A stretch of 64,000 bases of DNA. Origin: Diacronema lutheri. Lineage: Eukaryota; Haptophyta; Pavlovophyceae; Pavlovales; Pavlovaceae. Position 1 is the first letter of the stretch. Each line of letters begins with the position of its first letter. Below the pieces are notes generated by a model. The model ran no database searches. It saw nothing but the letters and a program-made list of their open reading frames with translations, and had not been told where the DNA came from. This document shows positions 1 through 64,000 of this stretch, in pieces. Both the position numbers and the translations under genes were made by a program. Location of the stretch: NCBI GenBank assembly GCA_019448385.1, contig JAGTXO010000004.1:1364001-1428000 (forward strand), written 5' to 3'.

Positions 1-443
1 CGCAGCGAGTCTTAGAGCAGAAGCGTCGCCGTGATCCTCGCGAGTGAGCGCAATGGCGCGCGTGCCGCGCCCGCCACGCATGCCCTGAACACCCTCACAC
101 CCGCCCACGCCCGCGCGACGCACGCCGAACGCACGCGCAGGCCCTGGCCGTGCCGACGACTGCGCGCGCGCGGCCTACATTCGCCGCGTACACGGCCATG
201 GGATCACGGGCGGCGACCTATTCGGGCATGGGCATTGCCCTGGCTAGCTTTTGTTGCGTGCCGTGCTGTCCGACATCTGTGCGCAACGAAGCCTGCGCGC
301 CTCGGCGGTACATTGGCACGAGCCGGCGAAGAAGCAAGAGGCGACAAGCACACACCGCGTGCTGCTTGTTGGTGGGGAAGTTCAGATGCCCTCCACTTCC
401 GCGACGCATGATTGAACGTTCATACAAGAGCCTGCATTCGTGT
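1..443. other. Left edge, no supported gene
   Basis: Open frames exist on both strands, as expected at this base composition, but none shows domain-like composition. From about 470 onward the strand is a degenerate GCGCCC-type repeat that encodes the low-complexity tail of the ORF to the right. Confidence 0.4.
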
Positions 444-1682
444 TTACGCCGTGCCAGTCGTCACGCCTCTGCCTCCGCGTCCGCGCCCGCATCCGCGCCC
501 GCCCCCACGCTCGCGCCCGCGCCCGCGCCGCGACCCCGCACCCGCGTTGGAATCCGCGCCCGCGCTCGAACCCGCGCCCGCGCTCGACCCCCCCCCCGCG
601 CTCGATCCAGCGCCCGCGCCCGCGCTCGACCTGCGTCCGCGCTCGCTCTCTCCCTTGGCCTTGCGCGGCGCGCCAACGTTTGGCTTGCGCTTCTTCTGCT
701 GGGCCCCAGTGGTGCGCTTAGCGAGCTCGTCGATGTGAGGGATGCCCTCCACAGCTGCAGAGGCCGGCCGCTTGCGCGGGTTCAGCGTAGTGATGCCGGT
801 CGCAAGGTGGACGTGGTTGCGGATGACGGTGATGAGGCCAGTCGTGTGCTTCTCCGACTTCGCGCACAGCCGCGCCAATGGGCGCAGCTGGCTCATGATC
901 GCCTGCTCGCGCTCAGCCGCGGTGAGCGGGGTCACCTGCTGCAGCGCCTCCGTCGGGTGACGCGGGTTGTGGTGGAGCGCGCCGTGGATGATCACCCAGC
1001 CGTCGGTCGACTCCTCCAGGAGCAAGAACATGCCGCACTTGGTCTCGGACGTGATCTCGAACTTGATCCTCGTCGCGCGCTTCCCTGTGCTCTTGGCCTC
1101 GCGCACCGAGGCGTTGTACGAGCAGTAAAGACCCTGGCGCGCGCCACGCGCCTCGGTCGGCTTTTGCGAGCTCGACAGGTAGGTGTCGTGGCCCTGCTGC
1201 CTGAAAAACGTGCGGAGCGCGGCCGTAGCGCCGGCGAGAGCAGGCCACGGCCCCTGCGGCACGTCGTTCCACCGCGGATCTGTCACGGAGGTCCAATGTC
1301 GCTTGGCCCGCCGATTGTCGAGCGCGATCGCCTCGCGCGTGCGGCGCGTGTCCAGCGAGCTGCTAGCGTCGCCCTGCTCACGCGGCGGGCAATCAGCGGG
1401 CGCCGTACGCGGCGCTGCGCCTGCCCGAACGCCCGGCGCAGCGAAGTCGGGCGCCGAGGCGCCTGCCGCAGGCGCACGAGACGCAGCCGCACCTTCGGCC
1501 CCTCCCACGCAGCCGGTCGTGACCCCGCCCACACGGCCGAGCTGCGCCCCTGACTTGGAACCAAAGTTGCCCGGCAGTCTGCTCGGCGGCGCGTCGTCTT
1601 CGCCATCCTGCCCATCGAGCCCGCCGTCGACGTGTCTGCCGCCGCCACGTGTGAACTCGTCACGCATGTCTGCCGCCGCCAA
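444..1682 (-). CDS. FAR1/GCM-like DNA-binding ORF, probable transposon-derived remnant
   Basis: A 412-residue open frame. The middle (about residues 140-300) looks like folded protein: it has the string FRQQGHDTYLSS, a Cys about 50 residues on (ETKCGMFLL), then WVIIHGALHHNPRHP and LTAAEREQ. A Cys followed by paired His in this spacing resembles the FAR1/WRKY-GCM1 zinc-cluster domain that sits at the N-terminus of Mutator-like transposases. The N-terminus is Gly/Ala-rich and the last 90 residues are a low-complexity GAGS/RGRG tail encoded by a GCGCCC-type repeat. No DDE catalytic domain follows, so it is either a free-standing DNA-binding protein or a truncated transposase. The start at 1682 is the first Met in the frame; a start nearer the zinc region is equally possible. 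The family assignment is by eye. Confidence 0.45.
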   Translation of the reverse strand: MAAADMRDEFTRGGGRHVDGGLDGQDGEDDAPPSRLPGNFGSKSGAQLGRVGGVTTGCVGGAEGAAASRAPAAGASAPDFAAPGVRAGAAPRTAPADCPPREQGDASSSLDTRRTREAIALDNRRAKRHWTSVTDPRWNDVPQGPWPALAGATAALRTFFRQQGHDTYLSSSQKPTEARGARQGLYCSYNASVREAKSTGKRATRIKFEITSETKCGMFLLLEESTDGWVIIHGALHHNPRHPTEALQQVTPLTAAEREQAIMSQLRPLARLCAKSEKHTTGLITVIRNHVHLATGITTLNPRKRPASAAVEGIPHIDELAKRTTGAQQKKRKPNVGAPRKAKGESERGRRSSAGAGAGSSAGGGSSAGAGSSAGADSNAGAGSRRGRGRERGGGRGCGRGRGGRGVTTGTA

Positions 1683-1697
1683 GTGTGAGCTCGGTCC

Positions 1698-1950
1698 AAC
1701 TCTGCCTATAAAAAGCGCCGTTAGTATTCATATATAAAAACCGGAGGGAGGGAGCGGTCGGTCCCAAACATCTTTCCCCGTAGGCGGCAAGCGCACGAGC
1801 CTTCTTAGTCGCGGGCGACCTTGCGGTCGGTCGCAAACAACTCGTAGGCGGCAAGCGCACGAGCCTTCTTCGTCGCGGGCGACCCCAAACAAGTCCTCTC
1901 TCTGCCTATAAAAACTGGAGAAATGGAGCGGTCGGTCTCAAACAATTTGC
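1698..1950. repeat. Duplicated TATA-containing blocks
   Basis: Two kinds of direct repeat alternate here. CTGCCTATAAAAA followed by GGAGCGGTCGGT and CCAAACA occurs near 1700 and again near 1900. A block starting CGTAGGCGGCAAGCGCACGA and ending GTCGCGGGCGACC occurs near 1782 and near 1847, 66 bp apart. The TATAAAAA strings read in the plus direction, but no plus-strand gene follows. The blocks may be a duplicated promoter or the end of a mobile element. Just to the right (1988-2050) two copies of GCGATCCGAA with a palindromic CCGAAATTCGG-like core follow. Confidence 0.5.
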
Positions 1951-2353
1951 CCCGGCGACCCCAAACAACTCCTGCGTGTGCGTGGTGCGATCCGAAATTC
2001 GGACCGTAAAGTACTGCGCAGTCTTGCGATCCGAATTTCGGGACGCAGCGAAGTTCCGGAGTTCGGACTTCAATTCAATTGCCTATCGAGGGATCATAAA
2101 GGTTAGTATAAAGGTCAGTGTGGAAGGCTCCAGTCACGCTCACAGTCAGACTGAGCTCGAGCTCGTGCGCCGACAGCTGATGACTTCCGCCTCCACGTGC
2201 GCCGCGGAGCCGCTCTCACCACGTCGTTCCTCCCGTGGCCTCTTGCATCACGTGCCGACCACGCATTGCCCTTCGCCGCTCCCGGCGCGGCGCGCTGCGC
2301 AGTTCACAGTGCGCAGCTCGCCGTGCGCGCGCGCGGCGCAGCCGCCGCGCCGC

Positions 2354-4442
2354 TCACTCGGCCTTGCCCGCGCGCTTTGCGACGACCTCCTCGTCGATCT
2401 CCGCCTGCTTGGCCACGCTCAGCTGCACGACTGTCGTGTACACAAAATAGCAAATGAGACAACAGACAAATGCCTCCCATAACTAAACATGCAGCGGGCG
2501 AGGGGCGGCGCGGCGCGAGTGCGCGTAGGCGTGCGCAGCTCAGGCAGGCGAGAATCGCGCGCGGCGCGGCCACCGCACGATCTGCCGCGCCTATCCCTGC
2601 TGCGGCAACTGCCCCGCCCCTCTCTCATTGCCCACCAGCCCATCGCGCACGCCGCGCGTTGCGCGCACCATCTTGACGAGCGGCGTGCCGCCCACCGCCT
2701 GGTCGAGCGCGCCGAGCGAGACCTGCCCGTCCGTGGCCGAGACGAGCGGCTCAAGCTCTGCGTGCGAGATCGCCGCATCATTATTCGTATCCCACAGGCG
2801 GAGCACGCGCTGCGCGATCGCAAGGCGGCCACTCGGCTCGGGCGCAAAGTCCGCGAAGAGCCGCTTGAGCCCCGGCAGGTCGAGGCCACCCTTCTTGCTC
2901 GAGCCAAACTTTGCAAGCAGCGCCGCAGGCGTGTAGCGCGTCTGCACTTGCGCGGAGCGGGCGCGAGCGGGCGCGCGGGGGCGTGGCCGTGTGGGCGCGC
3001 CGCGCGACGGCGGCTCGCGACGCACGCGGGCCCGGCGGGCACACGCGGGCCCTCGCCTGCTTTTTAAACTTGTCGAGGAGGGCAAGGCGCTTCTCGAGAC
3101 CAAACTGAGTCACGGACACGTCCGCCCCGACGAGCGCCTTGATCGCCCGCTCGATCGGAGGCGCGACGGCCGCCAGGGCCGACTCGAAGAAGACCTTGCC
3201 AAACAAGCCGACGAAGAAGATCGCCTGACCCGTCACCTGCACGCATGGCGGCACGCGCCGCGGCGCGGCGGGGGTGCGGCATTACGGGTGAGCCGTGGCA
3301 CGCGCACGCGCACACCTCCGCGCACCGCGCTTGCTTGAGCGCACATGCGCTGCCTACGCCAACGGCAGGAGCCGGAGGCGGCCAGCGGCGCTGCGCAGCG
3401 CCCTCCGCGCACCGCGCCGCGTCGGCCGCGTGGAGGGCGCTGCCATGTGCACACACCTTGAGCACGGCCTTGCCGAGCACGACGGCGATGAAGAAGGTGG
3501 CGAAGGGCATGAGCAGGTAGCCGCAGCACATGCCGCACATGTCGAAGGCGGCGTTGGGCCAGCCCGCGAGCAGCAGCACGCCGACAAAGCCGTGCTTCTG
3601 TGTGAAGTCCATTGTCCAAAGCTTGAGTCGAGAGAAGACATCTGTGGACGCGCGCGCGGCCTCGATCTCGGCCTCAAACTCGCCAGAGCGCTGGCCGGCG
3701 AGCCGCGCGGCTTTAGAGACGAGGTAGGGCGGCAGCTCGCCGATCGCCGTGCCGAGCCCCCACAGGAAGCACTGCGGCCACACCTTTGCCACGATCGCAA
3801 GGAAGGTGGCGCTGCCATCCGCGCTGCCGGGCGTAAGCGCGCAGTCGAGCTTGCACGGGTGCGAATAGGCGGTGATCAGGCCGGTCGTCGACTGACAGCT
3901 CTCGACCTGCGGGCGGCGGAGGCGCGAGGCAACCTCTTAGGTGGCCCGCGCGCTCGCGCGGTGGTGCGCGCTGCTCGAGCCGTGTGGTCGAGCGGCGGGG
4001 CGCGGCAGAGCGCGGCAGGGCGCTGGTGTGCGCGCACCGTGAGAACGACGTTCATCACGTGCGGGAAGAGGAACATGAGCCCCGAATGCAGGCCCGTGCC
4101 AAACCCGACGGATGAGAGGACCCCGAGCGTCACCCACCACGCGGCCTCGCGCGCGGCGAGCTCGATGCGCCAGCCGAGCCCGCCGGGCGTCACGCCGCAG
4201 ACGGGCGGCGCGTAGTGTTCTGGGTAAGACGCGCGCGTGTACGCCCAGGACGCGAGGACGGGCAGTACGACGAGTATCAGGAGGAGGCGCTGTGCGAGCA
4301 ACCCAAGCACGAGCGCGCGCACGCCGTCGACGAGCACCAGGGCAAAGTTGCGGAGGAGCGTGACGGGCGTGCTCAGCAGGCCCATCTTGTCGCGCTTCGC
4401 CTTGAGCTCGGCGCGCACGCGGTCCTCAGCGGCGGAGGCCAT
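2354..4442 (-). CDS. VMP1: VMP1-like vacuole membrane protein with C-terminal EF-hand-like insert
   Basis: The product is a VTT-family multi-pass ER protein; VMP1 homologues act as lipid scramblases in autophagosome formation and ER contact sites. Five exons fit cleanly in phase 0: 4442-4038, 3906-3457, 3236-3057, 2941-2669 and 2482-2354, giving 478 residues. The VMP1 signature is clear: GLGTAIGELPPYLVSKAARL, FDMCGMCCGYLLMPFATFF and GKAVLK. The first exon holds three hydrophobic segments. Exon 4 carries WDTNNDAAISHAELE, a canonical-looking EF-hand loop, and a weaker second loop (ATDGQVSLGALD), which I do not know from other VMP1 proteins. The last exon is a membrane helix followed by a charged tail. 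Three introns start GTGCG or GTGTG; the third reads best as GC-AG. It is divergent from the next gene across 98 bp. Confidence 0.85.
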
Positions 4443-4540
4443 CGCGCCCCTCCCACACGCCGGTCTGTCACACGCCGAGCGCCGCGGCCTCGGCCAAAAA
4501 TCCGTGTGACGATGGACGCCTCGTCCTAGCGCGAGCGCGG

Positions 4541-6076
4541 ATGATGCTCCTCGACGCCTCGACTATGCGGGTGAGCCCGACGCTGCGCCGGCCGATGGAG
4601 GTGATGCTCGGGCATCTCTCCGTGCTTTCCACGCTCGACACGTGCTGCACCGCCGCGTACACCGTGTCGCTCGCCGTGCGCGGCGAGTGGGTCTGGGTGC
4701 ACGCGTCGGTCGTCGTCTTCGCCGTGACCGCGCTGCTCTCGTGGGGGGCACTGCTGGGCTTTCGCGAGCGCTCGGAAACGCGGTTGTATCTCGCGATTGC
4801 GCTGCAGTTGGGCGTGCCCGTCGCCGCCGTCCTCCGCCTGCGCACGCCCGACGTACACGCGCCGGCCACGCCGGGGGCGTCTGACGCCGACCTTGTGCAC
4901 AGCTCGCTGCTCGTGCCGGCGCTGCTCGCAGCGCAGGCGTTCGGTGGCGCGGCGCTGCACGTGCACGTGCAGCTACTCGCGCTCGCGCACCTCGGCCCCC
5001 CCGCGCTCACGCCGCTCGCGTGCACGTCGCTCGCGCTCGCGGTCCGGACGGTCCTCGCCGCGATCATCGCGCACAACTCGCTCGCGCTCGAGCTGCTCGC
5101 GGTGAGCGCGCACGTTCTGCCGCGCGTGTACGAGCTGTGCGCGTGGAGCAGCCGGCTCCTCGCCTTCACCCTCTTCTCCCTCGCCTTCCGCGACGGCGCC
5201 TTTGCGCTGCTCAACGTGGTGATCATCTCGTCCGTGGTCGTCCGACTACTCATACGGAACCGGAGCTGCTCGTGGGCGACATGGGGCCACGAATACACGC
5301 GCACGCTCTGCACGACGCTCGTGCCCATCTGGCTGCGCTTCGGCGATCACGACGAGACGACGCGCTCCAATGTTGCGCTCTCAGCATGGCTGTCGTTCTG
5401 GGAGATGCTCGCGGGTTGCCTCGCGCTGAGTTCAGTGGCCGAATCGCGCGTGGGCCTATCGACGGCTGCGCTGCTCACGTCGCTCCCGCCCGCGCAGCTC
5501 ATCGAATGCCAGCAGAGCTGGCATCGCACACTCCGCCCGGGCCTCGCGCAGGTCGCCGCCGGCGCGCTCGCGTGCCTGACGTGCGTCAAGCTGTGCGCGC
5601 TCGCGAGCAGTGCTTCGCGCTTCCACGCGCTGCGCGCGGCGAGGCTGCGCCGCTGGCGCGCGCGCAGCACGCTCGCGCGTGCGGTGCGCACGAGCGACGA
5701 GCGTGCGACGGTACGCTCGCCCTCGCCCGGCTTACCCGCACGCGGCGCGTTATTCGCTGGCCGAGGCGAGCCGGCGACGGTCGGCGCGAGCGCGCCGCGC
5801 GGCGACGGCGCAGGCGACGGCGGGAGCGCCAGCGGTGTGGGCGGCAGCATGGGCGACGATTTTCCATCTGATGTTGAAGAAGGCGGAACGAGCGCGCCGC
5901 TCCCGCTGGCAGTCACGAGCGTGCGGTCAGTCAGCGCGGCGCTCGATGGAGCGGCCGCGAGCTTGGGCGTACGCGGCTCGCACGCGGCGCCCGCGGCGGG
6001 CGCGTGCAGCGCGCAGCTCGACCGCGCGCCGCAGCTGGGGCCACAGCGCGCTGCGCGCGTGGCGTCGATGCTGTGA
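4541..6076 (+). CDS. Multi-pass membrane protein, family not recognised
   Basis: An intronless 511-residue frame. About ten hydrophobic segments fall in the first 370 residues, for example HASVVVFAVTALLSWGALLG, SLLVPALLAAQAFGGAALH and LLNVVIISSVVVRLLI. A basic stretch follows (ALRAARLRRWRARS), then a Ser/Gly/Ala-rich probably disordered tail of about 130 residues. Two nearby Mets (4541, 4544) are possible starts, 98 bp from the start of the divergent VMP1 gene. The stop lies only 29 bp before the open frame of the Cas1-type gene, in another phase, so the two genes are closely spaced or the downstream one starts later. I found no signature motif and do not assign a function; location in a membrane is the only safe statement. 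Confidence 0.65.
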   Translation: MMLLDASTMRVSPTLRRPMEVMLGHLSVLSTLDTCCTAAYTVSLAVRGEWVWVHASVVVFAVTALLSWGALLGFRERSETRLYLAIALQLGVPVAAVLRLRTPDVHAPATPGASDADLVHSSLLVPALLAAQAFGGAALHVHVQLLALAHLGPPALTPLACTSLALAVRTVLAAIIAHNSLALELLAVSAHVLPRVYELCAWSSRLLAFTLFSLAFRDGAFALLNVVIISSVVVRLLIRNRSCSWATWGHEYTRTLCTTLVPIWLRFGDHDETTRSNVALSAWLSFWEMLAGCLALSSVAESRVGLSTAALLTSLPPAQLIECQQSWHRTLRPGLAQVAAGALACLTCVKLCALASSASRFHALRAARLRRWRARSTLARAVRTSDERATVRSPSPGLPARGALFAGRGEPATVGASAPRGDGAGDGGSASGVGGSMGDDFPSDVEEGGTSAPLPLAVTSVRSVSAALDGAAASLGVRGSHAAPAAGACSAQLDRAPQLGPQRAARVASML

Positions 6077-6105
6077 GCGCAAGGCAAGTCTGCAGTCTCA
6101 TGTGA

Positions 6106-7984
6106 GTGACGAGGCAAGTCAGGTGTTACACGCGTCACCGTCACTGCAGCAGCTGCGAAACCGCGCGGTTCGGAGACCTGGAGGGTCGGAAGGCGCCGAC
6201 GCGCCTTGCCTGGCGGCTCGCGGCGTCAATGGTGTCGGGCGCCTGGGCGCTGCTCGTCGCGTGCAACGCGGCCGCCTCGATTGCCCTCGTCGCCAAGCTT
6301 TGCGCCTCGCCGCTCGACTACCCGCTCAACCCGGCGCAAGCGTCGGTCGCGATCGCCTACTTCGTCGCCATCCTCACGTGGCTCGAGGCGGAGCTCGCGC
6401 AGCGGATAGGGATCGGCCCGTCGTTCACGCGCGTGCAGTCGGTGGAGATGAGCCCCTCGCTCGCCGGCGACGACGAGGCCGACGATGCGTCCACCGACGA
6501 CCAGCTCGCGCCCGCGCAGCGCGTCCGGCCGCTCTCCGATGCCACGCTCGGCGCGCTCCGCGCGGCGGCTGAGCTGTCGGCGCTGATGATCCTGCTGTAC
6601 GTGTGCGACCGGACGACGCTGGTCGGTCGCGGCCCAAAGCACGCGAGCAAGCGCGAGTTTTGGGGCGTCTTCCTCTTCCTCGTCGTCGCGTCGTGCCTCG
6701 GGCTGCGCCGCACGCACGAGGCGAATGGCGCGGAGGTCAAGCCGCTGCAGCGCGAGCAGACGGAGGAATGGAAGGGGTGGATGCAGGTGATGTTCTTGCT
6801 GTATCACTACTGGATGGCCGCCGAGATGTACACCGCCATTCGCATCTACATCGCCGCGTACATCTGGATGACTGGGTTTGGCAACTTTTCGTACTACTAC
6901 GTCAAGCGTGATTTTGGCCTGCCGCGCTTCGTGCAGATGATGTGGCGGCTCAACTTCCTCGTGGTCTTTGTCTGCCTCACGCTGAACAACGAGTACATGC
7001 TCTACTACATCTGCCCGCTCCACACGCTCTTCACCATCATGGTGTACGGCACGCTCTGGCTGAGTCACGAGCGCAACCAGACGGAGCCCGCCTTCTTGGC
7101 AGCAAAGCTCGCCGCTGTCTTCCTCCTCGCGCTTCTCATCTGGGACGCGCCCGGCACGTTCGACGCGATCACCGCGCCATTCACCCCGCTCCTGCGCTAC
7201 TCTGGCGACCTGTACAGGGGCGAGCGCCCCCCTCTGTACGAGTGGCATTTCCGCTCCTCCCTCGATCATCTCGTGTGGATTTTTGGGATGCTCGTCGCGT
7301 ATGGCTTCCCGCGCGCGGACAAGTGGCTCAACCGGCTCGACCAAGACAACGGGAGCAGGGAGCTCCTCCGGTGCGCGCGTGCGCGCGCGCGCGCGCGCGC
7401 GCCCGGCGTGGCGGCAGCTCGCCGCCCGGCGCGTCGCAGACCGCACGCACGATGGGCCGTGACGCGGCGTGCGCAGGTGGGCATCTATTGGCGCAGTGAC
7501 GGCGGTGTTTGCGTGCTGGTTCTACTGGGTGGGCGCTTTGCCCAAGTTTGAATACAACCGGCTGCACCCGTACACGTCCTTCATCCCGATCGGCTGTTAC
7601 GTATTCCTGCGTAACTGCACGCGCTGGCTACGCGAGCACGTCCTGCCCGCATGGGGCGAGGTAGGCAAGTACACGCTCGAGACCTACATCTGCCAGTTCC
7701 ACATGTGGATGCGCACGACGGGCGAGAATGGCAACCCAAAATTCCTGCTCGTCCTCGTGCCGGGCTCGTTTTGGCTCAATTTTGCGCTGGTGAGTGCACT
7801 GTACCTCTTTGTCTCGATTCGGCTCTTCAAGCTGACCGTCGCGCTCAAGGAGCTCTGCGTGCCCAACAGCACGCGCGCGATCGGCGTCAGCTTTGCGCGC
7901 ATCGGGGCCGGCGCCGCCCTCGCCTTTGCCGCGGGTTATGCGACGCACGCGGCGTTTGCGCTTCCGCCGAACGCGGGCGCTTGA
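6106..7984 (+). CDS. Cas1p-type 10-TM acyltransferase domain protein
   Basis: Related to the membrane domain of Cas1p/CASD1, which O-acetylates glycans in the Golgi. Strong family strings are LLYHYWMAAEMYTAIRIYIA, GFGNFSYYY, LNFLVVFVCLTLNNEYMLYY and ICPLHTLFTIMVYGTLWL, then LHPYTSFIPI and LGKYTLETYICQFH-like sequence (here VGKYTLETYICQFHMWM). One intron, 7371-7476, has a GTGCGCG donor and GCGCAG acceptor and restores frame within LLRWASIG. The open frame begins at 6106, but the Met at 6229, directly before the first hydrophobic segment, is the more natural start. The SGNH/PC-esterase domain found in animal CASD1 is absent, giving a transferase-only form of about 550-590 residues. Confidence 0.8.
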
Positions 7985-8048
7985 AACCGGGGCCGTCTAC
8001 ATTGCTGCGGACTTCAATTCAACTGTCTGCGGAATGAATTGAGCTGCG

Positions 8049-11000
8049 TCAGTCTTGCAGCCAGACAAGTCCGTCGCCGGCGTGCACGCGCGGGTTGGCG
8101 AGAGAGCCCGGGCGGAGCGCAGCGTCGATGCGCGCCTCCCACGCACCAGCGGTCTCCTCGCCCTCGTTGCTCTCCTTGCGCAGCGCCGTTGCAATCTGCC
8201 GGACCGAGCGCGGCATGCACGCCTCGTCGAGCACGCGGATGATCGCCTGCGGTGCGGGGTGAAGAACGCCGCGCGCGCCGCGCCGGAGATGCGCGCGCCG
8301 CGCGCGGCGGTGAGGTGGAGAGGCAGCGAGCGGCCACGCCGCGAGCAGAGCGCGCCGCAGGGCAGCGCCATGCTACGCGAGCCGGGCACCGGGCGCGCCG
8401 TGCGCGCGCGCGCCTGCTCAATGGGACTGGGGTCGGGGCGCGCAGGCGACGCGGCAGCTTCGCCTAGCGGTGCTCGTGCGGGCGTGGGCCCGTCGTCAGT
8501 CGCAGCGCGGTGCGGCGGGCTCGGCGCGCGTGGAGGCGCGGGCGCGTTGTGCTTGAGCTTCTTGGAGAGAGGCTCGTCGCTCGAGTCGTCGTCGGCGGCG
8601 TCCCCGCCCGCCGCGTCGGCCTCGTCGCCGTCGTGCAGCGCGCCCTCGCCCTTCCTGCGGCGCGCCTTGCCTTTCTGCTTGCGAATGCATCGCTGCTTGA
8701 GAAGGCCGTTGCCGCCGAATTTGGGCTTGTCGAGGCACGCCGCGCACACGCCGCAGTCGACGAACTTGGCCACGCCGTCGGCGCCGTCGCCGTCGCCGGC
8801 GGCCGCAGCCGCACCACCTCCGCCCGCGCCGGCAGCAGCGCCGTCTGCGCCCGCAGCAGCGATCGGCGGTTGGCTTGGCGCACTAACGATGCCAATCACC
8901 ACGCGCGCAGGTTTGGGCTTGGCGGGTCCAGCGCTGAGAGGCCTTCCGCGCTTCTCGCCCGCCGCGCCCGCCGCGCCGACTGCCGCGCCCGCGCCGCCCA
9001 CACCGGCAGTCGGATCCAGCGTCTCGCCGCCGGCGCCAGACGTCGGGTTGGCGATGCCTGCGGCGATGCACGGCACCGCTGCAGGCGCGGCGGGCGCTGT
9101 GGGCGTGGCGGGCGTGGTGGGCGTCCCTCCGGATCCGCCGTCAGCAACGGCGCCGGTCGGCTGGCCAAGCCCCATGACAACACGCTTCTTGACGCGCGCG
9201 GCGGCGGCTGCGGGTTGGGCATCGGTGGTTGGCTTGGGCGCGGGTTTGGGCGCGGGCACGGCAGCAGGTGCGCCCGCGCTGGCGGCGAAGCGCGCCGCGG
9301 CCACGTTGGGCGTCTTCAAACGCGGTGGCTGCGCGGACGCCGGCTTCGCCTTGACCGTCGCAGTGCCGGCGGCAGGCGCCCTGCCGCTTGCGCTAGCACC
9401 GCCGACAGCGTTCGCGGGCCCACGCCCGCGCGGCGGCGGATGCAGCGAATCGTCGACAGCGCCGCTAGCCGCAGCTGGCCGGCACGACGGCCGCGCCGCG
9501 CCCGCCGCGGCAGACGTCGGTCCGCCGCCGGCCGCCGCGGCGCTCGGCGGCGGCTGGACGCCTCGCCGTTTGGCGCGCTCCGCCTCGAGGTAGGCAGCGA
9601 ACTGCTGCACGTTGGCGCACAGCTTGGCCCTGGCCGTCGCCCTGCTCGCGTCCGCCGCTTTCTCACCGGCCGAGGCGGCCGCGGTCGCCGCGGACGGCGC
9701 GGCCGGCGCGAGACGCGCCGCGCACGCTCTGAGCTCGCGCAGCGCAAGCCTGTGCTGCTCGAGGTGCGCGACCAGGTCCGCTTTGCCCGCCGATGTGGCG
9801 ACGGTTTTGGCTGCCTGCGCGGCGACGAAGCCGCACGGCACCTGCCGCCGCGTGCGACGCGCGGCGGCGCACGCGCACGCGTGTCGCGCGTGAGCGGCGA
9901 GCTCGCCCTGAGGACGAGGGGCCGAGGAAGGAGTGGGGCCAGCGGGCGCTTCGCCAAAGGGGCCGAGGAAGGAGAGGGGCCAGCGGGCGCTTCGCCAAAG
10001 GGGCCGAGGAAGGAGAGGGGCCAGCGGGCGCTTCGCCAAAGGGGCGAAGAAGGCGCGCGCATCGCCCGCGTGCGCTATTTCGCGCACCTTGGTCTTCGAG
10101 TCGTAGTTAAGCAGCAGCCTCACCACCTCGGCGACGGCGCTCAGCGCAGCAGCCTCGGCGGCGCCTGCCGCCGCTTGCGTCGCGTGCGGCGCGCCGAGAG
10201 CGGCGACTGTGCCGACTGCCGTGCGCACGAAGGTGGAAGGCACACCCGCGGGCGCGCCGGCACTCGTGCTGCCCGCCGAGAGGAGGGCGGTGACGAAGGT
10301 GCCCCAGTCGACAGTCACGCGCATCACGTCCTGCAACGCGACCCGAACGCGGACGCAGCGCGCGCCACTGCTCGCGCCGACCGGCGTGCCGCGCGCGCTG
10401 CCCTCCGCCACGCGTAGCTCAAGCTCGCCGATGAGAGTCACGCGCGCGTTCGACGCCGCGGCGCCCTTCTGCGCGGCCGTGAGCTCGCGGATCGCGCGGA
10501 AGAGCGGCGTGCAGCCACCTTCGCCACCGGGCGTGCCGCCGCTGCCGCCGCTGCCCGCGCCGCGCGAGCCTCCGCTCGTCGTCGTAACGGTGTAACGGTG
10601 TAACCGCCAGTGCGCGCCGGGAGGGTCGCGCGCGCCGAGCGCGAGGTCCGAATCGAGCAGCGGCGGCGGGGCGGGCGCACTGAGTGCACCCACGTCGAAG
10701 GCGTCCGCGCCCGCAGTCGGCGCGCCGCCTCCGCCCGCGCCCGCGCCAGCGCCCGCGGCCGGCCGAACGTGGCCCGGGCACGCAAAGTACCCGCGGTACT
10801 CGGCCGAGGGCGAGGCGAGGGCGTAGAGCGAGCCGCCAGCCGTGCGCACGCACAGCATTACGCCCGTCGCGCGAATGTCGGCCGGGCCGGCGCCTCCACC
10901 CGGCTGCGCGCCTGTGCAAATCATAGCGCCGGCCAAGCCGCATATCCGCACCCATGCACCGCACAGGCCGGCGGCGCCGTCGGCGGCATCGGCGCTCGCG

Positions 11001-13120
11001 CCGGGCACGGCGGCGGTGCCCGCGCGGGCACCGTCGGCGGTGACGCCTGCCGCACCGCCGTCGCCGTCGCCGCCCGCCTTCGCAGCGGCCGACGGCGCGA
11101 CGGCGTCGACATCGCCACCGTCGAGGGCGACGAGTCCAATGATGGTGAAATCAGCGGTCGTGTCGGCGCTTGCTGGCGCGCCAGCCGGTGCGCTCCTGCC
11201 CTTGCGCGGCCTGAGTGCCTCCCACAGCTCGCTGAGCGGCACAGGGGTGCCGTCAGGCCCGCGCACGCTCACGTGGCGTACCCAGCTGCACCTCGCGCAC
11301 GCGGCAATCAGCTCGGCGCCGCCGGGCGGCACGAGCGGGTTGAGGCGCACGGCGCGTGGGACCGCGCCGATGCCAGCGAGGGCGCTCTCGTCGAGAGGCG
11401 CCGAGCGGCTCGCGCCGGCCGTCTGCAGCAGCGCGCGCCTGAACGCGTCGGCGGGCGCGCGCAGGTCAAACCAACCCGCCGCTGTGCGCGCTCGGATGGC
11501 GACCGGCGCGAGCGAGACGGTTATGACCTCGAGCACCGAGCTCGTGCGCACGCGCACCGCCGCGGAAGCGCGCGCGCCGAACGCACGCGCCATGGCAGCC
11601 GTCCTCACGCCGTCGGGCGGCAGGACGGCGCCCTCGAGCGTGATGCCGCGCGCCGCGAGTCCGGCGGGCGGCCGCCCGCGCGTGTGCAGGAGCTCCGAAA
11701 GGCTCGCGATGCCCTCCGCTTCGCCGGGCAAGGTGGCGACCAACTCGGTGAGCACGAACGAGCGCACGCGCCACACGGGCAGGCCGCCGAAGCTGCCGCT
11801 CGCCAAGCCACCCTCTGCCAACAGGGCGCCTTCGTCAATCAGCATGGCCGTCTCAGCCGATCCGCCGCCGCTCGCGCCGCCGCGAGGCGTCTCGACCGCG
11901 CCACGTCCGCCCGTGCCCGCGGCGACGAGGCGAACGCGCGCGCGCTCGAATCTCGCAACCTCCGCCGCGGCCGCTTCGTCGTCCTCGCCGTCAAAGTGCG
12001 CGCGCTTGAGCGCGGCGCGCGCGTTGACAAGGCGTGCGTTGACCCGCGCGAGCTCGTCGCGGCTCTGGCCGGTGAATGCGCTCGCGCTCGCGCCGGTTGC
12101 GCCGACGGCGGTCGCGCCCGCTTCGCCCGCCGACTTGATCCGGTCGCGGTACAGCCGGTCCTTGATCGCTCGCGCGGCCTTGTAAGCTGACGAGTACCCG
12201 TGTTTGGGGATGCCGCGTAGGCCAAGCCTTCGCACAAGCAGCGTGAGGGTCGAGAGGCGTAGCTGCTTGAGCTCGCCCTCTGTGAAGCCGTTGAGCTCGG
12301 AGATTGGCGTGGCGAGCAGCGCGCGCGCCTCCTCCGCGGCGGCTGGCGTGAGCTCCGAGAGTTCCCGTTGAATTTCCGCGTCAGCGCGCGTGCCCGAGCC
12401 GCCGCCGTGTGCGCCGCTCGATGGCTTGGCACGCGCCCTGCTCTCCGACGGCGCGCCCCTCGCGTCCGCGCCTGCTGCGCTACGCTTGGCGCCCGACGAG
12501 CTCGCGCGCCTGGTGCGCGCGCCATCGTCACCCACGGCGGCTGCTCCCGCCGCCGCTCCTGCGCGCTTTGGCAAGCCGCGCGCTGCTGCCTTCTCCTCCG
12601 CACGGCGCAGCGAGGCGGCCACGCGCGCCGCGGCGGCCGCGTCCTCGCGGCGGCGCTCGAGCTCGCGCTCAAAGAGCGGCGCGATGTCGAGCGGAGCGGC
12701 GTCGATTGGCCGCGCAACGCGCAGCCGCACGCGCACCGCGCCGCCCGCGGTGGTCAGCAGCGCCGCGCGCACGTCGACCGGGCCCGAGCCGACCAGCCAG
12801 CCCCAGTCGGAGTCGGGCACGTCAGCGGGCGCGGGCGCGGACGCATGTGCAAGCGCGCCGTCCATCTCCATCCGCTCGGCCGGCGCCGCCTCCTCTTCAC
12901 CCTCCGTTTCGACGATCTCTGCCTTGACCTCCGCCTTCGCGGATCTCGCGCCGGCGCCGCCGCCGCCCGAGCTGCCGTGGTCGTTCAGCTCTTCGAGGCG
13001 CACGCTCTTGATGCGCTTGCGCTGCGAGCGCCGCTCGGCGCCCGCCTCGGCGGCGGCCCCGCATCCGCGCTGCTTCTCGCCCAGCCGCGCCTGCAGCGCG
13101 GCGAGGCGCTCGTGGAGCAT
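8049..13120 (-). CDS. Large nuclear protein: tandem DNMT1-type RFD domains plus CXXC zinc finger, no methyltransferase domain
   Basis: About 1,600 residues. In order: a coiled, basic N-terminus; a SAP-like helix pair (LNGFTEGELKQLRL to AIKDRLYRD, around 12.2-12.3 kb); a first replication-foci-like domain (about 11.4-11.8 kb: GIASLSELLHTRG, GAVLPPDGVR, VRVRTSSVLEV, GWFDLRAPADAFR); a second (about 10.8-11.3 kb: VSVRGPDGTPVPLSEL, WVRICGLAG, ADIRATGVMLCV, SPSAEYRGYF); an Ala/Pro-rich linker; and a CXXC-type finger near 8.7 kb (CGVCAACLDKPKFGGNG then KQRC). The end (from about 8246) is a helical, possibly winged-helix segment. Intron 9842-10087 is well supported; the last intron ends at 8247 with an uncertain donor near 8390-8414. 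Two RFDs before a CXXC finger is the layout of the regulatory half of DNMT1/MET1 enzymes, but no BAH or catalytic motif is present. Confidence 0.65.
9920..10042. repeat. Intronic 41-bp minisatellite, three copies
   Basis: Three near-identical 41-bp units beginning GGCCGAGGAAGGAG at 9920, 9961 and 10002, with a partial fourth. They lie wholly inside the intron 9842-10087 of the RFD/CXXC gene. The intron length (246 bp) and the unit composition keep the reading frame open, so an automatic annotation may translate them as protein. Confidence 0.85.
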
Positions 13121-13799
13121 CGCCCGCTCGCGCGCAACTCAAAACTCGTCGGAGTTTTTAAAAAGCGCTCATCACGAGATGGACGGGCTGCGCGGCAAGG
13201 TTTCTGCGCGCCCTGTCGGCCGCGCTCGCGCTCGTTCGCTAGGCAGCGAACGACGTGCTTGCCGCGTTCGCCGCACGCCTCGCGCACATGCCATTGCTTT
13301 TGCTGCTCCTCGTGCGCTCGCGCGCCGGCGCGGCCGCGCAGCAGGCGCGACGCGCTCTCGCGCCCGTCTGGGCGCGCTCTCGCGCCCGTCTGGGCGCGGG
13401 TCGCGGACGCGCTCCGGCTTCTTGAGATGCTCGCCGAGGTTTCCGCAAGCCTCGTCTTCGGCATCATTGCGCTCGCTCGCGCGCGCGGGCTGCGCGCCCT
13501 CGTCGCGCTTGCGCTTGAGGCGCTGCACCTCTTGGATGGCGAGGCGATGAGCTGGTTGCTCGGCCGCGCGCCGTCGCCGCCCGCGACCGCGCTCGCGCCA
13601 TGCTGGCTGCCGTCGGCGGTGCCCGCGCTTCCGCCGTCGGGATCGATCCCGCAGCTTGTTCTGCAGCCGCGCCAGCCGCCGCCACCGCCGCCGCCGACGC
13701 GGCCGCCTTCGCTGCAACAGGCACGCCCCCCGCCGCCATGCTTGCTCCCGCCCGCGCCCGCGCTCGCGGCCTCGCGTGTCGAGGCGCACGTGCGCGTCC

Positions 13800-14473
13800 C
13801 GACGACAGGCGCGGGCGCGTCAAGCACGGCGGGTGCTGTCGAGCGCTCCGCCGAGCGCGTGCTTCAGCGTGCCTTCCTCCGCCTCGACGCAGAGCTCCTC
13901 GGCGCCGACCGGCACCTGGCGGCCAAGGCGGCAGCTCGGGCGGACGCGGCAACCGACGCGGCCAAGAGCGCGCATGCGGCGGCGGAGGCGGGCGCGGACG
14001 TCGAATACGCGGGCAGTCTGTCCACGCCGCCGTCCGGTGGCGCGCGCGCGAGCGTCCGCTCGCTGCTCCCTTCGCACTCAGCCGATCACCAGACCGAGCG
14101 CGCTCGGCGGCGCGCGGCGACGGCGGGCGCGGCGCCGGCGAGCGCGTCGACGCGCGTCGAAGAGTCGGGCGGGTGGGTTTTGCCAGACGGGCGCGTGATT
14201 GGGCTGCTGCGTACCAGTCGCGCGCTTGGTGACGGCGCCTTCAAGTCGGTCGCGCAAACGCCCGCCGACCAGCAGCCGATCATCGCTAGGCCAGAGGTGG
14301 TGTGCGTGCCTCTGCCGCATGCGCACTGCGCGCGCACGCATGAGCAGCAGCGCGACTCCGCCAATCTGGGGTTGGCTGAGAGTTTACGTGCCGCTGACGG
14401 CGTACACAAGGTCAACGCCCTCGTCCTTCGGACCTGCTACGGGGCGCGGTCCGGGCTGGTCCGGCCAGTGTAA
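13800..14473 (+). pseudogene. PP2C-type protein phosphatase remnant
   Basis: The frame holds VERSAERVLQRAFLRLDAELL, like the helix before the PP2C central sheet, and further on GGWVLPDGRVIGLLRTSRAL followed by GDGAFKS and ARPEVV, the typical PP2C SRALGD-x-x-K and P-x-V motifs. The N-terminal FDGHGG motif, the central GSTA/VGDSR region and the C-terminal aspartate motif are not visible. Only scattered parts of the catalytic domain remain, next to a mobile-element island. It could be a real gene with long introns, but I favour a truncated or decayed copy. PP2C enzymes are metal-dependent Ser/Thr phosphatases. Confidence 0.45.
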
Positions 14474-14879
14474 GGCTGAGAGTACGACCCGGGTCGTACA
14501 ATCAAGGGTTAAAAGCCAGGCAATGAGCGCTCGAGGGGTCGGAGCGATGCTTAGGACGAGCCTAGGACCGAGACCCCCCTCCTGACCGGCCGATTTTGAG
14601 TAGAATTCGGGGTCGAGCGGGCGCGGCGGACGGAGGGCCCGAGCCGGGCCGACGGAGGTACCGACCCCGGAATGCGGGCGACCGGAAGGGCTTGGGTGAT
14701 TTACGCCTAGTAGAATAGAATGGCGGATTCCGGGGGGGCTCGCAACTGGCATCGCGCAAGCTGAGGCCCCCTGACTGACCGGACCGCGCCGAGTGCGCGT
14801 GCACCCCGTGGAGGGCGCGGCCAGTCGGACACTCTTCGCGACTGAGCTCGCCGCGGCATACCGTGCGCTGCGCCGGCGC
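14474..14879. other. Unassigned stretch between PP2C remnant and decayed ORF
   Basis: This stretch is less GC-rich than its neighbours (for example ATTTACGCCTAGTAGAATAG near 14700) and I find no protein-like frame. It could be a mobile-element end or untranslated sequence. Confidence 0.3.
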
Positions 14880-15154
14880 GCTACTTGCCGTTGGCCGAGC
14901 TGCGGGTGTTGCGCACCGCCGTGTTGCGCAGCCAGCGGCTGGATGCGCCGGTGGCCGGAACCTTGGCGCGCTTTGGCTAAGCGACCTCGGCCTGCACAGA
15001 CTCGAACGCGTGCGTAAACTCGAGGCGTTGCAGGTGGCGAGCACGTGAGTTCGCGTAGGAGGTCTTGTACTCGGTGGCCTGACTGTCGACCGACGAGAGC
15101 TTGGGCGAGTTCGGCGGCACGTTGGCTCACTTGGGCTCGGTGCGCGGCTCTGCC

Positions 15155-15187
<33 letters not shown>

Positions 15188-16125
15188 CTTCGGACTCGCT
15201 GCCCGGCTCTGCCTGTGCGGGCGCGATGCACTCGGACTCGATGCCCGGCTCTGCCTTCGTGGGCGCGGTCGCGGGCACGGGCGCGCCCTCGACCCCGTCG
15301 CGGTTGAAGACATCGAACTCGACGCACACGCCGTGGTCCTTGAAGTCGGTGGCCTCGCTGTCGTTCGCGTAAGCCTCGGGCGAACTCGCAACGAGCGACG
15401 ACATCTCGGCGTGGAGCCAGCACATCTCATGCTGCACCGCGTGATCAGGTTCTTGAGCGCTCCGTTGAAAGAGTCACTCTCACGGAGGCGCTCGCTGCAT
15501 TACACCAGATAGCCATCGAGCTTGTGAGCGTGCTCGTGCGCCCGTGCGAGGTCCTTGGAGAGCGCGTCGGCGCGCGCGCACATGCCGTCGCATGATTTGG
15601 CCGGTGTCATGCTGTGCTTCCACGGCCTGGTGCTCGGCGTTGAGCGTGTCGTGATCCACGCGAACGAGCTGCAACCAGCTGCAGCAGCCGCGCGACGCCG
15701 CTGTCGCCGACGATGCGCTGGAGCATGTGGCCCATGAGGTGCGCGCGGCACGTGGCGAGCGCGACGTTCTTGCGCAGCAGCGCGAGGATCCGGGCGCCGC
15801 GGACGAGCCGGCCCATGCACTTGAGCGCGTAGATTCGGCCGCACATGCACGCGCCGACGACCGAGTCGGCGGGCCCGCCGTCGAGCCAAAAGTTGGCCTC
15901 GGCCGCATCGCGGCGGCGGGCGACGCGCTGAAGGATGCGCACGCGGTAGTGCCGGTCGACGAGCAGCTCGTCGCCGAAGATCTCGTCGGGCAGCAGCTCG
16001 GAGACGTTCTGGGGGTACATGTTGTGCGAGCGAGCACGCGACGAGATCTCGTCGGGCGTGCCGTCCGTTCGTTCAGAGCAGAGCGCGTCGGACCGGCAGA
16101 CAGACGATGCAGCGCGCGAAGGCAC
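14880..16125 (-). pseudogene. Decayed ORF of unknown family
   Basis: Reading the minus strand, protein-like composition starts near 16020 (MYPQNVSELLPDEIFGDELL, then FWLDGGPADSVVGACMCGRI and ALKCMGRLVRGARILALLRK). It continues as a coiled-coil-like stretch (AEHQAVEAQHDTG, ADALSKDLARAHEHAHKLD) and ends near 14880 after SSVDSQATEYKTSYANS and RLEFTHAFESVQAEVA. The stretch changes frame and carries in-frame stops, so it no longer encodes one protein. SEATDFKDHG and SQATEYKTSY look like two copies of a short repeat. I do not recognise the family. Its place in the mobile-element island suggests a transposon-borne gene. Confidence 0.4.
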
Positions 16126-16435
16126 CTGCAGCGCGCGGCGTGGCCTCGCGTGCCGTCACGAAGCCGCCTGCGCGCACTGCGGAGGCGGCGAGCGCGACGA
16201 GGGCGGGCGCGGACGAGGTGCTGAGCGGCGTCACGTACGCGCCCTCGCCCGCCGAGCTCGACGCCGCGGCGCTGACGATGCGCGCGGCATACCACACCGA
16301 CCGCCTCTGAGACGATGCGCGGCGCCTGCGGAGGACTGGTCCGTTGGCGCGCAAACCGTGGGCGAAAGGGCGCGAAGCCAACGGCCGTCCGCGCACGTTC
16401 AAACGCGCGCATACGGGTGGCTTCCTCCCACCTTC

Positions 16436-16756
16436 GGCGCCGCTTTTCAAAAGGGTGTAGGGTGTAGGGTGTCGGATGCAAAACAAGCCCTCCCCACATT
16501 TGGGCCCGACGTCATTCCTTCTTCGAAGCCGTGACGTTACTCACATACGAGTACTTTTACTTAGTGTAGGATGGATCTATTCTCTAGGTATTTGCATAGT
16601 GTAGGGTGTAGGATAAGTACGGTTATGAAAGTCCCATAGGGGGAGAAGGAATGACGCTGTGACGGAAGAAGGAGTGACGTCGGGCCCAAATGTGGGGAGG
16701 GCTTGTTTTGCATCCTACACCCTACACCCTACACCCTTTTAGAAAGCGGCGGCGCC
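16436..16756. mobile_element. Foldback/MITE-like element with ~90-bp inverted arms and telomere-like repeats
   Basis: The left arm (16436-16524) and right arm (16665-16756) are inverted copies with only a few differences. Each arm has an outer GGCGCC-type end, then a run of GGGTGTA units (left arm; TACACCC on the right), then GATGCAAAACAAGCCCTCCC and TTTGGGCCCGACGTCA. The 140-bp centre is relatively AT-rich and contains one more GTAGGGTGTAGG. No ORF lies inside. The arms give matching short translations on opposite strands, which could be mistaken for duplicated exons. No clear target-site duplication was found. Confidence 0.8.
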
Positions 16757-16929
16757 TCGGAGCATGGCGGCTCGACAGCATGGCGCCTCGACAGCATGGC
16801 GTCGTCCAGCGTCACGCCGCGTCGTGGTCCTGCCGCTCCTCCGTGGCGCACGGATGGCGCTCCTCCGTGACGCAGCCGAACGACGCCGCGGCGTCACGGC
16901 CCGGGCGCAGTCGCCATCCTGGACGCCAC

Positions 16930-18470
16930 GGATAGCGAACCGGTCGACGAGATCCGGCACGAGGACGTCTGCGCCATCGCCACGCAGCTCGACTGCGTCT
17001 ACACGGGGCTCACGGGCTCGATGTTTGGCACCAAGTGGAACGTGTGCGGGGTCATGCTTCCGAAGCGCGCCGAGCAGCGGCCGCAGCCCGGCTCGGACGC
17101 CTTCGCCTCGTACAGCGTGGCCGCCTGGGCCGACACGTTCGACTCCACGGGGCTGTACGTGCCCGACGAGCGCGAGCGCGCGGCGGCGCTCGCGGCGGTG
17201 GCCGGTCTGCGCACGGCGCGCGCGCCGGCCGGGCCGGGCGGGCGCGAGCTCGCGCGCGCGCAGGGCTACGATCGCGCCGAGCAGGCTGCGAGCGCGGCGG
17301 CGGCGCGCGCGGCGATGGCCGAGGCCGGCCAGCAGCGCGCGCTCCACGGCGCGGTCGTCGACTCGGCGCTGCGCGGCGTGGGCGACCGGCTGCACTTTTG
17401 CGACGCGCCGGGCGGCACGGGCAAGACGTTCGTCGAGCGCGCCATCATCGCCGCCGTGCGCGCGGATGGGCACGCGGTCGTCGTGTGCGCGTCCTCGGGC
17501 GTCGCCGCCACGCTGCTGCCCGACGGCCGCACCTTCCACTCGACCTTCAAGGTGCCCGTCGGCGCCGACTCGGACGGGCAAGCCGTTCAATGGCGTGCCG
17601 CGCTCCGAGCGCGGGCGCTCCGTGGCCGCCGCGGCGAATGATCGTGGGGGACGAGGCGCCGATGCAGAAGCGGGGCCGCCTCGACTCGCTCGATCGGTGT
17701 TTGCGCGACGTGACGGGCGTCGACGAGCGCTTCGGCGGCAAGACGTTGCTGCTCGCCGGCGACTTTTGCCAGTGCTTGCCGGTGGTGCGGCGCGGCTCGC
17801 GCGCGCAGATCGTGCGCTCCTGCCTCGAGTACTCGGCATCGTGGCAGCACGATCGGCCGTACGCCTTGGTCGAGAACTCTCGCGCCTCGAACGCGGCGCG
17901 CGACACGGGCGACGCGCTCGGCGCGGGCGAGTGGGCGAAGCTGCCGCGCAGCCTCGGCGACGGCGCCTTTCCCGCGGCGGTGCCGCCTGCGGGGGCCATG
18001 CCCGGCGCATTCCCGCTCGATCCCGTGCAGCTGCCCGAGGCGTCTCGGCCTACCCGGCGGAGCTCGTAGCCACTCGCCTCCTCTCGCTCGGCGAGGGGCT
18101 GTGCAGCGGCACGCGGCTGGTCGTGCGCGGCGTGCGCGCCGGCGGCCGGCTGCTCGAGTGCGCGCGACCCGGCGCGGCCGCCGGGCGCGACAGCACCGTG
18201 CTCATCGCGCGCATCGACCACCACTCGCCCGACGAGGGCACGTTCGCGTTTGCATGGCTGCACCGCCAGTTCCCGGTGCGGCCGGCGTAACAAGGCGCAG
18301 GGTCAAGCGCTCGGGTGCGCGGGCGTGTGGCTCGCCGAGCCGTGCTTCACGCACGGCCAGCTCTACGTGGCCGCTTCGCGCGTCGGGCACGCGTCGCGCA
18401 TCCGCTTTGCGCTTGGCCCGGACCATGTGACGCGCACCGTCGTCTTCAAAGAGGTGCTCCGCGCGGTCAG
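16930..18470 (+). mobile_element. Broken Helitron helicase (Pif1-type, Rep-Hel C-terminal part)
   Basis: Helitrons are rolling-circle DNA transposons whose RepHel protein couples an HUH nuclease to a SF1 helicase. The helicase motifs are in order: Walker A APGGTGKTF near 17405; DEAPM near 17650; GDFCQCLPVVRRGSRAQIV near 17760; and the Helitron-type C-terminus KAQGQALGCAGVWLAEP, then CFTHGQLYVAASRV, near 18300-18390. The KAQGQ-x-L...HGQLYVA.SR block is diagnostic for Pif1-like helicases, and the LPVV.RGSRA.IV string for those of Helitrons. The motifs sit in at least three frames, with changes near 17570-17640, 18040 and 18290, so the copy is not functional. No Rep (HUH) motif is seen upstream and no hairpin/CTRR end was identified. 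Confidence 0.75.
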
Positions 18471-20056
18471 CGGTGGCGAGGCGGCGGCGGCGGCGGCGGC
18501 ATTCGCCGCGGCCGCCGTCGCCGCCGCGCGCGAATGCGCGGCGGCGGCGCGCGGTGGCGGCGGGCGCGGCGGGCGCGGCTCGGACGGCGCGCGCGGCGCC
18601 GGCGGCGGGCGGCGCGCTGGCGGCGGGCGCGACGCCGGCGCGCGGTGCTGCCCAGCACCCGCCGGCGCGACGCCCGTCGCGCCGCTCGCGGCCGACGCGC
18701 AGCCGGCGGGTGCTCGCCAACACCGCGCGCCGCGCGACTGGCCCGCGTACCTGCGCGCCCTTCTAGGGCGCGCAGGGGCCTCAAGCCGGCGCGCTGCCCG
18801 CCGCCGCGTGGGTCGCCGCCGCGCGCGTGCCGTCGGCGCTGCCGCCGTCCGGCGTCGCGCTCGCGCCGCTGCCGCAACCGCAGCCGCCGCCGCCGCCGCC
18901 GCCTGCCGGCAAGCTGGGCAAGCGCGCAGCGGCGGCGACGGCGGTGCGCGGCCCGGCGAGCAAGCGGTAGCGGTGCCGCCGAGCCGGGGGCGGGCTCCGT
19001 GGGCGACGCGGCTTGGCCCGCCACTCGCACCACTCGCGCCGGGCGCGCACAACGCGCCGTGGTCCGCTGCGCGGCCGGGCGAAAATGCGGTCCTGGCTGC
19101 GGGGCGGATCCGACACGCCGTGGCCGTACAGCGCGTTCGGCATGGATTTGTTACTCATGCCATGGCGTCGCGCCACGATGACGCCCGTGGCCCCGGCGGC
19201 CAGCCTCGCGCCGCTACGCCGTGTCGTCGCGGCCGGCGCACACAGCGAACTGTGTGTCCGCGGCACATGCCCGGCTGCTCGCGCGCTGCAAGCTTGCCGA
19301 ACTGCTCGCGCTGGAATGGCGCGCTGCGGGCGTGCCCGCGCACCGCGCGTGTGCCATGCGCGTTCCGGGAGCGCCGCGCCGCGCGCCGAAGCGGCGCGCG
19401 GCGCACGTGCGGCCTCGGGCCGAAGAGGGGCCGGCGCGACCGGCCGCGAGGCGGGCGCAGACGCTCGGCGTGCCGGTCGATGCGTCGTCCAAATCCGCGT
19501 CGGGCGGGTGCGCGCCTGGGCCGGCGCTGCGTGCAGTCGGCGGGGCCCGGCCACGCGCTCGGGCGTAACGTTCGCGCCTGTTCGGCCGAGGCGCACTCGC
19601 CGTCCCCTCGCGCCGGCAACGTGCGTGCGGGCCAGCACGCAGGCAGCGTACGATGCCACGGCAGCGGCGAGCGCGTCCCCGCCGGTGTGCCGCTCGGCGC
19701 CCCGTCACGCGCAACGTGCGCGCCGCCCGCTGCATGCGCACGCATACGCGCGCTGGCAGCGTGCGCACAATTGCCCGGGCAAGATCGTCCCGCGCTCGCG
19801 CCGCCGACGCATCATTCCATGTGTCCGTTTCGGCATCTGCCACCATCCACCAGCCCTCGAAAGCCGGCTTGCGCGTGGGCGCCCGTCCGGTGCGAGAAGC
19901 GGCTCGCGTCCTCGCGCGGGGCGCCTCCGCGCCAGGCGCCCGGCGCGCGCTCGTCTTGCCGCGCCACCACGCTGATCTGCGCCCAACCCTCGCTCGCCAA
20001 TTCCCCCGTCGTCCCTGCTGCGCAGCCCGCAACAGCGCGCGCACGGCGCAGCGCCC
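18471..20056 (+). other. Low-complexity Ala/Arg/Gly-rich stretch after the helicase
   Basis: The helicase frame continues as long Ala and Gly runs (GCG/GCC trinucleotides, 18475-18560 and 18840-18910) and Arg-rich segments with no domain I recognise. All six frames are largely open, so openness means little here. It probably belongs to the same mobile DNA as the helicase. Confidence 0.35.
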
Positions 20057-21190
20057 TTGAGCAAGTTTTACGTCGTCGGTCGGCAGCCTGTGGAAGACGC
20101 GTTTGACGGCCCGATGTGGCCGATGAGAGTGCCCGGCGTGCCGCGTGGTGAGCGCCTGCACGGCTTGCCGGGCTCGGCGCGCGCCCAGCCAGCCTCCCTC
20201 CACCCCGCCGCAAACCGTGCGTGCGCACCCCGCACACCCGGCGCTGCGCGGCGCGGCGCAGGCGCGAAGAACGAGGGCAACGCGTGCTACACGACGTCCT
20301 TATGCAATCGCTCTTCGCCCTGAACGTGCTCCGTGCGATGCTTCGCTCCGCTTCGCGCCGTGCCAACAGCGTCGAGAGGGCGCGTTTTCGGGACTTTGGC
20401 ACGCTGATCGAGGACACCAAGGCGCCGACACGGCTGTGTCTTGTGTCCGTCATCGACGTCATCTCGGGCCGTGGCGCGCGAAGGACGCCGCAGGATGCCG
20501 CTGAGTTCTTCCGGTTGCTACTCGGCCGAGTGCCCGGGCTCGCTGCGGCCTTCGGAGCCGACACACGCGTCGGGCCAGTGCTCGAGCAGATCGCCGTGCC
20601 TTCAGAGTCCGGCGAGGGCATCGCCGTACTCGTCAGCGTCGGCGGCGATGCGGCGCGCGCGCTTGCACACGCTCTGGGGTGCGCCGCTGGGCCGCCGCGG
20701 GATCGCCACACGAACGCGGGCCACTCGGGCGTGCTCACGCCAGCCAGCATCGCTGTCGAGGCGCCGCGCACGACGCGCGGCAATGGCCCGCAGTGCAAGA
20801 ACAACCGCGCGCTCGTGTGCGCGCCGCGGCTGCTACTCGGCGGGCGCGACCACCTCCTCGTCGCCGGCGTGGTGCACGTGGGCGAGGGGCCGATGAGCGG
20901 GCACCTTGTCGCCATCGTGCTCCGCAACGAGGCTTGGCTTCCGTGCGACGACTACAACGTGCGGCGGCGCGCACGGTCGCTCGGTGCCGCGACCGGCGGT
21001 CGAGCGCAGCCGCAACCGCCCCGTCCTCCCGCGCGGCACGCGCGCGTGGCCTGAAAGCTCGCGCGCGCGCCTGCCGCACGCACGCGCGTTGCCCGCGCAG
21101 ATCTACAACGTGCCTGAGTCCGACGCGCTGGCGTGGGCAAGTGGTGCGAGCATGCTCGTTCACAGCCGGCTCGACGTGGAGCCGTTGGAC
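20057..21190 (+). pseudogene. USP/UCH-type (C19) peptidase remnant
   Basis: Ubiquitin-specific peptidases cleave ubiquitin from proteins. The Cys box KNEGNACYTT lies near 20270, followed in another frame by LMQSLFALNVLRAML. Then come TPQDAAEFFRLLLGRVPG (the family's QDAxEFL element), the His box AGVVHVGEGPMSGHLVAIVL near 20880, WLPCDDYNV and, after a probable intron, IYNVPESDALAWASGASMLV, the family's end. The catalytic Cys and His are both present. The frame changes once just after the Cys box, and the total is about 300 residues, short for a USP. Its position 1.6 kb behind the Helitron helicase on the same strand suggests captured cargo; Helitrons are known to carry cysteine proteases. Confidence 0.6.
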
Positions 21191-21458
21191 CCGGCGCCGG
21201 GCTCAGCGTCACCGCCGTCGGCCGCATCGCCTGCGTGGCCGAGCTCGGAGCCCGACGCGCCGACCTTGCCGGCAGCCTGGCCGCGGGTGCGGCAGATGGC
21301 AGCGGTGCCAACAGATGCGACGATCGGCATCGCGGAGACGGCTGCAGACATCTCTACGGCGGCGATCGGCCCAGCTGCGCGCGAGGCCAGCCAAGTTGTC
21401 TCCGTGACGCGCGCATTGCCAACAGCGGTGAGTGCGTCCTCGTCTCCGGCGGCCGCTA

Positions 21459-21460
<2 letters not shown>

Positions 21461-21491
<31 letters not shown>
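21461..21491. repeat. Poly-C tract (31 bp) followed by (CA)n
   Basis: Thirty-one consecutive C on the plus strand, directly followed by a short (CA)n run. It is the only long tract in the window with C on the plus strand. Confidence 0.95.
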
Positions 21492-22032
21492 ACACACACA
21501 CACCACTCTCCCTACCTTCTTCCTCCTTTCGCACCTCGCACGCGCACGCCGTCCGCTGCCCGCTGTCCGCGGCCCAAATTGCCTTGCGGAAGCCGAGCAG
21601 GCAGAGCCCTGCTTGGATGGCTCCAGCGCGCATCTTGTGGATGGCGACGCTGTGGGCGAGCACGGACGCTTAAATGTGACCAGTGGCGCGCTAACTGGAC
21701 GTCGAGCGTGTGCGCCTTGTCCGCACGTGTGCACTTACGTGCGTCTGCGGCGATCTGCCCGGCGTAGTAGTCCGCGCGCGCGGGAACCGCGTCGGCAGTA
21801 GGAGCAGGATAACGTACTTGCGCCTGACGAGGACGGCGAGAAGTGCGGCTTTTCGCTCGGGGCCTACCATGCCGCAGAGGTTGGCGCTGGCGCGCGTGAG
21901 GCAGTCGGAGCGCGCTGGGCCCGGGTTGAAGGCCTCACCCCAGGGGACGGGAGGATTCAAGGCGCCGAGCCGCTGCGGGTGCGGCGGGAGGCCCCGGGCG
22001 GGTGTGCTAATGCGGCTCGATGGCCGCCTGCC

Positions 22033-22065
22033 GGGGGGGGGTGGGGGGGGGGGGGGGGGGGGGGG
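22033..22065. repeat. Poly-G tract, 9+23 bp interrupted by one T
   Basis: G homopolymer on the plus strand, hence a proline run in the minus-strand frame. Confidence 0.95.
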
Positions 22066-22469
22066 CGCGTTGGGCCGCCCGCGGAAACGGAGGTGAGCGT
22101 GTGGGAGCGGCGCGCGTCGGCGCGCGCGGCTGGCGTGCAGCACGGATAAGTCTTGTGTGGACTTCGCGGGGCGGATCCCGGTGCAGGGATTGCCGACGTA
22201 GGCCGCGAGCGCGAGCAGGGCGGGGATGAAGACGGATGATGGGGTTGGGGCCAAGGCCGCCGCACCCGCAGCTATCACGGTGGCAGCGACCGCCACGGTC
22301 AGTGCGAGGCTCGCGTGGCCGCTGCGCGGGCAGCTCGCCCGCCAGGTCCAGGAGGGCCGGCCTGCGGCCTCAGTGCCCAGCGTTGGGCATGTCAGCGTCT
22401 GCGTCTGCGGGCCCGCCACTGCGATGGCGCTTTGAGCCTGGCGCACCAAAACGCAATCGGTCCGCCGAT

Positions 22470-22470
<1 letters not shown>

Positions 22471-22500
<30 letters not shown>
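22471..22500. repeat. Poly-G tract, 30 bp
   Basis: Uninterrupted G run on the plus strand in the same LINE-like region. Confidence 0.95.
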
Positions 22501-23864
22501 CGAGGCGTGCGGGCTTGGGGTGGGCTCCGGGTGCCGGCGCTGTGCCAGCGGCGGGCTTGGTTGACGCCGTCTCGCCGGGGCCCTTGCGCCTTGCGGCGCG
22601 AGCGTCGCGGAGGGGCGTCGGCTGCGCTGGCTCCGCGTCGGCGGTGGCGTGGGGCAGGCTCTTGTGGAGGGCGGAGCGCTCGCGCACGAGTCGGTTGCCA
22701 AGGCGGGCTGTCTGCGTGCCGTTGGGCTGCGCTTGGGCAGGTAGGACCTGCGGCCTCGGGGGCGGGCGCGTTTTCGTGTTGGGCCAGGCGGCAGCGCGCA
22801 CCGGCCGTGTTCGCGGCCGGCAGGCGGACGTCCGCAGCGGGGCGGAGAATGCGGGCGAAGCGCCTGCATGAACGCGGTTCGCACCTGGCGGCCAGGCGAT
22901 CACGAACCGTTGGGTCGCCCGGCTGTTTGGTGGAGCCGAGGGCAGCAAGGATAGCAAGCTTGGCCGCCTCATCGGTGACGAGCGGCACTGTTGCCCAGCT
23001 CTGTACCTCGAAGCCCTGGATGTGCAGGCGTCGGGGAAGTTCCCGGCAGCGTCGCCTGCGTCCGTCGAGAGGCGGACCGAACTCGCGCCCGTGCCCCCGT
23101 TGGCGACACCGAGCTCTCGCTCGTTCACACCGGCCCGCCGACGCGGGCGCGTGGTGCGCGCGCGTTGGGTGCGTGTCTGCCTCGAGCAGCGTGCCCAGTC
23201 GCAGTGTGGGCGCGTGTCCGTCTGCCTCAAAACGCCACGTGGAGGGGAAGGCGCGGGGCGGGCTCGCCGAGGAGGTGCCGCCGCTCGCTGCCACCCGGCG
23301 CGGGCTCGGGGCAGCCGTCTTCGGGTGCCGCGCTCTTCGCGCCATGCACGAACGTTCCGCCGCGCTCGCAGCGCGCGAGCGCACACACAGAGCGCGCGGC
23401 GACCCCGGCGGGGGCAGTGCGTCCCGGTGGCACTCGCGGGCGCGCGCCTGGTCTGGGCGCAGCTTGGCGCGTTGCCGCCCGCGCAGCGAGCCGCCCGCGC
23501 GCCTCGCCGCGCGCGCGCTTCGTCGCACGCGTGCGCCCTGCATGCACGCGCACAGCGCGCGGCGGCTCGGCGCAGTGCAAGGCAGAGCGTGCTGCAACGG
23601 TTGCGAGGGCGCGCACGCGCGGCGCGGCGCGCCCCTGTGTGGTCGCCTGCGCGCGGCGCGTGGTCCGGACGCAGCTCGGTGGCGTGATGCCGTTCGTGCA
23701 ACACAGTGCGCGTGAGAGCCGCACGTGCACATCTGCAGTGCAACGCGGCATTGCGCGCGTTGCGTGCGCGGAGCGCGGCTGGATGTGCCTGAGGTCGCGC
23801 AGCATGCCGCGCGCCGCGCGCTGTGCGGCGCAGCGAGTCGGCCATGCCCCTGGTCCTCGTCTCC

Positions 23865-23889
23865 GGGGGGGGGGGGGGGGGGGGGGGGG
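23865..23889. repeat. Poly-G tract, 25 bp
   Basis: Uninterrupted G run followed by TTTGGTGGTGGTGG, so a strong G-quadruplex candidate on the plus strand. Confidence 0.95.
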
Positions 23890-24413
23890 TTTGGTGGTGG
23901 TGGCAACCAGGATCCGCCAGCGCGTGGTGGGCGCCGTCCAACTCCCAACCAGGATGCGCCCCGTTCTTCCCCGACACTCTCCGTCCAAACCCGCCGCCCA
24001 GCCTGCCGCCGCACCCGCCGCCAACGCCGCCGCGCACCCATCCGCCGAGCTCACCGCGCGCGCGCTCGCGCTCACGCTGCGCGACGAGGCTGCGCAGGCC
24101 GGCGCGCGGCCGTGCAGAGCAGCGCAGGCCGGCGCGCGGCCGCGCGCGCGCGCTCACGTTGCGGCCGCGCAGCGAGCTTTCGCCGCGTCGCAGCCCCTCC
24201 GAGCAGCCACGATGCACGCCCCCGGAGGACGTTGGCCGCGCTCGGAGGCCGCGCTCGGGCGCGCAAAGAGAGGCGGCGCGGGCAAACGAGTAGGCTCGGC
24301 GCGCTGGCGGGTCCTGGTTGTGGGAGAGCGGGGCATTCTCCAGGGCATCATGTAAATTCTCCCAAGTATCATCCGGGCCGCCATCCGGACACTGACGTGC
24401 CCACAGTCTGCAG

Positions 24414-27400
24414 ATGGAGGACTCCGTGAAGGACGCTTTGCCCGGCGGGCGGGGCGGCTCGGACAGTTTCTCGCTGGCCCTCAGCACCATTCTGTCGCCG
24501 GGAGATACCCACCCCCACGTGGTCCCATCCACTTGCCTCATCGCCCTGCTGCGTTACGCGGATTTCGGCACGAGCAGGGTTAGGGTGGGCGACACGGGGT
24601 GCTCGCAGCATGCGCTCAAGGTGGCGCTGCGCAACCTGGGCAAAGCATGCGCGGATGCGGACCGGTTTGGGCAGGTGCTCGTGGTCGTGCTACCGTTCTG
24701 CCTCCGCGCGTCCAGCGGCCTCGCGCACTGGACGGCGGCGTACCTGCTCCTCGCGCCGCCCGCGCAGCGCGGCGCGCCGCCCGGCGCCGCGCTCGCCCTG
24801 CTCGCCGATTCGCGCACCTTGGGCAACGGCGAATCGGCGTACGCCACGGCGGCCGGCGTGCTCATCAAGAAGCTTGCGCAGCGCATCGGCAGAACAGCGC
24901 CGCCCATCGATGCCTTCAAGGCGCCCCCGCAGAGTGGGGCCGCGTGTTGCTTCGCCGCGGCAACAGTCGCGGCCGAGGTCGCGGCGAGCGCATCGACGCT
25001 CTACGGCCGCCGCGCGAATGTCCTTGTCGAGATCAAGAAGGCTTTGGACGCGCGCCTCGCGCGCCTCACGACGGCCGCGTACGAGGAGACCCGCGCGCGC
25101 ACGCTCCGCGCCGCCATCGGCGCTCTGCTCGGCGACCGCGCCAGGCGCTTCGGCCCGTTCACCCGCGAGGCCGCGCGGCTCGCCGAGGCCGCGCGGCTCG
25201 CCGAGGCGTGCGATGCCAGTGTCGGCGGATCCGCGCCCGACGGGCTGCTGCAGGCCGTCGAGGCGGCGCTGCGCGCGCCCGACGACCGCATCGCACGCAC
25301 GGCCGCGCTCGACGCGCTCACGGGCGCTGCAGGCCGCGCGCTGTCGACGGCGGCCAGGCCGCGCGGCGCGGCGGCGCCAAGGCCGCCGTCGCGAGCGCCA
25401 CCGCCGCGTGCGCCGCAGCGGCGCGCCGCCTCGGCGTGGGGGCCCCGACCATTCAGCCTCCTCGGCGGGGGCGAGGGCGACGGGGACGATGGCGACGCCA
25501 CCACCGCTGACGACGGGGAGGGCGCGGAGGACGGGGACGACGACCTCGCGGGCGCGGCGGCTGCGGCGGTGGCGACGGGCACGGCGGCGACGAGCGCGGT
25601 GGCGGCGGGCGCGGCGCCAACCTCGCCGGCGGCGGCGGACGGCGGTGGCTCGGCGCCGCTCGAACGCCGCTGCGTCTACACTGCGCCTGATGAGGGCGAC
25701 GCGGACGCGCGCGTGTACGACGCCAAGGACCCCGAGCAGCTAAAAGCGGGTAGGGCGCGGCTGCGGGCGAACAGCGGGCGCGCGCCCGCCGTGGTCGACA
25801 CGCTTTTCGCGCACGCGACGGGCACGATCGTCACGCGGCAGCGCACGGAGGGCGTGACCGGCGCGGGCATGCACCACCTCGCCGCCCCGACGCAGGGCGC
25901 GGGGTACGGTACCGTCGTGCGGGCCGAGCTGGGCGAGCCCGGCTTCGCGGGGACGACACGGCACATGACGTCGGGCGTGGAGAACCAGCCGCGCGCGGTA
26001 CGAGCGGCCGCGCGCGCGTACGCGCACGACGGCTGGGGCGGCGTGTACAATGCGCACGAGGACTTTGCCGCCTTCGAGGGCTTGCCGCGGCTCGCCGCGC
26101 CCGAATCGCTCGCGGCCATCGCCGGCGGGTCGGCGGACGCGGTGTTCTGCTGGCGGTCCGGCCGGTCCGTCAACGGCGAGGTGACGACGGTTCACTTCAA
26201 TGGCGACCGCGCCGCCGCCATCGACCACGCGCGGGCGCTGCGCGTCAGGCCCGATTGGCGCTCGCAGCCCAGGATCTACGAGGCGGCGTGCGGCGCGGAG
26301 GGCACGGTGCTGCTCGTGTGGGTCGTGCCCGACCGTCACAAGAACCCGCGGCTGGACTGGGCGCCGATTCTCGTCGTGATCCACCTGCCCGCCGACCCCG
26401 ACTGGCTCGCGCGCGCCACGCCGGCGATCGCGAAGGCGCGGCGCGAGGTCGAGGACGGACGCGCGCGCGCGGAGGCGCGCGGCGTGCCGCAGCACCTCGC
26501 CTACACGCTGAGCCCACGCTTCCGAGGCACCGCGCCGCGCGGCGCCGCGCGCGTGCCGCCGCGCCTCGGCGCGAGCGACGCGCGCGAGGCGCGCGCGCTC
26601 GCGGCGCTCGAGTCGGCGCTCATGTTCGCGCCGGCCTGGCGGCGCGCGGTGCGCGCGGCGAGCCGCGCCCCCGGCAGTGGCGCCGCGGCCGTCGAGCGCG
26701 CGCTCGCGCGCCTGCACAACGCGCCCGAGCCCGATGACGAGAGCGCGCCCGAGTCGGCGCGCGTCGCGCCGCTCGCCGCCGCGCTCGAGCAGTCGGCGGG
26801 CTGGCCGGCGGGCACGGCGCGCATGGCGGCAAGCGTGACCAAGGGCCCCGGCGTCGGAGATGGCGCAGGTGGCGACGAAGCGATCAAGGTGGAGGAAACG
26901 GCGAAGACGAGCGGCGACGGCTGCACCGGCACGCCTCCTCTGCGCCCGGCCGCGCGCGCGGCCGGCGCGGCGGACGACGGAGGGGCGGCGGTCGTGGCGG
27001 GCGTCGAGGGCGAGCGCGACGCACTCGCCAAGACGGGTGCCGGCGGCTGCGACGACGACGCTCGCGAGCCGCTGTCGGCCGGCAAGCCCGGCGCACTCGC
27101 CGCCGCGGCGACCGTCGGGGGTTTCGGCGAGCTCGTCGGCAGCCTATGCGCGTGGCTGGCGCACGGCGCGGCTGGCGGCGCCATCGCGGCCATCTCCCCC
27201 GGGACGGCCGCGCGCGGAGCAAACGGCACGCCGCAGCGCGCCGAGCCGCCGGCCGCCGGCGATCCCGTCGCTCCGCACGCGCGCGTCGCCGCTGCGGCGC
27301 CCTTGGCGGGCAGCGCGGCGGCGCCGTCGTCGGACGCGCGCGACGCGCAGCGCGGCGTCGCGGGATTCGACGCGGCCGCGCACGCGCACGCGCGCGACGG

Positions 27401-28436
27401 CAGGCGGGCGGCACGGCGGATGCGCGAGCAAGAGGGGGCGGTGCACAGGGCCTTCCGCATGTCCCTCTGGCGCGACGCGACGTTTGCCGAGTTCGTTGAG
27501 AAGCTGCGCCCCGACGGCGGCGCGCAGCTGCTCGCGCGCGAGCCCACGCGGCGCGCGGCGGCGGTGCTGTGCGAGCTCGCGCGCGGCCGCGACGGCGCGA
27601 GCGGCGCGGCCGGGCTGCTGCACGAGATGAGAGCCGCCGATGCGCGCGCGCGCGAGGCCGCCAAAGCGGCGGCGGAGGCAGCGCGGCCTGCGCACGGGAC
27701 GCTGCGCATCGTGGCAACCGTGGCGCTGGGCGGTGCGGTCTTCGCCGGCGTGTCAGCGCTGGTCGTTGCTTGCGCGGCGCGCACGGCGACCGGTGCGCTC
27801 TTTGGGGCCCGCCGCCCGCGGGCGGCCGCGCGCGGAGCCGACGACGCGCTCGGCGCGCCGCAGCGCGCCGAGCCGCCGCCCGCCGACAAGGGCAAGCGCA
27901 GGCGCGCCAGAGCCAACGACGACCCCGTCGACGCGGCGCGCAAGGCCGTGGGCAAGGCGGAGGGCAACTGCCGCAAGGCAGCCCGCCGGCTGCACCTCGC
28001 TGCACTGGGCGAGGAGGAGGCGCAGCAGCGCGTGCTCGACGCCGAGGCGGCGGAGCAGCTGGCGCGCTCGCGCGAGCCGGCCGGCGGCTGGGTAGGCAGC
28101 GCGCGCGCGCGCGCGCGCGCGCGCCCCGCCGCGCGCGCGCCCGTCGATTGGCGTGCGCGCAGCGCAGAACGGCGCGCCAGCTCCGTCACCCGCGCGCCGC
28201 CGCGCCCGTGCCCCTCGCGCGCAGGGGCGCCCTGCGGACCTGCGGCTGCAACAGGCGCACTTTGGCATGCGCGAAGATGCCGACGCGGATGTGCGCCGCG
28301 CGCACGATGCGCTGCGCCGGGCGAGACAGGGTGTGGCGTGCGCCAAGGCCAGCGTGCGGCAGATGGAGGCGGCGTTGCTCAACGCGACGCGCTGCGCCAC
28401 CGCGGTGCTCGCGCCGCGTGGCGTGCCGGAGGGTGA
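24414..28436 (+). CDS. Ulp1/adenain-type cysteine protease ORF with C-terminal coiled coil
   Basis: A frame of 1,340 residues. Residues 85-190 show the C48/adenain catalytic order: GLAHWTAAYLLL (His105), ALLADSRTLG (Asp132) and APPQSGAACCFAAAT (Gln173, Cys179). The Gln-to-Cys distance of six is that of Ulp1. Such proteases process SUMO-like modifiers in hosts and polyproteins in viruses; many eukaryotic transposons carry them. Acidic and Ala-rich linkers follow, then a well-structured but unrecognised region (residues about 430-720; GVYNAHEDFAAFEGLPRLAA, VTTVHFNGDRAAAIDHARAL, LLVWVVPDRHKNPRLDWAPI), a helical segment (WRDATFAEFVEKLRPDGGAQ), a single membrane-like helix near 27,715 and a coiled coil. 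The Met at 24414 is the first in the frame and starts 60 residues before the first conserved strand. Confidence 0.6.
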   Translation: MEDSVKDALPGGRGGSDSFSLALSTILSPGDTHPHVVPSTCLIALLRYADFGTSRVRVGDTGCSQHALKVALRNLGKACADADRFGQVLVVVLPFCLRASSGLAHWTAAYLLLAPPAQRGAPPGAALALLADSRTLGNGESAYATAAGVLIKKLAQRIGRTAPPIDAFKAPPQSGAACCFAAATVAAEVAASASTLYGRRANVLVEIKKALDARLARLTTAAYEETRARTLRAAIGALLGDRARRFGPFTREAARLAEAARLAEACDASVGGSAPDGLLQAVEAALRAPDDRIARTAALDALTGAAGRALSTAARPRGAAAPRPPSRAPPPRAPQRRAASAWGPRPFSLLGGGEGDGDDGDATTADDGEGAEDGDDDLAGAAAAAVATGTAATSAVAAGAAPTSPAAADGGGSAPLERRCVYTAPDEGDADARVYDAKDPEQLKAGRARLRANSGRAPAVVDTLFAHATGTIVTRQRTEGVTGAGMHHLAAPTQGAGYGTVVRAELGEPGFAGTTRHMTSGVENQPRAVRAAARAYAHDGWGGVYNAHEDFAAFEGLPRLAAPESLAAIAGGSADAVFCWRSGRSVNGEVTTVHFNGDRAAAIDHARALRVRPDWRSQPRIYEAACGAEGTVLLVWVVPDRHKNPRLDWAPILVVIHLPADPDWLARATPAIAKARREVEDGRARAEARGVPQHLAYTLSPRFRGTAPRGAARVPPRLGASDAREARALAALESALMFAPAWRRAVRAASRAPGSGAAAVERALARLHNAPEPDDESAPESARVAPLAAALEQSAGWPAGTARMAASVTKGPGVGDGAGGDEAIKVEETAKTSGDGCTGTPPLRPAARAAGAADDGGAAVVAGVEGERDALAKTGAGGCDDDAREPLSAGKPGALAAAATVGGFGELVGSLCAWLAHGAAGGAIAAISPGTAARGANGTPQRAEPPAAGDPVAPHARVAAAAPLAGSAAAPSSDARDAQRGVAGFDAAAHAHARDGRRAARRMREQEGAVHRAFRMSLWRDATFAEFVEKLRPDGGAQLLAREPTRRAAAVLCELARGRDGASGAAGLLHEMRAADARAREAAKAAAEAARPAHGTLRIVATVALGGAVFAGVSALVVACAARTATGALFGARRPRAAARGADDALGAPQRAEPPPADKGKRRRARANDDPVDAARKAVGKAEGNCRKAARRLHLAALGEEEAQQRVLDAEAAEQLARSREPAGGWVGSARARARARPAARAPVDWRARSAERRASSVTRAPPRPCPSRAGAPCGPAAATGALWHARRCRRGCAPRARCAAPGETGCGVRQGQRAADGGGVAQRDALRHRGARAAWRAGG

Positions 28437-31400
28437 CGAGCAGGCCGCGGCGAGAGAGCAGGCGGCGCTGGACCGGGAGGCGCCGCCGGCCGCGCAACGC
28501 GTGGCGCCGACGGCGCGCTCGCCCTCGGAGCCGCCGTCCGAGTGGGGCCCGCCAGCGGTCGGCCGGCGCCCGACGCCGCGTGCACTGTCGCACGCCGCGG
28601 GGCGCGGGGACGACAACCCGTTTGCGCCGCTCGCAACCGTCAGCGGCGATTGGTCGCCCACGCCGAGCTCGCGCTCGCCGTCCTCGCCGCCGCGGCAGCC
28701 GCCGTCCGACCGCCGCAGCGCGCAGCGTCGCAGCGCGCGCGCGCGGCCGCCGAGGCCGACCGTTTCGCCCGAGGACGCGCTCGCAGCCGAGCGCCAGGCG
28801 CGCGCGCTGTCGGAGCAGGCGGAGCAGAGGCGCGCCAAAAAGGCCGCCGCCAAGGCCGCGCGCCGCGCCGCGCGCGCCGCCGACAAGCGGACGGCGCGCG
28901 TCGTCCACGCGTGCGTAAGCGCCGCCTTGCGGCGCGTCTGCACGAGCGTCGCCACGGGCACGCCGCTCGCCGTGCTCCGCGAGCGCGCCGAGGGGCCGCG
29001 CGCGCCGAAGGCGGCGCCCGCGCCGCCACGCCGCGCAGCGGACGGCGGCCGCGCGCTCCGCCACGCGCGTACGGCGGCCGCCGCGGCGGCGGAGCGCGAG
29101 GCGGCGGTGGCGGCCGACGCCGACGAGCGGTTCGAGCGGCAGCCCTCCGCCGCCCGGTTCGACGGCGGCGATGGCGGCGGAGGCGGCCACGTCGAGGCGA
29201 GCGCGCGACCGCGCGCCGGCGAGGCCGGCGAGGCTGGCGCGCACGGCGCGCCTGGCGCAGCGGGGACCCCGGCGGCGTCGCTCGCGTCGCGCAGCCCGTG
29301 TGATGCGCGCCGCACGGCACGCCTCCCGCACGCACGCGCCGCAGCCACCTGCGCACGCAACGGCGGCTGGGGTGGCAACGTCGGCGGCGACGTGTGCGGC
29401 GATTGTTTCGGCGGCGGCGGCGTCCGTCGCGACGCCTGCGGCGGCGGCGACGCCACCTGCGGCTGCGGCGATGGCGGCGTCGGTGCTGGCGCTGGCGAGG
29501 CCCCTGCACACGGTGCGCCGGCGCGCGCGACGGCGTCGCGCTTGCTGCGCTTGCTCGGCGCGCCACGCGCCGTGCTCGGTGCGATGGCGCACGCCGCGGT
29601 CGTGTTGGCGCGCGGCGTGGCCGCAGCCGTCGCTGGCGTGCGCGCCGCCGCGCGCGCCGTGCGGCGCGCGCGCCGCCGAGCGCCTCGCGCGCGCCGCACG
29701 GCTGCGCGGCGGGCTCGCGGCCCGCCGATGCGCGACGTCGACGGCGCCCTGCGGCCCTCGCCGTCCTGGTTGCGCACACGCCTCGTCTGCGGCCGGCGCC
29801 TCGCGCCTCTGCGCCGCGCGGGCGCGCGCCCGCCGCCCGCACACGCCGCGCCGAGTTCCCGCGCGCGCGCTGCGCAACCCGACAGCGACGCGCCGGCGTG
29901 CGCGCCGCGGCGCTCGGCGCCTGTCGGTGCGCCGCCGCGCGCGCGTGGCCTACGCGCGGCGCGCGCACGGCGCTTCCTCGACGTCGCCGGCCGCGCGGCG
30001 CGGAGCGCGCGCCTCGGCGCGCGCATCACGCGCCAGCGCACGCCGGGTTCGCCATCGGAGCCCTGCACGGCCGAGAGCGGCGACGGCGCGGGCGCCGGCG
30101 GCGTCGGCGCGGCGGCGCCTGGCGCGGCGACGATGCGCGCCACCGGCGCGCGCGCAGCGCGCGCTGCGGCGGCGGCGGTCGGTGGCGCCTCGCGTCTCGC
30201 GCGCCGCGCGATGGCAAGCGCCGCCGCCGCTGCCACCTCCATCGCCGGCGCTGCCGCCTCGACCGTCGCCGCCGCCGCCGTTGCCATCGGCGCGGCCGTC
30301 ACGTCACCGGCGTTCGCCGCGGCGCGCGGCATGGCGGCCGCATGCGTCGCTGCCTGCGCCCGCCCCACCGCCGCGCAGGCGGCCGCGTCGCGCGCGCTCG
30401 GCGCGCTCTTCGTGCTCGTCGACGCGGCCGACGCGGCGGGCGACAGCGACGCCGCGCTCGGCGCGCTCGCGGCCGCGGTCGACGCGACGGAGCTGCGCCC
30501 GCCGCCGGCCTTTTGGCGCGCGGGCCGCGCCGCGGCGTACGCACCGCGTCCGCCGCCCCTCGACTCGGCGCGGCCGCGCTACAACCGGCGCGCGCGCGCA
30601 CCTAGCCCTCCCGTCGCGGCCGCGCGGCGCAATCTCGCGCGCGCGGTGCGCGAGCTCACGCGCGCCGCGCGCGCTGAGCGCGATCGCGCGCCGGCGCCGC
30701 GCGGCGCGCGCGGCGGCGTGCTCCACGCGCTGCGCGCGTCGCTCCCCGTGCACGCGCGTGCCGCGCTCGGCACGGACGCGGAGCTGCGCGCGGACATCGC
30801 CGCGTTCGCGCGCGCGCGCCGCGAGCTGCACAGCCTCACCGACGCCGAGGTGGCGGCGCTCGCGCGCCCGGACGGGCCGCCGCTGCCCGTGCGGCTCGCG
30901 TGCACGGCGGTCGCGCGCGCGCGCGGCGTGACCGTGCTGCTCGACATCGTGCCGCGCGGCGGCGGCGCGCCCGAGCGGCTCGTGTGCCGCGCCCGTCGCC
31001 GCGGCGCCGCCACGCGCACGCCACGGCCGACAGCCGCCGTTATCGCGCGCGCGCCTTGCATAGCGGCGCGCGTTGGCCACACTGAGCCGGCGCGCGCGTG
31101 CGCGGGCGGATCGATCGGGGTCGCGCGCCTCCGTTCAGCGCGCCGCCGCTCTTGGCGTGGGGCGCGGCTCGACGTGCACACCCGCGAGCGGCTGGCCACA
31201 CCGGTGCCAGGCCACGTCGTGGCCTGCGCCGCCGCCTCGGCCATCGGCGCGTGCGTCGCTCGCGCGCGGCTTGGGCTTGCACGGCTGGCGCGCGCGTGGC
31301 CCTGCGCCTCCGCTCCACTGGCCACTGCTGCTGTCGCCTTCGCGCCTGCCGCCGACGGTGTTTTCTGCGCCCCGCTGGGCGCTCCTGCATCCGCCTTCGC

Positions 31401-32621
31401 GCCTGCCGCCGACGGTGTTTTCCCCGCCGCACTAGCCGCTGCTGCATCCGCCTTCGCGCCTGCCGCCGATTTTCCCGCCCCACTAGTTGCTCCTGCACTC
31501 GCCTCCGCGCCAGCCACCGACGGCATTTTCCCCGCCCCACTAGTCGCTTCCGCTGTCGCGTCCGCGCCTGCCGCCGCGGGCGTGTCTTCCGCCCCACCAG
31601 CCATCGCCGCCGCGCCCGCCGCCAACGTGCGCACCGCCAACGTGCCCGTTGCCAACGAGGCTACCGCCACCGAACCAGCCGCCCTTGAGCTTCCCCTCCA
31701 ACCCGCCAACTCGGCGCTGCTTGCGTGGGCGGGCGACGCGGCTGCGCGCCGGCTGGCCTCCGCCGCCGCGAGCGCCGGCCTCCCGCAGGCAGAGGTGGAG
31801 CGCATCGCCAGCGGCGACATGCTCGCCTCAACCGTCGACGCGTGCTGCGAGGTCGTGCTGCGCGTGCACGGGCAGGCCGGCGGCGGGCATGTCTGCCACG
31901 TGCCGCTCGCCGCGCAACCCGCGGTGTTCCAGGACGGCGCCGAGCGCGCCGCGCTGCTGCACCGCCTGCGCAGCGAGGCGACAACGCAGGCTGTCATCGG
32001 CGTGTGGAGCCCGTCGGACGAGCGCGGCGGCGCGGGCGGTGACGACGGCGCGCAGCTCGCCTCCGGCCATTTCACCGCGTTGCGCCTTGTGCGCGTCGCG
32101 CGCGCGGGCGAGCATCGCTACGACGCGGTGCTCGTCGACACGCTCGCGTCGCCCTGCAGGCAGGCGCTCATGCTCGCCAAGGCGATAACTGCCACGCTGC
32201 ACGCGGTGGGTCTCGACATTTCGCGCGTGCGCCGCGCGCTGCTGCTCAACGAGGCGGCGCAGCGTGGCGCGACGTGCGGCCTCGCGATAGTGGGCGCGCT
32301 CAACGACGCGCTCGCCGCGGCGGGCTGCTCGTCCGCGCCGCGCACGTTCAGCGTGGCGGACATGTACGCTGTCGGCGAGCGCCTCCGCGTCGCGCTGACC
32401 GGCGCGGCCAGCGATCGTGCGCCGGGCGGCGTCTGCGCGGTCACGAGCGCGGTGCGTGGCGGGGGCAGCCCCGATCGCGCCGAAACGCCGCCGCAGACGC
32501 GCGGCGCCAAGGCCGCCGCTGGCGTCACCGCCGCCGCCACCGCCGCCGCCGCCGCTGCTGCCGCCGCCGTGGCCGCGCCGCCACCGCCGCCACCGCCGCC
32601 GCCGGCCGGCGACGAGGACGA

Positions 32622-32669
<48 letters not shown>

Positions 32670-34170
32670 GCGCACGTTCTTGAAGCTCGCGCCCAGGGCG
32701 CGCGCGGCCGCCTCGGCGCGTGAGGCGTTGCGCGCCGCGTGTGCGCGCGCGGACGCGGCGGCGTCGTCACACGCGTCGGCGCCGCACGCGCCCGCCGGTG
32801 CGCGCCGCCGGCGGCGCGCGGGCGCAGGCGAGCTGGCGCTCGCGGCTGCGCGCGCGCTCGCCTCGACGGAGCACGGCGATTTGACGGACGACGCGCTCGA
32901 GGCCGCCATCGAGCAGGAGCTGGGCGACGAGCGCGGCCAACTGCTGCTGTGCACGCGGGGCGCAGCGGCGCAAAGGCCCGCGCTTTGCCGGCTCCTGAAG
33001 CACGCGTGCGCGTCGGCGCGCGCGGCAAAGCGCGCGCAATTCACGGTGTTCGTCGTGCGCGCGGCCACGCGCGGCGAGCGGGGGGGCGCCGCCGCGAGGC
33101 GCGTGGACTCGGTGGTCGAGCTGTCGTGCGCGCTGCACGAGAAGGCGGGCGCGCTCGGCGGCCTCCAGAGCGTCTGTGTGCGTGGCTTCGCCCTCGAGCG
33201 CCGCCGGACACTCGACGCTGGCGCCGAGGCCGGCGCGTCCGCCATCGGCCAGGACGAGCAGGTCGAGGCAGAGGCGGGCGAGGCGTGCGTCGCCGGCGTG
33301 ACGATGGCCAAGCAGCTGCGTCAGTTTGCCGAGCAAGCTGCCCGCGACGACGTGCTCTTCCACGTCGCCGTGTCCGAGGCCGACGCCCACGCCCGGCTGG
33401 CGCGCGTTGCGGGTGACGATGTCGGCGCGTACAGCGTCGTGCTCGCAGTCGCCGGGCTCGTCTGGCTGGCCAAGGCCGACGAGGTTGCGCCGGCGGCCGC
33501 CCAGCCCGCCGCCGCGCCGCCCGCCGCCTCGCCTGCTGCCGCCACGTCCGCCGACGCCGAGCGCGACGCCTCGCCTTCCGACCGCCTGCGCGCGCTGACG
33601 CTCGCCGTGCGAGTCGCGCTCGCGCGCGGCGTGCTGCGCCACCTCCTCGCCGACGCGTCGCCGGGCGCGTCCGCGACCGCTGGCGGTAGTTGCGCGACGC
33701 CCGTCGAGGCGGCCGCGTCCGCCGCCGCGCCGCCCGCCACGGGCGTCGTAACGAGTGGCGTTGCGGCGGGCGCTGTGGCGGCCGCACCGGCTGCTGCGGG
33801 CGGGGCGACGGCGGGTGCATCGCCCATCACGCGGCCGGCGAAGCGCGCGCGGCGCACGCTCACCGCCGCTCCAGCCACCTCGGCCGTTGCGGCCGCGGAG
33901 GCGCACGCGCTGGCGCACGCGGCGCGGCCGGAGCGCCTCGCGCGCGCGCCGCGCGCGCGCCGGCCGAGTACGTCTGGCTTGCCATCGCGCGCCGGATGCT
34001 GGCGGCGCGACACGCGGCGGCCGCGGGCGGCGACTTTGTCGCGTCGTGCGTCGCCGCGATGCAGGCCGAGTACGGCGACGGCTGTGCCGTCGTCGTCGGC
34101 GACGCGCCTGGTGACGCCTTGGTCGAGGCTGCGGCGGCGGCGCTGCTCGAGGGCAAGCACGCGGCGGTGA
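28153..34170 (+). CDS. Second long ORF with Ulp1-type protease and low-complexity regions
   Basis: A frame of about 2,000 residues, continuing the coiled coil of the frame before it (VRRAHDALRRARQGVACAKA), then Ala/Arg-rich sequence. A second Ulp1-type protease is recognisable at 31.9-32.4 kb: SGHFTALRLVRV (His codon at 32068), AVLVDTLASP (Asp at 32136) and AAQRGATCGLAIVGALNDAL (Gln at 32260, Cys at 32275). The helix before it (VDACCEVVLRVHGQAGG) and the TATLHAVGLDISRVRRALLL linker fit the fold. After that come Ala and Pro runs from GCC repeats (32.52-32.68 kb) and a helical segment with ALDDALEAAIEQELGDERGQ-like character. The N- and C-terminal limits are uncertain, because this frame overlaps the neighbouring frames and may be joined to them by splicing. 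The first half has few features beyond composition. Confidence 0.45.
32521..32670. repeat. GCC trinucleotide tracts (Ala and Pro runs)
   Basis: GCC/CCG runs encode an Ala tract, a Pro tract and a second Ala tract within the second long frame. They are uninterrupted for up to 15 codons and likely unstable in length. Confidence 0.9.
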
Positions 34171-37100
34171 GCCTCGGCTGCGTCGACCGGCCGGCGGTGC
34201 TCGTCGTGCAGCGCGCCGTGGACGCGCCCACGTCGCGCGTGCACGGGTGGTGCGCGCACGCGGCGGGCGCCGCCGAGTTTGACGAGGGCGCCGCGCACGG
34301 CGTGTTCAACGCGATCGTCGAGCGCGCGTGGGCGCTGCGTCCGGACCCGGCCGACGGCAGCCCGCCGCCCACGCGCACGTGGGAGGTCGAGCGCATCGCT
34401 GACGACGCGCCCGACCAGGCGGGCGTGGCCGCGCTGCGCGTGCTCTACGCGCTCGTCGCGGCGCACGGCCGCTACCGCTCGGCCGCCGCGCTCTCTGGCG
34501 CGCTCGCGCAGCTGCACGCGCCCGACGCCGCCGGCGCGCGCGCGGAGGTCGTCGCGGCGGCGTGCGCGGTGCCGCCCGGCGCGCGGCCGGGCGCCGCGCC
34601 GGCGGCCGCGCGGGACGACGCGAGGGAGCGCGCATGGGAGGGCGCTCGGATCGCCGCGCTCGCCGTCGGCGCGGACGCTGCGCGCAGGCGTGTCGCGCCC
34701 GTGCGCGCGCTCGTCGACGCGCTCGGCACGCCACCGACCTCGGCGATCACGGGCGGGCCGGCGGTGCGGCTCGCGGGCGCGGGCGACGGCGGCCACGGTG
34801 CACGGTGGGTGGGCGGGCAGGCGGCGACGCCCGCCGAGCAGCTGCCGAGGGAGCTGCTGCGCGCCTACCACGAGGCGGTGCTGTGCGTCACGCCCGGCAG
34901 CCTCCAGCTCGACTCGGCGGCGCTCGACGCGGTCACGCGGCCGCGCGAAGACGACACGCTGGAAGGCCTCCTCGCGCGCGTCAGCTGGCAGTGCGGCGCG
35001 AGGGCGAGCACGTGCGCCATGCTCGCCACGTTTTCCGAGCAGGCGGGCACCGGCTCGCGCGTCGCGCTCAAGGCCCTCCGCACGAGCTCCGACCTGGCCG
35101 GGCTGACGGCGGCTGCGGTCGGGCAGCAGGCGCCGCAGACGCCGCCGCCGCCGCTGCTCGTGATGCTCGGCCGCTGCCCCAGCCCGCTCGTCGGCGGCGG
35201 CCTCTTCCCGCCCGACCGCGCGACGGGCGAGCCGGCGGTGCACGCGGCGACGTCCGAGCTCGCCGTCGAGCTGCTGCGCGACGCGCGCGCGCTGGCCGGC
35301 ACGGACGGGCGGCTCGTCGTGCTGTGCCTCGAGGCGTCCAACCCGCTCTGGTTCTGCCCCAAGGTGCGCGAGCTCGAGCTGCCGCGGACGCGGTCGGACG
35401 GCGTGCGCGCGTCCGGCTGCACCTGCCCTGCGACGTGCAGCGATGCGCGCGGCGCGGCGGGTGGCGCTGCCCGCGGCGCATCGACGCGGCCGGCGGCGCG
35501 CGCGATCAACAAGGCGGTGCTCGACCACTTCGTCGCGCTTTTCGGCCGCGAGGGCTTCGCGACCTTTGAGTTTGCGGGCGGCGGCGAGGCGAGCTGGCTG
35601 TGCGACAGCGCGGCCGGCAAGACGACCGTCGCGGCGTGCGCGTCGCTCCCGCCGCGCATGGGCGATGGGCAGCTGGCCATCCGGCGGCACACGCTCGGCA
35701 CGGGCGCCGACGCGCCGGCGCACGCCGTCGTCTCGCTCCGCGTCGCGCACGTGAGCCACGCCATCCGCCGCGCGGCGGACGACGGCGGCGCGCGCGCCGA
35801 GCGGATGGCGCGCGCCGCGCGCGCGTTTTGCGATGTGGCGGCCGCGCTGCGCGTCGACGCGATCCTGGCGGAGGTGCCCGAGGACCGCCCGACGGGCACG
35901 CCCTTCCTTGGCGGGCTGCTCGAGTTTTGGAACAAACGCCACGGGAGCTCGACGGCGCCAGCCACGCTCGCGCTCGGAGACGTGCGCGAGGTGGCCAAGC
36001 GGACGGCCGACGCAGCGGCCGGCCGAGCGGACGAGGTCCCTGCGGCTGGCCGTCCGCAGGTCGCGGCGCGCGCGTGCGCTGGCGCGATTGGCGGCGGCGC
36101 GGGCGCGGCGGGCGCCTCGGACGCTGCGCCCCGTGCACTGGCGGGCGCGTCGGGTGCGCGCACGGACGGCGGCCCTGCCGACGCACCGCGCCAGCTGGAG
36201 AGCCGCTACGGCGAGGCGAGCAAGCTCGACCTACCCCAAGATTCCACTACGGGCTGCGTCCTCGACGCTCGCGAGGCCCAGGACCGCGCGCGCGTGCCTG
36301 CTGCGCCCGACGGCACAGCGCTGCGCCGCGTGCTCGACGCCGTCGGCGCGGGCGCGCCCGCGCAGCGCAGCCCGCGCTGGCACGACGAGCGATGGGAGGA
36401 GGTCACGGGCAGCAAGGTTGGCGACGTCGTGAACGACAACGCCGGCGTCGCGCACGAGACGCTCACCGACGAGTACGTGCACCGGCGGCGGCGCGAGGTG
36501 CGGACCAAGGCGACGACCGCGGGCATCCTCGGCGAGGCCGTCGCGCTGCGCAAGCTGGCGGCCGCGTACGGCATCACCGTCGTGTGCAACCTGCCGATGG
36601 TGCGTGCGGACCCGCACGACAAGAGCGCGCCGTTCGCCTTCTCGCCGGACGGGCTCGCCATCCTCCCCGAAGACAACGAGCAGGTCCTCGTCGAGGTGAA
36701 GACGCTCACCAAGGCGGACGCCAAGGCGCACGAGGACGGGCCGCCGCAGCCGCACCGCGATCAGCTGCAGCTCGGCATGCACGTCCTCGGCGTGCGCAAA
36801 GCGCTCTACGTGCAGTACCTCAGGCACGAGGACCGGATCGTCGTGCACGTCGTGACGCGCGGCGTCGGCTGGCTTGCATTCGCGCAGCCGAGGGTGCAGG
36901 CCTTCTGGGCGCGCGTCGTCGAGCGGCGCGCGCGGCTCGAGCGCGCGCGCGCCGACCACCCGGCTGCGAGCCGGCGGCACCGGCGGCAGCAGACGCCGGC
37001 CGGGCCGCCGCTCGTGCTCGCGCTGGACGGGCGCATCCCCGCCGCGCGCGCCGCCGCGCTGCACGCCGTCGCGCACGGCACCGCGAGCGCGGCGGCGGTG

Positions 37101-40100
37101 GCGGCGACGGCGGCGACGGGCGACGCGACGGCGTTGCAAGACGCGATCGCGGCGCTGCGCGCGCCCGTCGGCAATGCGGCGATCGACAGCGCAGCGCGTG
37201 CGGAGCGCGCGGCCGTCGAGCGGGCGATCGCGTACCTCGGGCAGCCGGCAGGCGACGCCGCCGCCCGCGGCACGGCCGAGGCGGCCGAGGAGGAGAGGAC
37301 GGTCGACGCCGACATCTGCGCGTTGCTGCACCAGCTCGGCGCGAGCGTGGCGCACGTGCACGTCGAGGACGCGGATTGCGTCACGCGTGAGCACTGGGGC
37401 GAGGCGGTGCTCGCTGCAGCGGGCGACCCGTCGAGCGCCCCCGCCATTTCGAGCGTCATCGTCGCGCACATCGTGCGGCTCGCCGGCTTTGGCGTCGAGC
37501 TCCCGCAGTCGATTCGCGTCGCCCCCAGCACGGCCGACTGGCACGAGGGCTGGCTCGACGTGCAGTGCGTGCTGCTGCGCACGCGCCGGCGCGGGCGGCG
37601 CGACGACGACTTTGTGGCCGTCGTCAGGCGCGGTGGGCGCTGGTTTGCGTGCGAGCCCGGCCGCGCGCGGCGGCTGCAGTGGCGGTCGGTCCTGCGCCGC
37701 GCGCGCGGCGGCGTCGACGGGACCGGCGAGGAGGCGTTCGCGGTCGTCTACGTGCGGCGCGGCGACGCGGCCGGCGACGCGGCTGGCGACGCGCAGGCCG
37801 AACGGGCGCGCGGCGGGCGCGCGCGCAGGCGCACGCGCGGCGGCACGCGCAAGCGCAAGCGCGGCGCCTCCGCCGGGCTCGAGGCGGCCGCGCCCGCCGG
37901 CGCGCCGGCTGCCGCGCCCGCCGGCGCGCCGGCGGGCGCTGCTCACCGCCCGCCCGCCATGCGCGCGACGGTCGCCGCGCGCACCACGCGCTCTGTGACC
38001 GACGCGCGGCACTCGGCGCCTGCCGCCACGGTTGCACCTGTCTTCGACTGGCGCGCCGGCCGCCCGCCCCCCGCCGCTCGAGCCCGCCACCCGCGGCCGC
38101 GTGGGCGCGCGCCACCGGGCAAGGCCTGGGACAGCGTCTCGGGTGCGTGGGCGGACAAGCCGACTGGTGCTGCCGTCGCCGGCGCGCCGCCGCCGCTGCC
38201 GCCCGCCGCCGCGCCGCCGCCCACCGCCGCGCCGCCGCCCGCCGCCGCGCCGCCGCCCGCCGTCGCGCCGCCGCCCGCCGCCGCGCCGCCGCCGCCGCCG
38301 CCACCGGCGGCGCTCAACCGCTGGCAGCACGTCGGCGCGGGCGGCAGCGCGGCGGGCCGGCGGCTCGCGGCCATCGCACGGCGGCAGCGCGGCGTGCGCG
38401 CGCCGCCGCCCACCGCGCGCTTCCTCGCTACGCTGCCGCCACCGCCACGCGACGGCCTCGCGCGCACGAGCAAGCAGGCGCGCGCGAGGCGCAACGCGGA
38501 CGGACGGCCGGCGCACGCGCGCGCGGCCAACGCGCGCGCCTTCTACCGCGGCGTGGAGCTCGGCGTGCACGCGACGCGCGCCATCGTCGACGCGCGCCAC
38601 GCCGACCTGCCGCAGGCCGTCTTCGTGGCGGAGGCGCGGGCGATCGTCGCGCGCTCCGCCGGCGGCGGCGTGCTGCTCGCGCCGGACGACGTGCGCGACC
38701 TGTGCGACGCGCAGACGGACGCCGATCGCGCTGCGATCTGGGCGTCGGTGGGCGCGCACGAGGCGACGCGCATCTTCGCGCTCGTCACGCGCAACGCGAG
38801 CTTGGCGGGCGCGGCGCTGCTCGTGCTGCACACGCCGGCGGGCGCGCCGGCGCGCGCGCTCGGGCTCGTGGCGACGCGCTCGCGCGCGCCGTCGACGGGC
38901 GCGCCGCGCGACGCGCACAGGGCGCTGGTGCAGCGGTTGGACGTGCTGATGGACGCGATCGCCGCGGCGCGAGGCGCGTCGCCGCTCGAGCTCGAGCTCG
39001 CGCTCGCGCCCGAGCCGCAGAGCGCGTGCAACGCGCGTGCGGCCGCGCTGCTCTGCCTGCAGGCCGTCGCGGACGCGAGCGGCCGTCCCGCCGCTGAGGA
39101 CGCGCTGGCCGCGCTCGACGACGCGCGCGGCATCGACCGGCACTGCCACGCCGTCCGGCAGCAGATCGAGGCGAAGCTCGCGTGGCGGCGCGCCGACGGC
39201 GACGTCGGCGTTGACGGCGCCGACGGCGCGCCCGCGCTCGCGCCTGCCGCCGCACCGCCGGCGTGCGCGCCGGCGCACGCTGCCGGCGAGGCGGCGGTCG
39301 ACCAGGCGATCGTCACGCGGGTGCGCGACGCGCTGCGCGCGTGGGCGACGACTGGCACCGCGCCCAGCGCGGCGGTGCTCGACGACGCCTGCGCCGCGTA
39401 CACGGCGCGCGCACGCGCGCGCAAGGACGCGCGCACGGCGCTGGGCCCGACGCGCGCGGCCGAGCTGCTCGCCGCGGCCGCGCGCGGCGGAGCCGACGGG
39501 GCGGATGCCGCGCGCGCGCTGCTCGGCGGCACGCCGCGCCTGCTCGTCGTGCTCCTCTGCGTGCCCGTCGCCGCGCCGTCCGGCGAGCCGCCGCGCCCGG
39601 TCGGGCTGCTCGTCGCCGACCGGCCGATGGACGACTCGCGCCCGGCCGCGCTCGTGCGCTACGACTTTGCGCCGCTCGACGCGGACGTGGCCGTCGCGGT
39701 CGGCGCGCATGCCGTCGCGCTGGCCAGTGCGATCTGGGCGCTGCTCGCGGCCGAGGGGGAGCCGCGGCCATCGCCCGTCGTGCGCTCGCAGCCGCGCGGC
39801 GGCGACGATGGCGCGCGTGCGCTCGCAACGTTCGCGTGCCTCGACGCGCTGATGACCGCCAGCGTCGGCGCGCACGGCCTCGCGGGCGGCGCGGGCATGC
39901 TGCCCGCGCTGGTCGCGCGAGGCGCCGCGGCCGCCCAGCGCGAGCGGCAGCTGCGCGCGGCCGCCGAGAGGCTGGGCGGCACGGTCGCTGGGTGGCCGGA
40001 CACGGGCGCGAGCGCGGCGGGCGCGAGCGTCGACGAGGAGGCGCGCACGTACGAGGTCGAGGCGGTCGTCGACGAGCGCCGCAAGGCGGGCAAGAGGGTG

Positions 40101-42990
40101 ACGTTCCAGTTCCGGATCAGGTGGCGGGGCTACGACGAGAGCGCCGACACGTGGGAGCCTGAGGCCAACGTGAGCAGCGACCTCGTCGCCCAGTTCCGCA
40201 AGACGCGCGACGAGCAGAAGCGGCGCGCGGGCGGATCGGGCAGCGGCAGCGGCGGCGCGGGCGCGGCGTCGGCATTGGCGTCGGCGCCGCTTCGCGCGCA
40301 CGGCGTGTCGGGCGCCGCGGGCGAGCGCGCCGCGGCGGGTGCCGCCGCGAGCGCGCGCGACGCCGCGGGCGCGCGCGCGCCGAGCGTTCCCCGCGCGCGC
40401 GGCGTCGAGCGCGCGCGCGTGGACGAGCCCGCTGCGCCGAGCGCGCGCGCCGCCGGCGGCGCGACGGCGCGCACGCGCGGCAGCGTGCTCCCGGGCTTCG
40501 TGGTCAAGCGCTCGACGCTCAACGCGGGGCCGCAGGCGGTGACGGCGCAGCCCGGTGCGCGGACGGAGCTGCGGCGCATCGCGGCGGCCGTGCACAGGCT
40601 CACGACACAGGCGTACCGCGTCATCAACAAGGTGGTGCGCGACGAGGCTGCGGTGGCGAGCGCGCAGGCCGTCGGCGCGGCGTCGGGCGGCCCGTCGACC
40701 AGCGTGCACACGTCGACCACGATGGACAAGGGAACCGTCCGTGCGATCTTCTCGGCCATCGGCTGGCACAAAGACGAAAGCAGGTACGGTGCAACGCCCA
40801 CGGGCAGGCCCACCGAGCAAGCCGCCGCGCAGACCAAGGCGGCGACGGCGCGCGCCGTCGGCGAGATGGCCGAGGGCGTCCAGCCCGTCTGCGCGGTGGG
40901 CCTCACGGAGATCCTCAGGGAGGAGGCGACGCAGGTGTCCACCGCGTGCCTGATGCACCCATCGCGCGTCGTGAACGGGCTGCTCCGCGACGTCGTCCGC
41001 GCGGCAGTCGAGCGCGACGAGGCGCTCGTCGCGCTGCCCGAGATGCAGCGAAACGTGCGCGTGCGCGAGCTGTGCGAGCGGCTGCTGCGCGGCGACGTGG
41101 AGGGCGCGCGCGTCGGCTGCCCCGCCGCGCTCGACCGCCACCTGCCCGACATGGTCCTCCACAAGATCGACTACAAGTGCACGCCCACGAAAAGGTGGAA
41201 CTACGACCGGCACACGACGCGCTACTTCCTCGTGCAGATCCGCAACCTGCAGCACGTGGCCGAGGGGCAGGCGCTGCTCTGCCGGCTCGCGCACATCCAC
41301 ACGCAGCTGACCGGACGGCCGCCGCGGTACAATGTGGCGCCACTGCGCACGCACAATGTGCGCGCGAGGCGCGGCTGCCGCTGCCGCCGCCGAGCGCCCA
41401 AGCGCGCGCGCCGCCGCCGTGCGCGCCGCCCCGCGGCCAGGTTGGTCACGCGCCCGCGCGCTCGCATGCCGCGCGCTGCGCGCAGGTGCCGCGCAACGTG
41501 CGCCTCACCGCGAACGCCATCTGGGAGACGCTCCCGGACGACGAGCGCAAGGAGCTGCGCGCGCGGCTCAAGGCGCTGGACCTGCGCGACCACGATGGTG
41601 AGCCGATCAGGTGGACAGGCACAAACGGCAACACCCCGCCGATGTCGGACGTGCGCGTCAGGTACGCGGTCTTTGCGACGCGCTTCGACATCTCCAACCG
41701 CGTCTTCGACTACGCCGGGCGCGAGCGGCCGCCGGCCGATCTGCCGTGGCACGCGCGGCGCTCGTGGGTTGGCCTCGCGCCGCTGCCGCGCGTGCCGCTC
41801 CCGGGCCGGCAGCCCGTCACGTCGGTGGTGACGGACGGCGTCGCCGTGCACGCCGTCGGGACCGTCCTCGTGCCGAAAGCGCAGGCGCCGGCCGGCGGCT
41901 CGGGCGTCCTGCACCGCTGGCGCCGGCCGGACGGGCGCATCGCCGTCGCGCTCGGCTCCGAGCTGCGGCGGGCGATCGACGTCGAGGCGGCGGTCGTCGT
42001 CGCGGCCGACCCGAACATGGGCAACATCACCACCTACTCTGCGCACGTCGGGCGGGCGGCCGTCTGGCGGCAGTTCACGCAGCGCGCGCGCGCGCGCGCC
42101 GCGGGCTTTGCGCGCGAGACGGCCAAGACCAACGCGGCGCGGCGGCGCGTGCGCAAGGACGGGCGCGGCGAGGAGTTCAGCGTGGAGGCGGACGAGGCGC
42201 GGCTTGGCGAGGCGCACAGCGCCAAGGTGCTCGACGCGGGCAAATACATCGCCTTCCACCGCGAGAGCGCGCGGGTGCGCGAGCGCGCCGCCGAGCACGT
42301 GTACGACGCGCCGGCGCGCCGCAAGGAGCGCTGGCGGCGCGACAGCGGCGGGCGGTCCAACGCGGCGTGCGTCGCCGAGGCGCTCATCGCGGCGCACTGC
42401 GTCGACGGCGTGACGCGCGACCGGCTGCTCGTGTGCGTGGGCAAGTGGCTGCGCGACCACAAGGGCGCGCAGCCCAAGGGCGCGCCGCCCGCCTTCCAGG
42501 TGGGGCTGCTGCGCGAGCTGCGGCGGCGCGGCGTCGCGGCCGTCTTCGTGCCCGAGCCGTACACGTCGATGCATTGCTCGATGCCGCGGCTCGCCAAGGG
42601 CGGCAGGCTGCAGCGCTGCGGCGCGGAGCTCGCGCAGAACCCGCGCCTGCCCGTGGCAAAGGGCGGCACGCGCACGGTGCACGCGCTCGTCATCTGCCCG
42701 GCGTGCAACGGCGGCAAGAAGCCCGTGCACCGCGACTACAACGCCGCGCGCAACATCTTCTACGACGTGCACGACATGGCGGCGCACGCGGCCGGGCGCG
42801 ACACCACGTCGACGCCTGAGCGCTTTGCCCTCGTGCTCGCCTGGTGGGCGCGCGGCGAGGTGTGGGAGCGTGAGGAGCGCATGGTGCACGGCGAGGGCGA
42901 CGACTGCGACGACGAGTGCGACGGCGACGACGAGGGCGACGACGAGGGCGACGACGACGACGACGACGACGGCAGCGGCGACGGCGGCGG

Positions 42991-43023
<33 letters not shown>

Positions 43024-43210
43024 AGGCGGCGGCGGCGACGACGACGATGACGGCGGGGGAGGCGGCGGCGGCGACGGCGGTGGCGACGACGGCGGCGGGC
43101 GCGGCGGCGGTGGCGGCGGCGGCTCTCGCGCCCGCACCCCCGCCCGCGGAGCTGCCAGCGCCAGTGCCGGCGGCGGCAGCGCGCGCGGGCCGAAGCGCGG
43201 CCGGCGTTGA
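33690..43210 (+). CDS. YqaJ nuclease - chromodomain - Fanzor (TnpB-like RNA-guided nuclease) ORF, one intron
   Basis: Fanzors are eukaryotic relatives of TnpB/Cas12 that cut DNA guided by an RNA encoded beside the gene. One frame runs from 33690 to a donor at 41357/41358; a 128-bp intron (41358-41485, GTGCGCG...GCGCAG) joins in phase 0 to the frame ending at 43210. YqaJ-type nuclease: FSPDGLAIL (Asp 36648), VLVEVKTL (Glu 36693, Lys 36699), PHRDQLQLGMHVLG. Chromodomain 40.04-40.23 kb: YEVEAVVDER, FRIRWRGYDESADTWEPEAN. Fanzor from about 40.48 kb (VLPGFVVKRSTL): RuvC-I VVVAADPNMGNIT (Asp 42008), EPYTSMHC (Glu 42554), cysteines at 42575, 42617, 42695 and 42704, and HRDYNAARNI (Asp 42734). Asp-to-TS distance is 185 residues, inside the published D-x(125,275)-[TS][TS]-C4-RD pattern. 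The last ~100 residues are Asp/Gly repeats. The true start Met is uncertain. Confidence 0.75.
42890..43135 (+). repeat. GAC/GGC trinucleotide tract, Asp/Gly tail of the Fanzor frame
   Basis: Almost pure GAC, GAG and GGC codons encode alternating Asp and Gly runs right behind the nuclease domain. The tail is strongly acidic at first and Gly-rich later, ending in a short basic SRARTP/GPKRGRR segment that could act as a nuclear signal. Confidence 0.85.
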
Positions 43211-43643
43211 CGCACGGCCGAGCCGCGCAGCGGTCGACGCTTTGCGGGCTCTGCCCAGGTCGCGCGCGGCTGGCGACGCGTACCGCATTCGGCACGCCCG
43301 TGCACGCCGCCACCCGTGGCCGAGCGCGCCGCACCAGCCGGCCCGCTCCAACCGCCGTGCGGATCACGGACGCTCGCTACGGCTCGTCGGCGCGCGTCAC
43401 CTGCGCCGGCGGCCACGGCGCCGTCTGCTCCGGCCTCGTCGCGAGCAGCCCGACCGCTGCTCGCCGCCCGCACGCCGCCGCAGCAACGCTGCGCGTCGTG
43501 CTCCCCCGCTCGCCAAACGCGAAGAGCTCCCTCACAAGGACGTCCTTCCGAATGGCCCGCGCTGCACTCGGGGCGCTCGATCGTGCCCCTGATCGGATTT
43601 GGCTTGACCATCTATACGCTCTCCCTTTCGTTCTTTGAAAGAA
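43211..43643. other. Region 3' of the Fanzor frame; place to look for the guide RNA and the element's right end
   Basis: In TnpB and Fanzor systems the guide RNA usually overlaps or follows the 3' end of the nuclease gene. This 430-bp stretch lies between the Fanzor stop and the stop of the next (minus-strand) gene. A plus-strand frame without ATG is open through it, but I see no domain. No clear hairpin, terminal repeat or target-site duplication was found by eye. Confidence 0.3.
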
Positions 43644-44366
43644 TTAGGCAAAGCAAAACTCCTCGGCGACCGCGGCGGTGCCGAGTGCCTCGACGGCGTG
43701 GCACCAGCTCTGCTTCGCGTTGGCGACGGCGTCGGCCGTCTTGGCCTTGTACTCCCTGTGCTCATGATCGTGCGCGTGCAGCACGCGGAAGAAGATGTTG
43801 CCGATGTCCGATGTGAGCAGGCGGTACGCACGGTACTTTGGCACGGAACCATCGAGGAGCGCTGGGTCGATCTTGTCAAAGATGGCGGCCGTCGTGTGCG
43901 CCGGCACGTCTTCTTGCGCGCACATCTCCCACGCGAGCCCAAGCAGGCTCACGTCGATGCCCAGCTCGGCCGGCTTGCACTCGGCGACCCTGAGGAACTC
44001 GTTGAGCAGGTCTGCCGGCTTCGTCGACTTGACCTTGTTGTTGGGCGGAAAGGCGACGTGGATCGCCTTGGCGTTCACGATGTGAAGCCGCTCGTCAGCG
44101 TCTATGAGGTGGTACACCACGCCTTTTGTGCTGCTTGGCTTGGCAGACTGCACGAGTCCGAGCATCGGCCGACCTTTGCCGTCGTCAAACTCGCAGATCG
44201 AGCCCTCCGAAAGCGCACGCGCAGCAGGCTTCGCGTCGGTCTTCATGGAGACAGCGCGCGCGACGTGCGGCCACGCATACGCGCTCGCGCGCGAGATGCG
44301 CGCGGGCGGCTGGTGCCACGCCACGGCGGGGCTCAGCGCGGCGAGGACGAGGGCGAGACGTGTCAT
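43644..44366 (-). CDS. Stand-alone RNase II/R N-terminal-type domain, organelle-targeted
   Basis: A protein of 240 residues. The first 20 (MTRLALVLAALSPAVAWHQP) are a signal-like helix, followed by a Ser/Ala/Arg stretch as in complex-plastid targeting. The body (GSICEFDDGKGRPMLGLVQS, VVYHLIDADERLHIVNAKAI, ADLLNEFLRVAECKPAELGI, AAIFDKIDPALLDGSVPKYR, LLTSDIGNIFFRVL) matches the N-terminal region of chloroplast RNR1-type exoribonucleases, which precedes the S1 and RNB domains there. Here the frame stops before any RNB domain. Either the gene is a stand-alone domain or the rest was displaced; the mobile island ends within about 430 bp of its stop. The Met at 44366 is chosen because it begins the signal helix; an upstream Met at 44444 would add 26 unrelated residues. 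Confidence 0.6.
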   Translation of the reverse strand: MTRLALVLAALSPAVAWHQPPARISRASAYAWPHVARAVSMKTDAKPAARALSEGSICEFDDGKGRPMLGLVQSAKPSSTKGVVYHLIDADERLHIVNAKAIHVAFPPNNKVKSTKPADLLNEFLRVAECKPAELGIDVSLLGLAWEMCAQEDVPAHTTAAIFDKIDPALLDGSVPKYRAYRLLTSDIGNIFFRVLHAHDHEHREYKAKTADAVANAKQSWCHAVEALGTAAVAEEFCFA

Positions 44367-44855
44367 CGACGCGATGTGGAGCGCGTTGTCGGACGAAACC
44401 GCGGACCAAGTATATTTCAAAGAAGGCGCGAAAAGTCTTCTCACTATTCTCCCTCCAAGGCCAAGCCTCGTCCGTCAGTGGGCATTGGGCTCACCGTCAA
44501 CGGGCGCTGGCAGGTGCCGCAGGCCTCCACCCGCGAAATGTTGCGAGCGGTGGCAGGAGCTGCGCGAGGCAGGCTTTCGGCACCATCTCGTCGGCGACAG
44601 CCCTACAGCCGTCTGCTGCTGCCACCTTGCGGGCATGACATGCGAGCATGCGTGGCGACTGGCGAGGCCGCGCGACAGCGTCACGCAGACCGGGGCGGGG
44701 GTGGGCCAATCGGCGCCAGGCCGCGCGCCGAAGCGCGCGCTCGCGGTGCGCGCGGCCGTGCCGTGCATCGGTGTTACTGAGGCCATCCGCCCGCGGGCGA
44801 CAAAGGGCCGGGCGTCGACCGCGCCCGCGCCGGCCGCCGCTCTGCGCCCGCGCGC
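44367..44855. other. Intergenic, probable promoter of the RNase II-type gene and 3' flank of ftsH
   Basis: A 490-bp gap between the minus-strand start at 44366 and the ftsH stop at 44856. A relatively AT-rich stretch (GTATATTTCAAAGAAGGC near 44410) lies just upstream of the start and is a plausible promoter region. No gene-like frame seen. Confidence 0.35.
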
Positions 44856-45984
44856 TCAGACGGCGACGACGGCGCCCTCGCGCGCGCCCATCTCCTCGAG
44901 CGAGGTGGGCAGCTTGTCCAGGTCGGGCACCTGCGCGCCCGGCACGTTGTCGCGGATCATCGTGTACAGCTCGCGCGCGTCGACGTTCTCGTTGTCGATG
45001 AGCATCTCGGCGAGGAGGTCGAGGGCGTTCCTGTTCTTGGTGAGCGTCTCCTTGCAGTGCGCGTACGCCTTCTGTACAATCTTCTGCACCTCCGCGTCGA
45101 GGAGTGCGTTCGTCTTCGCCGATGCCGTCTTCGGACCCATCATGCCGCCCGTCTGCCCATCCGCCGTCTCCCACGCGACCGCGCCCGTCACGTCCTTGGC
45201 AAAGCCCCATTGCGCCACCATGCGCCTCGCCACGTTGCGCACCTGCTGCAGGTCGTTGGAGGCGCCGGTGGTGATCTCGTCGTCGCCGAAGACGATCTCC
45301 TCGGCGACGCGCCCGCCGAGCGCGACCGCGAGCTGCGCCTGCAGGTAGGAGCGCGAGTAGAGGCCCGACTCCATCCGCTCCTCGGTCGGCGTGAAGAGCG
45401 TGAAGCCGCCCGCACCGTTGGAGCGCGGCACGATCGTCACCTTGGTGACGAGGTCAAAGTCCTTGGTGAGCGCGCCCATGATGGCGTGCCCGGCCTCGTG
45501 GTACGCCACGAGCCGCTGCCGCTGCGGCGACATGAGCGCCGTCGTCTTGGCCATGCCGACCGTGATCCGGTCGATGGCGTAGTCGACCTCGGCATAGCCA
45601 ATCTCCGACTTGTCGCGCCGCGCGGCGACGATGGCCGCCTCGTTCATCAGGTTGGCGAGCGATGCACCGGAGAAGCCCATCGTGCGCTTCGCGACGATGC
45701 CCAGGTCGACGTTTGCCGAGAGCGGCTTGCCCTTGCAGTGCACCTTGAGGATCGCCTCGCGTCCCTCCTTGTCGGGCAGGTCAACGGGCACACGCCGGTC
45801 GAAGCGACCGGGGCGGAGGAGCGCGGAGTCGAGCACGTCGGCGCGGTTCGTCGCGGCGATCACGATCACGCCCTGGTTGCCTTCGAAGCCGTCCATCTCG
45901 GTCAGGATCTGGTTGAGCGTCTGCTCGCGCTCGTCGTTGCCGCCCATCTGACCGCGGCCTGAGCCGGCGCGCTGCCGGCCGATC

Positions 45985-46016
<32 letters not shown>

Positions 46017-46928
46017 CGCGTTCTTCTTCGCCTCAGAGAACACGTTGCGCACGCGGCTCGCGCCGACGCCGACAAACATCTCCACAAACTCGGAGCCCGA
46101 GCACGAGATGAAGGGTACGCCCGCCTCGCCGGCGACAGCGCGCGCGAGCAGCGTCTTGCCCGTACCGGGCGGGCCCTCCATGATGACGCCGCGAGGCGTC
46201 TTGGCGCCAAGCGCGGTGAACTTGGCCGGGTTCTTGAGGAACTCGACAACCTCCGTCAGCTCGAGCTTGGACGAGTCGCAGCCCGCGACGTCGTCAAAGA
46301 CGACGCCGGTCTGCGGCTCGAGCTGGATCTTGGAGCGCGACTTGCCCATCTCGAACGGGTTCATCCCGCCGGGGCCGCCGCCGGGGCCGCCGCCCATGCC
46401 GCGGCGCGTGAGCAGCGTCAGCCCACCGAAGAGGAGCACCGGCACGATCAACGACGAGACGATCGAGAGCAGCGCGTTCGGCTGCGTCGGCGAGAGGACC
46501 GAGAAGCGCACATTGTGCTTGCGCAGGAGGTCAATTAGGTCCATCGTCTGGCCGGGGAGCACGGCAACCTCCTGGCGGTTGCCCTCCGTGTCGATCGCGA
46601 GCAGCGTGTTGCCCTCCGCCGAGAAGGTCACGATGTCCACCTTGTCCTTGTTCACCTCGTCGAGGAACTCGGAGTAGGCGAGCAGCCGGCCACCCTCGGC
46701 CGCAGACGCGGGCGCCGTGCGCGCGAGCGCGAGGCCGGTGGCGGCGACGGCCGCGAGCGCGCCGCGGCGGCCGACGGGCGCCGAGTCGGCCGATGCGACG
46801 GCCGACGCGCGCGGCGCACGCACGCTCGCACGCGCCATGACCGTGCGCTGAGGCAGCAATGAGCGCGGCGCGACGCTCGACGCGCATCCGGCGTGCGCGA
46901 GCGCGCATGTGACGAAGAGCTTCATCAT
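44856..46928 (-). CDS. ftsH: Plastid-type FtsH membrane AAA+ zinc metalloprotease
   Basis: An ATP-dependent protease of the thylakoid membrane that removes damaged photosystem proteins, notably D1. 690 residues, intronless. [15 protein letters not shown] is a signal peptide; an Ala/Arg/Ser-rich transit segment and a twin-Arg-like [17 protein letters not shown] follow. The N-terminal membrane helix is [19 protein letters not shown], followed by a [10 protein letters not shown] linker. Walker A GPPGTGKT, Walker [12 protein letters not shown] with [20 protein letters not shown] and the zinc site HEAGH are intact, as is the second-helix Asp region. The best match in style is cyanobacterial/plant FtsH2/8. 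The frame opens further upstream (to 47030), but that part has no targeting character. Known hexameric enzyme. Confidence 0.95.
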
Positions 46929-47343
46929 CTTGGCGGGACGGAAGGGCGTGTGGGTGCCCAGTGCGCGGTGCGGTCGCTCAGACCGGTGTGCGGCGCGGTG
47001 CTCGACGCGCGCGACGGGGCCACGGGACACGCGAAAGGCGCTAGGGTGGTCGAGCGTGATGGAGCACGTCAGAGAACACGCGAGACGGGAGAATTGAGCT
47101 CAGTCCGGGCGGTTCCGGAGGGTGGACTCACTGAGTGCGGGCCGTGTGTGGGACGCAGTGGTCGTTCATGTCAACCGGGCGGTTTTGGAGGGTGGACCCA
47201 GTGAATCACTGGCCGTGAGAGCGACGCGGTCGCCGCCGTTGTCGACTTTCCCGTCGACGACGCTCTTTTCGATCGGCGCGGCAGTGGAAAGGTTTGACAG
47301 CCGGCTTCGTGGGCGTGAGTGACTGAATGTGACTGTGTGCAAA
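46929..47343. repeat. Intergenic with a 75-bp-spaced imperfect direct repeat
   Basis: GGGCGGTTCCGGAGGGTGGA at about 47107 and GGGCGGTTTTGGAGGGTGGA at about 47182 start two similar blocks that continue CTCACTGAGTG / CCCAGTGAATC. They lie between the start of ftsH and the stop of the next minus-strand gene, so they could be regulatory sites of ftsH or a decayed duplication. No ORF of interest. Confidence 0.55.
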
Positions 47344-48552
47344 TCACGCAGCTGCGGACAGGTTGAGATTGCGGTCGGCGCCGCACGCGCGCTCGGCCAC
47401 CGCCGGCGCGGCCACGTGCGCACCCGCGGACCCGCGGCGCACGCGCAGGCCAAGGCGCGCACGTAGCCCGCCACCAAAGCCGGGCGAGTCGGCAGCGGTG
47501 CGAGGAGTGCACGCGACGCCGCCGCCTCGCTCGGCCGCGCGATCGGCGGCAGCGGGCGCATCGGCGAGCACGAACAGCTCGCGCGGCTGTACGGCCAGCG
47601 TGCCGTTGCTCTCCGCGCGCGCCAGCCGCTGCGGAGCGGCGGGCGCGTCCGTGCGGTCGGGCTGCTGCACGTCGGCCTCGCTCGGAGGCGGCGGGGGATC
47701 GATGCGGTAGAACTTGACCATGCGCCGGTAGGTGGACGGAAGGATCATTGCGTTGAAGCCCGCCATCGCCGAGAGCGCGACGACCCCCACACAAAAGATG
47801 GCGCGCGCATCGTCGCGCCACACCGTGCGCAGCAGCGCCACGCTGAGCGGCGCGAACGCGAGCACGCGCGTGTACAGCATGACGACAAACATGGCGGTCG
47901 AGAGCGCGCGCATCGCGAGGAGGTCGCGCCGCGTGCGCAGGTCGAGCATCTGCCCCGCATGCGAGACGAAGAGCGCGAAACCGCCCGCGCCCATCAGATT
48001 GAAGACCGAGTGCAAGTACGCGCGGTTCGTCGAGTAGTGCACATTCATTGGCAGAACGAGCGCGATGGAAAGCTGGTGGTGGAGCAGCATGAATACAAGC
48101 GCCTGCCGCCCGCCCGGCAGGTTGCCCTGCACGCAGTGCTTGTAGAGCACGCGCGCGATGTCCCACGCGTCGTATGCGACCTCGGAGAGCGCGCCGACCA
48201 TTGCAAGCTTGTGCGCGACGGCCGGGTCGCCGAGGCCGAGCAGCGCGGGCAGGATGAGGAAGCCACCGATCAAGTGCTGCAGGCCGATCACGATCATCTC
48301 GCAGTACATGAGCCATATCTCGTCGTCGCTCATTGTCCAGCCAAACTCCTTGAGGTCGGCCTTCATCCGACCGATGACGCGCGGCTTGGAGGGCTGGGCG
48401 CGAAGCAGCCGGTAGAAGAAGGCGCCGCCAAAAACGATCGATAACGCGAGCGTGGCGACGAGGCCGGCGATCACGCCGAGCTGGCAGTGCAGCGACGGAA
48501 GGCAGTGCAGCGTCGCGGTCAGCATCTGCAGGACGCGGAGGACTTGTCTCAA
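47344..48552 (-). CDS. Multi-pass membrane protein, TLC-domain-like
   Basis: A 402-residue intronless frame with about seven hydrophobic segments: GVIAGLVATLALSIVFGGAF, LIGGFLILPALLGLG, ALVFMLLHHQLSIALVLPMN, LHSVFNLMGAGGFALFVSH and ARAIFCVGVVALSAMAGF among them. The pair of His in LLHHQLSIALVLPMN, followed by a helix ending in a Glu/Ser-type loop (YSTNRAYLHSVFN), resembles TLC-domain proteins (TRAM/LAG1/CLN8, TMEM56), some of which are ceramide synthases or lipid regulators. The ceramide-synthase motif itself is absent. The last 120 residues are disordered and Arg/Ala-rich. The family call is tentative; membrane location is safe. Confidence 0.6.
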   Translation of the reverse strand: MRQVLRVLQMLTATLHCLPSLHCQLGVIAGLVATLALSIVFGGAFFYRLLRAQPSKPRVIGRMKADLKEFGWTMSDDEIWLMYCEMIVIGLQHLIGGFLILPALLGLGDPAVAHKLAMVGALSEVAYDAWDIARVLYKHCVQGNLPGGRQALVFMLLHHQLSIALVLPMNVHYSTNRAYLHSVFNLMGAGGFALFVSHAGQMLDLRTRRDLLAMRALSTAMFVVMLYTRVLAFAPLSVALLRTVWRDDARAIFCVGVVALSAMAGFNAMILPSTYRRMVKFYRIDPPPPPSEADVQQPDRTDAPAAPQRLARAESNGTLAVQPRELFVLADAPAAADRAAERGGGVACTPRTAADSPGFGGGLRARLGLRVRRGSAGAHVAAPAVAERACGADRNLNLSAAA

Positions 48553-48600
48553 AGGCGCGAAACGCGGCGCGAAAGCTTTCGAACACGAAGCCCTCGTTTT

Positions 48601-48682
48601 ATTATTCGAACACGAATAATGATATGGAAAATCGGCAGAAAAGAGGCCGCGCGGCCTCTTTTCTGCCGTTTTTTTTCATATC
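48601..48682. repeat. Nested palindromes, including a perfect 36-bp inverted repeat
   Basis: CGGCAGAAAAGAGGCCGC (48633-48650) is followed directly by its exact complement (48651-48668). Outside it, GATATGGAAAA pairs with TTTTTTCATATC, extending the hairpin to 48621-48682. Left of it ATTATTCG-AACA-CGAATAAT (48601-48620) forms a second hairpin. TTCGAACACGAA also recurs near 48577. The stretch is AT-richer than its surroundings and lies 50-130 bp upstream of the TLC-like gene. Confidence 0.9.
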
Positions 48683-48818
48683 GGACACTCCGCGTGAAGC
48701 CGGTGCAGCTGTTGTCCGATGTGGAGCACCGGTGAAGGGGTCACCCGTGCGAGCGCGTGTCTCAAGGCGCAAAAGGCGTGTACGGTACTGAGGGTCACCC
48801 GCTTGGAAGGGGGGGTAA

Positions 48819-48843
48819 GGGGGGGGGGGGGGGGGGGGGGGGG
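48819..48843. repeat. Poly-G tract, 25 bp
   Basis: Uninterrupted G run on the plus strand, preceded by GGGGGGTAA, in the intergenic region right of the palindromes. Confidence 0.95.
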
Positions 48844-48964
48844 CGCAGCGCAAGAGACAGGCCAAGGTCCTCCTCGGATTCAGGAAGCGTTTGCCATGCG
48901 CTCGCCGCATGTGCGTGTCGTGCCGCGCGCGGTTGTCGCAAAGTTTCTCCAAGGTGTGCAGCAT

Positions 48965-49434
48965 TCAGCGCCGCATGGAAAGCGCTTCAAGGCGCGCGAG
49001 GTTGTAAGAGCTGGCGCACGGCGCCGAGCCAGAGGCCTCCGGCTTGAGCGCGTGTGAGAGGTTGATCAGCAGCTTCACGCGGCTCGCCTCGCACCACTCG
49101 CACATCTGACCGCTCCAAAGCCTCGCCTTTTCAACCGCGTTTGACTTGACAACCGCCGCGGGCGGGCGCAGCGGGGTTGAGCGAGGCCACCTCTTTGCGC
49201 GTCCTCGGATCGACGAGCGCGCGGCTCGCCGGCAGGCGCACACAGCCGGTCGCGATGCGGGCGATTCGCGCCGGAGTGCACGCGCGAATTTTGTACCGGC
49301 GCGCGCTCACGTTGCGCTGAACGACGGATCTCGTCGTCGTCGTCGTCGAGCACAAATGCGGGGTGGGGAGGAGGCGCGCATCGACCGCAGCGAGGTATGC
49401 CGCCGCCGCCGCCGACGTGAACTCCGCCGCAAGT
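48965..49434 (-). CDS. Possible small gene downstream of the SpoU gene
   Basis: Two minus-strand stretches have protein-like composition in different frames: NVSARRYKIRACTPARIARI then TGCVRLPASRALVDPRTRKE (about 49340-49190) and VEKARLWSGQMCEWCEASRV then KLLINLSHALKPEASG (about 49140-49020), the latter ending at a stop at 48965. A short intron near 49150-49180 could join them. No family recognised and no convincing start Met. It may instead be transcribed 3' sequence of the neighbouring gene. Confidence 0.25.
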
Positions 49435-50608
49435 TCAGATCGGCACTGAAGGCACCCCGGATTCGGGCGCGCAGACGGCGTGTCCCCCGCGCGGGAGCGC
49501 AAGCGCGCCTGTCGGACTTGCGCCCTGCGCGCCCGCGCACGGCTGCGCGCTGGCCAACGCGTCCGCGCCGTGTGCGGCCCGCTGGTGCCATTGGCGCGCG
49601 ATCTCGTGCGCACACATGCCAAAGGCGACGCCGACGTTCATCGAGTTCTTCACGCCCACGCACGGTAGCTGCACCGTCCCCGCACACGCCGCGAGCACGT
49701 CCGGCCCGAGGCCGTGCCGCTCGTTGCCGAGCACGAGCGCACAGGGGCTGGGGAATGCAAAGTCCCATGCGAGCGGCGCGTCTCGCACGGTCTCGAGCGC
49801 GATGCTCGGCACGCCATCCGCGGCGAGCCGCTCGATCGCCTCGAGCGCCGTCCGGCTCCGCTCCCACTCGATGTACGCGTGCGCGCCCATCGCCGTGCTC
49901 TGCACCTGCGCCCATGCGGCGGTGGGGCAAGCGCCACGGCTTGGCGCGCGAGCACGCCGTGCGCGTGTGTGCGGTGGCGGCGATGGCGGCGGGAGACAGT
50001 AGTGGAAAGGAGGGCGCGGGGATAGTGCTCGCGCACACGCGGGCGCGCAGCGGCGCGCGCCGTCGCACTTGCGCATCGTCGGGCGTGGCGGTGTAGCCGC
50101 ACAGGTGGAGCGTGCGCACGCCGAGGCATTCGGCGGTGCGGACGATCGAGCCGACGTTGAAAGCTGAGCGCATGTTGTCGAGCACCACGTGCAGCGGCGG
50201 CGCTCTCGGCCCCGCGCCCACCGCGCCGATCGCGGCCGCGCGGCGCTCGGGGCCGTCCGCGGCCTCAATCGCGCCGGCGAGGAACTCAAACTCCTGGAGG
50301 CCGCGCGTGTGCTCGCGCTCGAGAGGCAGGGCAAGATTAAGGAAATGGGTGAGCGAGCAATCCAACGACTTCATGTTGCGCCCGTGCACGCCGATCCAGC
50401 GCAGCTCGGCGTGCCGGCTCTCGGCGAGGTCGACGAGCGCCTCGCGGAAAACGGCGAGCAGCGCGAGGCGGACTGCGCCGCCGTCCGCGTCCCAATATCG
50501 CTCAATTTGCTGCGCAAGCTCAACGAGGCAGCGCACGCAGCAAGCCTTGCTGTCTCGCTGCTCGCGCCACCGCGCTCGCGCGCGCGTCGCGGCATCCTCG
50601 GCATCCAT
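49435..50608 (-). CDS. SpoU/TrmH-type RNA 2'-O-ribose methyltransferase
   Basis: A SPOUT-fold enzyme that methylates ribose 2'-OH in tRNA or rRNA with S-adenosylmethionine. Two exons, 50608-50069 and 49905-49435, flank a 163-bp intron (GTGCGAC...GCGCAG) and join in phase 0. Family motifs: LDNMRSAFNVGSIVRTAECL (motif 1), CALVLGNERHGLGPDVL (motif 2), and QLPCVGVKNSMNVGVAFGMC (motif 3, where most enzymes have SLNV). The N-terminal 120 residues are helical and not recognised. The C-terminal 70 residues are low-complexity. 336 residues in all. The start is divergent from the phosphodiesterase gene across 94 bp. Substrate cannot be told from sequence. Confidence 0.85.
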
Positions 50609-50702
50609 GGCCTCTTCGCGCCCTCGAGGGCGGTCGAAAACTTAATCGGAAATTCCCATTCAGTATTCAAAGAAAATGCGTAATAACCAAAAGTAACAGC
50701 TG

Positions 50703-53622
50703 GTGGCCTTAGGGTGGACTATTCGCGAGGTTTGGTCGGAGGCGCACGCCATTGGCAGGGCGGGCCAGGGCCCTTCACCGGGCCGCCTCGGCATGGCGGA
50801 GAAGGGCGCGCGACTGCGCGCCCCCGCGTCCGAAGCGGCGTCCCATCGCAGCCCGCCCGCGCCGCTCGGTGTGCCCGCCGTGTCCGTGCCAACGGACGGC
50901 GACGGCACGCAGCCTGCCTTACGGCCGCGCGCGCGCTCGGCGTCGGCGAGCGGCCCGCATGCCGGATCGCTGGCGAGCAAATGGACGCTGCCGAGGTCAT
51001 CTCTCGGACGCGTGGCCGGTGGCTCCGCCTCCAACGCCACCAGCCCGCGCCCACTCGCCTGCGGCTCGCCCATACCGCTCGCCGCTCGTGCGTCGGTGAT
51101 GAGCATCATCGATCGGTTACAGCGCTTCAGCACTACAAGCCCGAGCGGCTCACCGATCGTCCAGCGCTCTCGCTCTCGCGTCGACATTCCCGCCGAGCCC
51201 GAAGGAGTCGATTCGCCGCCCGTCGCACCCGATCAGCAGCTGACGGCGCGCAAGGAGGCGGCGCTCATCTTCCTCGAGCGGATGCGCGACTCAGTGCCGA
51301 ACGCGTCGGGGTTCAGCTCGCCCTCGCGATCGCCGCTCTCGTGCTCGCCCGCTGGTGCGAGCTTGCACAGCAGCGCGCGAGAGGATGTCGGCGCGCCGTT
51401 CGCTGTCGCCGAGCCGGCGTCCAAGGGTGTCGGCTTCCATGCGCCCGTCGCGAGCCGACGCGTGTCGACGCCGGCAATCAATATTGGCGCGCTCGCGGCT
51501 GGGATGAGCACGCTTGCCCGCGCGAGCCCGTCGCCGCGCGCTGGTGCCGGCGCCGGCGCCGGCTCGTCAGGCGGCCCTGGCTCGCTCGGCGCGCCCGGTG
51601 GTCGTTCGCACGGCAGCGGCAAGGGCGGCGTGTGGTCAGAGGAGCTCGAGTTCGTGTACCAGCTGCTGCTCTCGGAAGAGATCCACCAGGTGCTTGCCAC
51701 CGCCGACGCCGAGTGGGAGGGCTCTGAGACCGTCAACGCGACGCTCTCGTCCAACAAGGACGTGCGCCAGTTTATCCGCGCAAACTACGGCGACGCGGCC
51801 GACGACGACGACGACGACGACGCGCTCGAGCTCGCCGCGCTTGCGCTGAGCGCGGCGGGGGGCGGCGACGGCGGCGTGGACGGGTTACCGCACGCCGACG
51901 GCACGCCGCCAATGGACGCCGTGCGGATGCGCCTCAAGGGGGGGCGCAAGTCGGTGTTTTCAAAATCGGCGCCGCGCGACCATCACACGCAGCTCCTCCT
52001 CGCGCGCGTGCGCGCGAGCTCGCCGCAACTGCACGTCAACGAGGCATCGGCGGATGACGACACAGATCTGCCCGCGCTGCTCATCGACGAGCTCGGCCGC
52101 GCGACGCCCGGCGCCGGCGCCAAGCTCGAGGCGTGGCGGCAGCGCGTGCACGCGGCCGACGAGAGCCTCTCGGTGCTCGAGCTGTGGGCGGACGTCGCCG
52201 AGCCGCTCACTTTCTTGCTCGCGTGCGTTCTAGCGCAGCACGAGCTCACCGGCACGTTCGGCGTCGGCCATGCGCGCGTCGCCGCCTTCGCCTCGGCGTT
52301 GCACGGCGCGCACAACGGCGCGCATCGCTTTCACAATGCGCAGCACGCGGCCGACGTGCTCTACGGGACGCACATGCTCATCGTCCAGTCAGGCGTCGTG
52401 GAGCTCTTCGCGCTCGAGCGCTCGCACCTGCTCGCGCTCCTCATCTCGGCCGCCGTGCACGACGTGCGCCACCCCGGCGTGACGAACGCGTTCTTGGTCA
52501 ACTCGAACGACCCGCTCGCGATCACGTACAACGACCGCTCCGTGCTCGAGAGTTTCCACTGCGCGGAGGCGTTTCGGCTCATGCAGCACCCGGCGCGCAA
52601 TCTGCTGCACGCGCTTGACGCCAAAACGTACCGCGAGGTCCGGTCGCTCGTCGTGAGGATGGTCCTGGCGACGGACATGGCCGAGCACTTCTCGCACGTG
52701 ACCGAGCTTGTCTCGACCGCGCCCAAGCAGCCGCAAAAGCTGCTCGTGCGTCGCGCAGCGCGCGCGAGCGCGTTCGCGCGCTGTGGCGGGCAGCACGCAC
52801 GCGGCATGCGGCCAGCGGCATGCGGCCAGCGCGCCGACGCTCGGCACGCCCCACGCGCGCGCGCGCGCGCGCGCGCGCGTGCGCCTTGCCCGTGCGTCGC
52901 TGCAGGAGGCGCCCAGCGCGCCTCTGAGCACCCGGTTGCACATTCACCACCACGCGGACACGGCCCGGCACATCCAAAGCGACCGCTTTCTCGCCATCCT
53001 GCTCCACGCCGCCGACATCTCCCACCCGTTCCGCGGCGTGACGGCGCACGTCGAGTGGTCGCTCCGCCTGCGCGACGAGTTCTTCGCACAGGGTGACCTC
53101 GAGCGCAAGAACAAGATGGCGGTGCGCGCGCGCCCGTCTCGGCCTGCGCGGCCGGCGCGATGCGAAGCGCGGCCTGGCAGCGCGAGCCGCCACTCTGCCG
53201 CTTCACGCCGGCACTCGCCGGGCCACCGAGCGCATGGGCGCACGAGCGCCGGGAGCGACCGCTGATTGGCCGTCCGCGCTCGCGCCGCCGCCGCTGCTGG
53301 GTGCAATCCCTTCCGGGGCATGTCGGCCGTCCGCTCCGGTCGGCGCTTGCTCGCTCGCCCTTGCTCGCAGATCTCGCCGATGTGCGACCGCGCGAACGCG
53401 AGCATGACGCAGTTCGCGGCGTCGCAAATTGGCTTCATCAACGCGGTCGTGCAGCCGCTGCTCGATGGCATCTGCCTCCACCTGCCCTCGTTGCGCGTGC
53501 CGCTGACCGCCAACCTCGACAGCGCGCGCGCGCACTGGGTGCGAGAAGCGGCGCTGACGGACGCGCAGCCACCAGCACTGACGCGGACGCCGGGTGCAAC
53601 GGATGACGACGATGCGCGATGA
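50703..53622 (+). CDS. Class I 3',5'-cyclic nucleotide phosphodiesterase
   Basis: Hydrolyses cAMP and/or cGMP. Three exons, 50703-52745, 52906-53121 and 53371-53622, with GTGCG donors and phase-0 joins. The catalytic domain starts near residue 470; metal-binding residues are in FHNAQHAADVL, ISAAVHDVRHPGVTN and HAADISHPFRG, and LVVRMVLATDMAEHF matches the family's TDMxxH element. The end SPMCDRANASMTQFAASQIG with FINAVVQPLL is the usual C-terminal helix pair. The first 460 residues are Ser/Pro/Gly-rich with a helical segment (WSEELEFVYQLLLSEEIHQV) and an acidic run; no GAF, PAS or membrane segment seen. An alternative start is the Met at 50793. The first intron ends in a (CG)n-rich stretch. 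Confidence 0.9.
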
Positions 53623-53824
53623 CGCCCCCATGCCCAGCCTAGGAACAAATCAAAAGCCAAAACGTGGAAGGGGAAAAGATTCAAAAGAAGTGGAAAGAGG
53701 GGAAAACTTAAAAGGGTGGAAAAAGCACCGAATTTTGAATTTTCTCCGGCTTCAGACTTTTCAGGGTTCGGCAAAGCATTGTCACGCGGCCGGGTCGCCG
53801 CGGGGAATTGTCGCGCTTGCCACC

Positions 53825-55228
53825 ATGTCGGACGGCGGCGAGCGGCCGAACAAGTGGATTGCGCTCTTCTCGTCGTGCTACATGTGCGTGGTGGCGGGCG
53901 GCATCATGTATGGCTGGCCGTCGCTCCTCCTGATGCTCCAGGCCGAGGGCCAGTATGCGGAGCTGTGCGTCGACGTGCCTGCTCCGTGCGCAGCGCAGGA
54001 GTCGCTGTACCACTGGATCTGGACCATTTCGTCGTCGGCGTGCCTCGCGTCAAACCTGCTCACGGGGCTGCTCCTTGATGCGCTCGGCCCGCGCTTCTCC
54101 GCCACCGTCTGCTCGCTGCTCGTGCTGCTCGGCTGCGCGCTAATCGGCGTGCACGACTCAAGGACATGCAACGTGCTCCAGGTCGGCATGGTTCTGATCT
54201 CGGCATTCGGTCCGGGCGTGCAGAACGCGTGCGTGCATACCTCCAACCTCTTCGAGCGCCGCTCCACCGCCTCCTCCATGATCATCGGCTCGTTCAACCT
54301 CTCGTACGCCGTGTTCCTCATCCTCGAGCTCATCAGCCGCACGACCGGCGCGACGCGCCACGACCTCGTGCTGGGGTACTGCGCGCTGGTGGTGGGCGCG
54401 TGCGTGCTCGCGTTCGTCGTGATGCCCGCCAAGCCCTTCTCCACGCGCACGCGCACCGACGCCGAGCGCCTCCTCGCCGGTGACTCCGCGTCGCCGAAGC
54501 AGTCGTCGCCGCAGGCGGCCGCCGCGACGCTCGCCGTCGGCCGCGCGCGGCGCGAGACGCTCGTGACGGTGCTGCTCTCGGAGGCGCCGCTGCACCACCA
54601 GGTGATGTCGTCGCCCTTCCTCAATCTGCTCGTGTGGACCACCATCGCCATGTTCTGGATGAACTTTTACATCGGGACGGTCGCATCGCGCCTCGGGCAC
54701 GGCGGCTCGGTGCAGATCGTTGGCGCGCATCGGCGCGAAGCCTTCATCGAGCTCTTCAACCTTCTCTCACCGGCGGGCGTGATCGCGCTGCCGTTCATCG
54801 GCTACATCTTCGACCGCGTCTCCTTCTCGCTCGGCCTGCTCGTAACCACCGTCTTTGGCGCGCTCTTTGCGGCGCTTCTCCTCGTCCCATCAGAGGCGAC
54901 GCTCGTCGGCGCATGGGTCGCGTACACGCTCTTCCGAAACTGCGCGTTCGCTTCGCTCTTCTCGACGCTGACGCACTTCCTCGGCTTCCAAAACCTTGGC
55001 GTGCTCGTCGGTTTGACGCTTCTCGTCTCGGGCTGCGTGTCAATGTTCCAGCCGCTCATCATCAAGCTGATCGACATGGACCTGATGGGGCAGTACACGT
55101 ACGTCAACTACTTTATGTTCGGCTCGATGCTTTGCCTCTTCTACTTCCCCGCGTGGGCCTTCTTCCGCGAGCAGCGCATGAAGCGCACCGACTCGACCGA
55201 TTCGATCACGATTGCCATCTCGACCTAG
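53825..55228 (+). CDS. Major facilitator transporter, SLC43/LAT3-like
   Basis: 467 residues, intronless, with twelve hydrophobic segments in two halves split by a long hydrophilic loop (AKPFSTRTRTDAERLLAGDS and following). GGIMYGWPSLLLMLQAEG followed by a Cys-containing loop, and GPGVQNACVHTSNLF, match the SLC43 (large neutral amino acid transporter 3) and related fungal Fmp42 families. The GLLLDALGPRFSATV loop is the MFS motif A of the first half. The Met at 53825 (context CACCATGTCG) begins just before the first membrane segment; the frame is open further left, but that part is AT-richer, hydrophilic and likely 5' leader. Substrate is uncertain. Confidence 0.85.
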   Translation: MSDGGERPNKWIALFSSCYMCVVAGGIMYGWPSLLLMLQAEGQYAELCVDVPAPCAAQESLYHWIWTISSSACLASNLLTGLLLDALGPRFSATVCSLLVLLGCALIGVHDSRTCNVLQVGMVLISAFGPGVQNACVHTSNLFERRSTASSMIIGSFNLSYAVFLILELISRTTGATRHDLVLGYCALVVGACVLAFVVMPAKPFSTRTRTDAERLLAGDSASPKQSSPQAAAATLAVGRARRETLVTVLLSEAPLHHQVMSSPFLNLLVWTTIAMFWMNFYIGTVASRLGHGGSVQIVGAHRREAFIELFNLLSPAGVIALPFIGYIFDRVSFSLGLLVTTVFGALFAALLLVPSEATLVGAWVAYTLFRNCAFASLFSTLTHFLGFQNLGVLVGLTLLVSGCVSMFQPLIIKLIDMDLMGQYTYVNYFMFGSMLCLFYFPAWAFFREQRMKRTDSTDSITIAIST

Positions 55229-55242
55229 GCGTGCCGGCCGCA

Positions 55243-55268
55243 GGGGGGGGGGGGGGGGGGGGGGGGGG
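55243..55268. repeat. Poly-G tract, 26 bp
   Basis: G run starting 14 bp after the transporter's stop codon, in the 295-bp gap between two convergent genes. The rest of that gap holds nothing recognised. Confidence 0.95.
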
Positions 55269-55523
55269 TTGCGCACGCTGCGCGGCCATCTGCGTGCGCC
55301 CCTCGCGGCGGCGTGACTGCCACGCCGCTCGCTTGCCTGCGGCGCCCGCGCAGCCGCGCTGCTGCGGCCGCAAGCCCTTGCCGGAGCGGTGCGACGCGGG
55401 TTGCCGCTCGGCCCGCGCAGCGTCCGCGACGCACAACACGCTACGCACACACACAAAACGATTGGCGCACAGCTGCACCGCTGCGCGCATTTGCGCAGCC
55501 AGTGAGTCGAAAGTGAGTGATTT

Positions 55524-56336
55524 CTACTGAGTGGCTGTGACGCCTCTCGAGCTCAGCTTGAGCATGTCCACCATCCACGTGATGCCGTCCGCGATGCCGC
55601 TGCCCGTGATTGCGGAGACGGGCTCTATGCGATATTGCTGGCTTGGCGCGCAGAGGCTGCCGAATCCGAAGCGCTCGTCGATCTCGTCGATGGTCGCCGC
55701 TGAGTGCAGGTCCTGCTTGTTTGCGAGGATGAGCACGGGCACGCCCGCCAAGTCCGGGTGCTTGACGAGCGCCTGCAGCGCGGAAGGGGCGGGCGAGATG
55801 GCGCGAGCAGCCGCGTGCCATACACACGGCCGCATCGGCGCGTGAGGCTGGCGGCGCGAAGCTCGCTGCACCGCACACCGCTGCACGCGGCGCACGCGCA
55901 CTGCCCACCTCAAAGATGCGCCTCGACTCGTCGAAGCGCTGGTCATCCGCGGCATCGATCACGTACACGAGCCCGTGCACCTCCGCAAAGTATTTCTCCC
56001 AGATCCCGCGCAGCCCCGACTGCCCGCCCAGGTCCCAAAAGATGAGCTTCACACGCCCCACCTCCATCCGGCCAATGTTCAGGCCGACGGTGGGCGGGAT
56101 CTTCTCGGGCGCAAGCGGCTCGATTTTCTGGAACAAGCCCTTCATCTGCTCGAGCGCGGTCGTCTTTCCCGCGTGATCCACGCCTGGCCAGAGGCGCGAG
56201 CGCGTGGCGCGCGTGTGAGCACCAGCGTGCCAGAGCGCGCGCGGCGCCGCGCGCCAAGGGGCCCACCGAGGATGAGCACTTGGAACTCGGCCTTTTTGAA
56301 GAGGTACTCGAACAGCCCCGCGATCAGGCTAAACAT
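55524..56336 (-). CDS. ARFRP1: ARFRP1-type small GTPase
   Basis: ARFRP1 is a trans-Golgi ARF-like GTPase that recruits ARL1 and golgins. Three exons (56336-56267, 56183-55909, 55772-55524) give 197 residues. MFSLIAGLFEYLFKKAEFQV closely follows the animal ARFRP1 N-terminus and, as there, lacks the myristoylation Gly2. G1 is GVDHAGKTT, switch I PTVGLNIGRMEVG, G3 WDLGGQSGLRGIWEKYF, G4 NKQD and G5 SAITG. The end GIADGITWMVDML matches ARFRP1's GVREGIEWMV. The intron between exon 1 and 2 is only 83 bp. The gene shares a 103-bp divergent promoter with the carrier gene. Confidence 0.92.
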
Positions 56337-56439
56337 GCGGCGCCGCCGGGGGCCGCAGCGCCCTCGCGGCGCTCTCTTCGCCGTGCAGCGCGTCAGCCCG
56401 ACTTGCGCGGCAAAGCGAAGGACCCGATTTGGACGAGCA
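56337..56439. promoter_or_regulatory. Bidirectional promoter, ARFRP1 / SLC25 carrier
   Basis: Only 103 bp separate the two divergent start codons. No TATA box; the stretch is GC-rich except for GACCCGATTTGG close to the carrier start. 5' leaders must be very short or overlap. Confidence 0.55.
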
Positions 56440-57399
56440 ATGGAGGTCGGCGAGGAGGCCGATTACGCCTTGTCGAGGACGCCGCCGGGCAGGACGGTGC
56501 GCTTCGACGACCTCGACAAGACGCGCTTTTTTGGTGCTGGCGCGGGGCTCTACACCGCACTCACGGTCGGCCTGTACCCGCTGCACAGTCAGAAGACGCG
56601 AGCGCAGGCGCTCTCGGAGCACGCGCCAGCAACCAGGAAGCCGCCGAGCATGTTTGGGCAGGTGCTCGCGCCCGGCGCGTTCAGGGGGGTGGGCGTGGCC
56701 GTGACGGGAGCGCTACCCGCTCGCATCGGCTACATTTACGCCCTCGAGGCCGGCGGGCATGCCGCGACGGCGTGGCTCGCCGCGCGCGGCGTGCGTCCCG
56801 AGACGGCCGCGTCCTTTGGCGGCGCGTGCGGCGGCGCGGCAGCGGCGGCGACGTCAATGGCCGTATACATCCCCTTCGACATCGTCTCGCAGAGGCAAAT
56901 CGTCTCGAGCGCCGCCCCTGAGAGCGCGGCGACAATCGCGCGCCACATTGTGCGCACCGAGGGCGTGCGCGGGCTCTACCGCGGTTTTGCGATCACGGTC
57001 CTCACGTACCTGCCGTCGAGCGCGCTCTGGTGGGGCACATACAAGGCGGTTCGCGAGGCGATCGAGGGCTCGGCGCCGCACACGCCCATGCTCGCCGCCG
57101 ACATCGCCTCTGGCGCCGTCGCCGGCGCGCTCACATCGACGGTGACGATGCCCCTCGACACGGTCAAAACGCGCGTGCAAACGCAAGCGCACAGCGCGGA
57201 TGGGCAAGGCGCGCTTGGCCTCGTGCGCGTGACGCGCGAGCTGCTTGTCGCGGGCGGCGCAAGCGCACTCTGGCGTGGCGTCTTCTGGCGCGCCACGCAC
57301 ACGGTCGTGTGGGGCTGCACAATGATCGTCTGCTACGAGCAGCTCAAGCGCTGGGCGGTCAAGCCCAGGGCTCGTCTCCGCAGTCACTCGCGACACTGA
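56440..57399 (+). CDS. Mitochondrial carrier (SLC25), SLC25A44-like
   Basis: 319 residues, intronless. Three carrier repeats with signatures YPLHSQKTR, IPFDIVSQRQ and MPLDTVKTRVQ, each followed by the G-x-x-x-L-W/YRG element (GVRGLYRGFA, GGASALWRGV). The second repeat's PFDIVSQ variant (Ser in place of the basic residue) is the form seen in SLC25A44, a branched-chain amino acid carrier. The Met at 56440 opens a short hydrophilic N-terminus ending DLDKTRFFGAG. It acts in the inner mitochondrial membrane by family. The substrate call is weak; the family call is strong. Confidence 0.9.
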   Translation: MEVGEEADYALSRTPPGRTVRFDDLDKTRFFGAGAGLYTALTVGLYPLHSQKTRAQALSEHAPATRKPPSMFGQVLAPGAFRGVGVAVTGALPARIGYIYALEAGGHAATAWLAARGVRPETAASFGGACGGAAAAATSMAVYIPFDIVSQRQIVSSAAPESAATIARHIVRTEGVRGLYRGFAITVLTYLPSSALWWGTYKAVREAIEGSAPHTPMLAADIASGAVAGALTSTVTMPLDTVKTRVQTQAHSADGQGALGLVRVTRELLVAGGASALWRGVFWRATHTVVWGCTMIVCYEQLKRWAVKPRARLRSHSRH

Positions 57400-57442
57400 C
57401 GCGCCATCGAACGCGCTGCACGCTCCGTACATACATGTCGAG

Positions 57443-59502
57443 CTAGCGCGGCAGGGTCGCCTCGCTCCCCGGCGGGTTGGCGCGCCCGTTCGCCACGCCG
57501 ACCGCGTTGACGGCGGCCGTGGCCTTCATGAGCGCGCGCAGCCTCGCTACCTCGGCCGTCGCAGCGGCGAGCTGCTCCTCCAGCGACGCCTCGGTGTAGG
57601 GCGCGGCGGCCGGCTCGGCGCCGTCGACGATGACCGTCGCGTCGGGCGTGCCCACGGCCTGCAGCTCGTTGAACACGTCGTCAAAACCAGCGGGCAGCCA
57701 GTGGCCCATCTTCTGCTGCTTGGTACGCAGATATTTGACATTCTCCGAGTTGACAGCGGTCACACACGGCACGCGCTCCGCGATGCTCAGGCCGTAACCC
57801 GACAAGCCCGAGTACTGCGCGGCGGACAGCGCGAGGCGCGCGCACGGGAGGGAGCGCGCGGTGAGCGCCAGGGCGCACCGCGCTGCTTGGCGCCGGTGAG
57901 TGACAAGGAGAGGCGGCAGGGCTTAGGCGCGCCGCGCGCACCTTCGCCGGGTTGTTGGTCATCAGCCTCATCGACGTGACGCCCAGCGTGCGCAGAATCT
58001 GCGCGCCGACGCCGTAGTCGCGCGAGTCGACGGGCAAGCCTAGATCAACGTTCGCTTGCACGGTGTCCCGCCCCACGTCCTGCAGAGCGTATGCGCGAAT
58101 CTTGTGGCCGAGGCCGATCCCGCGCCCCTCCTGCCCACGCAGGTAGAGCAGCACGCCGCGGCCTGCGCGCGGGCCACACGGCGAAGGCCGCGCGTTGGGT
58201 GAGTTCGTCAAGGCCAGCTAGTGCAGTTGGGGGGGGGGGGGGGGTGGGTACGCACAAGCTTGCGCTCGCGAAGCGGGAGGTGACGGCCGGCGCGCACCCT
58301 CGCTCTCGATTGTGCGTAGCGCGGCCTCGAGCTGCGTGCCGCAGTCGCAGCGCAGCGAGCCGAACACATCGCCCGTGCAGCATTCGGAGTGCACGCGCAC
58401 GAGCAGCGGCTCGCCGTCTGTCCCGTTCCACGGCCCGCCCTTGCACAGCGCGATGTGCTCGATGTTGTCTGTGAGCGAGCGGAACGCGTGCGCCTCGAAC
58501 CCACCAAACTTGGTCGGCATCCGCGCCGGCGGCCCTATTTGCTCAATGATTGTGTCGTGCCGTAACCGATACGCCACCTGCGCCCCAACAGCCAGCAGCG
58601 GCGCCCGAAAGGGGGGGAAGTGGCAGTGAGCGCGCGGCGAGGCGAGGCGCGGCGCGCGATGCACCCGCGCCGAACGCGTGCGCGGGCCTCACCAGGTCGG
58701 TGATGGTCGTGACAACGAGGTTGTGCTCCTTGCCAAACGCGAGCAGCTCGGGCATTCGCGCCATCGACTGGCCGTCGGCTGAGACAATCTCGCACAGCAC
58801 GCCGGCGGGCGCGAGGCCGGCGAGGCGGCAGAGGTCGACCGCGGCCTCCGTGTGGCCCTGGCGCGCGAGCACCCCGTGCTTGCGTGCGCGCAGCGGGAAG
58901 ATGTGCCCCGGTCGCTGGAAGTCGTCCGCGGTCGAGCTCGCGCGCGCGAGCTGCCTGAGCGTCTCGGCGCGGTCGGCGGCCGAGATGCCGGTGGTGGTGC
59001 CGGTGCGCGCGTCGACGGAGACGGTGAACGCGGTCATCTTTGGATCCTCATTCGTGCTCACCATCTGCGGCAGCTGCAACGCGTCGATCCGCTCCGAGTC
59101 CATGCCGACGCAGAGCACGCCCGACGTGTGCCGCACCATGAACGCGATCGACTCGGCGCTCGCGTGCTCGGCTGCGATGATCAGGTCGCCCTCGTTCTCG
59201 CGCGTCTCGTCGTCCGTCACGATGACCATCTCGCCGCGCCGCATCGCCGCGAGCGCGTCCACTACCGACTGCTCGCCGAACCCCGCTCCGCGCGATGTGC
59301 GCGCGGCCACGTCAGCGCCGAGCTGCTCGCCCGTCGCGGGCAGGCGCGTGGCTCGCCGCCTTTGCGGGCGCGCGGCACGCGCAGCGCCGGCGCGCGTCGG
59401 CGGCCGGCCCTGCGCGACCGCCTCGTCCGCTGGCAACCGCAGCAGCAGCAGCGCGCACGCCAGCGGCCACGCCCATGCCGCCAATGGACACCGACGCCGC
59501 AT
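57443..59502 (-). CDS. ribBA: Bifunctional RibAB: DHBP synthase / GTP cyclohydrolase II
   Basis: Two early enzymes of riboflavin synthesis in one chain: the N-terminal half makes 3,4-dihydroxy-2-butanone 4-phosphate, the C-terminal half opens GTP. Four exons (59502-58693, 58577-58298, 58162-57942, 57814-57443) give 560 residues. The N-terminus ([17 protein letters not shown]) is a signal helix followed by a basic Ala-rich stretch, as for plastid import. DHBPS motifs: [48 protein letters not shown] motifs: [18 protein letters not shown] (three zinc Cys), [15 protein letters not shown] plus [14 protein letters not shown]. About 70 extra C-terminal residues include a coiled segment. Plants and many algae have the same fusion. 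Confidence 0.95.
58229..58244. repeat. Poly-G tract (C run in intron 2 of ribBA)
   Basis: Sixteen G on the plus strand, hence a C run in the sense strand of ribBA, about two thirds into the 135-bp intron 58163-58297 and followed by AACTGCACTAGC. It may serve as a pyrimidine tract. Confidence 0.9.
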
Positions 59503-59566
59503 GGCCTCCACGGGGCGACACCCCTGTAATATTCCAAAGCTGCTGGCAAAGGTTCGGGAACGGACG
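59503..59566. promoter_or_regulatory. 64-bp divergent promoter, ribBA / small membrane protein
   Basis: The two start codons are 64 bp apart in opposite directions. The stretch contains TGTAATATTCCAAAG, the only AT-rich element. Confidence 0.5.
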
Positions 59567-59806
59567 ATGCACTTCCGCAAGTGGGGCGGCTGGCAGTGGA
59601 GGCAGGTGCTCGTGCCTCTGCTGCCGATCCCGCTTGGCTCGTGGTTCTTGTACAAGGCGCTCTCAAGCTACAACATGGCGCCGCCCCCGATCGCCAATCG
59701 CGCGAGCCGCGTGCTCGATGGCCCGCTCTACGCCGAGCCAGTGTACAAATCGATCGACTTCAGGCCGTCGACCATCTCGGCGAACGCAACGTCGCGGTAC
59801 AGGTAG
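59567..59806 (+). CDS. Small single-pass membrane protein, 79 residues
   Basis: The frame reads MHFRKWGGWQWRQVLVPLLP and then a hydrophobic IPLGSWFLYKALS helix, followed by a hydrophilic tail with DGPLYAEPVYKSIDF. A short basic/aromatic N-terminus before one helix is typical of small inner-mitochondrial or ER subunits, but I do not recognise the family. Support comes from the compact divergent arrangement with ribBA and the normal composition; length alone is weak evidence. Confidence 0.5.
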   Translation: MHFRKWGGWQWRQVLVPLLPIPLGSWFLYKALSSYNMAPPPIANRASRVLDGPLYAEPVYKSIDFRPSTISANATSRYR

Positions 59807-60135
59807 GCGGCGCGTCTTGGCGGCCACGTCCACCATCACGCACGCACACCGCCGCACGCGTCTTTTTCCGGGCCGCGCATCGCTCTCTCCCATGCGCGCG
59901 CTCGCGCACGGGCTCGCAAGCAGGCGAGAATCTGCGAGCATGCGCTCGCCCAACGAGACGCGGCCGACGCTCGCGCCGTCGCACATTGGCAGTGGGAACG
60001 GCCGCAACAGTCACGCGCCCGTGGATACCTTGATGTGCATAATCTCACGCGCCCCGTGGATACCTTGATGTGCATAATCTCACGCAGCTGGTTCCGGTCA
60101 TCACCGTCATCCGGACGCCCTAGGTGGCATGCTAG
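59807..60135. repeat. Intergenic with a 36-bp tandem duplication
   Basis: GTGGATACCTTGATGTGCAT followed by AATCTCACGC occurs twice in tandem between about 60019 and 60087. The region separates convergent genes. No ORF of interest. Confidence 0.85.
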
Positions 60136-61625
60136 TCACTGCGCCGCCTTGGACGAGCGGAACCAGCTGTGCAGGATCGATTGCGCGGCGTCCATGGCGG
60201 GCAGCTCCTTGATCGTCGTGCTCTCCATCTGCGCAAGGTGCACCGACCGGCCGGCGGCGGCGGCCGCCGACCGTGGCGCGCGCACGTCGATCAGCGCATC
60301 CGACCGGCCGCGGAGCAAGAAGGGCAGCCCGATCCGCTCGCCCACGTGGGGCGCATGCACGCGGTGAGGTGTCGCCGCGTAGAAGCGAGCCGTCACGCGC
60401 TCGAGCGTGTCACCGACCATCACGGCCATGCGCTCGCAACTGGCCTCGCCCTCCTCTTCGACGGGCACCCACAGCCGGTCCGCGCGCCTGCGCACCTCGA
60501 GGCCAGGCCGGCACGCGTGCGCATCGAGAGTGAGGAAGCCGACGTCCGTGTGCTCGTCGCACAGCACGCTGCTCCCGCCCACGCCGCGCACACCCGCGAC
60601 ATAGCGGCACGCGCGCACGAGCGAGTGGCGGAGCGAGGGGTCGTTGCGCGCGTCGTCCGTGGCTGCCTCGCCCAGCTCGTCCGGCGGGTTCGGCGCGCCG
60701 GATCCGTCCGGGTCGAGAAGGGCAAGGAGCCAGCCCACGTCGACACCAATGTCGTGAGCGACGTGGGCGAGCAGCCTGCGGCCGTGCGCCTCGAGCAGAG
60801 AGAGCGCGGCCTCGAAGGCGTGCGCAAGACCGGCCACGCGCGCGGGCGCGGGCAGCACACCGCCCTTGGCCTCAAGGCGCACCTGCCGCCGCCGCAGCCG
60901 GCAGCAGCCGGCAGGTGGAGCGGCGTAAGAAGGGGGGGGGGGGGTCGTAGCCGATGAGGGCGAACGAGGGGGGGAAGGGGGCGTGGCGCGGCGCGCGGCG
61001 CGCAGCAGCGCACCTCAAGCTGCTCGCGGTAGCGGCCCTGCCGGTAGCCAGTGAACTTGCGGTCGACGTGCCCATACTCGGAGATGTCGGCTTCCTTGTC
61101 GTCGGTAGGGAGCGAGTACCATTCAGAGCAGAGCTGCTCGAGGCGGCGGAGGACGGCGACGGTGGGAGGCGGGCAGCGCACGTGCACGTATCCCTCGACG
61201 CGCAACGCGCGGCAAAAGAGGCGCGACGGCTCGGAGCCTGGCTCGGCGGCGAGGAGCGCCTCGAGGTCGAGCACGAGCCCGGTCTGCGCGGGCGCGCGCT
61301 GCAAGCGCATGCAGCCGGCGAGCTCGTCGAGGTCGGTATCAGCAAGGAGTTCGTGCGCGCCGAAAGCGTCAAGAAGCAGCTCGAGCGCCTCGTCCACCGT
61401 GCTCGGCGCACGCACGCATCCGCCGCCGAGCGACGCACCGACGAGCCGGCACGCGGCCACCGCGCCGACGCCGCGCACCGCAAGCGCCACGCACGGGGCC
61501 GCGGCGCCGCGGGTGGTGTGCAGTCCTACTATCCGCAAACCCTTGGCTTCGAGCGGCGCCAGCGCCGCCGAGAGCGCCGAGAGCGCCACGACGAGCGCGC
61601 TCGACTCGGTCTCGGCGCTCGGCAT
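60136..61625 (-). CDS. 2-oxoglutarate/Fe(II) oxygenase, isopenicillin-N-synthase-like
   Basis: A non-haem iron oxygenase; substrate unknown. Two exons, 61625-61014 and 60882-60136, flank a 131-bp intron and join in phase 0 (452 residues). The iron ligands are in LCDEHTDVGFLTL (His and Asp) and AATPHRVHAP (His); RIGLPFLLR supplies the Arg that would bind 2-oxoglutarate, in the usual R-x-[SG]-like position. VEGYVHVRCP matches the family's N-terminal G(Y)xxV element. The N-terminal 120 residues are Ala/Leu-rich and unassigned. It starts 61 bp from the divergent FHA gene. Confidence 0.85.
60932..60944. repeat. Poly-G tract (C run in the oxygenase intron)
   Basis: Thirteen G on the plus strand, so a C run in the sense strand, 50 bp before the acceptor of the intron 60883-61013. 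Confidence 0.9.
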
Positions 61626-61686
61626 GCGCCAGTCGCGCCCGGGCGTACCAGCTGGACCTCACCGCGCAGCGCGGGAAATTCGCACG
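61626..61686. promoter_or_regulatory. 61-bp divergent promoter, oxygenase / FHA protein
   Basis: The start codons are 61 bp apart on opposite strands; the sequence has no TATA element and one GGAAATTCGCACG stretch. Confidence 0.5.
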
Positions 61687-63021
61687 ATGGCGGGCCTTGC
61701 GCTTCCGTACTCCGACGGCGAGGAGGACGACGACGGACCAAACGATGAGAGGGCAGGGGGCGCACACGCGCCACCGCGAGAGGCCGTGACGCGCGCGCTA
61801 TATCCGGACGAGGATCCGGCATTCGGCGGCGCTGGCGGCGACAGCGCATGCGGCAATGACAGCGGCGGCGACGGCGACAGCGACGAGGACGCGTACCCTG
61901 ACACGGACGCGCAGTTTGCGCGCGAGTATCCCTCCGATGAACGCGGCATTAGGTGTGATGGCGACGACGGGGCATACCCGGACACCGATGCGCAGTTTGG
62001 CGCCGCGGCGGCGGCCGCCGCTGCCGCGGGCGACGGGCGCGCGCAGCCCGACCCGCCGCGCCGGGCCGGAGCAGGCGCCGCCGCCGCGTGGGCGGCAACG
62101 GAGGCGGCGCAGCCGGCGCCGCCAGAGCAGCCGCAGCCTGGGCATGCGCCGGTGCCCCAGCCCGCGTCCACCGGACCGCCGATCCCGTGCGGTTGGGCGC
62201 CGCCCGCATGGGCGCAAGCGTCGGCGCTCCTCGTGAACGCGGCGGTTGAGGAGTGGGCGGGCGGCGTGCTGGCGCGCGCGATTCCGCTCGCGGGGCGCGC
62301 GTCGCTCATTGTGGGCCGGCACGGCGGCATGTCCGACGTGGTGCTTGCCGATGCGTCCGTCTCGCGCGCGCACGCCGCGTTCGTGTGCTCGGCGGACGGC
62401 CTGCATGTGCAAGACCTCGGCTCAGCGGGTGGGACCTTCGTCTCGCGCGGCGCAGGCGCGAGTGTCGCGCCCATCGCGCGGCTGGGCGAGCGCGCGTCCG
62501 TCGAGCCGCTCCGGTTGGGCGAGGGCGACAGTGTGCGGATGGGCGACTCGACGCACGTCTTCCGCGTGAGCGGGGTGAGCACTGCGTTGCCCGAGCGCTT
62601 CCGATCGCCCGTCTGGGCGAAGCTGCCGCGCGCGCGCGTGCAGCTCGAGGTGGCCGACTCAAGCAAGCCGCCCAACCCGTACCTTTCGCACCTGAGCGAT
62701 GGAGCGGCGGCAGGCAACGAGCTGATCCCCATCCATGCGCGCGTGTGCTACGTGCTCGGCCGGAACGCGCAGCTGTGCGACATCGTCGTGCGGCACGAGT
62801 CGGTCTCGCGGCAGCACTGCGCCATCGTGCACGACGAGGATGCGACGTTCGTGCTCGACTGCGGCTCGGCGACGGGCACGTTCCTCAGCAACGACGACGT
62901 GGGCGCGCAGCCGCGCCGCGTCTCGGACGGACAGATCCTCAGCCTCGGCAGCTCGCCCGTCACGTACACGTTTCGATTCGGCGCGGTCGGCACTGGCGCC
63001 AAGCGGCGGCGCGCCGAATAG
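61687..63021 (+). CDS. Double-FHA-domain protein
   Basis: 444 residues, intronless. FHA domains bind phosphothreonine peptides in signalling, DNA repair and RNA processing. The N-terminal 200 residues are acidic and Ala/Pro-rich and contain DAYPDTDAQFAREYPSDERG and a second AYPDTDAQF, a short duplicated motif. FHA 1 (about residues 200-295): LIVGRHGGMSDVVLADASVS then RAHAAF, DLGSAGGTFVS. FHA 2 (about 345-440): YVLGRNAQLCDIVVRHESVS, RQHCAIVH, DCGSATGTFLS. Both keep the phosphopeptide-binding G-R, S-R-x-H and G-T residues. A basic KRRRAE end follows. No other domain seen; the partner is unknown. Confidence 0.85.
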   Translation: MAGLALPYSDGEEDDDGPNDERAGGAHAPPREAVTRALYPDEDPAFGGAGGDSACGNDSGGDGDSDEDAYPDTDAQFAREYPSDERGIRCDGDDGAYPDTDAQFGAAAAAAAAAGDGRAQPDPPRRAGAGAAAAWAATEAAQPAPPEQPQPGHAPVPQPASTGPPIPCGWAPPAWAQASALLVNAAVEEWAGGVLARAIPLAGRASLIVGRHGGMSDVVLADASVSRAHAAFVCSADGLHVQDLGSAGGTFVSRGAGASVAPIARLGERASVEPLRLGEGDSVRMGDSTHVFRVSGVSTALPERFRSPVWAKLPRARVQLEVADSSKPPNPYLSHLSDGAAAGNELIPIHARVCYVLGRNAQLCDIVVRHESVSRQHCAIVHDEDATFVLDCGSATGTFLSNDDVGAQPRRVSDGQILSLGSSPVTYTFRFGAVGTGAKRRRAE

Positions 63022-63314
63022 GCGCGGCGCGCTGCGGCGCGTGACGCGCGCTCGCGCCCGTGTGCGCCGCCGCCGCTTCTGGCGGACCGCCGGGGCGCGC
63101 GGCTGCGCCTACGGGTACGGCCAGGCCGATCGGCCCGGTCGGGCGCCCCGTACCCATACCCTCGGAACGGCCCTGCTCGGAGGCCGTTTCTGGGGCCACG
63201 GGTCCTAGAAACGGCCAGCCCAAAACTGGATTGATGGAGGGCAGTTTCTACACCCATACGGTTGCAACTCCACACTCCTTAAGTATTCATGTGTGCAACG
63301 ACAACGGCGCTCCG
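63022..63314. repeat. Intergenic with clustered inverted repeats
   Basis: GGGTACGG (63113) pairs with CCGTACCC (63148) around a GGCCGATCGGCC palindrome. GGCCGTTTCT (63182) pairs with AGAAACGGCC (63207), and GAACGGCC/GGCCGTTT also pair. These could fold in the 3' end of the FHA transcript or mark a small mobile element. From 63,230 the sequence turns AT-richer before the next start codon, as for a promoter. Confidence 0.7.
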
Positions 63315-64000
63315 ATGGTTGACTCGTCACGCCTGAGCGTGTCGGTGGAGGTGGAGGGGAGCGCGCTGTCCGCGGACAGCTCGCGCGGGGGCTCGTCCGT
63401 CCGCCGCTCGCCGCGTGCCACGTCGCCGAGAAGCACGGCCAATCCTACGACGCGCGTGTCCGCTGGCGTGCCGCAGCTCGAGGGCGCAGAGCGCTCGCCG
63501 CGCAGGATGGTGTACGCAGGGCGGGCGATAACGCAGGTGCGCCGCGGCGGCGGCTCGCGCGCCACCGCGCGCGCAGGCAGCCTGCTTGGCACGTCGCTGC
63601 CCGCCAACCGCGTGGGCGCGTCGCCGTCGAGCCTTCAGCGGCCGACATCGCCGGCTAAGCGCGCGGCCTCGCCGCCCGATCGCATCGCCGCTGTCGGGCA
63701 CGGTGTGCCGACGATCGTGCAGTCGGAGGACCCACGCGACGTGCTCCGCCGCATGGCACAGCCCACCTCCGCCTCCGAGCTTACAAGGGTCGAGCAGCGG
63801 ATCTCGCGCGTCATCCACAACTACGAGCAGGTGGAGGAGAACATCGCCGCGCGGCGCAGGCGCGACGCGGCGCATCACGCGGCGATCCGCGTGGCCGCGG
63901 CGGACGAGGGCTGGGCGTTCGACGAGGCGCTGCACGGCGACAATGAGCGCGAGCTGGACGACGAGATGGCTGCCGCGTTTGCCGAACAGCTCAGAGAGGG
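63315..64000 (+). CDS. Ser/Arg-rich, coiled-coil protein, 3' end beyond the window
   Basis: A frame of 228 codons that stays open to the window edge. Residues 1-130 are Ser/Arg/Pro-rich (SRGGSSVRRSPRATSPRS, SPAKRAASPPDR) and likely disordered or phosphorylated. Residues 155-228 are helical and charged: SELTRVEQRISRVIHNYEQV then EENIAARRRRDAAHHAAI, and DEMAAAFAEQLREG, typical of a coiled coil. The Met at 63315 is the first in frame after the AT-richer stretch. No domain recognised. Confidence 0.6.
   Translation, partial: MVDSSRLSVSVEVEGSALSADSSRGGSSVRRSPRATSPRSTANPTTRVSAGVPQLEGAERSPRRMVYAGRAITQVRRGGGSRATARAGSLLGTSLPANRVGASPSSLQRPTSPAKRAASPPDRIAAVGHGVPTIVQSEDPRDVLRRMAQPTSASELTRVEQRISRVIHNYEQVEENIAARRRRDAAHHAAIRVAAADEGWAFDEALHGDNERELDDEMAAAFAEQLRE

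Follow-up and report, generated by a model that had tools for sequence, protein, structure and literature searches.

A Fanzor1-type nuclease in one giant frame with a YqaJ/RecE-type nuclease and a chromodomain in a putative Helitron-related element of Diacronema lutheri

Introduction

The role of Fanzors for their eukaryotic host transposons is an open question. A sequence-only reading of a 64,000-nucleotide stretch of Diacronema lutheri DNA (the window) had described a YqaJ-like D...ExK nuclease (36.3-36.9 kb), a chromodomain (40.04-40.23 kb) and a Fanzor (40.5-42.9 kb) as sharing one open frame from 33690, and had suggested that the chromodomain targets the RNA-guided nuclease to modified nucleosomes or makes it avoid them. 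Are the three domains what they seemed, could they be made as one protein, and what would such a protein do?

Results

Identity of the three domains

The features of the locus are listed in Table 1. The nuclease domain was identified by its match to the RecE-like exonucleases of PHROG 434 (E 6.2e-16) together with a D...ExK catalytic motif; the roles of SPDGL, EVK and QLQLGM are presumed. The NCBIfam lambda-exonuclease model TIGR03033 gave 1e-7, under its curated cut-off. With Pfam YqaJ (PF09588), the window copy scored 0.0099 as part of the long frame and 2.3e-4 by itself (21.9 bits versus a cut-off of 22), and all 150 copies scored genome-wide were slightly over the cut-off (22.3-28.2 bits). 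The family matches and the D...ExK...QxQ motifs are shared with phage RecE/YqaJ exonucleases (PHROG 434, PF09588, TIGR03033); unlike these, the D. lutheri domain lies inside a eukaryotic frame of 4,500 codons, and the Pfam and NCBIfam scores of the window copy are at or below the curated cut-offs.

Table 1. Positions of features in the window
Feature	Position	Strand	Remarks
Mobile element, window copy	14443..43617	+	29.2 kb (canonical copies ~31.03 kb); ends read directly
Left subterminal perfect palindrome GTACGACCCGGGTCGTAC	14482..14499	.	sequence search and DNA fold
PIF1-superfamily Helitron-type helicase, two overlapping frames	16871..18069	+	PF05970; N-terminal part missing in window copy
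UCH/USP-like cysteine protease fragment	20152..21054	+	PF00443 4.3e-5, slightly under cut-off
Open frame A	24396..28436	+	1,346 codons; no significant family match
Upstream part of giant frame (B)	28096..34170	+	joined to 33690-41831 in 5/6 fetched copies; broken in window copy
Stop-free frame: YqaJ, chromodomain, Fanzor exon 1	33690..41831	+	2,713 codons
YqaJ/RecE-type D...ExK nuclease domain	36354..36929	+	SPDGL 36642, EVK 36693, QLQLGM 36762 (presumed roles)
Chromodomain	40050..40202	+	Chromo PF00385, E 5.9e-12; Y, W, Y at presumed aromatic-cage positions
Low-complexity Gly/Ser/Ala-rich linker	40236..40487	+	chromodomain to Fanzor
Fanzor exon 1, N-terminal half	40488..41357	+	linker boundary by eye; matches no family by itself
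Intron	41358..41485	+	128 bp, GT...AG; junction matches annotated D. lutheri protein P0009
Fanzor exon 2, catalytic half	41486..43210	+	574 codons; RuvC D 42008 (DPN), alternative Glu 42554 (E-x6-C), zinc finger, RuvC D 42734 (RD)
3' non-coding region to element end	43211..43617	+	predicted site of guide-RNA scaffold
Right subterminal stem GGGGCGC...GTGCCCC	43570..43589	+	one G-T pair; stops 28 nt before right end
Target-like right terminus CTATAC	43612..43617	+	ends read directly

The best solved relative of the chromodomain is CDYL (6.6e-11). Its family match is accompanied by three aromatic residues at positions that, from alignments to CDYL and HP1, we take to be those of the aromatic cage.

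The Fanzor matched Cas12f1-like_TNB (PF07282) over the cut-off (2.8e-6) and NCBIfam guided_TnpB weakly (0.016). The top three Foldseek matches were SpuFz Fanzor (E 2.5e-5 to 1.1e-4), obtained with a low-confidence model (mean pLDDT 54.8) at a TM of ~0.25. The motif D-X184-TS-XX-C...C-X8-RD (TSMHC) follows the Fanzor1 rule D-X(125,275)-[TS][TS]-XX-C4 zinc finger-X(5,50)-RD, and an alternative Glu is found in EPYTSMHC with six residues before the first zinc-finger Cys, both as published for Fanzors (PMC3627910, PMC10711439). The first cysteine pair of the zinc finger is spaced wider than CxxC. D, E and RD are kept in P0005 (47% identical) and P0006 (44%). At RuvC1 the window copy has DPN, P0006, P0007 and P0008 have DPG, and P0005 has DTG; the active site of SpuFz1 uses D383 and N385 (PMC10432273). 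Exon 2 ends in an acidic Gly/Asp tail with GPKRGRR as the last residues.

A giant frame joining the domains

Two frames, 33690-41831 and 40163-43210, together make up the interval 33690-43210. The giant frame is interrupted upstream in the window copy and runs for 4,505-4,594 codons in 5 of the 6 copies fetched. From YqaJ through Fanzor exon 1 to the Fanzor stop, intron aside, all 6 fetched copies are open, and the length differences over this part (18 and 6 bases) are both multiples of three. A paired -1/+1 two bases apart in one copy comparison is resolved as substitutions in another.

Of 104 YqaJ/chromodomain pairs listed genome-wide, 93 lie in a single stop-free frame (identical frame lengths, median ~4,500 codons) and the other 11 are split over different frames. 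Among 150 copies scored, the YqaJ frame has at least 4,000 codons in 105, fewer in 45 and at least 4,400 in 86; none has a stop inside the YqaJ match. Copy-to-copy substitutions, many of them non-synonymous, showed no third-position bias and thus do not demonstrate selection on the fused protein.

The order YqaJ, chromodomain, Fanzor and the three placements given by the sequence-only reading hold, with key motifs intact. Its single open frame does accommodate YqaJ, the chromodomain and Fanzor exon 1, but the catalytic half of the Fanzor is in a second frame behind the intron, and the frame extends far upstream of 33690. The second locus that it called for exists many times over, but the copies seen are near-identical and belong to a single family in a single genome. 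Among the matches listed, one scan reaching close relatives only, none was a diverged relative that has this domain order, a chromodomain or YqaJ. Fusion of the three domains in one product is supported by the shared frame; its function is inferred.

The domains lie within a high-copy mobile element

The earlier reading had overlooked that all three domains are inside a mobile element, one that has its own helicase and inserts at a strict motif. The element family comprises ~200 closely similar copies in the 43.5-Mb genome and may account for an estimated ~14-16% of it; in the genome paper, 36.5% of masked repeat bases are assigned to LTRs and LINEs (PMC8379373). Patterns of the element ends were found 248 (left) and 218 (right) times genome-wide, reversed controls giving 0, and 61 paired ends fell into size classes of 31.0, 29.1, 26.x and 21.5 kb. 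The right edge was identical in 4 of 4 copies compared. The left edge is common to C86, C69b, C96 (whose contig begins there) and one further copy; copy C69a starts instead at the equivalent of window position 22349. The many copies are near-identical and have exact ends in common. The family may have been recently active.

The element begins with GGCGCGG and ends with CTATAC, and thus carries neither the 5' TC (or T) nor the 3' CTRR of Helitrons. A Watson-Crick terminal match search found no inverted repeats of at least 8 bp at the ends. In DNA folding of the left end, 7 of 200 shuffles were equal or better for 140 nt and 19 of 200 for 120 nt. The right subterminal stem, a candidate for the 3' hairpin of Helitrons that the Watson-Crick-only search overlooked, was no better than shuffles as a DNA fold. 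RNA folds of the right end only mildly beat shuffles (equalled by 8/200 over the final 150 nt and by 13/100 over 407 nt).

Insertion site

Comparison of 31 left flanks showed that insertion occurs directly 3' of CTATATA[C/G], the target being kept left of the element. Conservation is complete for T at -5 and A at -4 (31/31 each) and high for A at -6 (30/31), T at -7, A at -2 and C or G at -1 (29/31 each), T at -3 (28/31) and C at -8 (26/31); it is absent beyond -8 and in 32 right flanks. The window's own copy deviates from the motif, its left flank ending in CTGCTACGG. Target duplication is absent in 17 of 18 flank pairs, which have no common string longer than 6 nt and a mean not above that of shuffled pairs; the remaining pair has 13 nt in common. 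We searched for an empty (element-free) site and recovered none. Insertion without target duplication and without inverted repeats agrees with Helitrons. IS200/IS605 elements insert 3' of a short motif that is kept outside the element and that their right end resembles; the 31 left flanks of the D. lutheri element show the same arrangement, its right end CTATAC resembling the target.

Other genes of the element

The helicase matched PF05970 in both window frames (7.9e-19 in 16871-17641; 1.8e-23 in 16936-18069) and in the canonical copy (1.7e-15, L031:3461-4849; 1.8e-24, L031:3808-5868), which also matched Pif1_2B (5.3e-13). Its nearest match is the Helitron transposase Helraiser (4.4e-25 versus 4.5e-6 for PIF1), as expected of a Helitron-type SF1 helicase. 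The protease fragment is over the PF00443 cut-off in the canonical copy (L031:6967-8463, 4.3e-8). By eye, frame A shows a Ulp1-like Cys-protease pattern.

No fused Rep (HUH) was detected: Helitron Rep (PF14214) had 1 match genome-wide versus ~200 element copies, and an HxH pattern search in six frames of the canonical copy returned 5 strings, none convincing by eye; a divergent Rep may have escaped these searches. RVT_1 and Phage_integrase (PF00589), with 16 genome matches each, are not family-wide, and none of the PF00589 places is inside element copies placeable by eye from the listed ends. The element frames scanned had no match to recombinase families or, with Pfam, to TnpA Y1 transposase (PF01797).

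Discussion

The explanation that we prefer, and to which we give an even chance as a whole, is a Helitron-related ~31-kb element with a giant gene joining a YqaJ/RecE exonuclease, a chromodomain and a Fanzor1-type nuclease that would act in homing or retention. The parts are very probably made as one chain at translation, of up to ~5,000 residues, which the element's proteases might cut afterwards. We lean slightly towards a Fanzor that would use the insertion motif as TAM and right-end RNA with the 3' flank as guide, cutting only the element-free site; for TnpB, the TAM equals the insertion motif, the guide is the flank and retention is recombinational (PMC11870625). More tentatively, YqaJ may resect the cut ends in favour of recombinational copying-back, and the chromodomain may keep the enzyme bound to nucleosomes, which might be marked. 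Movement itself would probably proceed via single-stranded, rolling-circle-like DNA. The element context (helicase, strict motif) makes retention or homing of the element a more likely function than chromatin-targeted cutting at large.

Could the domains be separate products, each with an internal promoter, start or spliced message of its own, the long frame owing much to ~80% G+C? The 24-44 kb region has 74-82% G+C, at which stops are rare, and a 1,757-codon antisense frame is also open; the linkers of low complexity are long, and the sole annotated model seen, P0009, begins inside Fanzor exon 1 (residue at 41151) and continues into SAM domains. However, 17.7 stops are expected in 2,548 codons even with the frame's own position-specific composition and 0 were observed; first-order Markov simulations (200 runs on 28096-41831) gave a longest frame of 726 codons on average and of no more than 1,660; many of the scored copies have frames of ~4,500 codons; and a ribosome entering upstream in frame would read into Fanzor exon 1. 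We regard separate products as improbable. Slightly better placed, though still doubtful, is a fused protein whose parts work independently: YqaJ in replication or recombination, the chromodomain steering integration as in chromoviruses, and the Fanzor as a usual Fanzor1 passenger. Chromodomains are accessory domains of LTR polyproteins (PMC6338049) and occur in an adintovirus integrase (PMC11071296), and many transposon types carry Fanzor1 proteins (PMC3627910). This leaves unexplained the terminal place of the Fanzor, in the same frame and beside the right end; moreover, a strict 8-bp motif governs insertion and so accounts for the choice of site without chromatin steering, which may still take part.

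The absence of target duplication and of inverted repeats, with a target resembling the right end, would equally suit a Crypton-like element, in which a tyrosine or serine site-specific recombinase recombines the circle joint CTATAC with CTATATA[C/G]. We consider this unlikely, since none of the genome's Phage_integrase matches could be placed in an element copy, no recombinase family matched the frames scanned, and the helicase is of Helitron type. Large DNA viruses also have comparable size, exonucleases, proteases and Fanzors, as an endogenised virus or virus-like element would. Capsid, packaging ATPase and DNA polymerase families are nevertheless absent from the element frames scanned with Pfam, and scans of IMG/VR with the YqaJ and Fanzor patterns, limited to close relatives, found none there; a viral origin appears very unlikely.

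Under the retention or homing model, the strict insertion motif is a concrete TAM prediction and the ~200 3' flanks are natural guides. The model is directly testable in a cultivable alga because of the high-copy recent element, its motif and guides and the fused Fanzor. On a further reading, which we hold to be rather improbable, this would be the first RNA-guided nuclease to have a chromatin reader and a resection nuclease in its own chain: a self-contained homing machine of eukaryotic chromatin that would find the empty site by guide RNA and TATA-type TAM, cut it, resect it and provoke copying of the 31-kb element into the gap. If true, such a natural fusion of cutter, resection nuclease and nucleosome binder would also set a precedent for the design of recombination-based editing.

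Among known systems, chromoviruses (chromodomain LTR retroelements) likewise have a chromodomain within a mobile-element polyprotein (PMC6338049), whereas reverse transcriptase and integrase families were not found in the D. lutheri element. Chlamydomonas Helitron2 CRe-1, -2 and -3 are also algal and carry a multi-exon Fanzor1 (Bao and Jurka 2013, PMC3627910); the Helitron-type helicase is a further likeness, and the related Helitron-1N1_CRe leaves no target duplication where it inserts, immediately behind TTTT (PMC3627910). In contrast, CRe-1, -2 and -3 often have 7-19 bp target duplications and 5' truncations (PMC3627910), and the D. lutheri element differs in its ~31 kb, its motif CTATATA[C/G], its Fanzor sharing a frame with YqaJ and a chromodomain, its left end GG rather than T, no Rep found and no terminal inverted match of at least 8 bp. 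In IS200/IS605 TnpA-TnpB systems, TAM and guide are the insertion motif and the flank (PMC11870625), as predicted here. Unlike these, the D. lutheri element is eukaryotic and giant, with a helicase and a fused nuclease and chromatin reader, and TnpA was not found in the Pfam-scanned frames.

We take SPu-1-1p, the founding Spizellomyces punctatus protein, to be SpuFz1. Unlike the D. lutheri Fanzor, it stands alone as a protein of 633 aa, in an element of 2.1 kb whose inverted repeats measure 33 bp (PMC3627910). SpuFz (PDB 8gkh, 9cey), the top Foldseek match of the low-confidence model, resembles the D. lutheri Fanzor in an active site of D, D-x-N and Glu, and its TAM, CATA, is near the predicted TATA-type TAM (PMC10432273).

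Frame organization of YqaJ, chromodomain and Fanzor

The sequence-only reading had placed a YqaJ nuclease, a chromodomain and Fanzor in one open frame at 33690-43210. This span proved to be the union of two frames: the first, frame B, does hold the RecE/YqaJ nuclease, the chromodomain and the N-terminal half of Fanzor, whereas the catalytic half of Fanzor lies in the second. Frame B was stop-free over 4,505-4,594 codons in five of six fetched copies of the element, and that of the window copy was broken upstream of YqaJ. In all six copies, no stop interrupted the frame between YqaJ and the 3' boundary of Fanzor exon 1, chromodomain included, and the chromodomain core and the motifs SPDGL, EVK, DPN, EPYTS and HRDYN were intact in each of them. 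From the base composition, one would expect 17.7 stops over a stretch of 2,548 codons, 5.2 from YqaJ to the chromodomain alone and 3.4 from the chromodomain to the exon end.

Genome-wide, 150 of 203 YqaJ candidates were scored; with 22.3-28.2 bits, every one of the 150 reached the Pfam cut-off, and none had a stop inside the match. Their frames had a median length of 4,502 codons, with at least 4,000 in 105 copies and fewer than 2,000 in 9. For the chromodomain, 150 matches of 260 candidates were scored, the first four of which resemble other genes by score and frame. Among 104 YqaJ/chromodomain pairs (one strand, 3-4.5 kb apart), 93 shared a single frame, as shown by equal frame lengths, and 11 were split.

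Coordinates of features in the window copy, the canonical copy (contig C8, L031-L034) and elsewhere in the genome
Feature	Position	Remark
Left edge of element	14442/3	window
Right edge of element	43617/8	window
Start of C69a copy	22349	window coordinate
Frame A	24396-28436	window
Frame B	33690-41831	window
Frame of Fanzor catalytic half	40163-43210	window
Fanzor intron	41358-41485	predicted, GT-AG, 128 bp
Variable segments, Fanzor N-terminal part	40772-40812; 41163-41315	window
Inverted segments and block	16435-16754; L031:2092-2979	window; canonical copy
Region ahead of helicase	L031:3524-4516	331 residues
Helitron Rep domain	C63:35738-36019	sole match at E 1e-3
YqaJ copy with best score	C71:175587	
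Flank pair with common string	C9:2907808	13 nt
Insertions at another repeat	C4:178020; C4:40355; C27:47966; C3:413781; C2:68575	

The Fanzor halves are joined by the predicted intron, whose junction, THN-VPRN, is also that of P0009, an annotated protein of D. lutheri (KFE25_006464). Exon 2 comprised 574-576 codons in all six fetched copies. The structure model of Fanzor was of low confidence (pLDDT 54.8), and its three best Foldseek matches were SpuFz. In P0009, SAM domains are joined to a portion of Fanzor exon 1 and the beginning of exon 2; it is probably a chimeric gene model over an element copy.

Variation among copies and relatives

Copies of the element apparently drift after insertion, because the substitutions among them are distributed across codon positions and many of those in Fanzor alter the protein. 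Substitutions among element copies gave no sign of selection on the fused protein. A diverged copy was sought for a selection test, yet the copy with the best YqaJ score was 99.7% identical over 1,501 bases. In the N-terminal part of Fanzor, two segments have dense differences between copies, mostly amino-acid-changing, and their mosaic distribution points to gene conversion.

Conservation of the Fanzor family is shown by four diverged Fanzors (P0005-P0008), which have 43-51% identity in the alignment; they lie on short contigs (1.5-2.8 kb) that are uninformative on the fusion. A search for the fusion in other genomes gave, among the matches listed, only D. lutheri itself. A protein search with the YqaJ-to-chromodomain region returned nothing at E 1e-3 among the 7,967 candidates scored, and pattern scans of viral contigs, sensitive to close relatives, found none. 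Helitrons and other transposons are already known to carry Fanzor1, and retroelement polyproteins to contain chromodomains. In the accessible text of open-access papers mentioning both, no description was found of a Fanzor that shares its frame with a chromodomain, nor was such a fusion evident in the parts available of the open-access Fanzor literature (Helitron/Crypton, haptophyte, polyprotein, domain fusion, introns, localization).

Copy number and insertion sites

In the assembly (43.5 Mb, 103 contigs), the Fanzor and YqaJ stretches each had at least 40 copies at 98-100% identity (best 40 candidates scored). The genome paper reports a PacBio assembly with 22.9% repeats (PMC8379373). The right edge was identical in all four compared copies, and the left edge was shared by those on C86, C69 (C69b) and C96 and by a further copy near C69a; contig C96 begins at this edge, and C69a, unlike the other compared copies, starts further in. 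Searched with at most 2 mismatches, the end patterns numbered 248 left and 218 right, with 0 in reversed controls. Of the 100 matches listed for each end, the 88 right and 99 left ones on contigs C1-C43, where the left list stops, were paired, which gave 61 pairs: 24 near 31.0 kb, 12 near 21.5, 8 at 29.1-29.4, 7 at 26.0-26.9 and 10 others. Taking these pairs as typical and each end as a full copy, we estimate that the element makes up 14-16% of the genome, with a mean copy of 28.2 kb.

CTATATA[C/G] directly precedes the element, exactly in 23 of 31 left flanks and with C or G as first base in 26 of 31; the left side of the window copy deviates from this motif. Conservation was absent further out and in 32 right flanks. 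No common string longer than 6 nt was present between left and right flanks in 17 of 18 pairs, and the mean shared string was not above that of shuffled pairs (a fraction of 0.22 of 500 reached the mean); in the remaining pair, the shared string may reflect either a duplication or tandem repetition of the target. The element itself ends on the right in CTATAC, and its two ends share no inverted match of 8 bp or longer. This arrangement, in which one motif lies outside the left end and a similar one inside the right end, is the one found in HUH (single-strand) transposons, IS200/IS605 among them. A search for empty sites via another repeat found none corresponding to any particular insertion. 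Copies of this repeat (244 pattern matches) terminate with GCGCCGTTA, after which several have TATA-type sequence, and the element has landed there repeatedly.

For bacterial TnpB, PMC11870625 describes a TAM equal to the TnpA target motif, a guide taken from the flank, and cutting of the rejoined site after excision, upon which the element is copied back. Fanzor TAMs sit 5' of the target, that of SpuFz1 being CATA (PMC10432273). By analogy, with TATA[C/G] as TAM and the 3' flank as guide, each copy would cut its own empty site; resection of the break by the YqaJ-family exonuclease of that chain would favour homologous copying, and the chromodomain would keep the enzyme on nucleosomes.

Other genes and the class of the element

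Besides giant frame B, the canonical 31-kb copy encodes a UCH-like protease, a frame A of 1,345 codons and a PIF1-superfamily helicase, which among solved structures matched the Helitron transposase Helraiser (4.4e-25) far better than PIF1 (4.5e-6). In the window copy, the helicase core is retained but split over two overlapping frames. The helicase N-terminus may resemble giant-virus ssDNA-binding proteins; its AlphaFold model had a pLDDT of 37.5. The 331 residues ahead of the helicase, at the position expected for a Helitron Rep, had no family match and may be an ssDNA-binding protein. A Ulp1/C48 protease in frames A and B was read by eye only, with no family or PDB match.

Some Helitrons have an insertion anatomy close to this; in Chlamydomonas, Helitron-1N1 inserts behind TTTT and makes no target duplication (PMC3627910). 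We do not claim a Helitron proper, because tests for Rep and canonical ends found neither: the single Rep match in the genome (E 1e-3) was placed on no element copy, and might supply the missing nuclease in trans. A retroelement was rejected, as RVT_1 (16 matches in the genome versus some 200 element copies) was placed on no copy and right ends are not in excess of left ends; Phage_integrase, also with 16 matches versus some 200 copies, was likewise placed on none. A telomere-specific element was rejected as well, since the sampled true ends carry TTAGGG/TAAGGG-type repeats.

Telomere-like ends vary (TTAGGG, TAAGGG, GTCAGG, GGGGTA) at the ends of contigs C9, C13, C14, C15, C20, C21, C25, C29 and C30. 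Seven contigs start (C1, C5, C6, C10, C12, C26, C29; a non-random sample, selected because a left end lies near 31 kb) and five end (C3, C8, C14, C32, C33) within about 15 bases of the element right end, and the left end lies at a contig tip in only one case (C32) among the matches listed. Contigs stopping at the right end may reflect free DNA with an end at this point, or an artefact of assembly. Two element copies head to head may make up C26 (61,996 b). In the left part of the element, the window copy and the canonical copy differ in how an inverted block (about 490 bp) and inverted segments (about 90 bp) are arranged.
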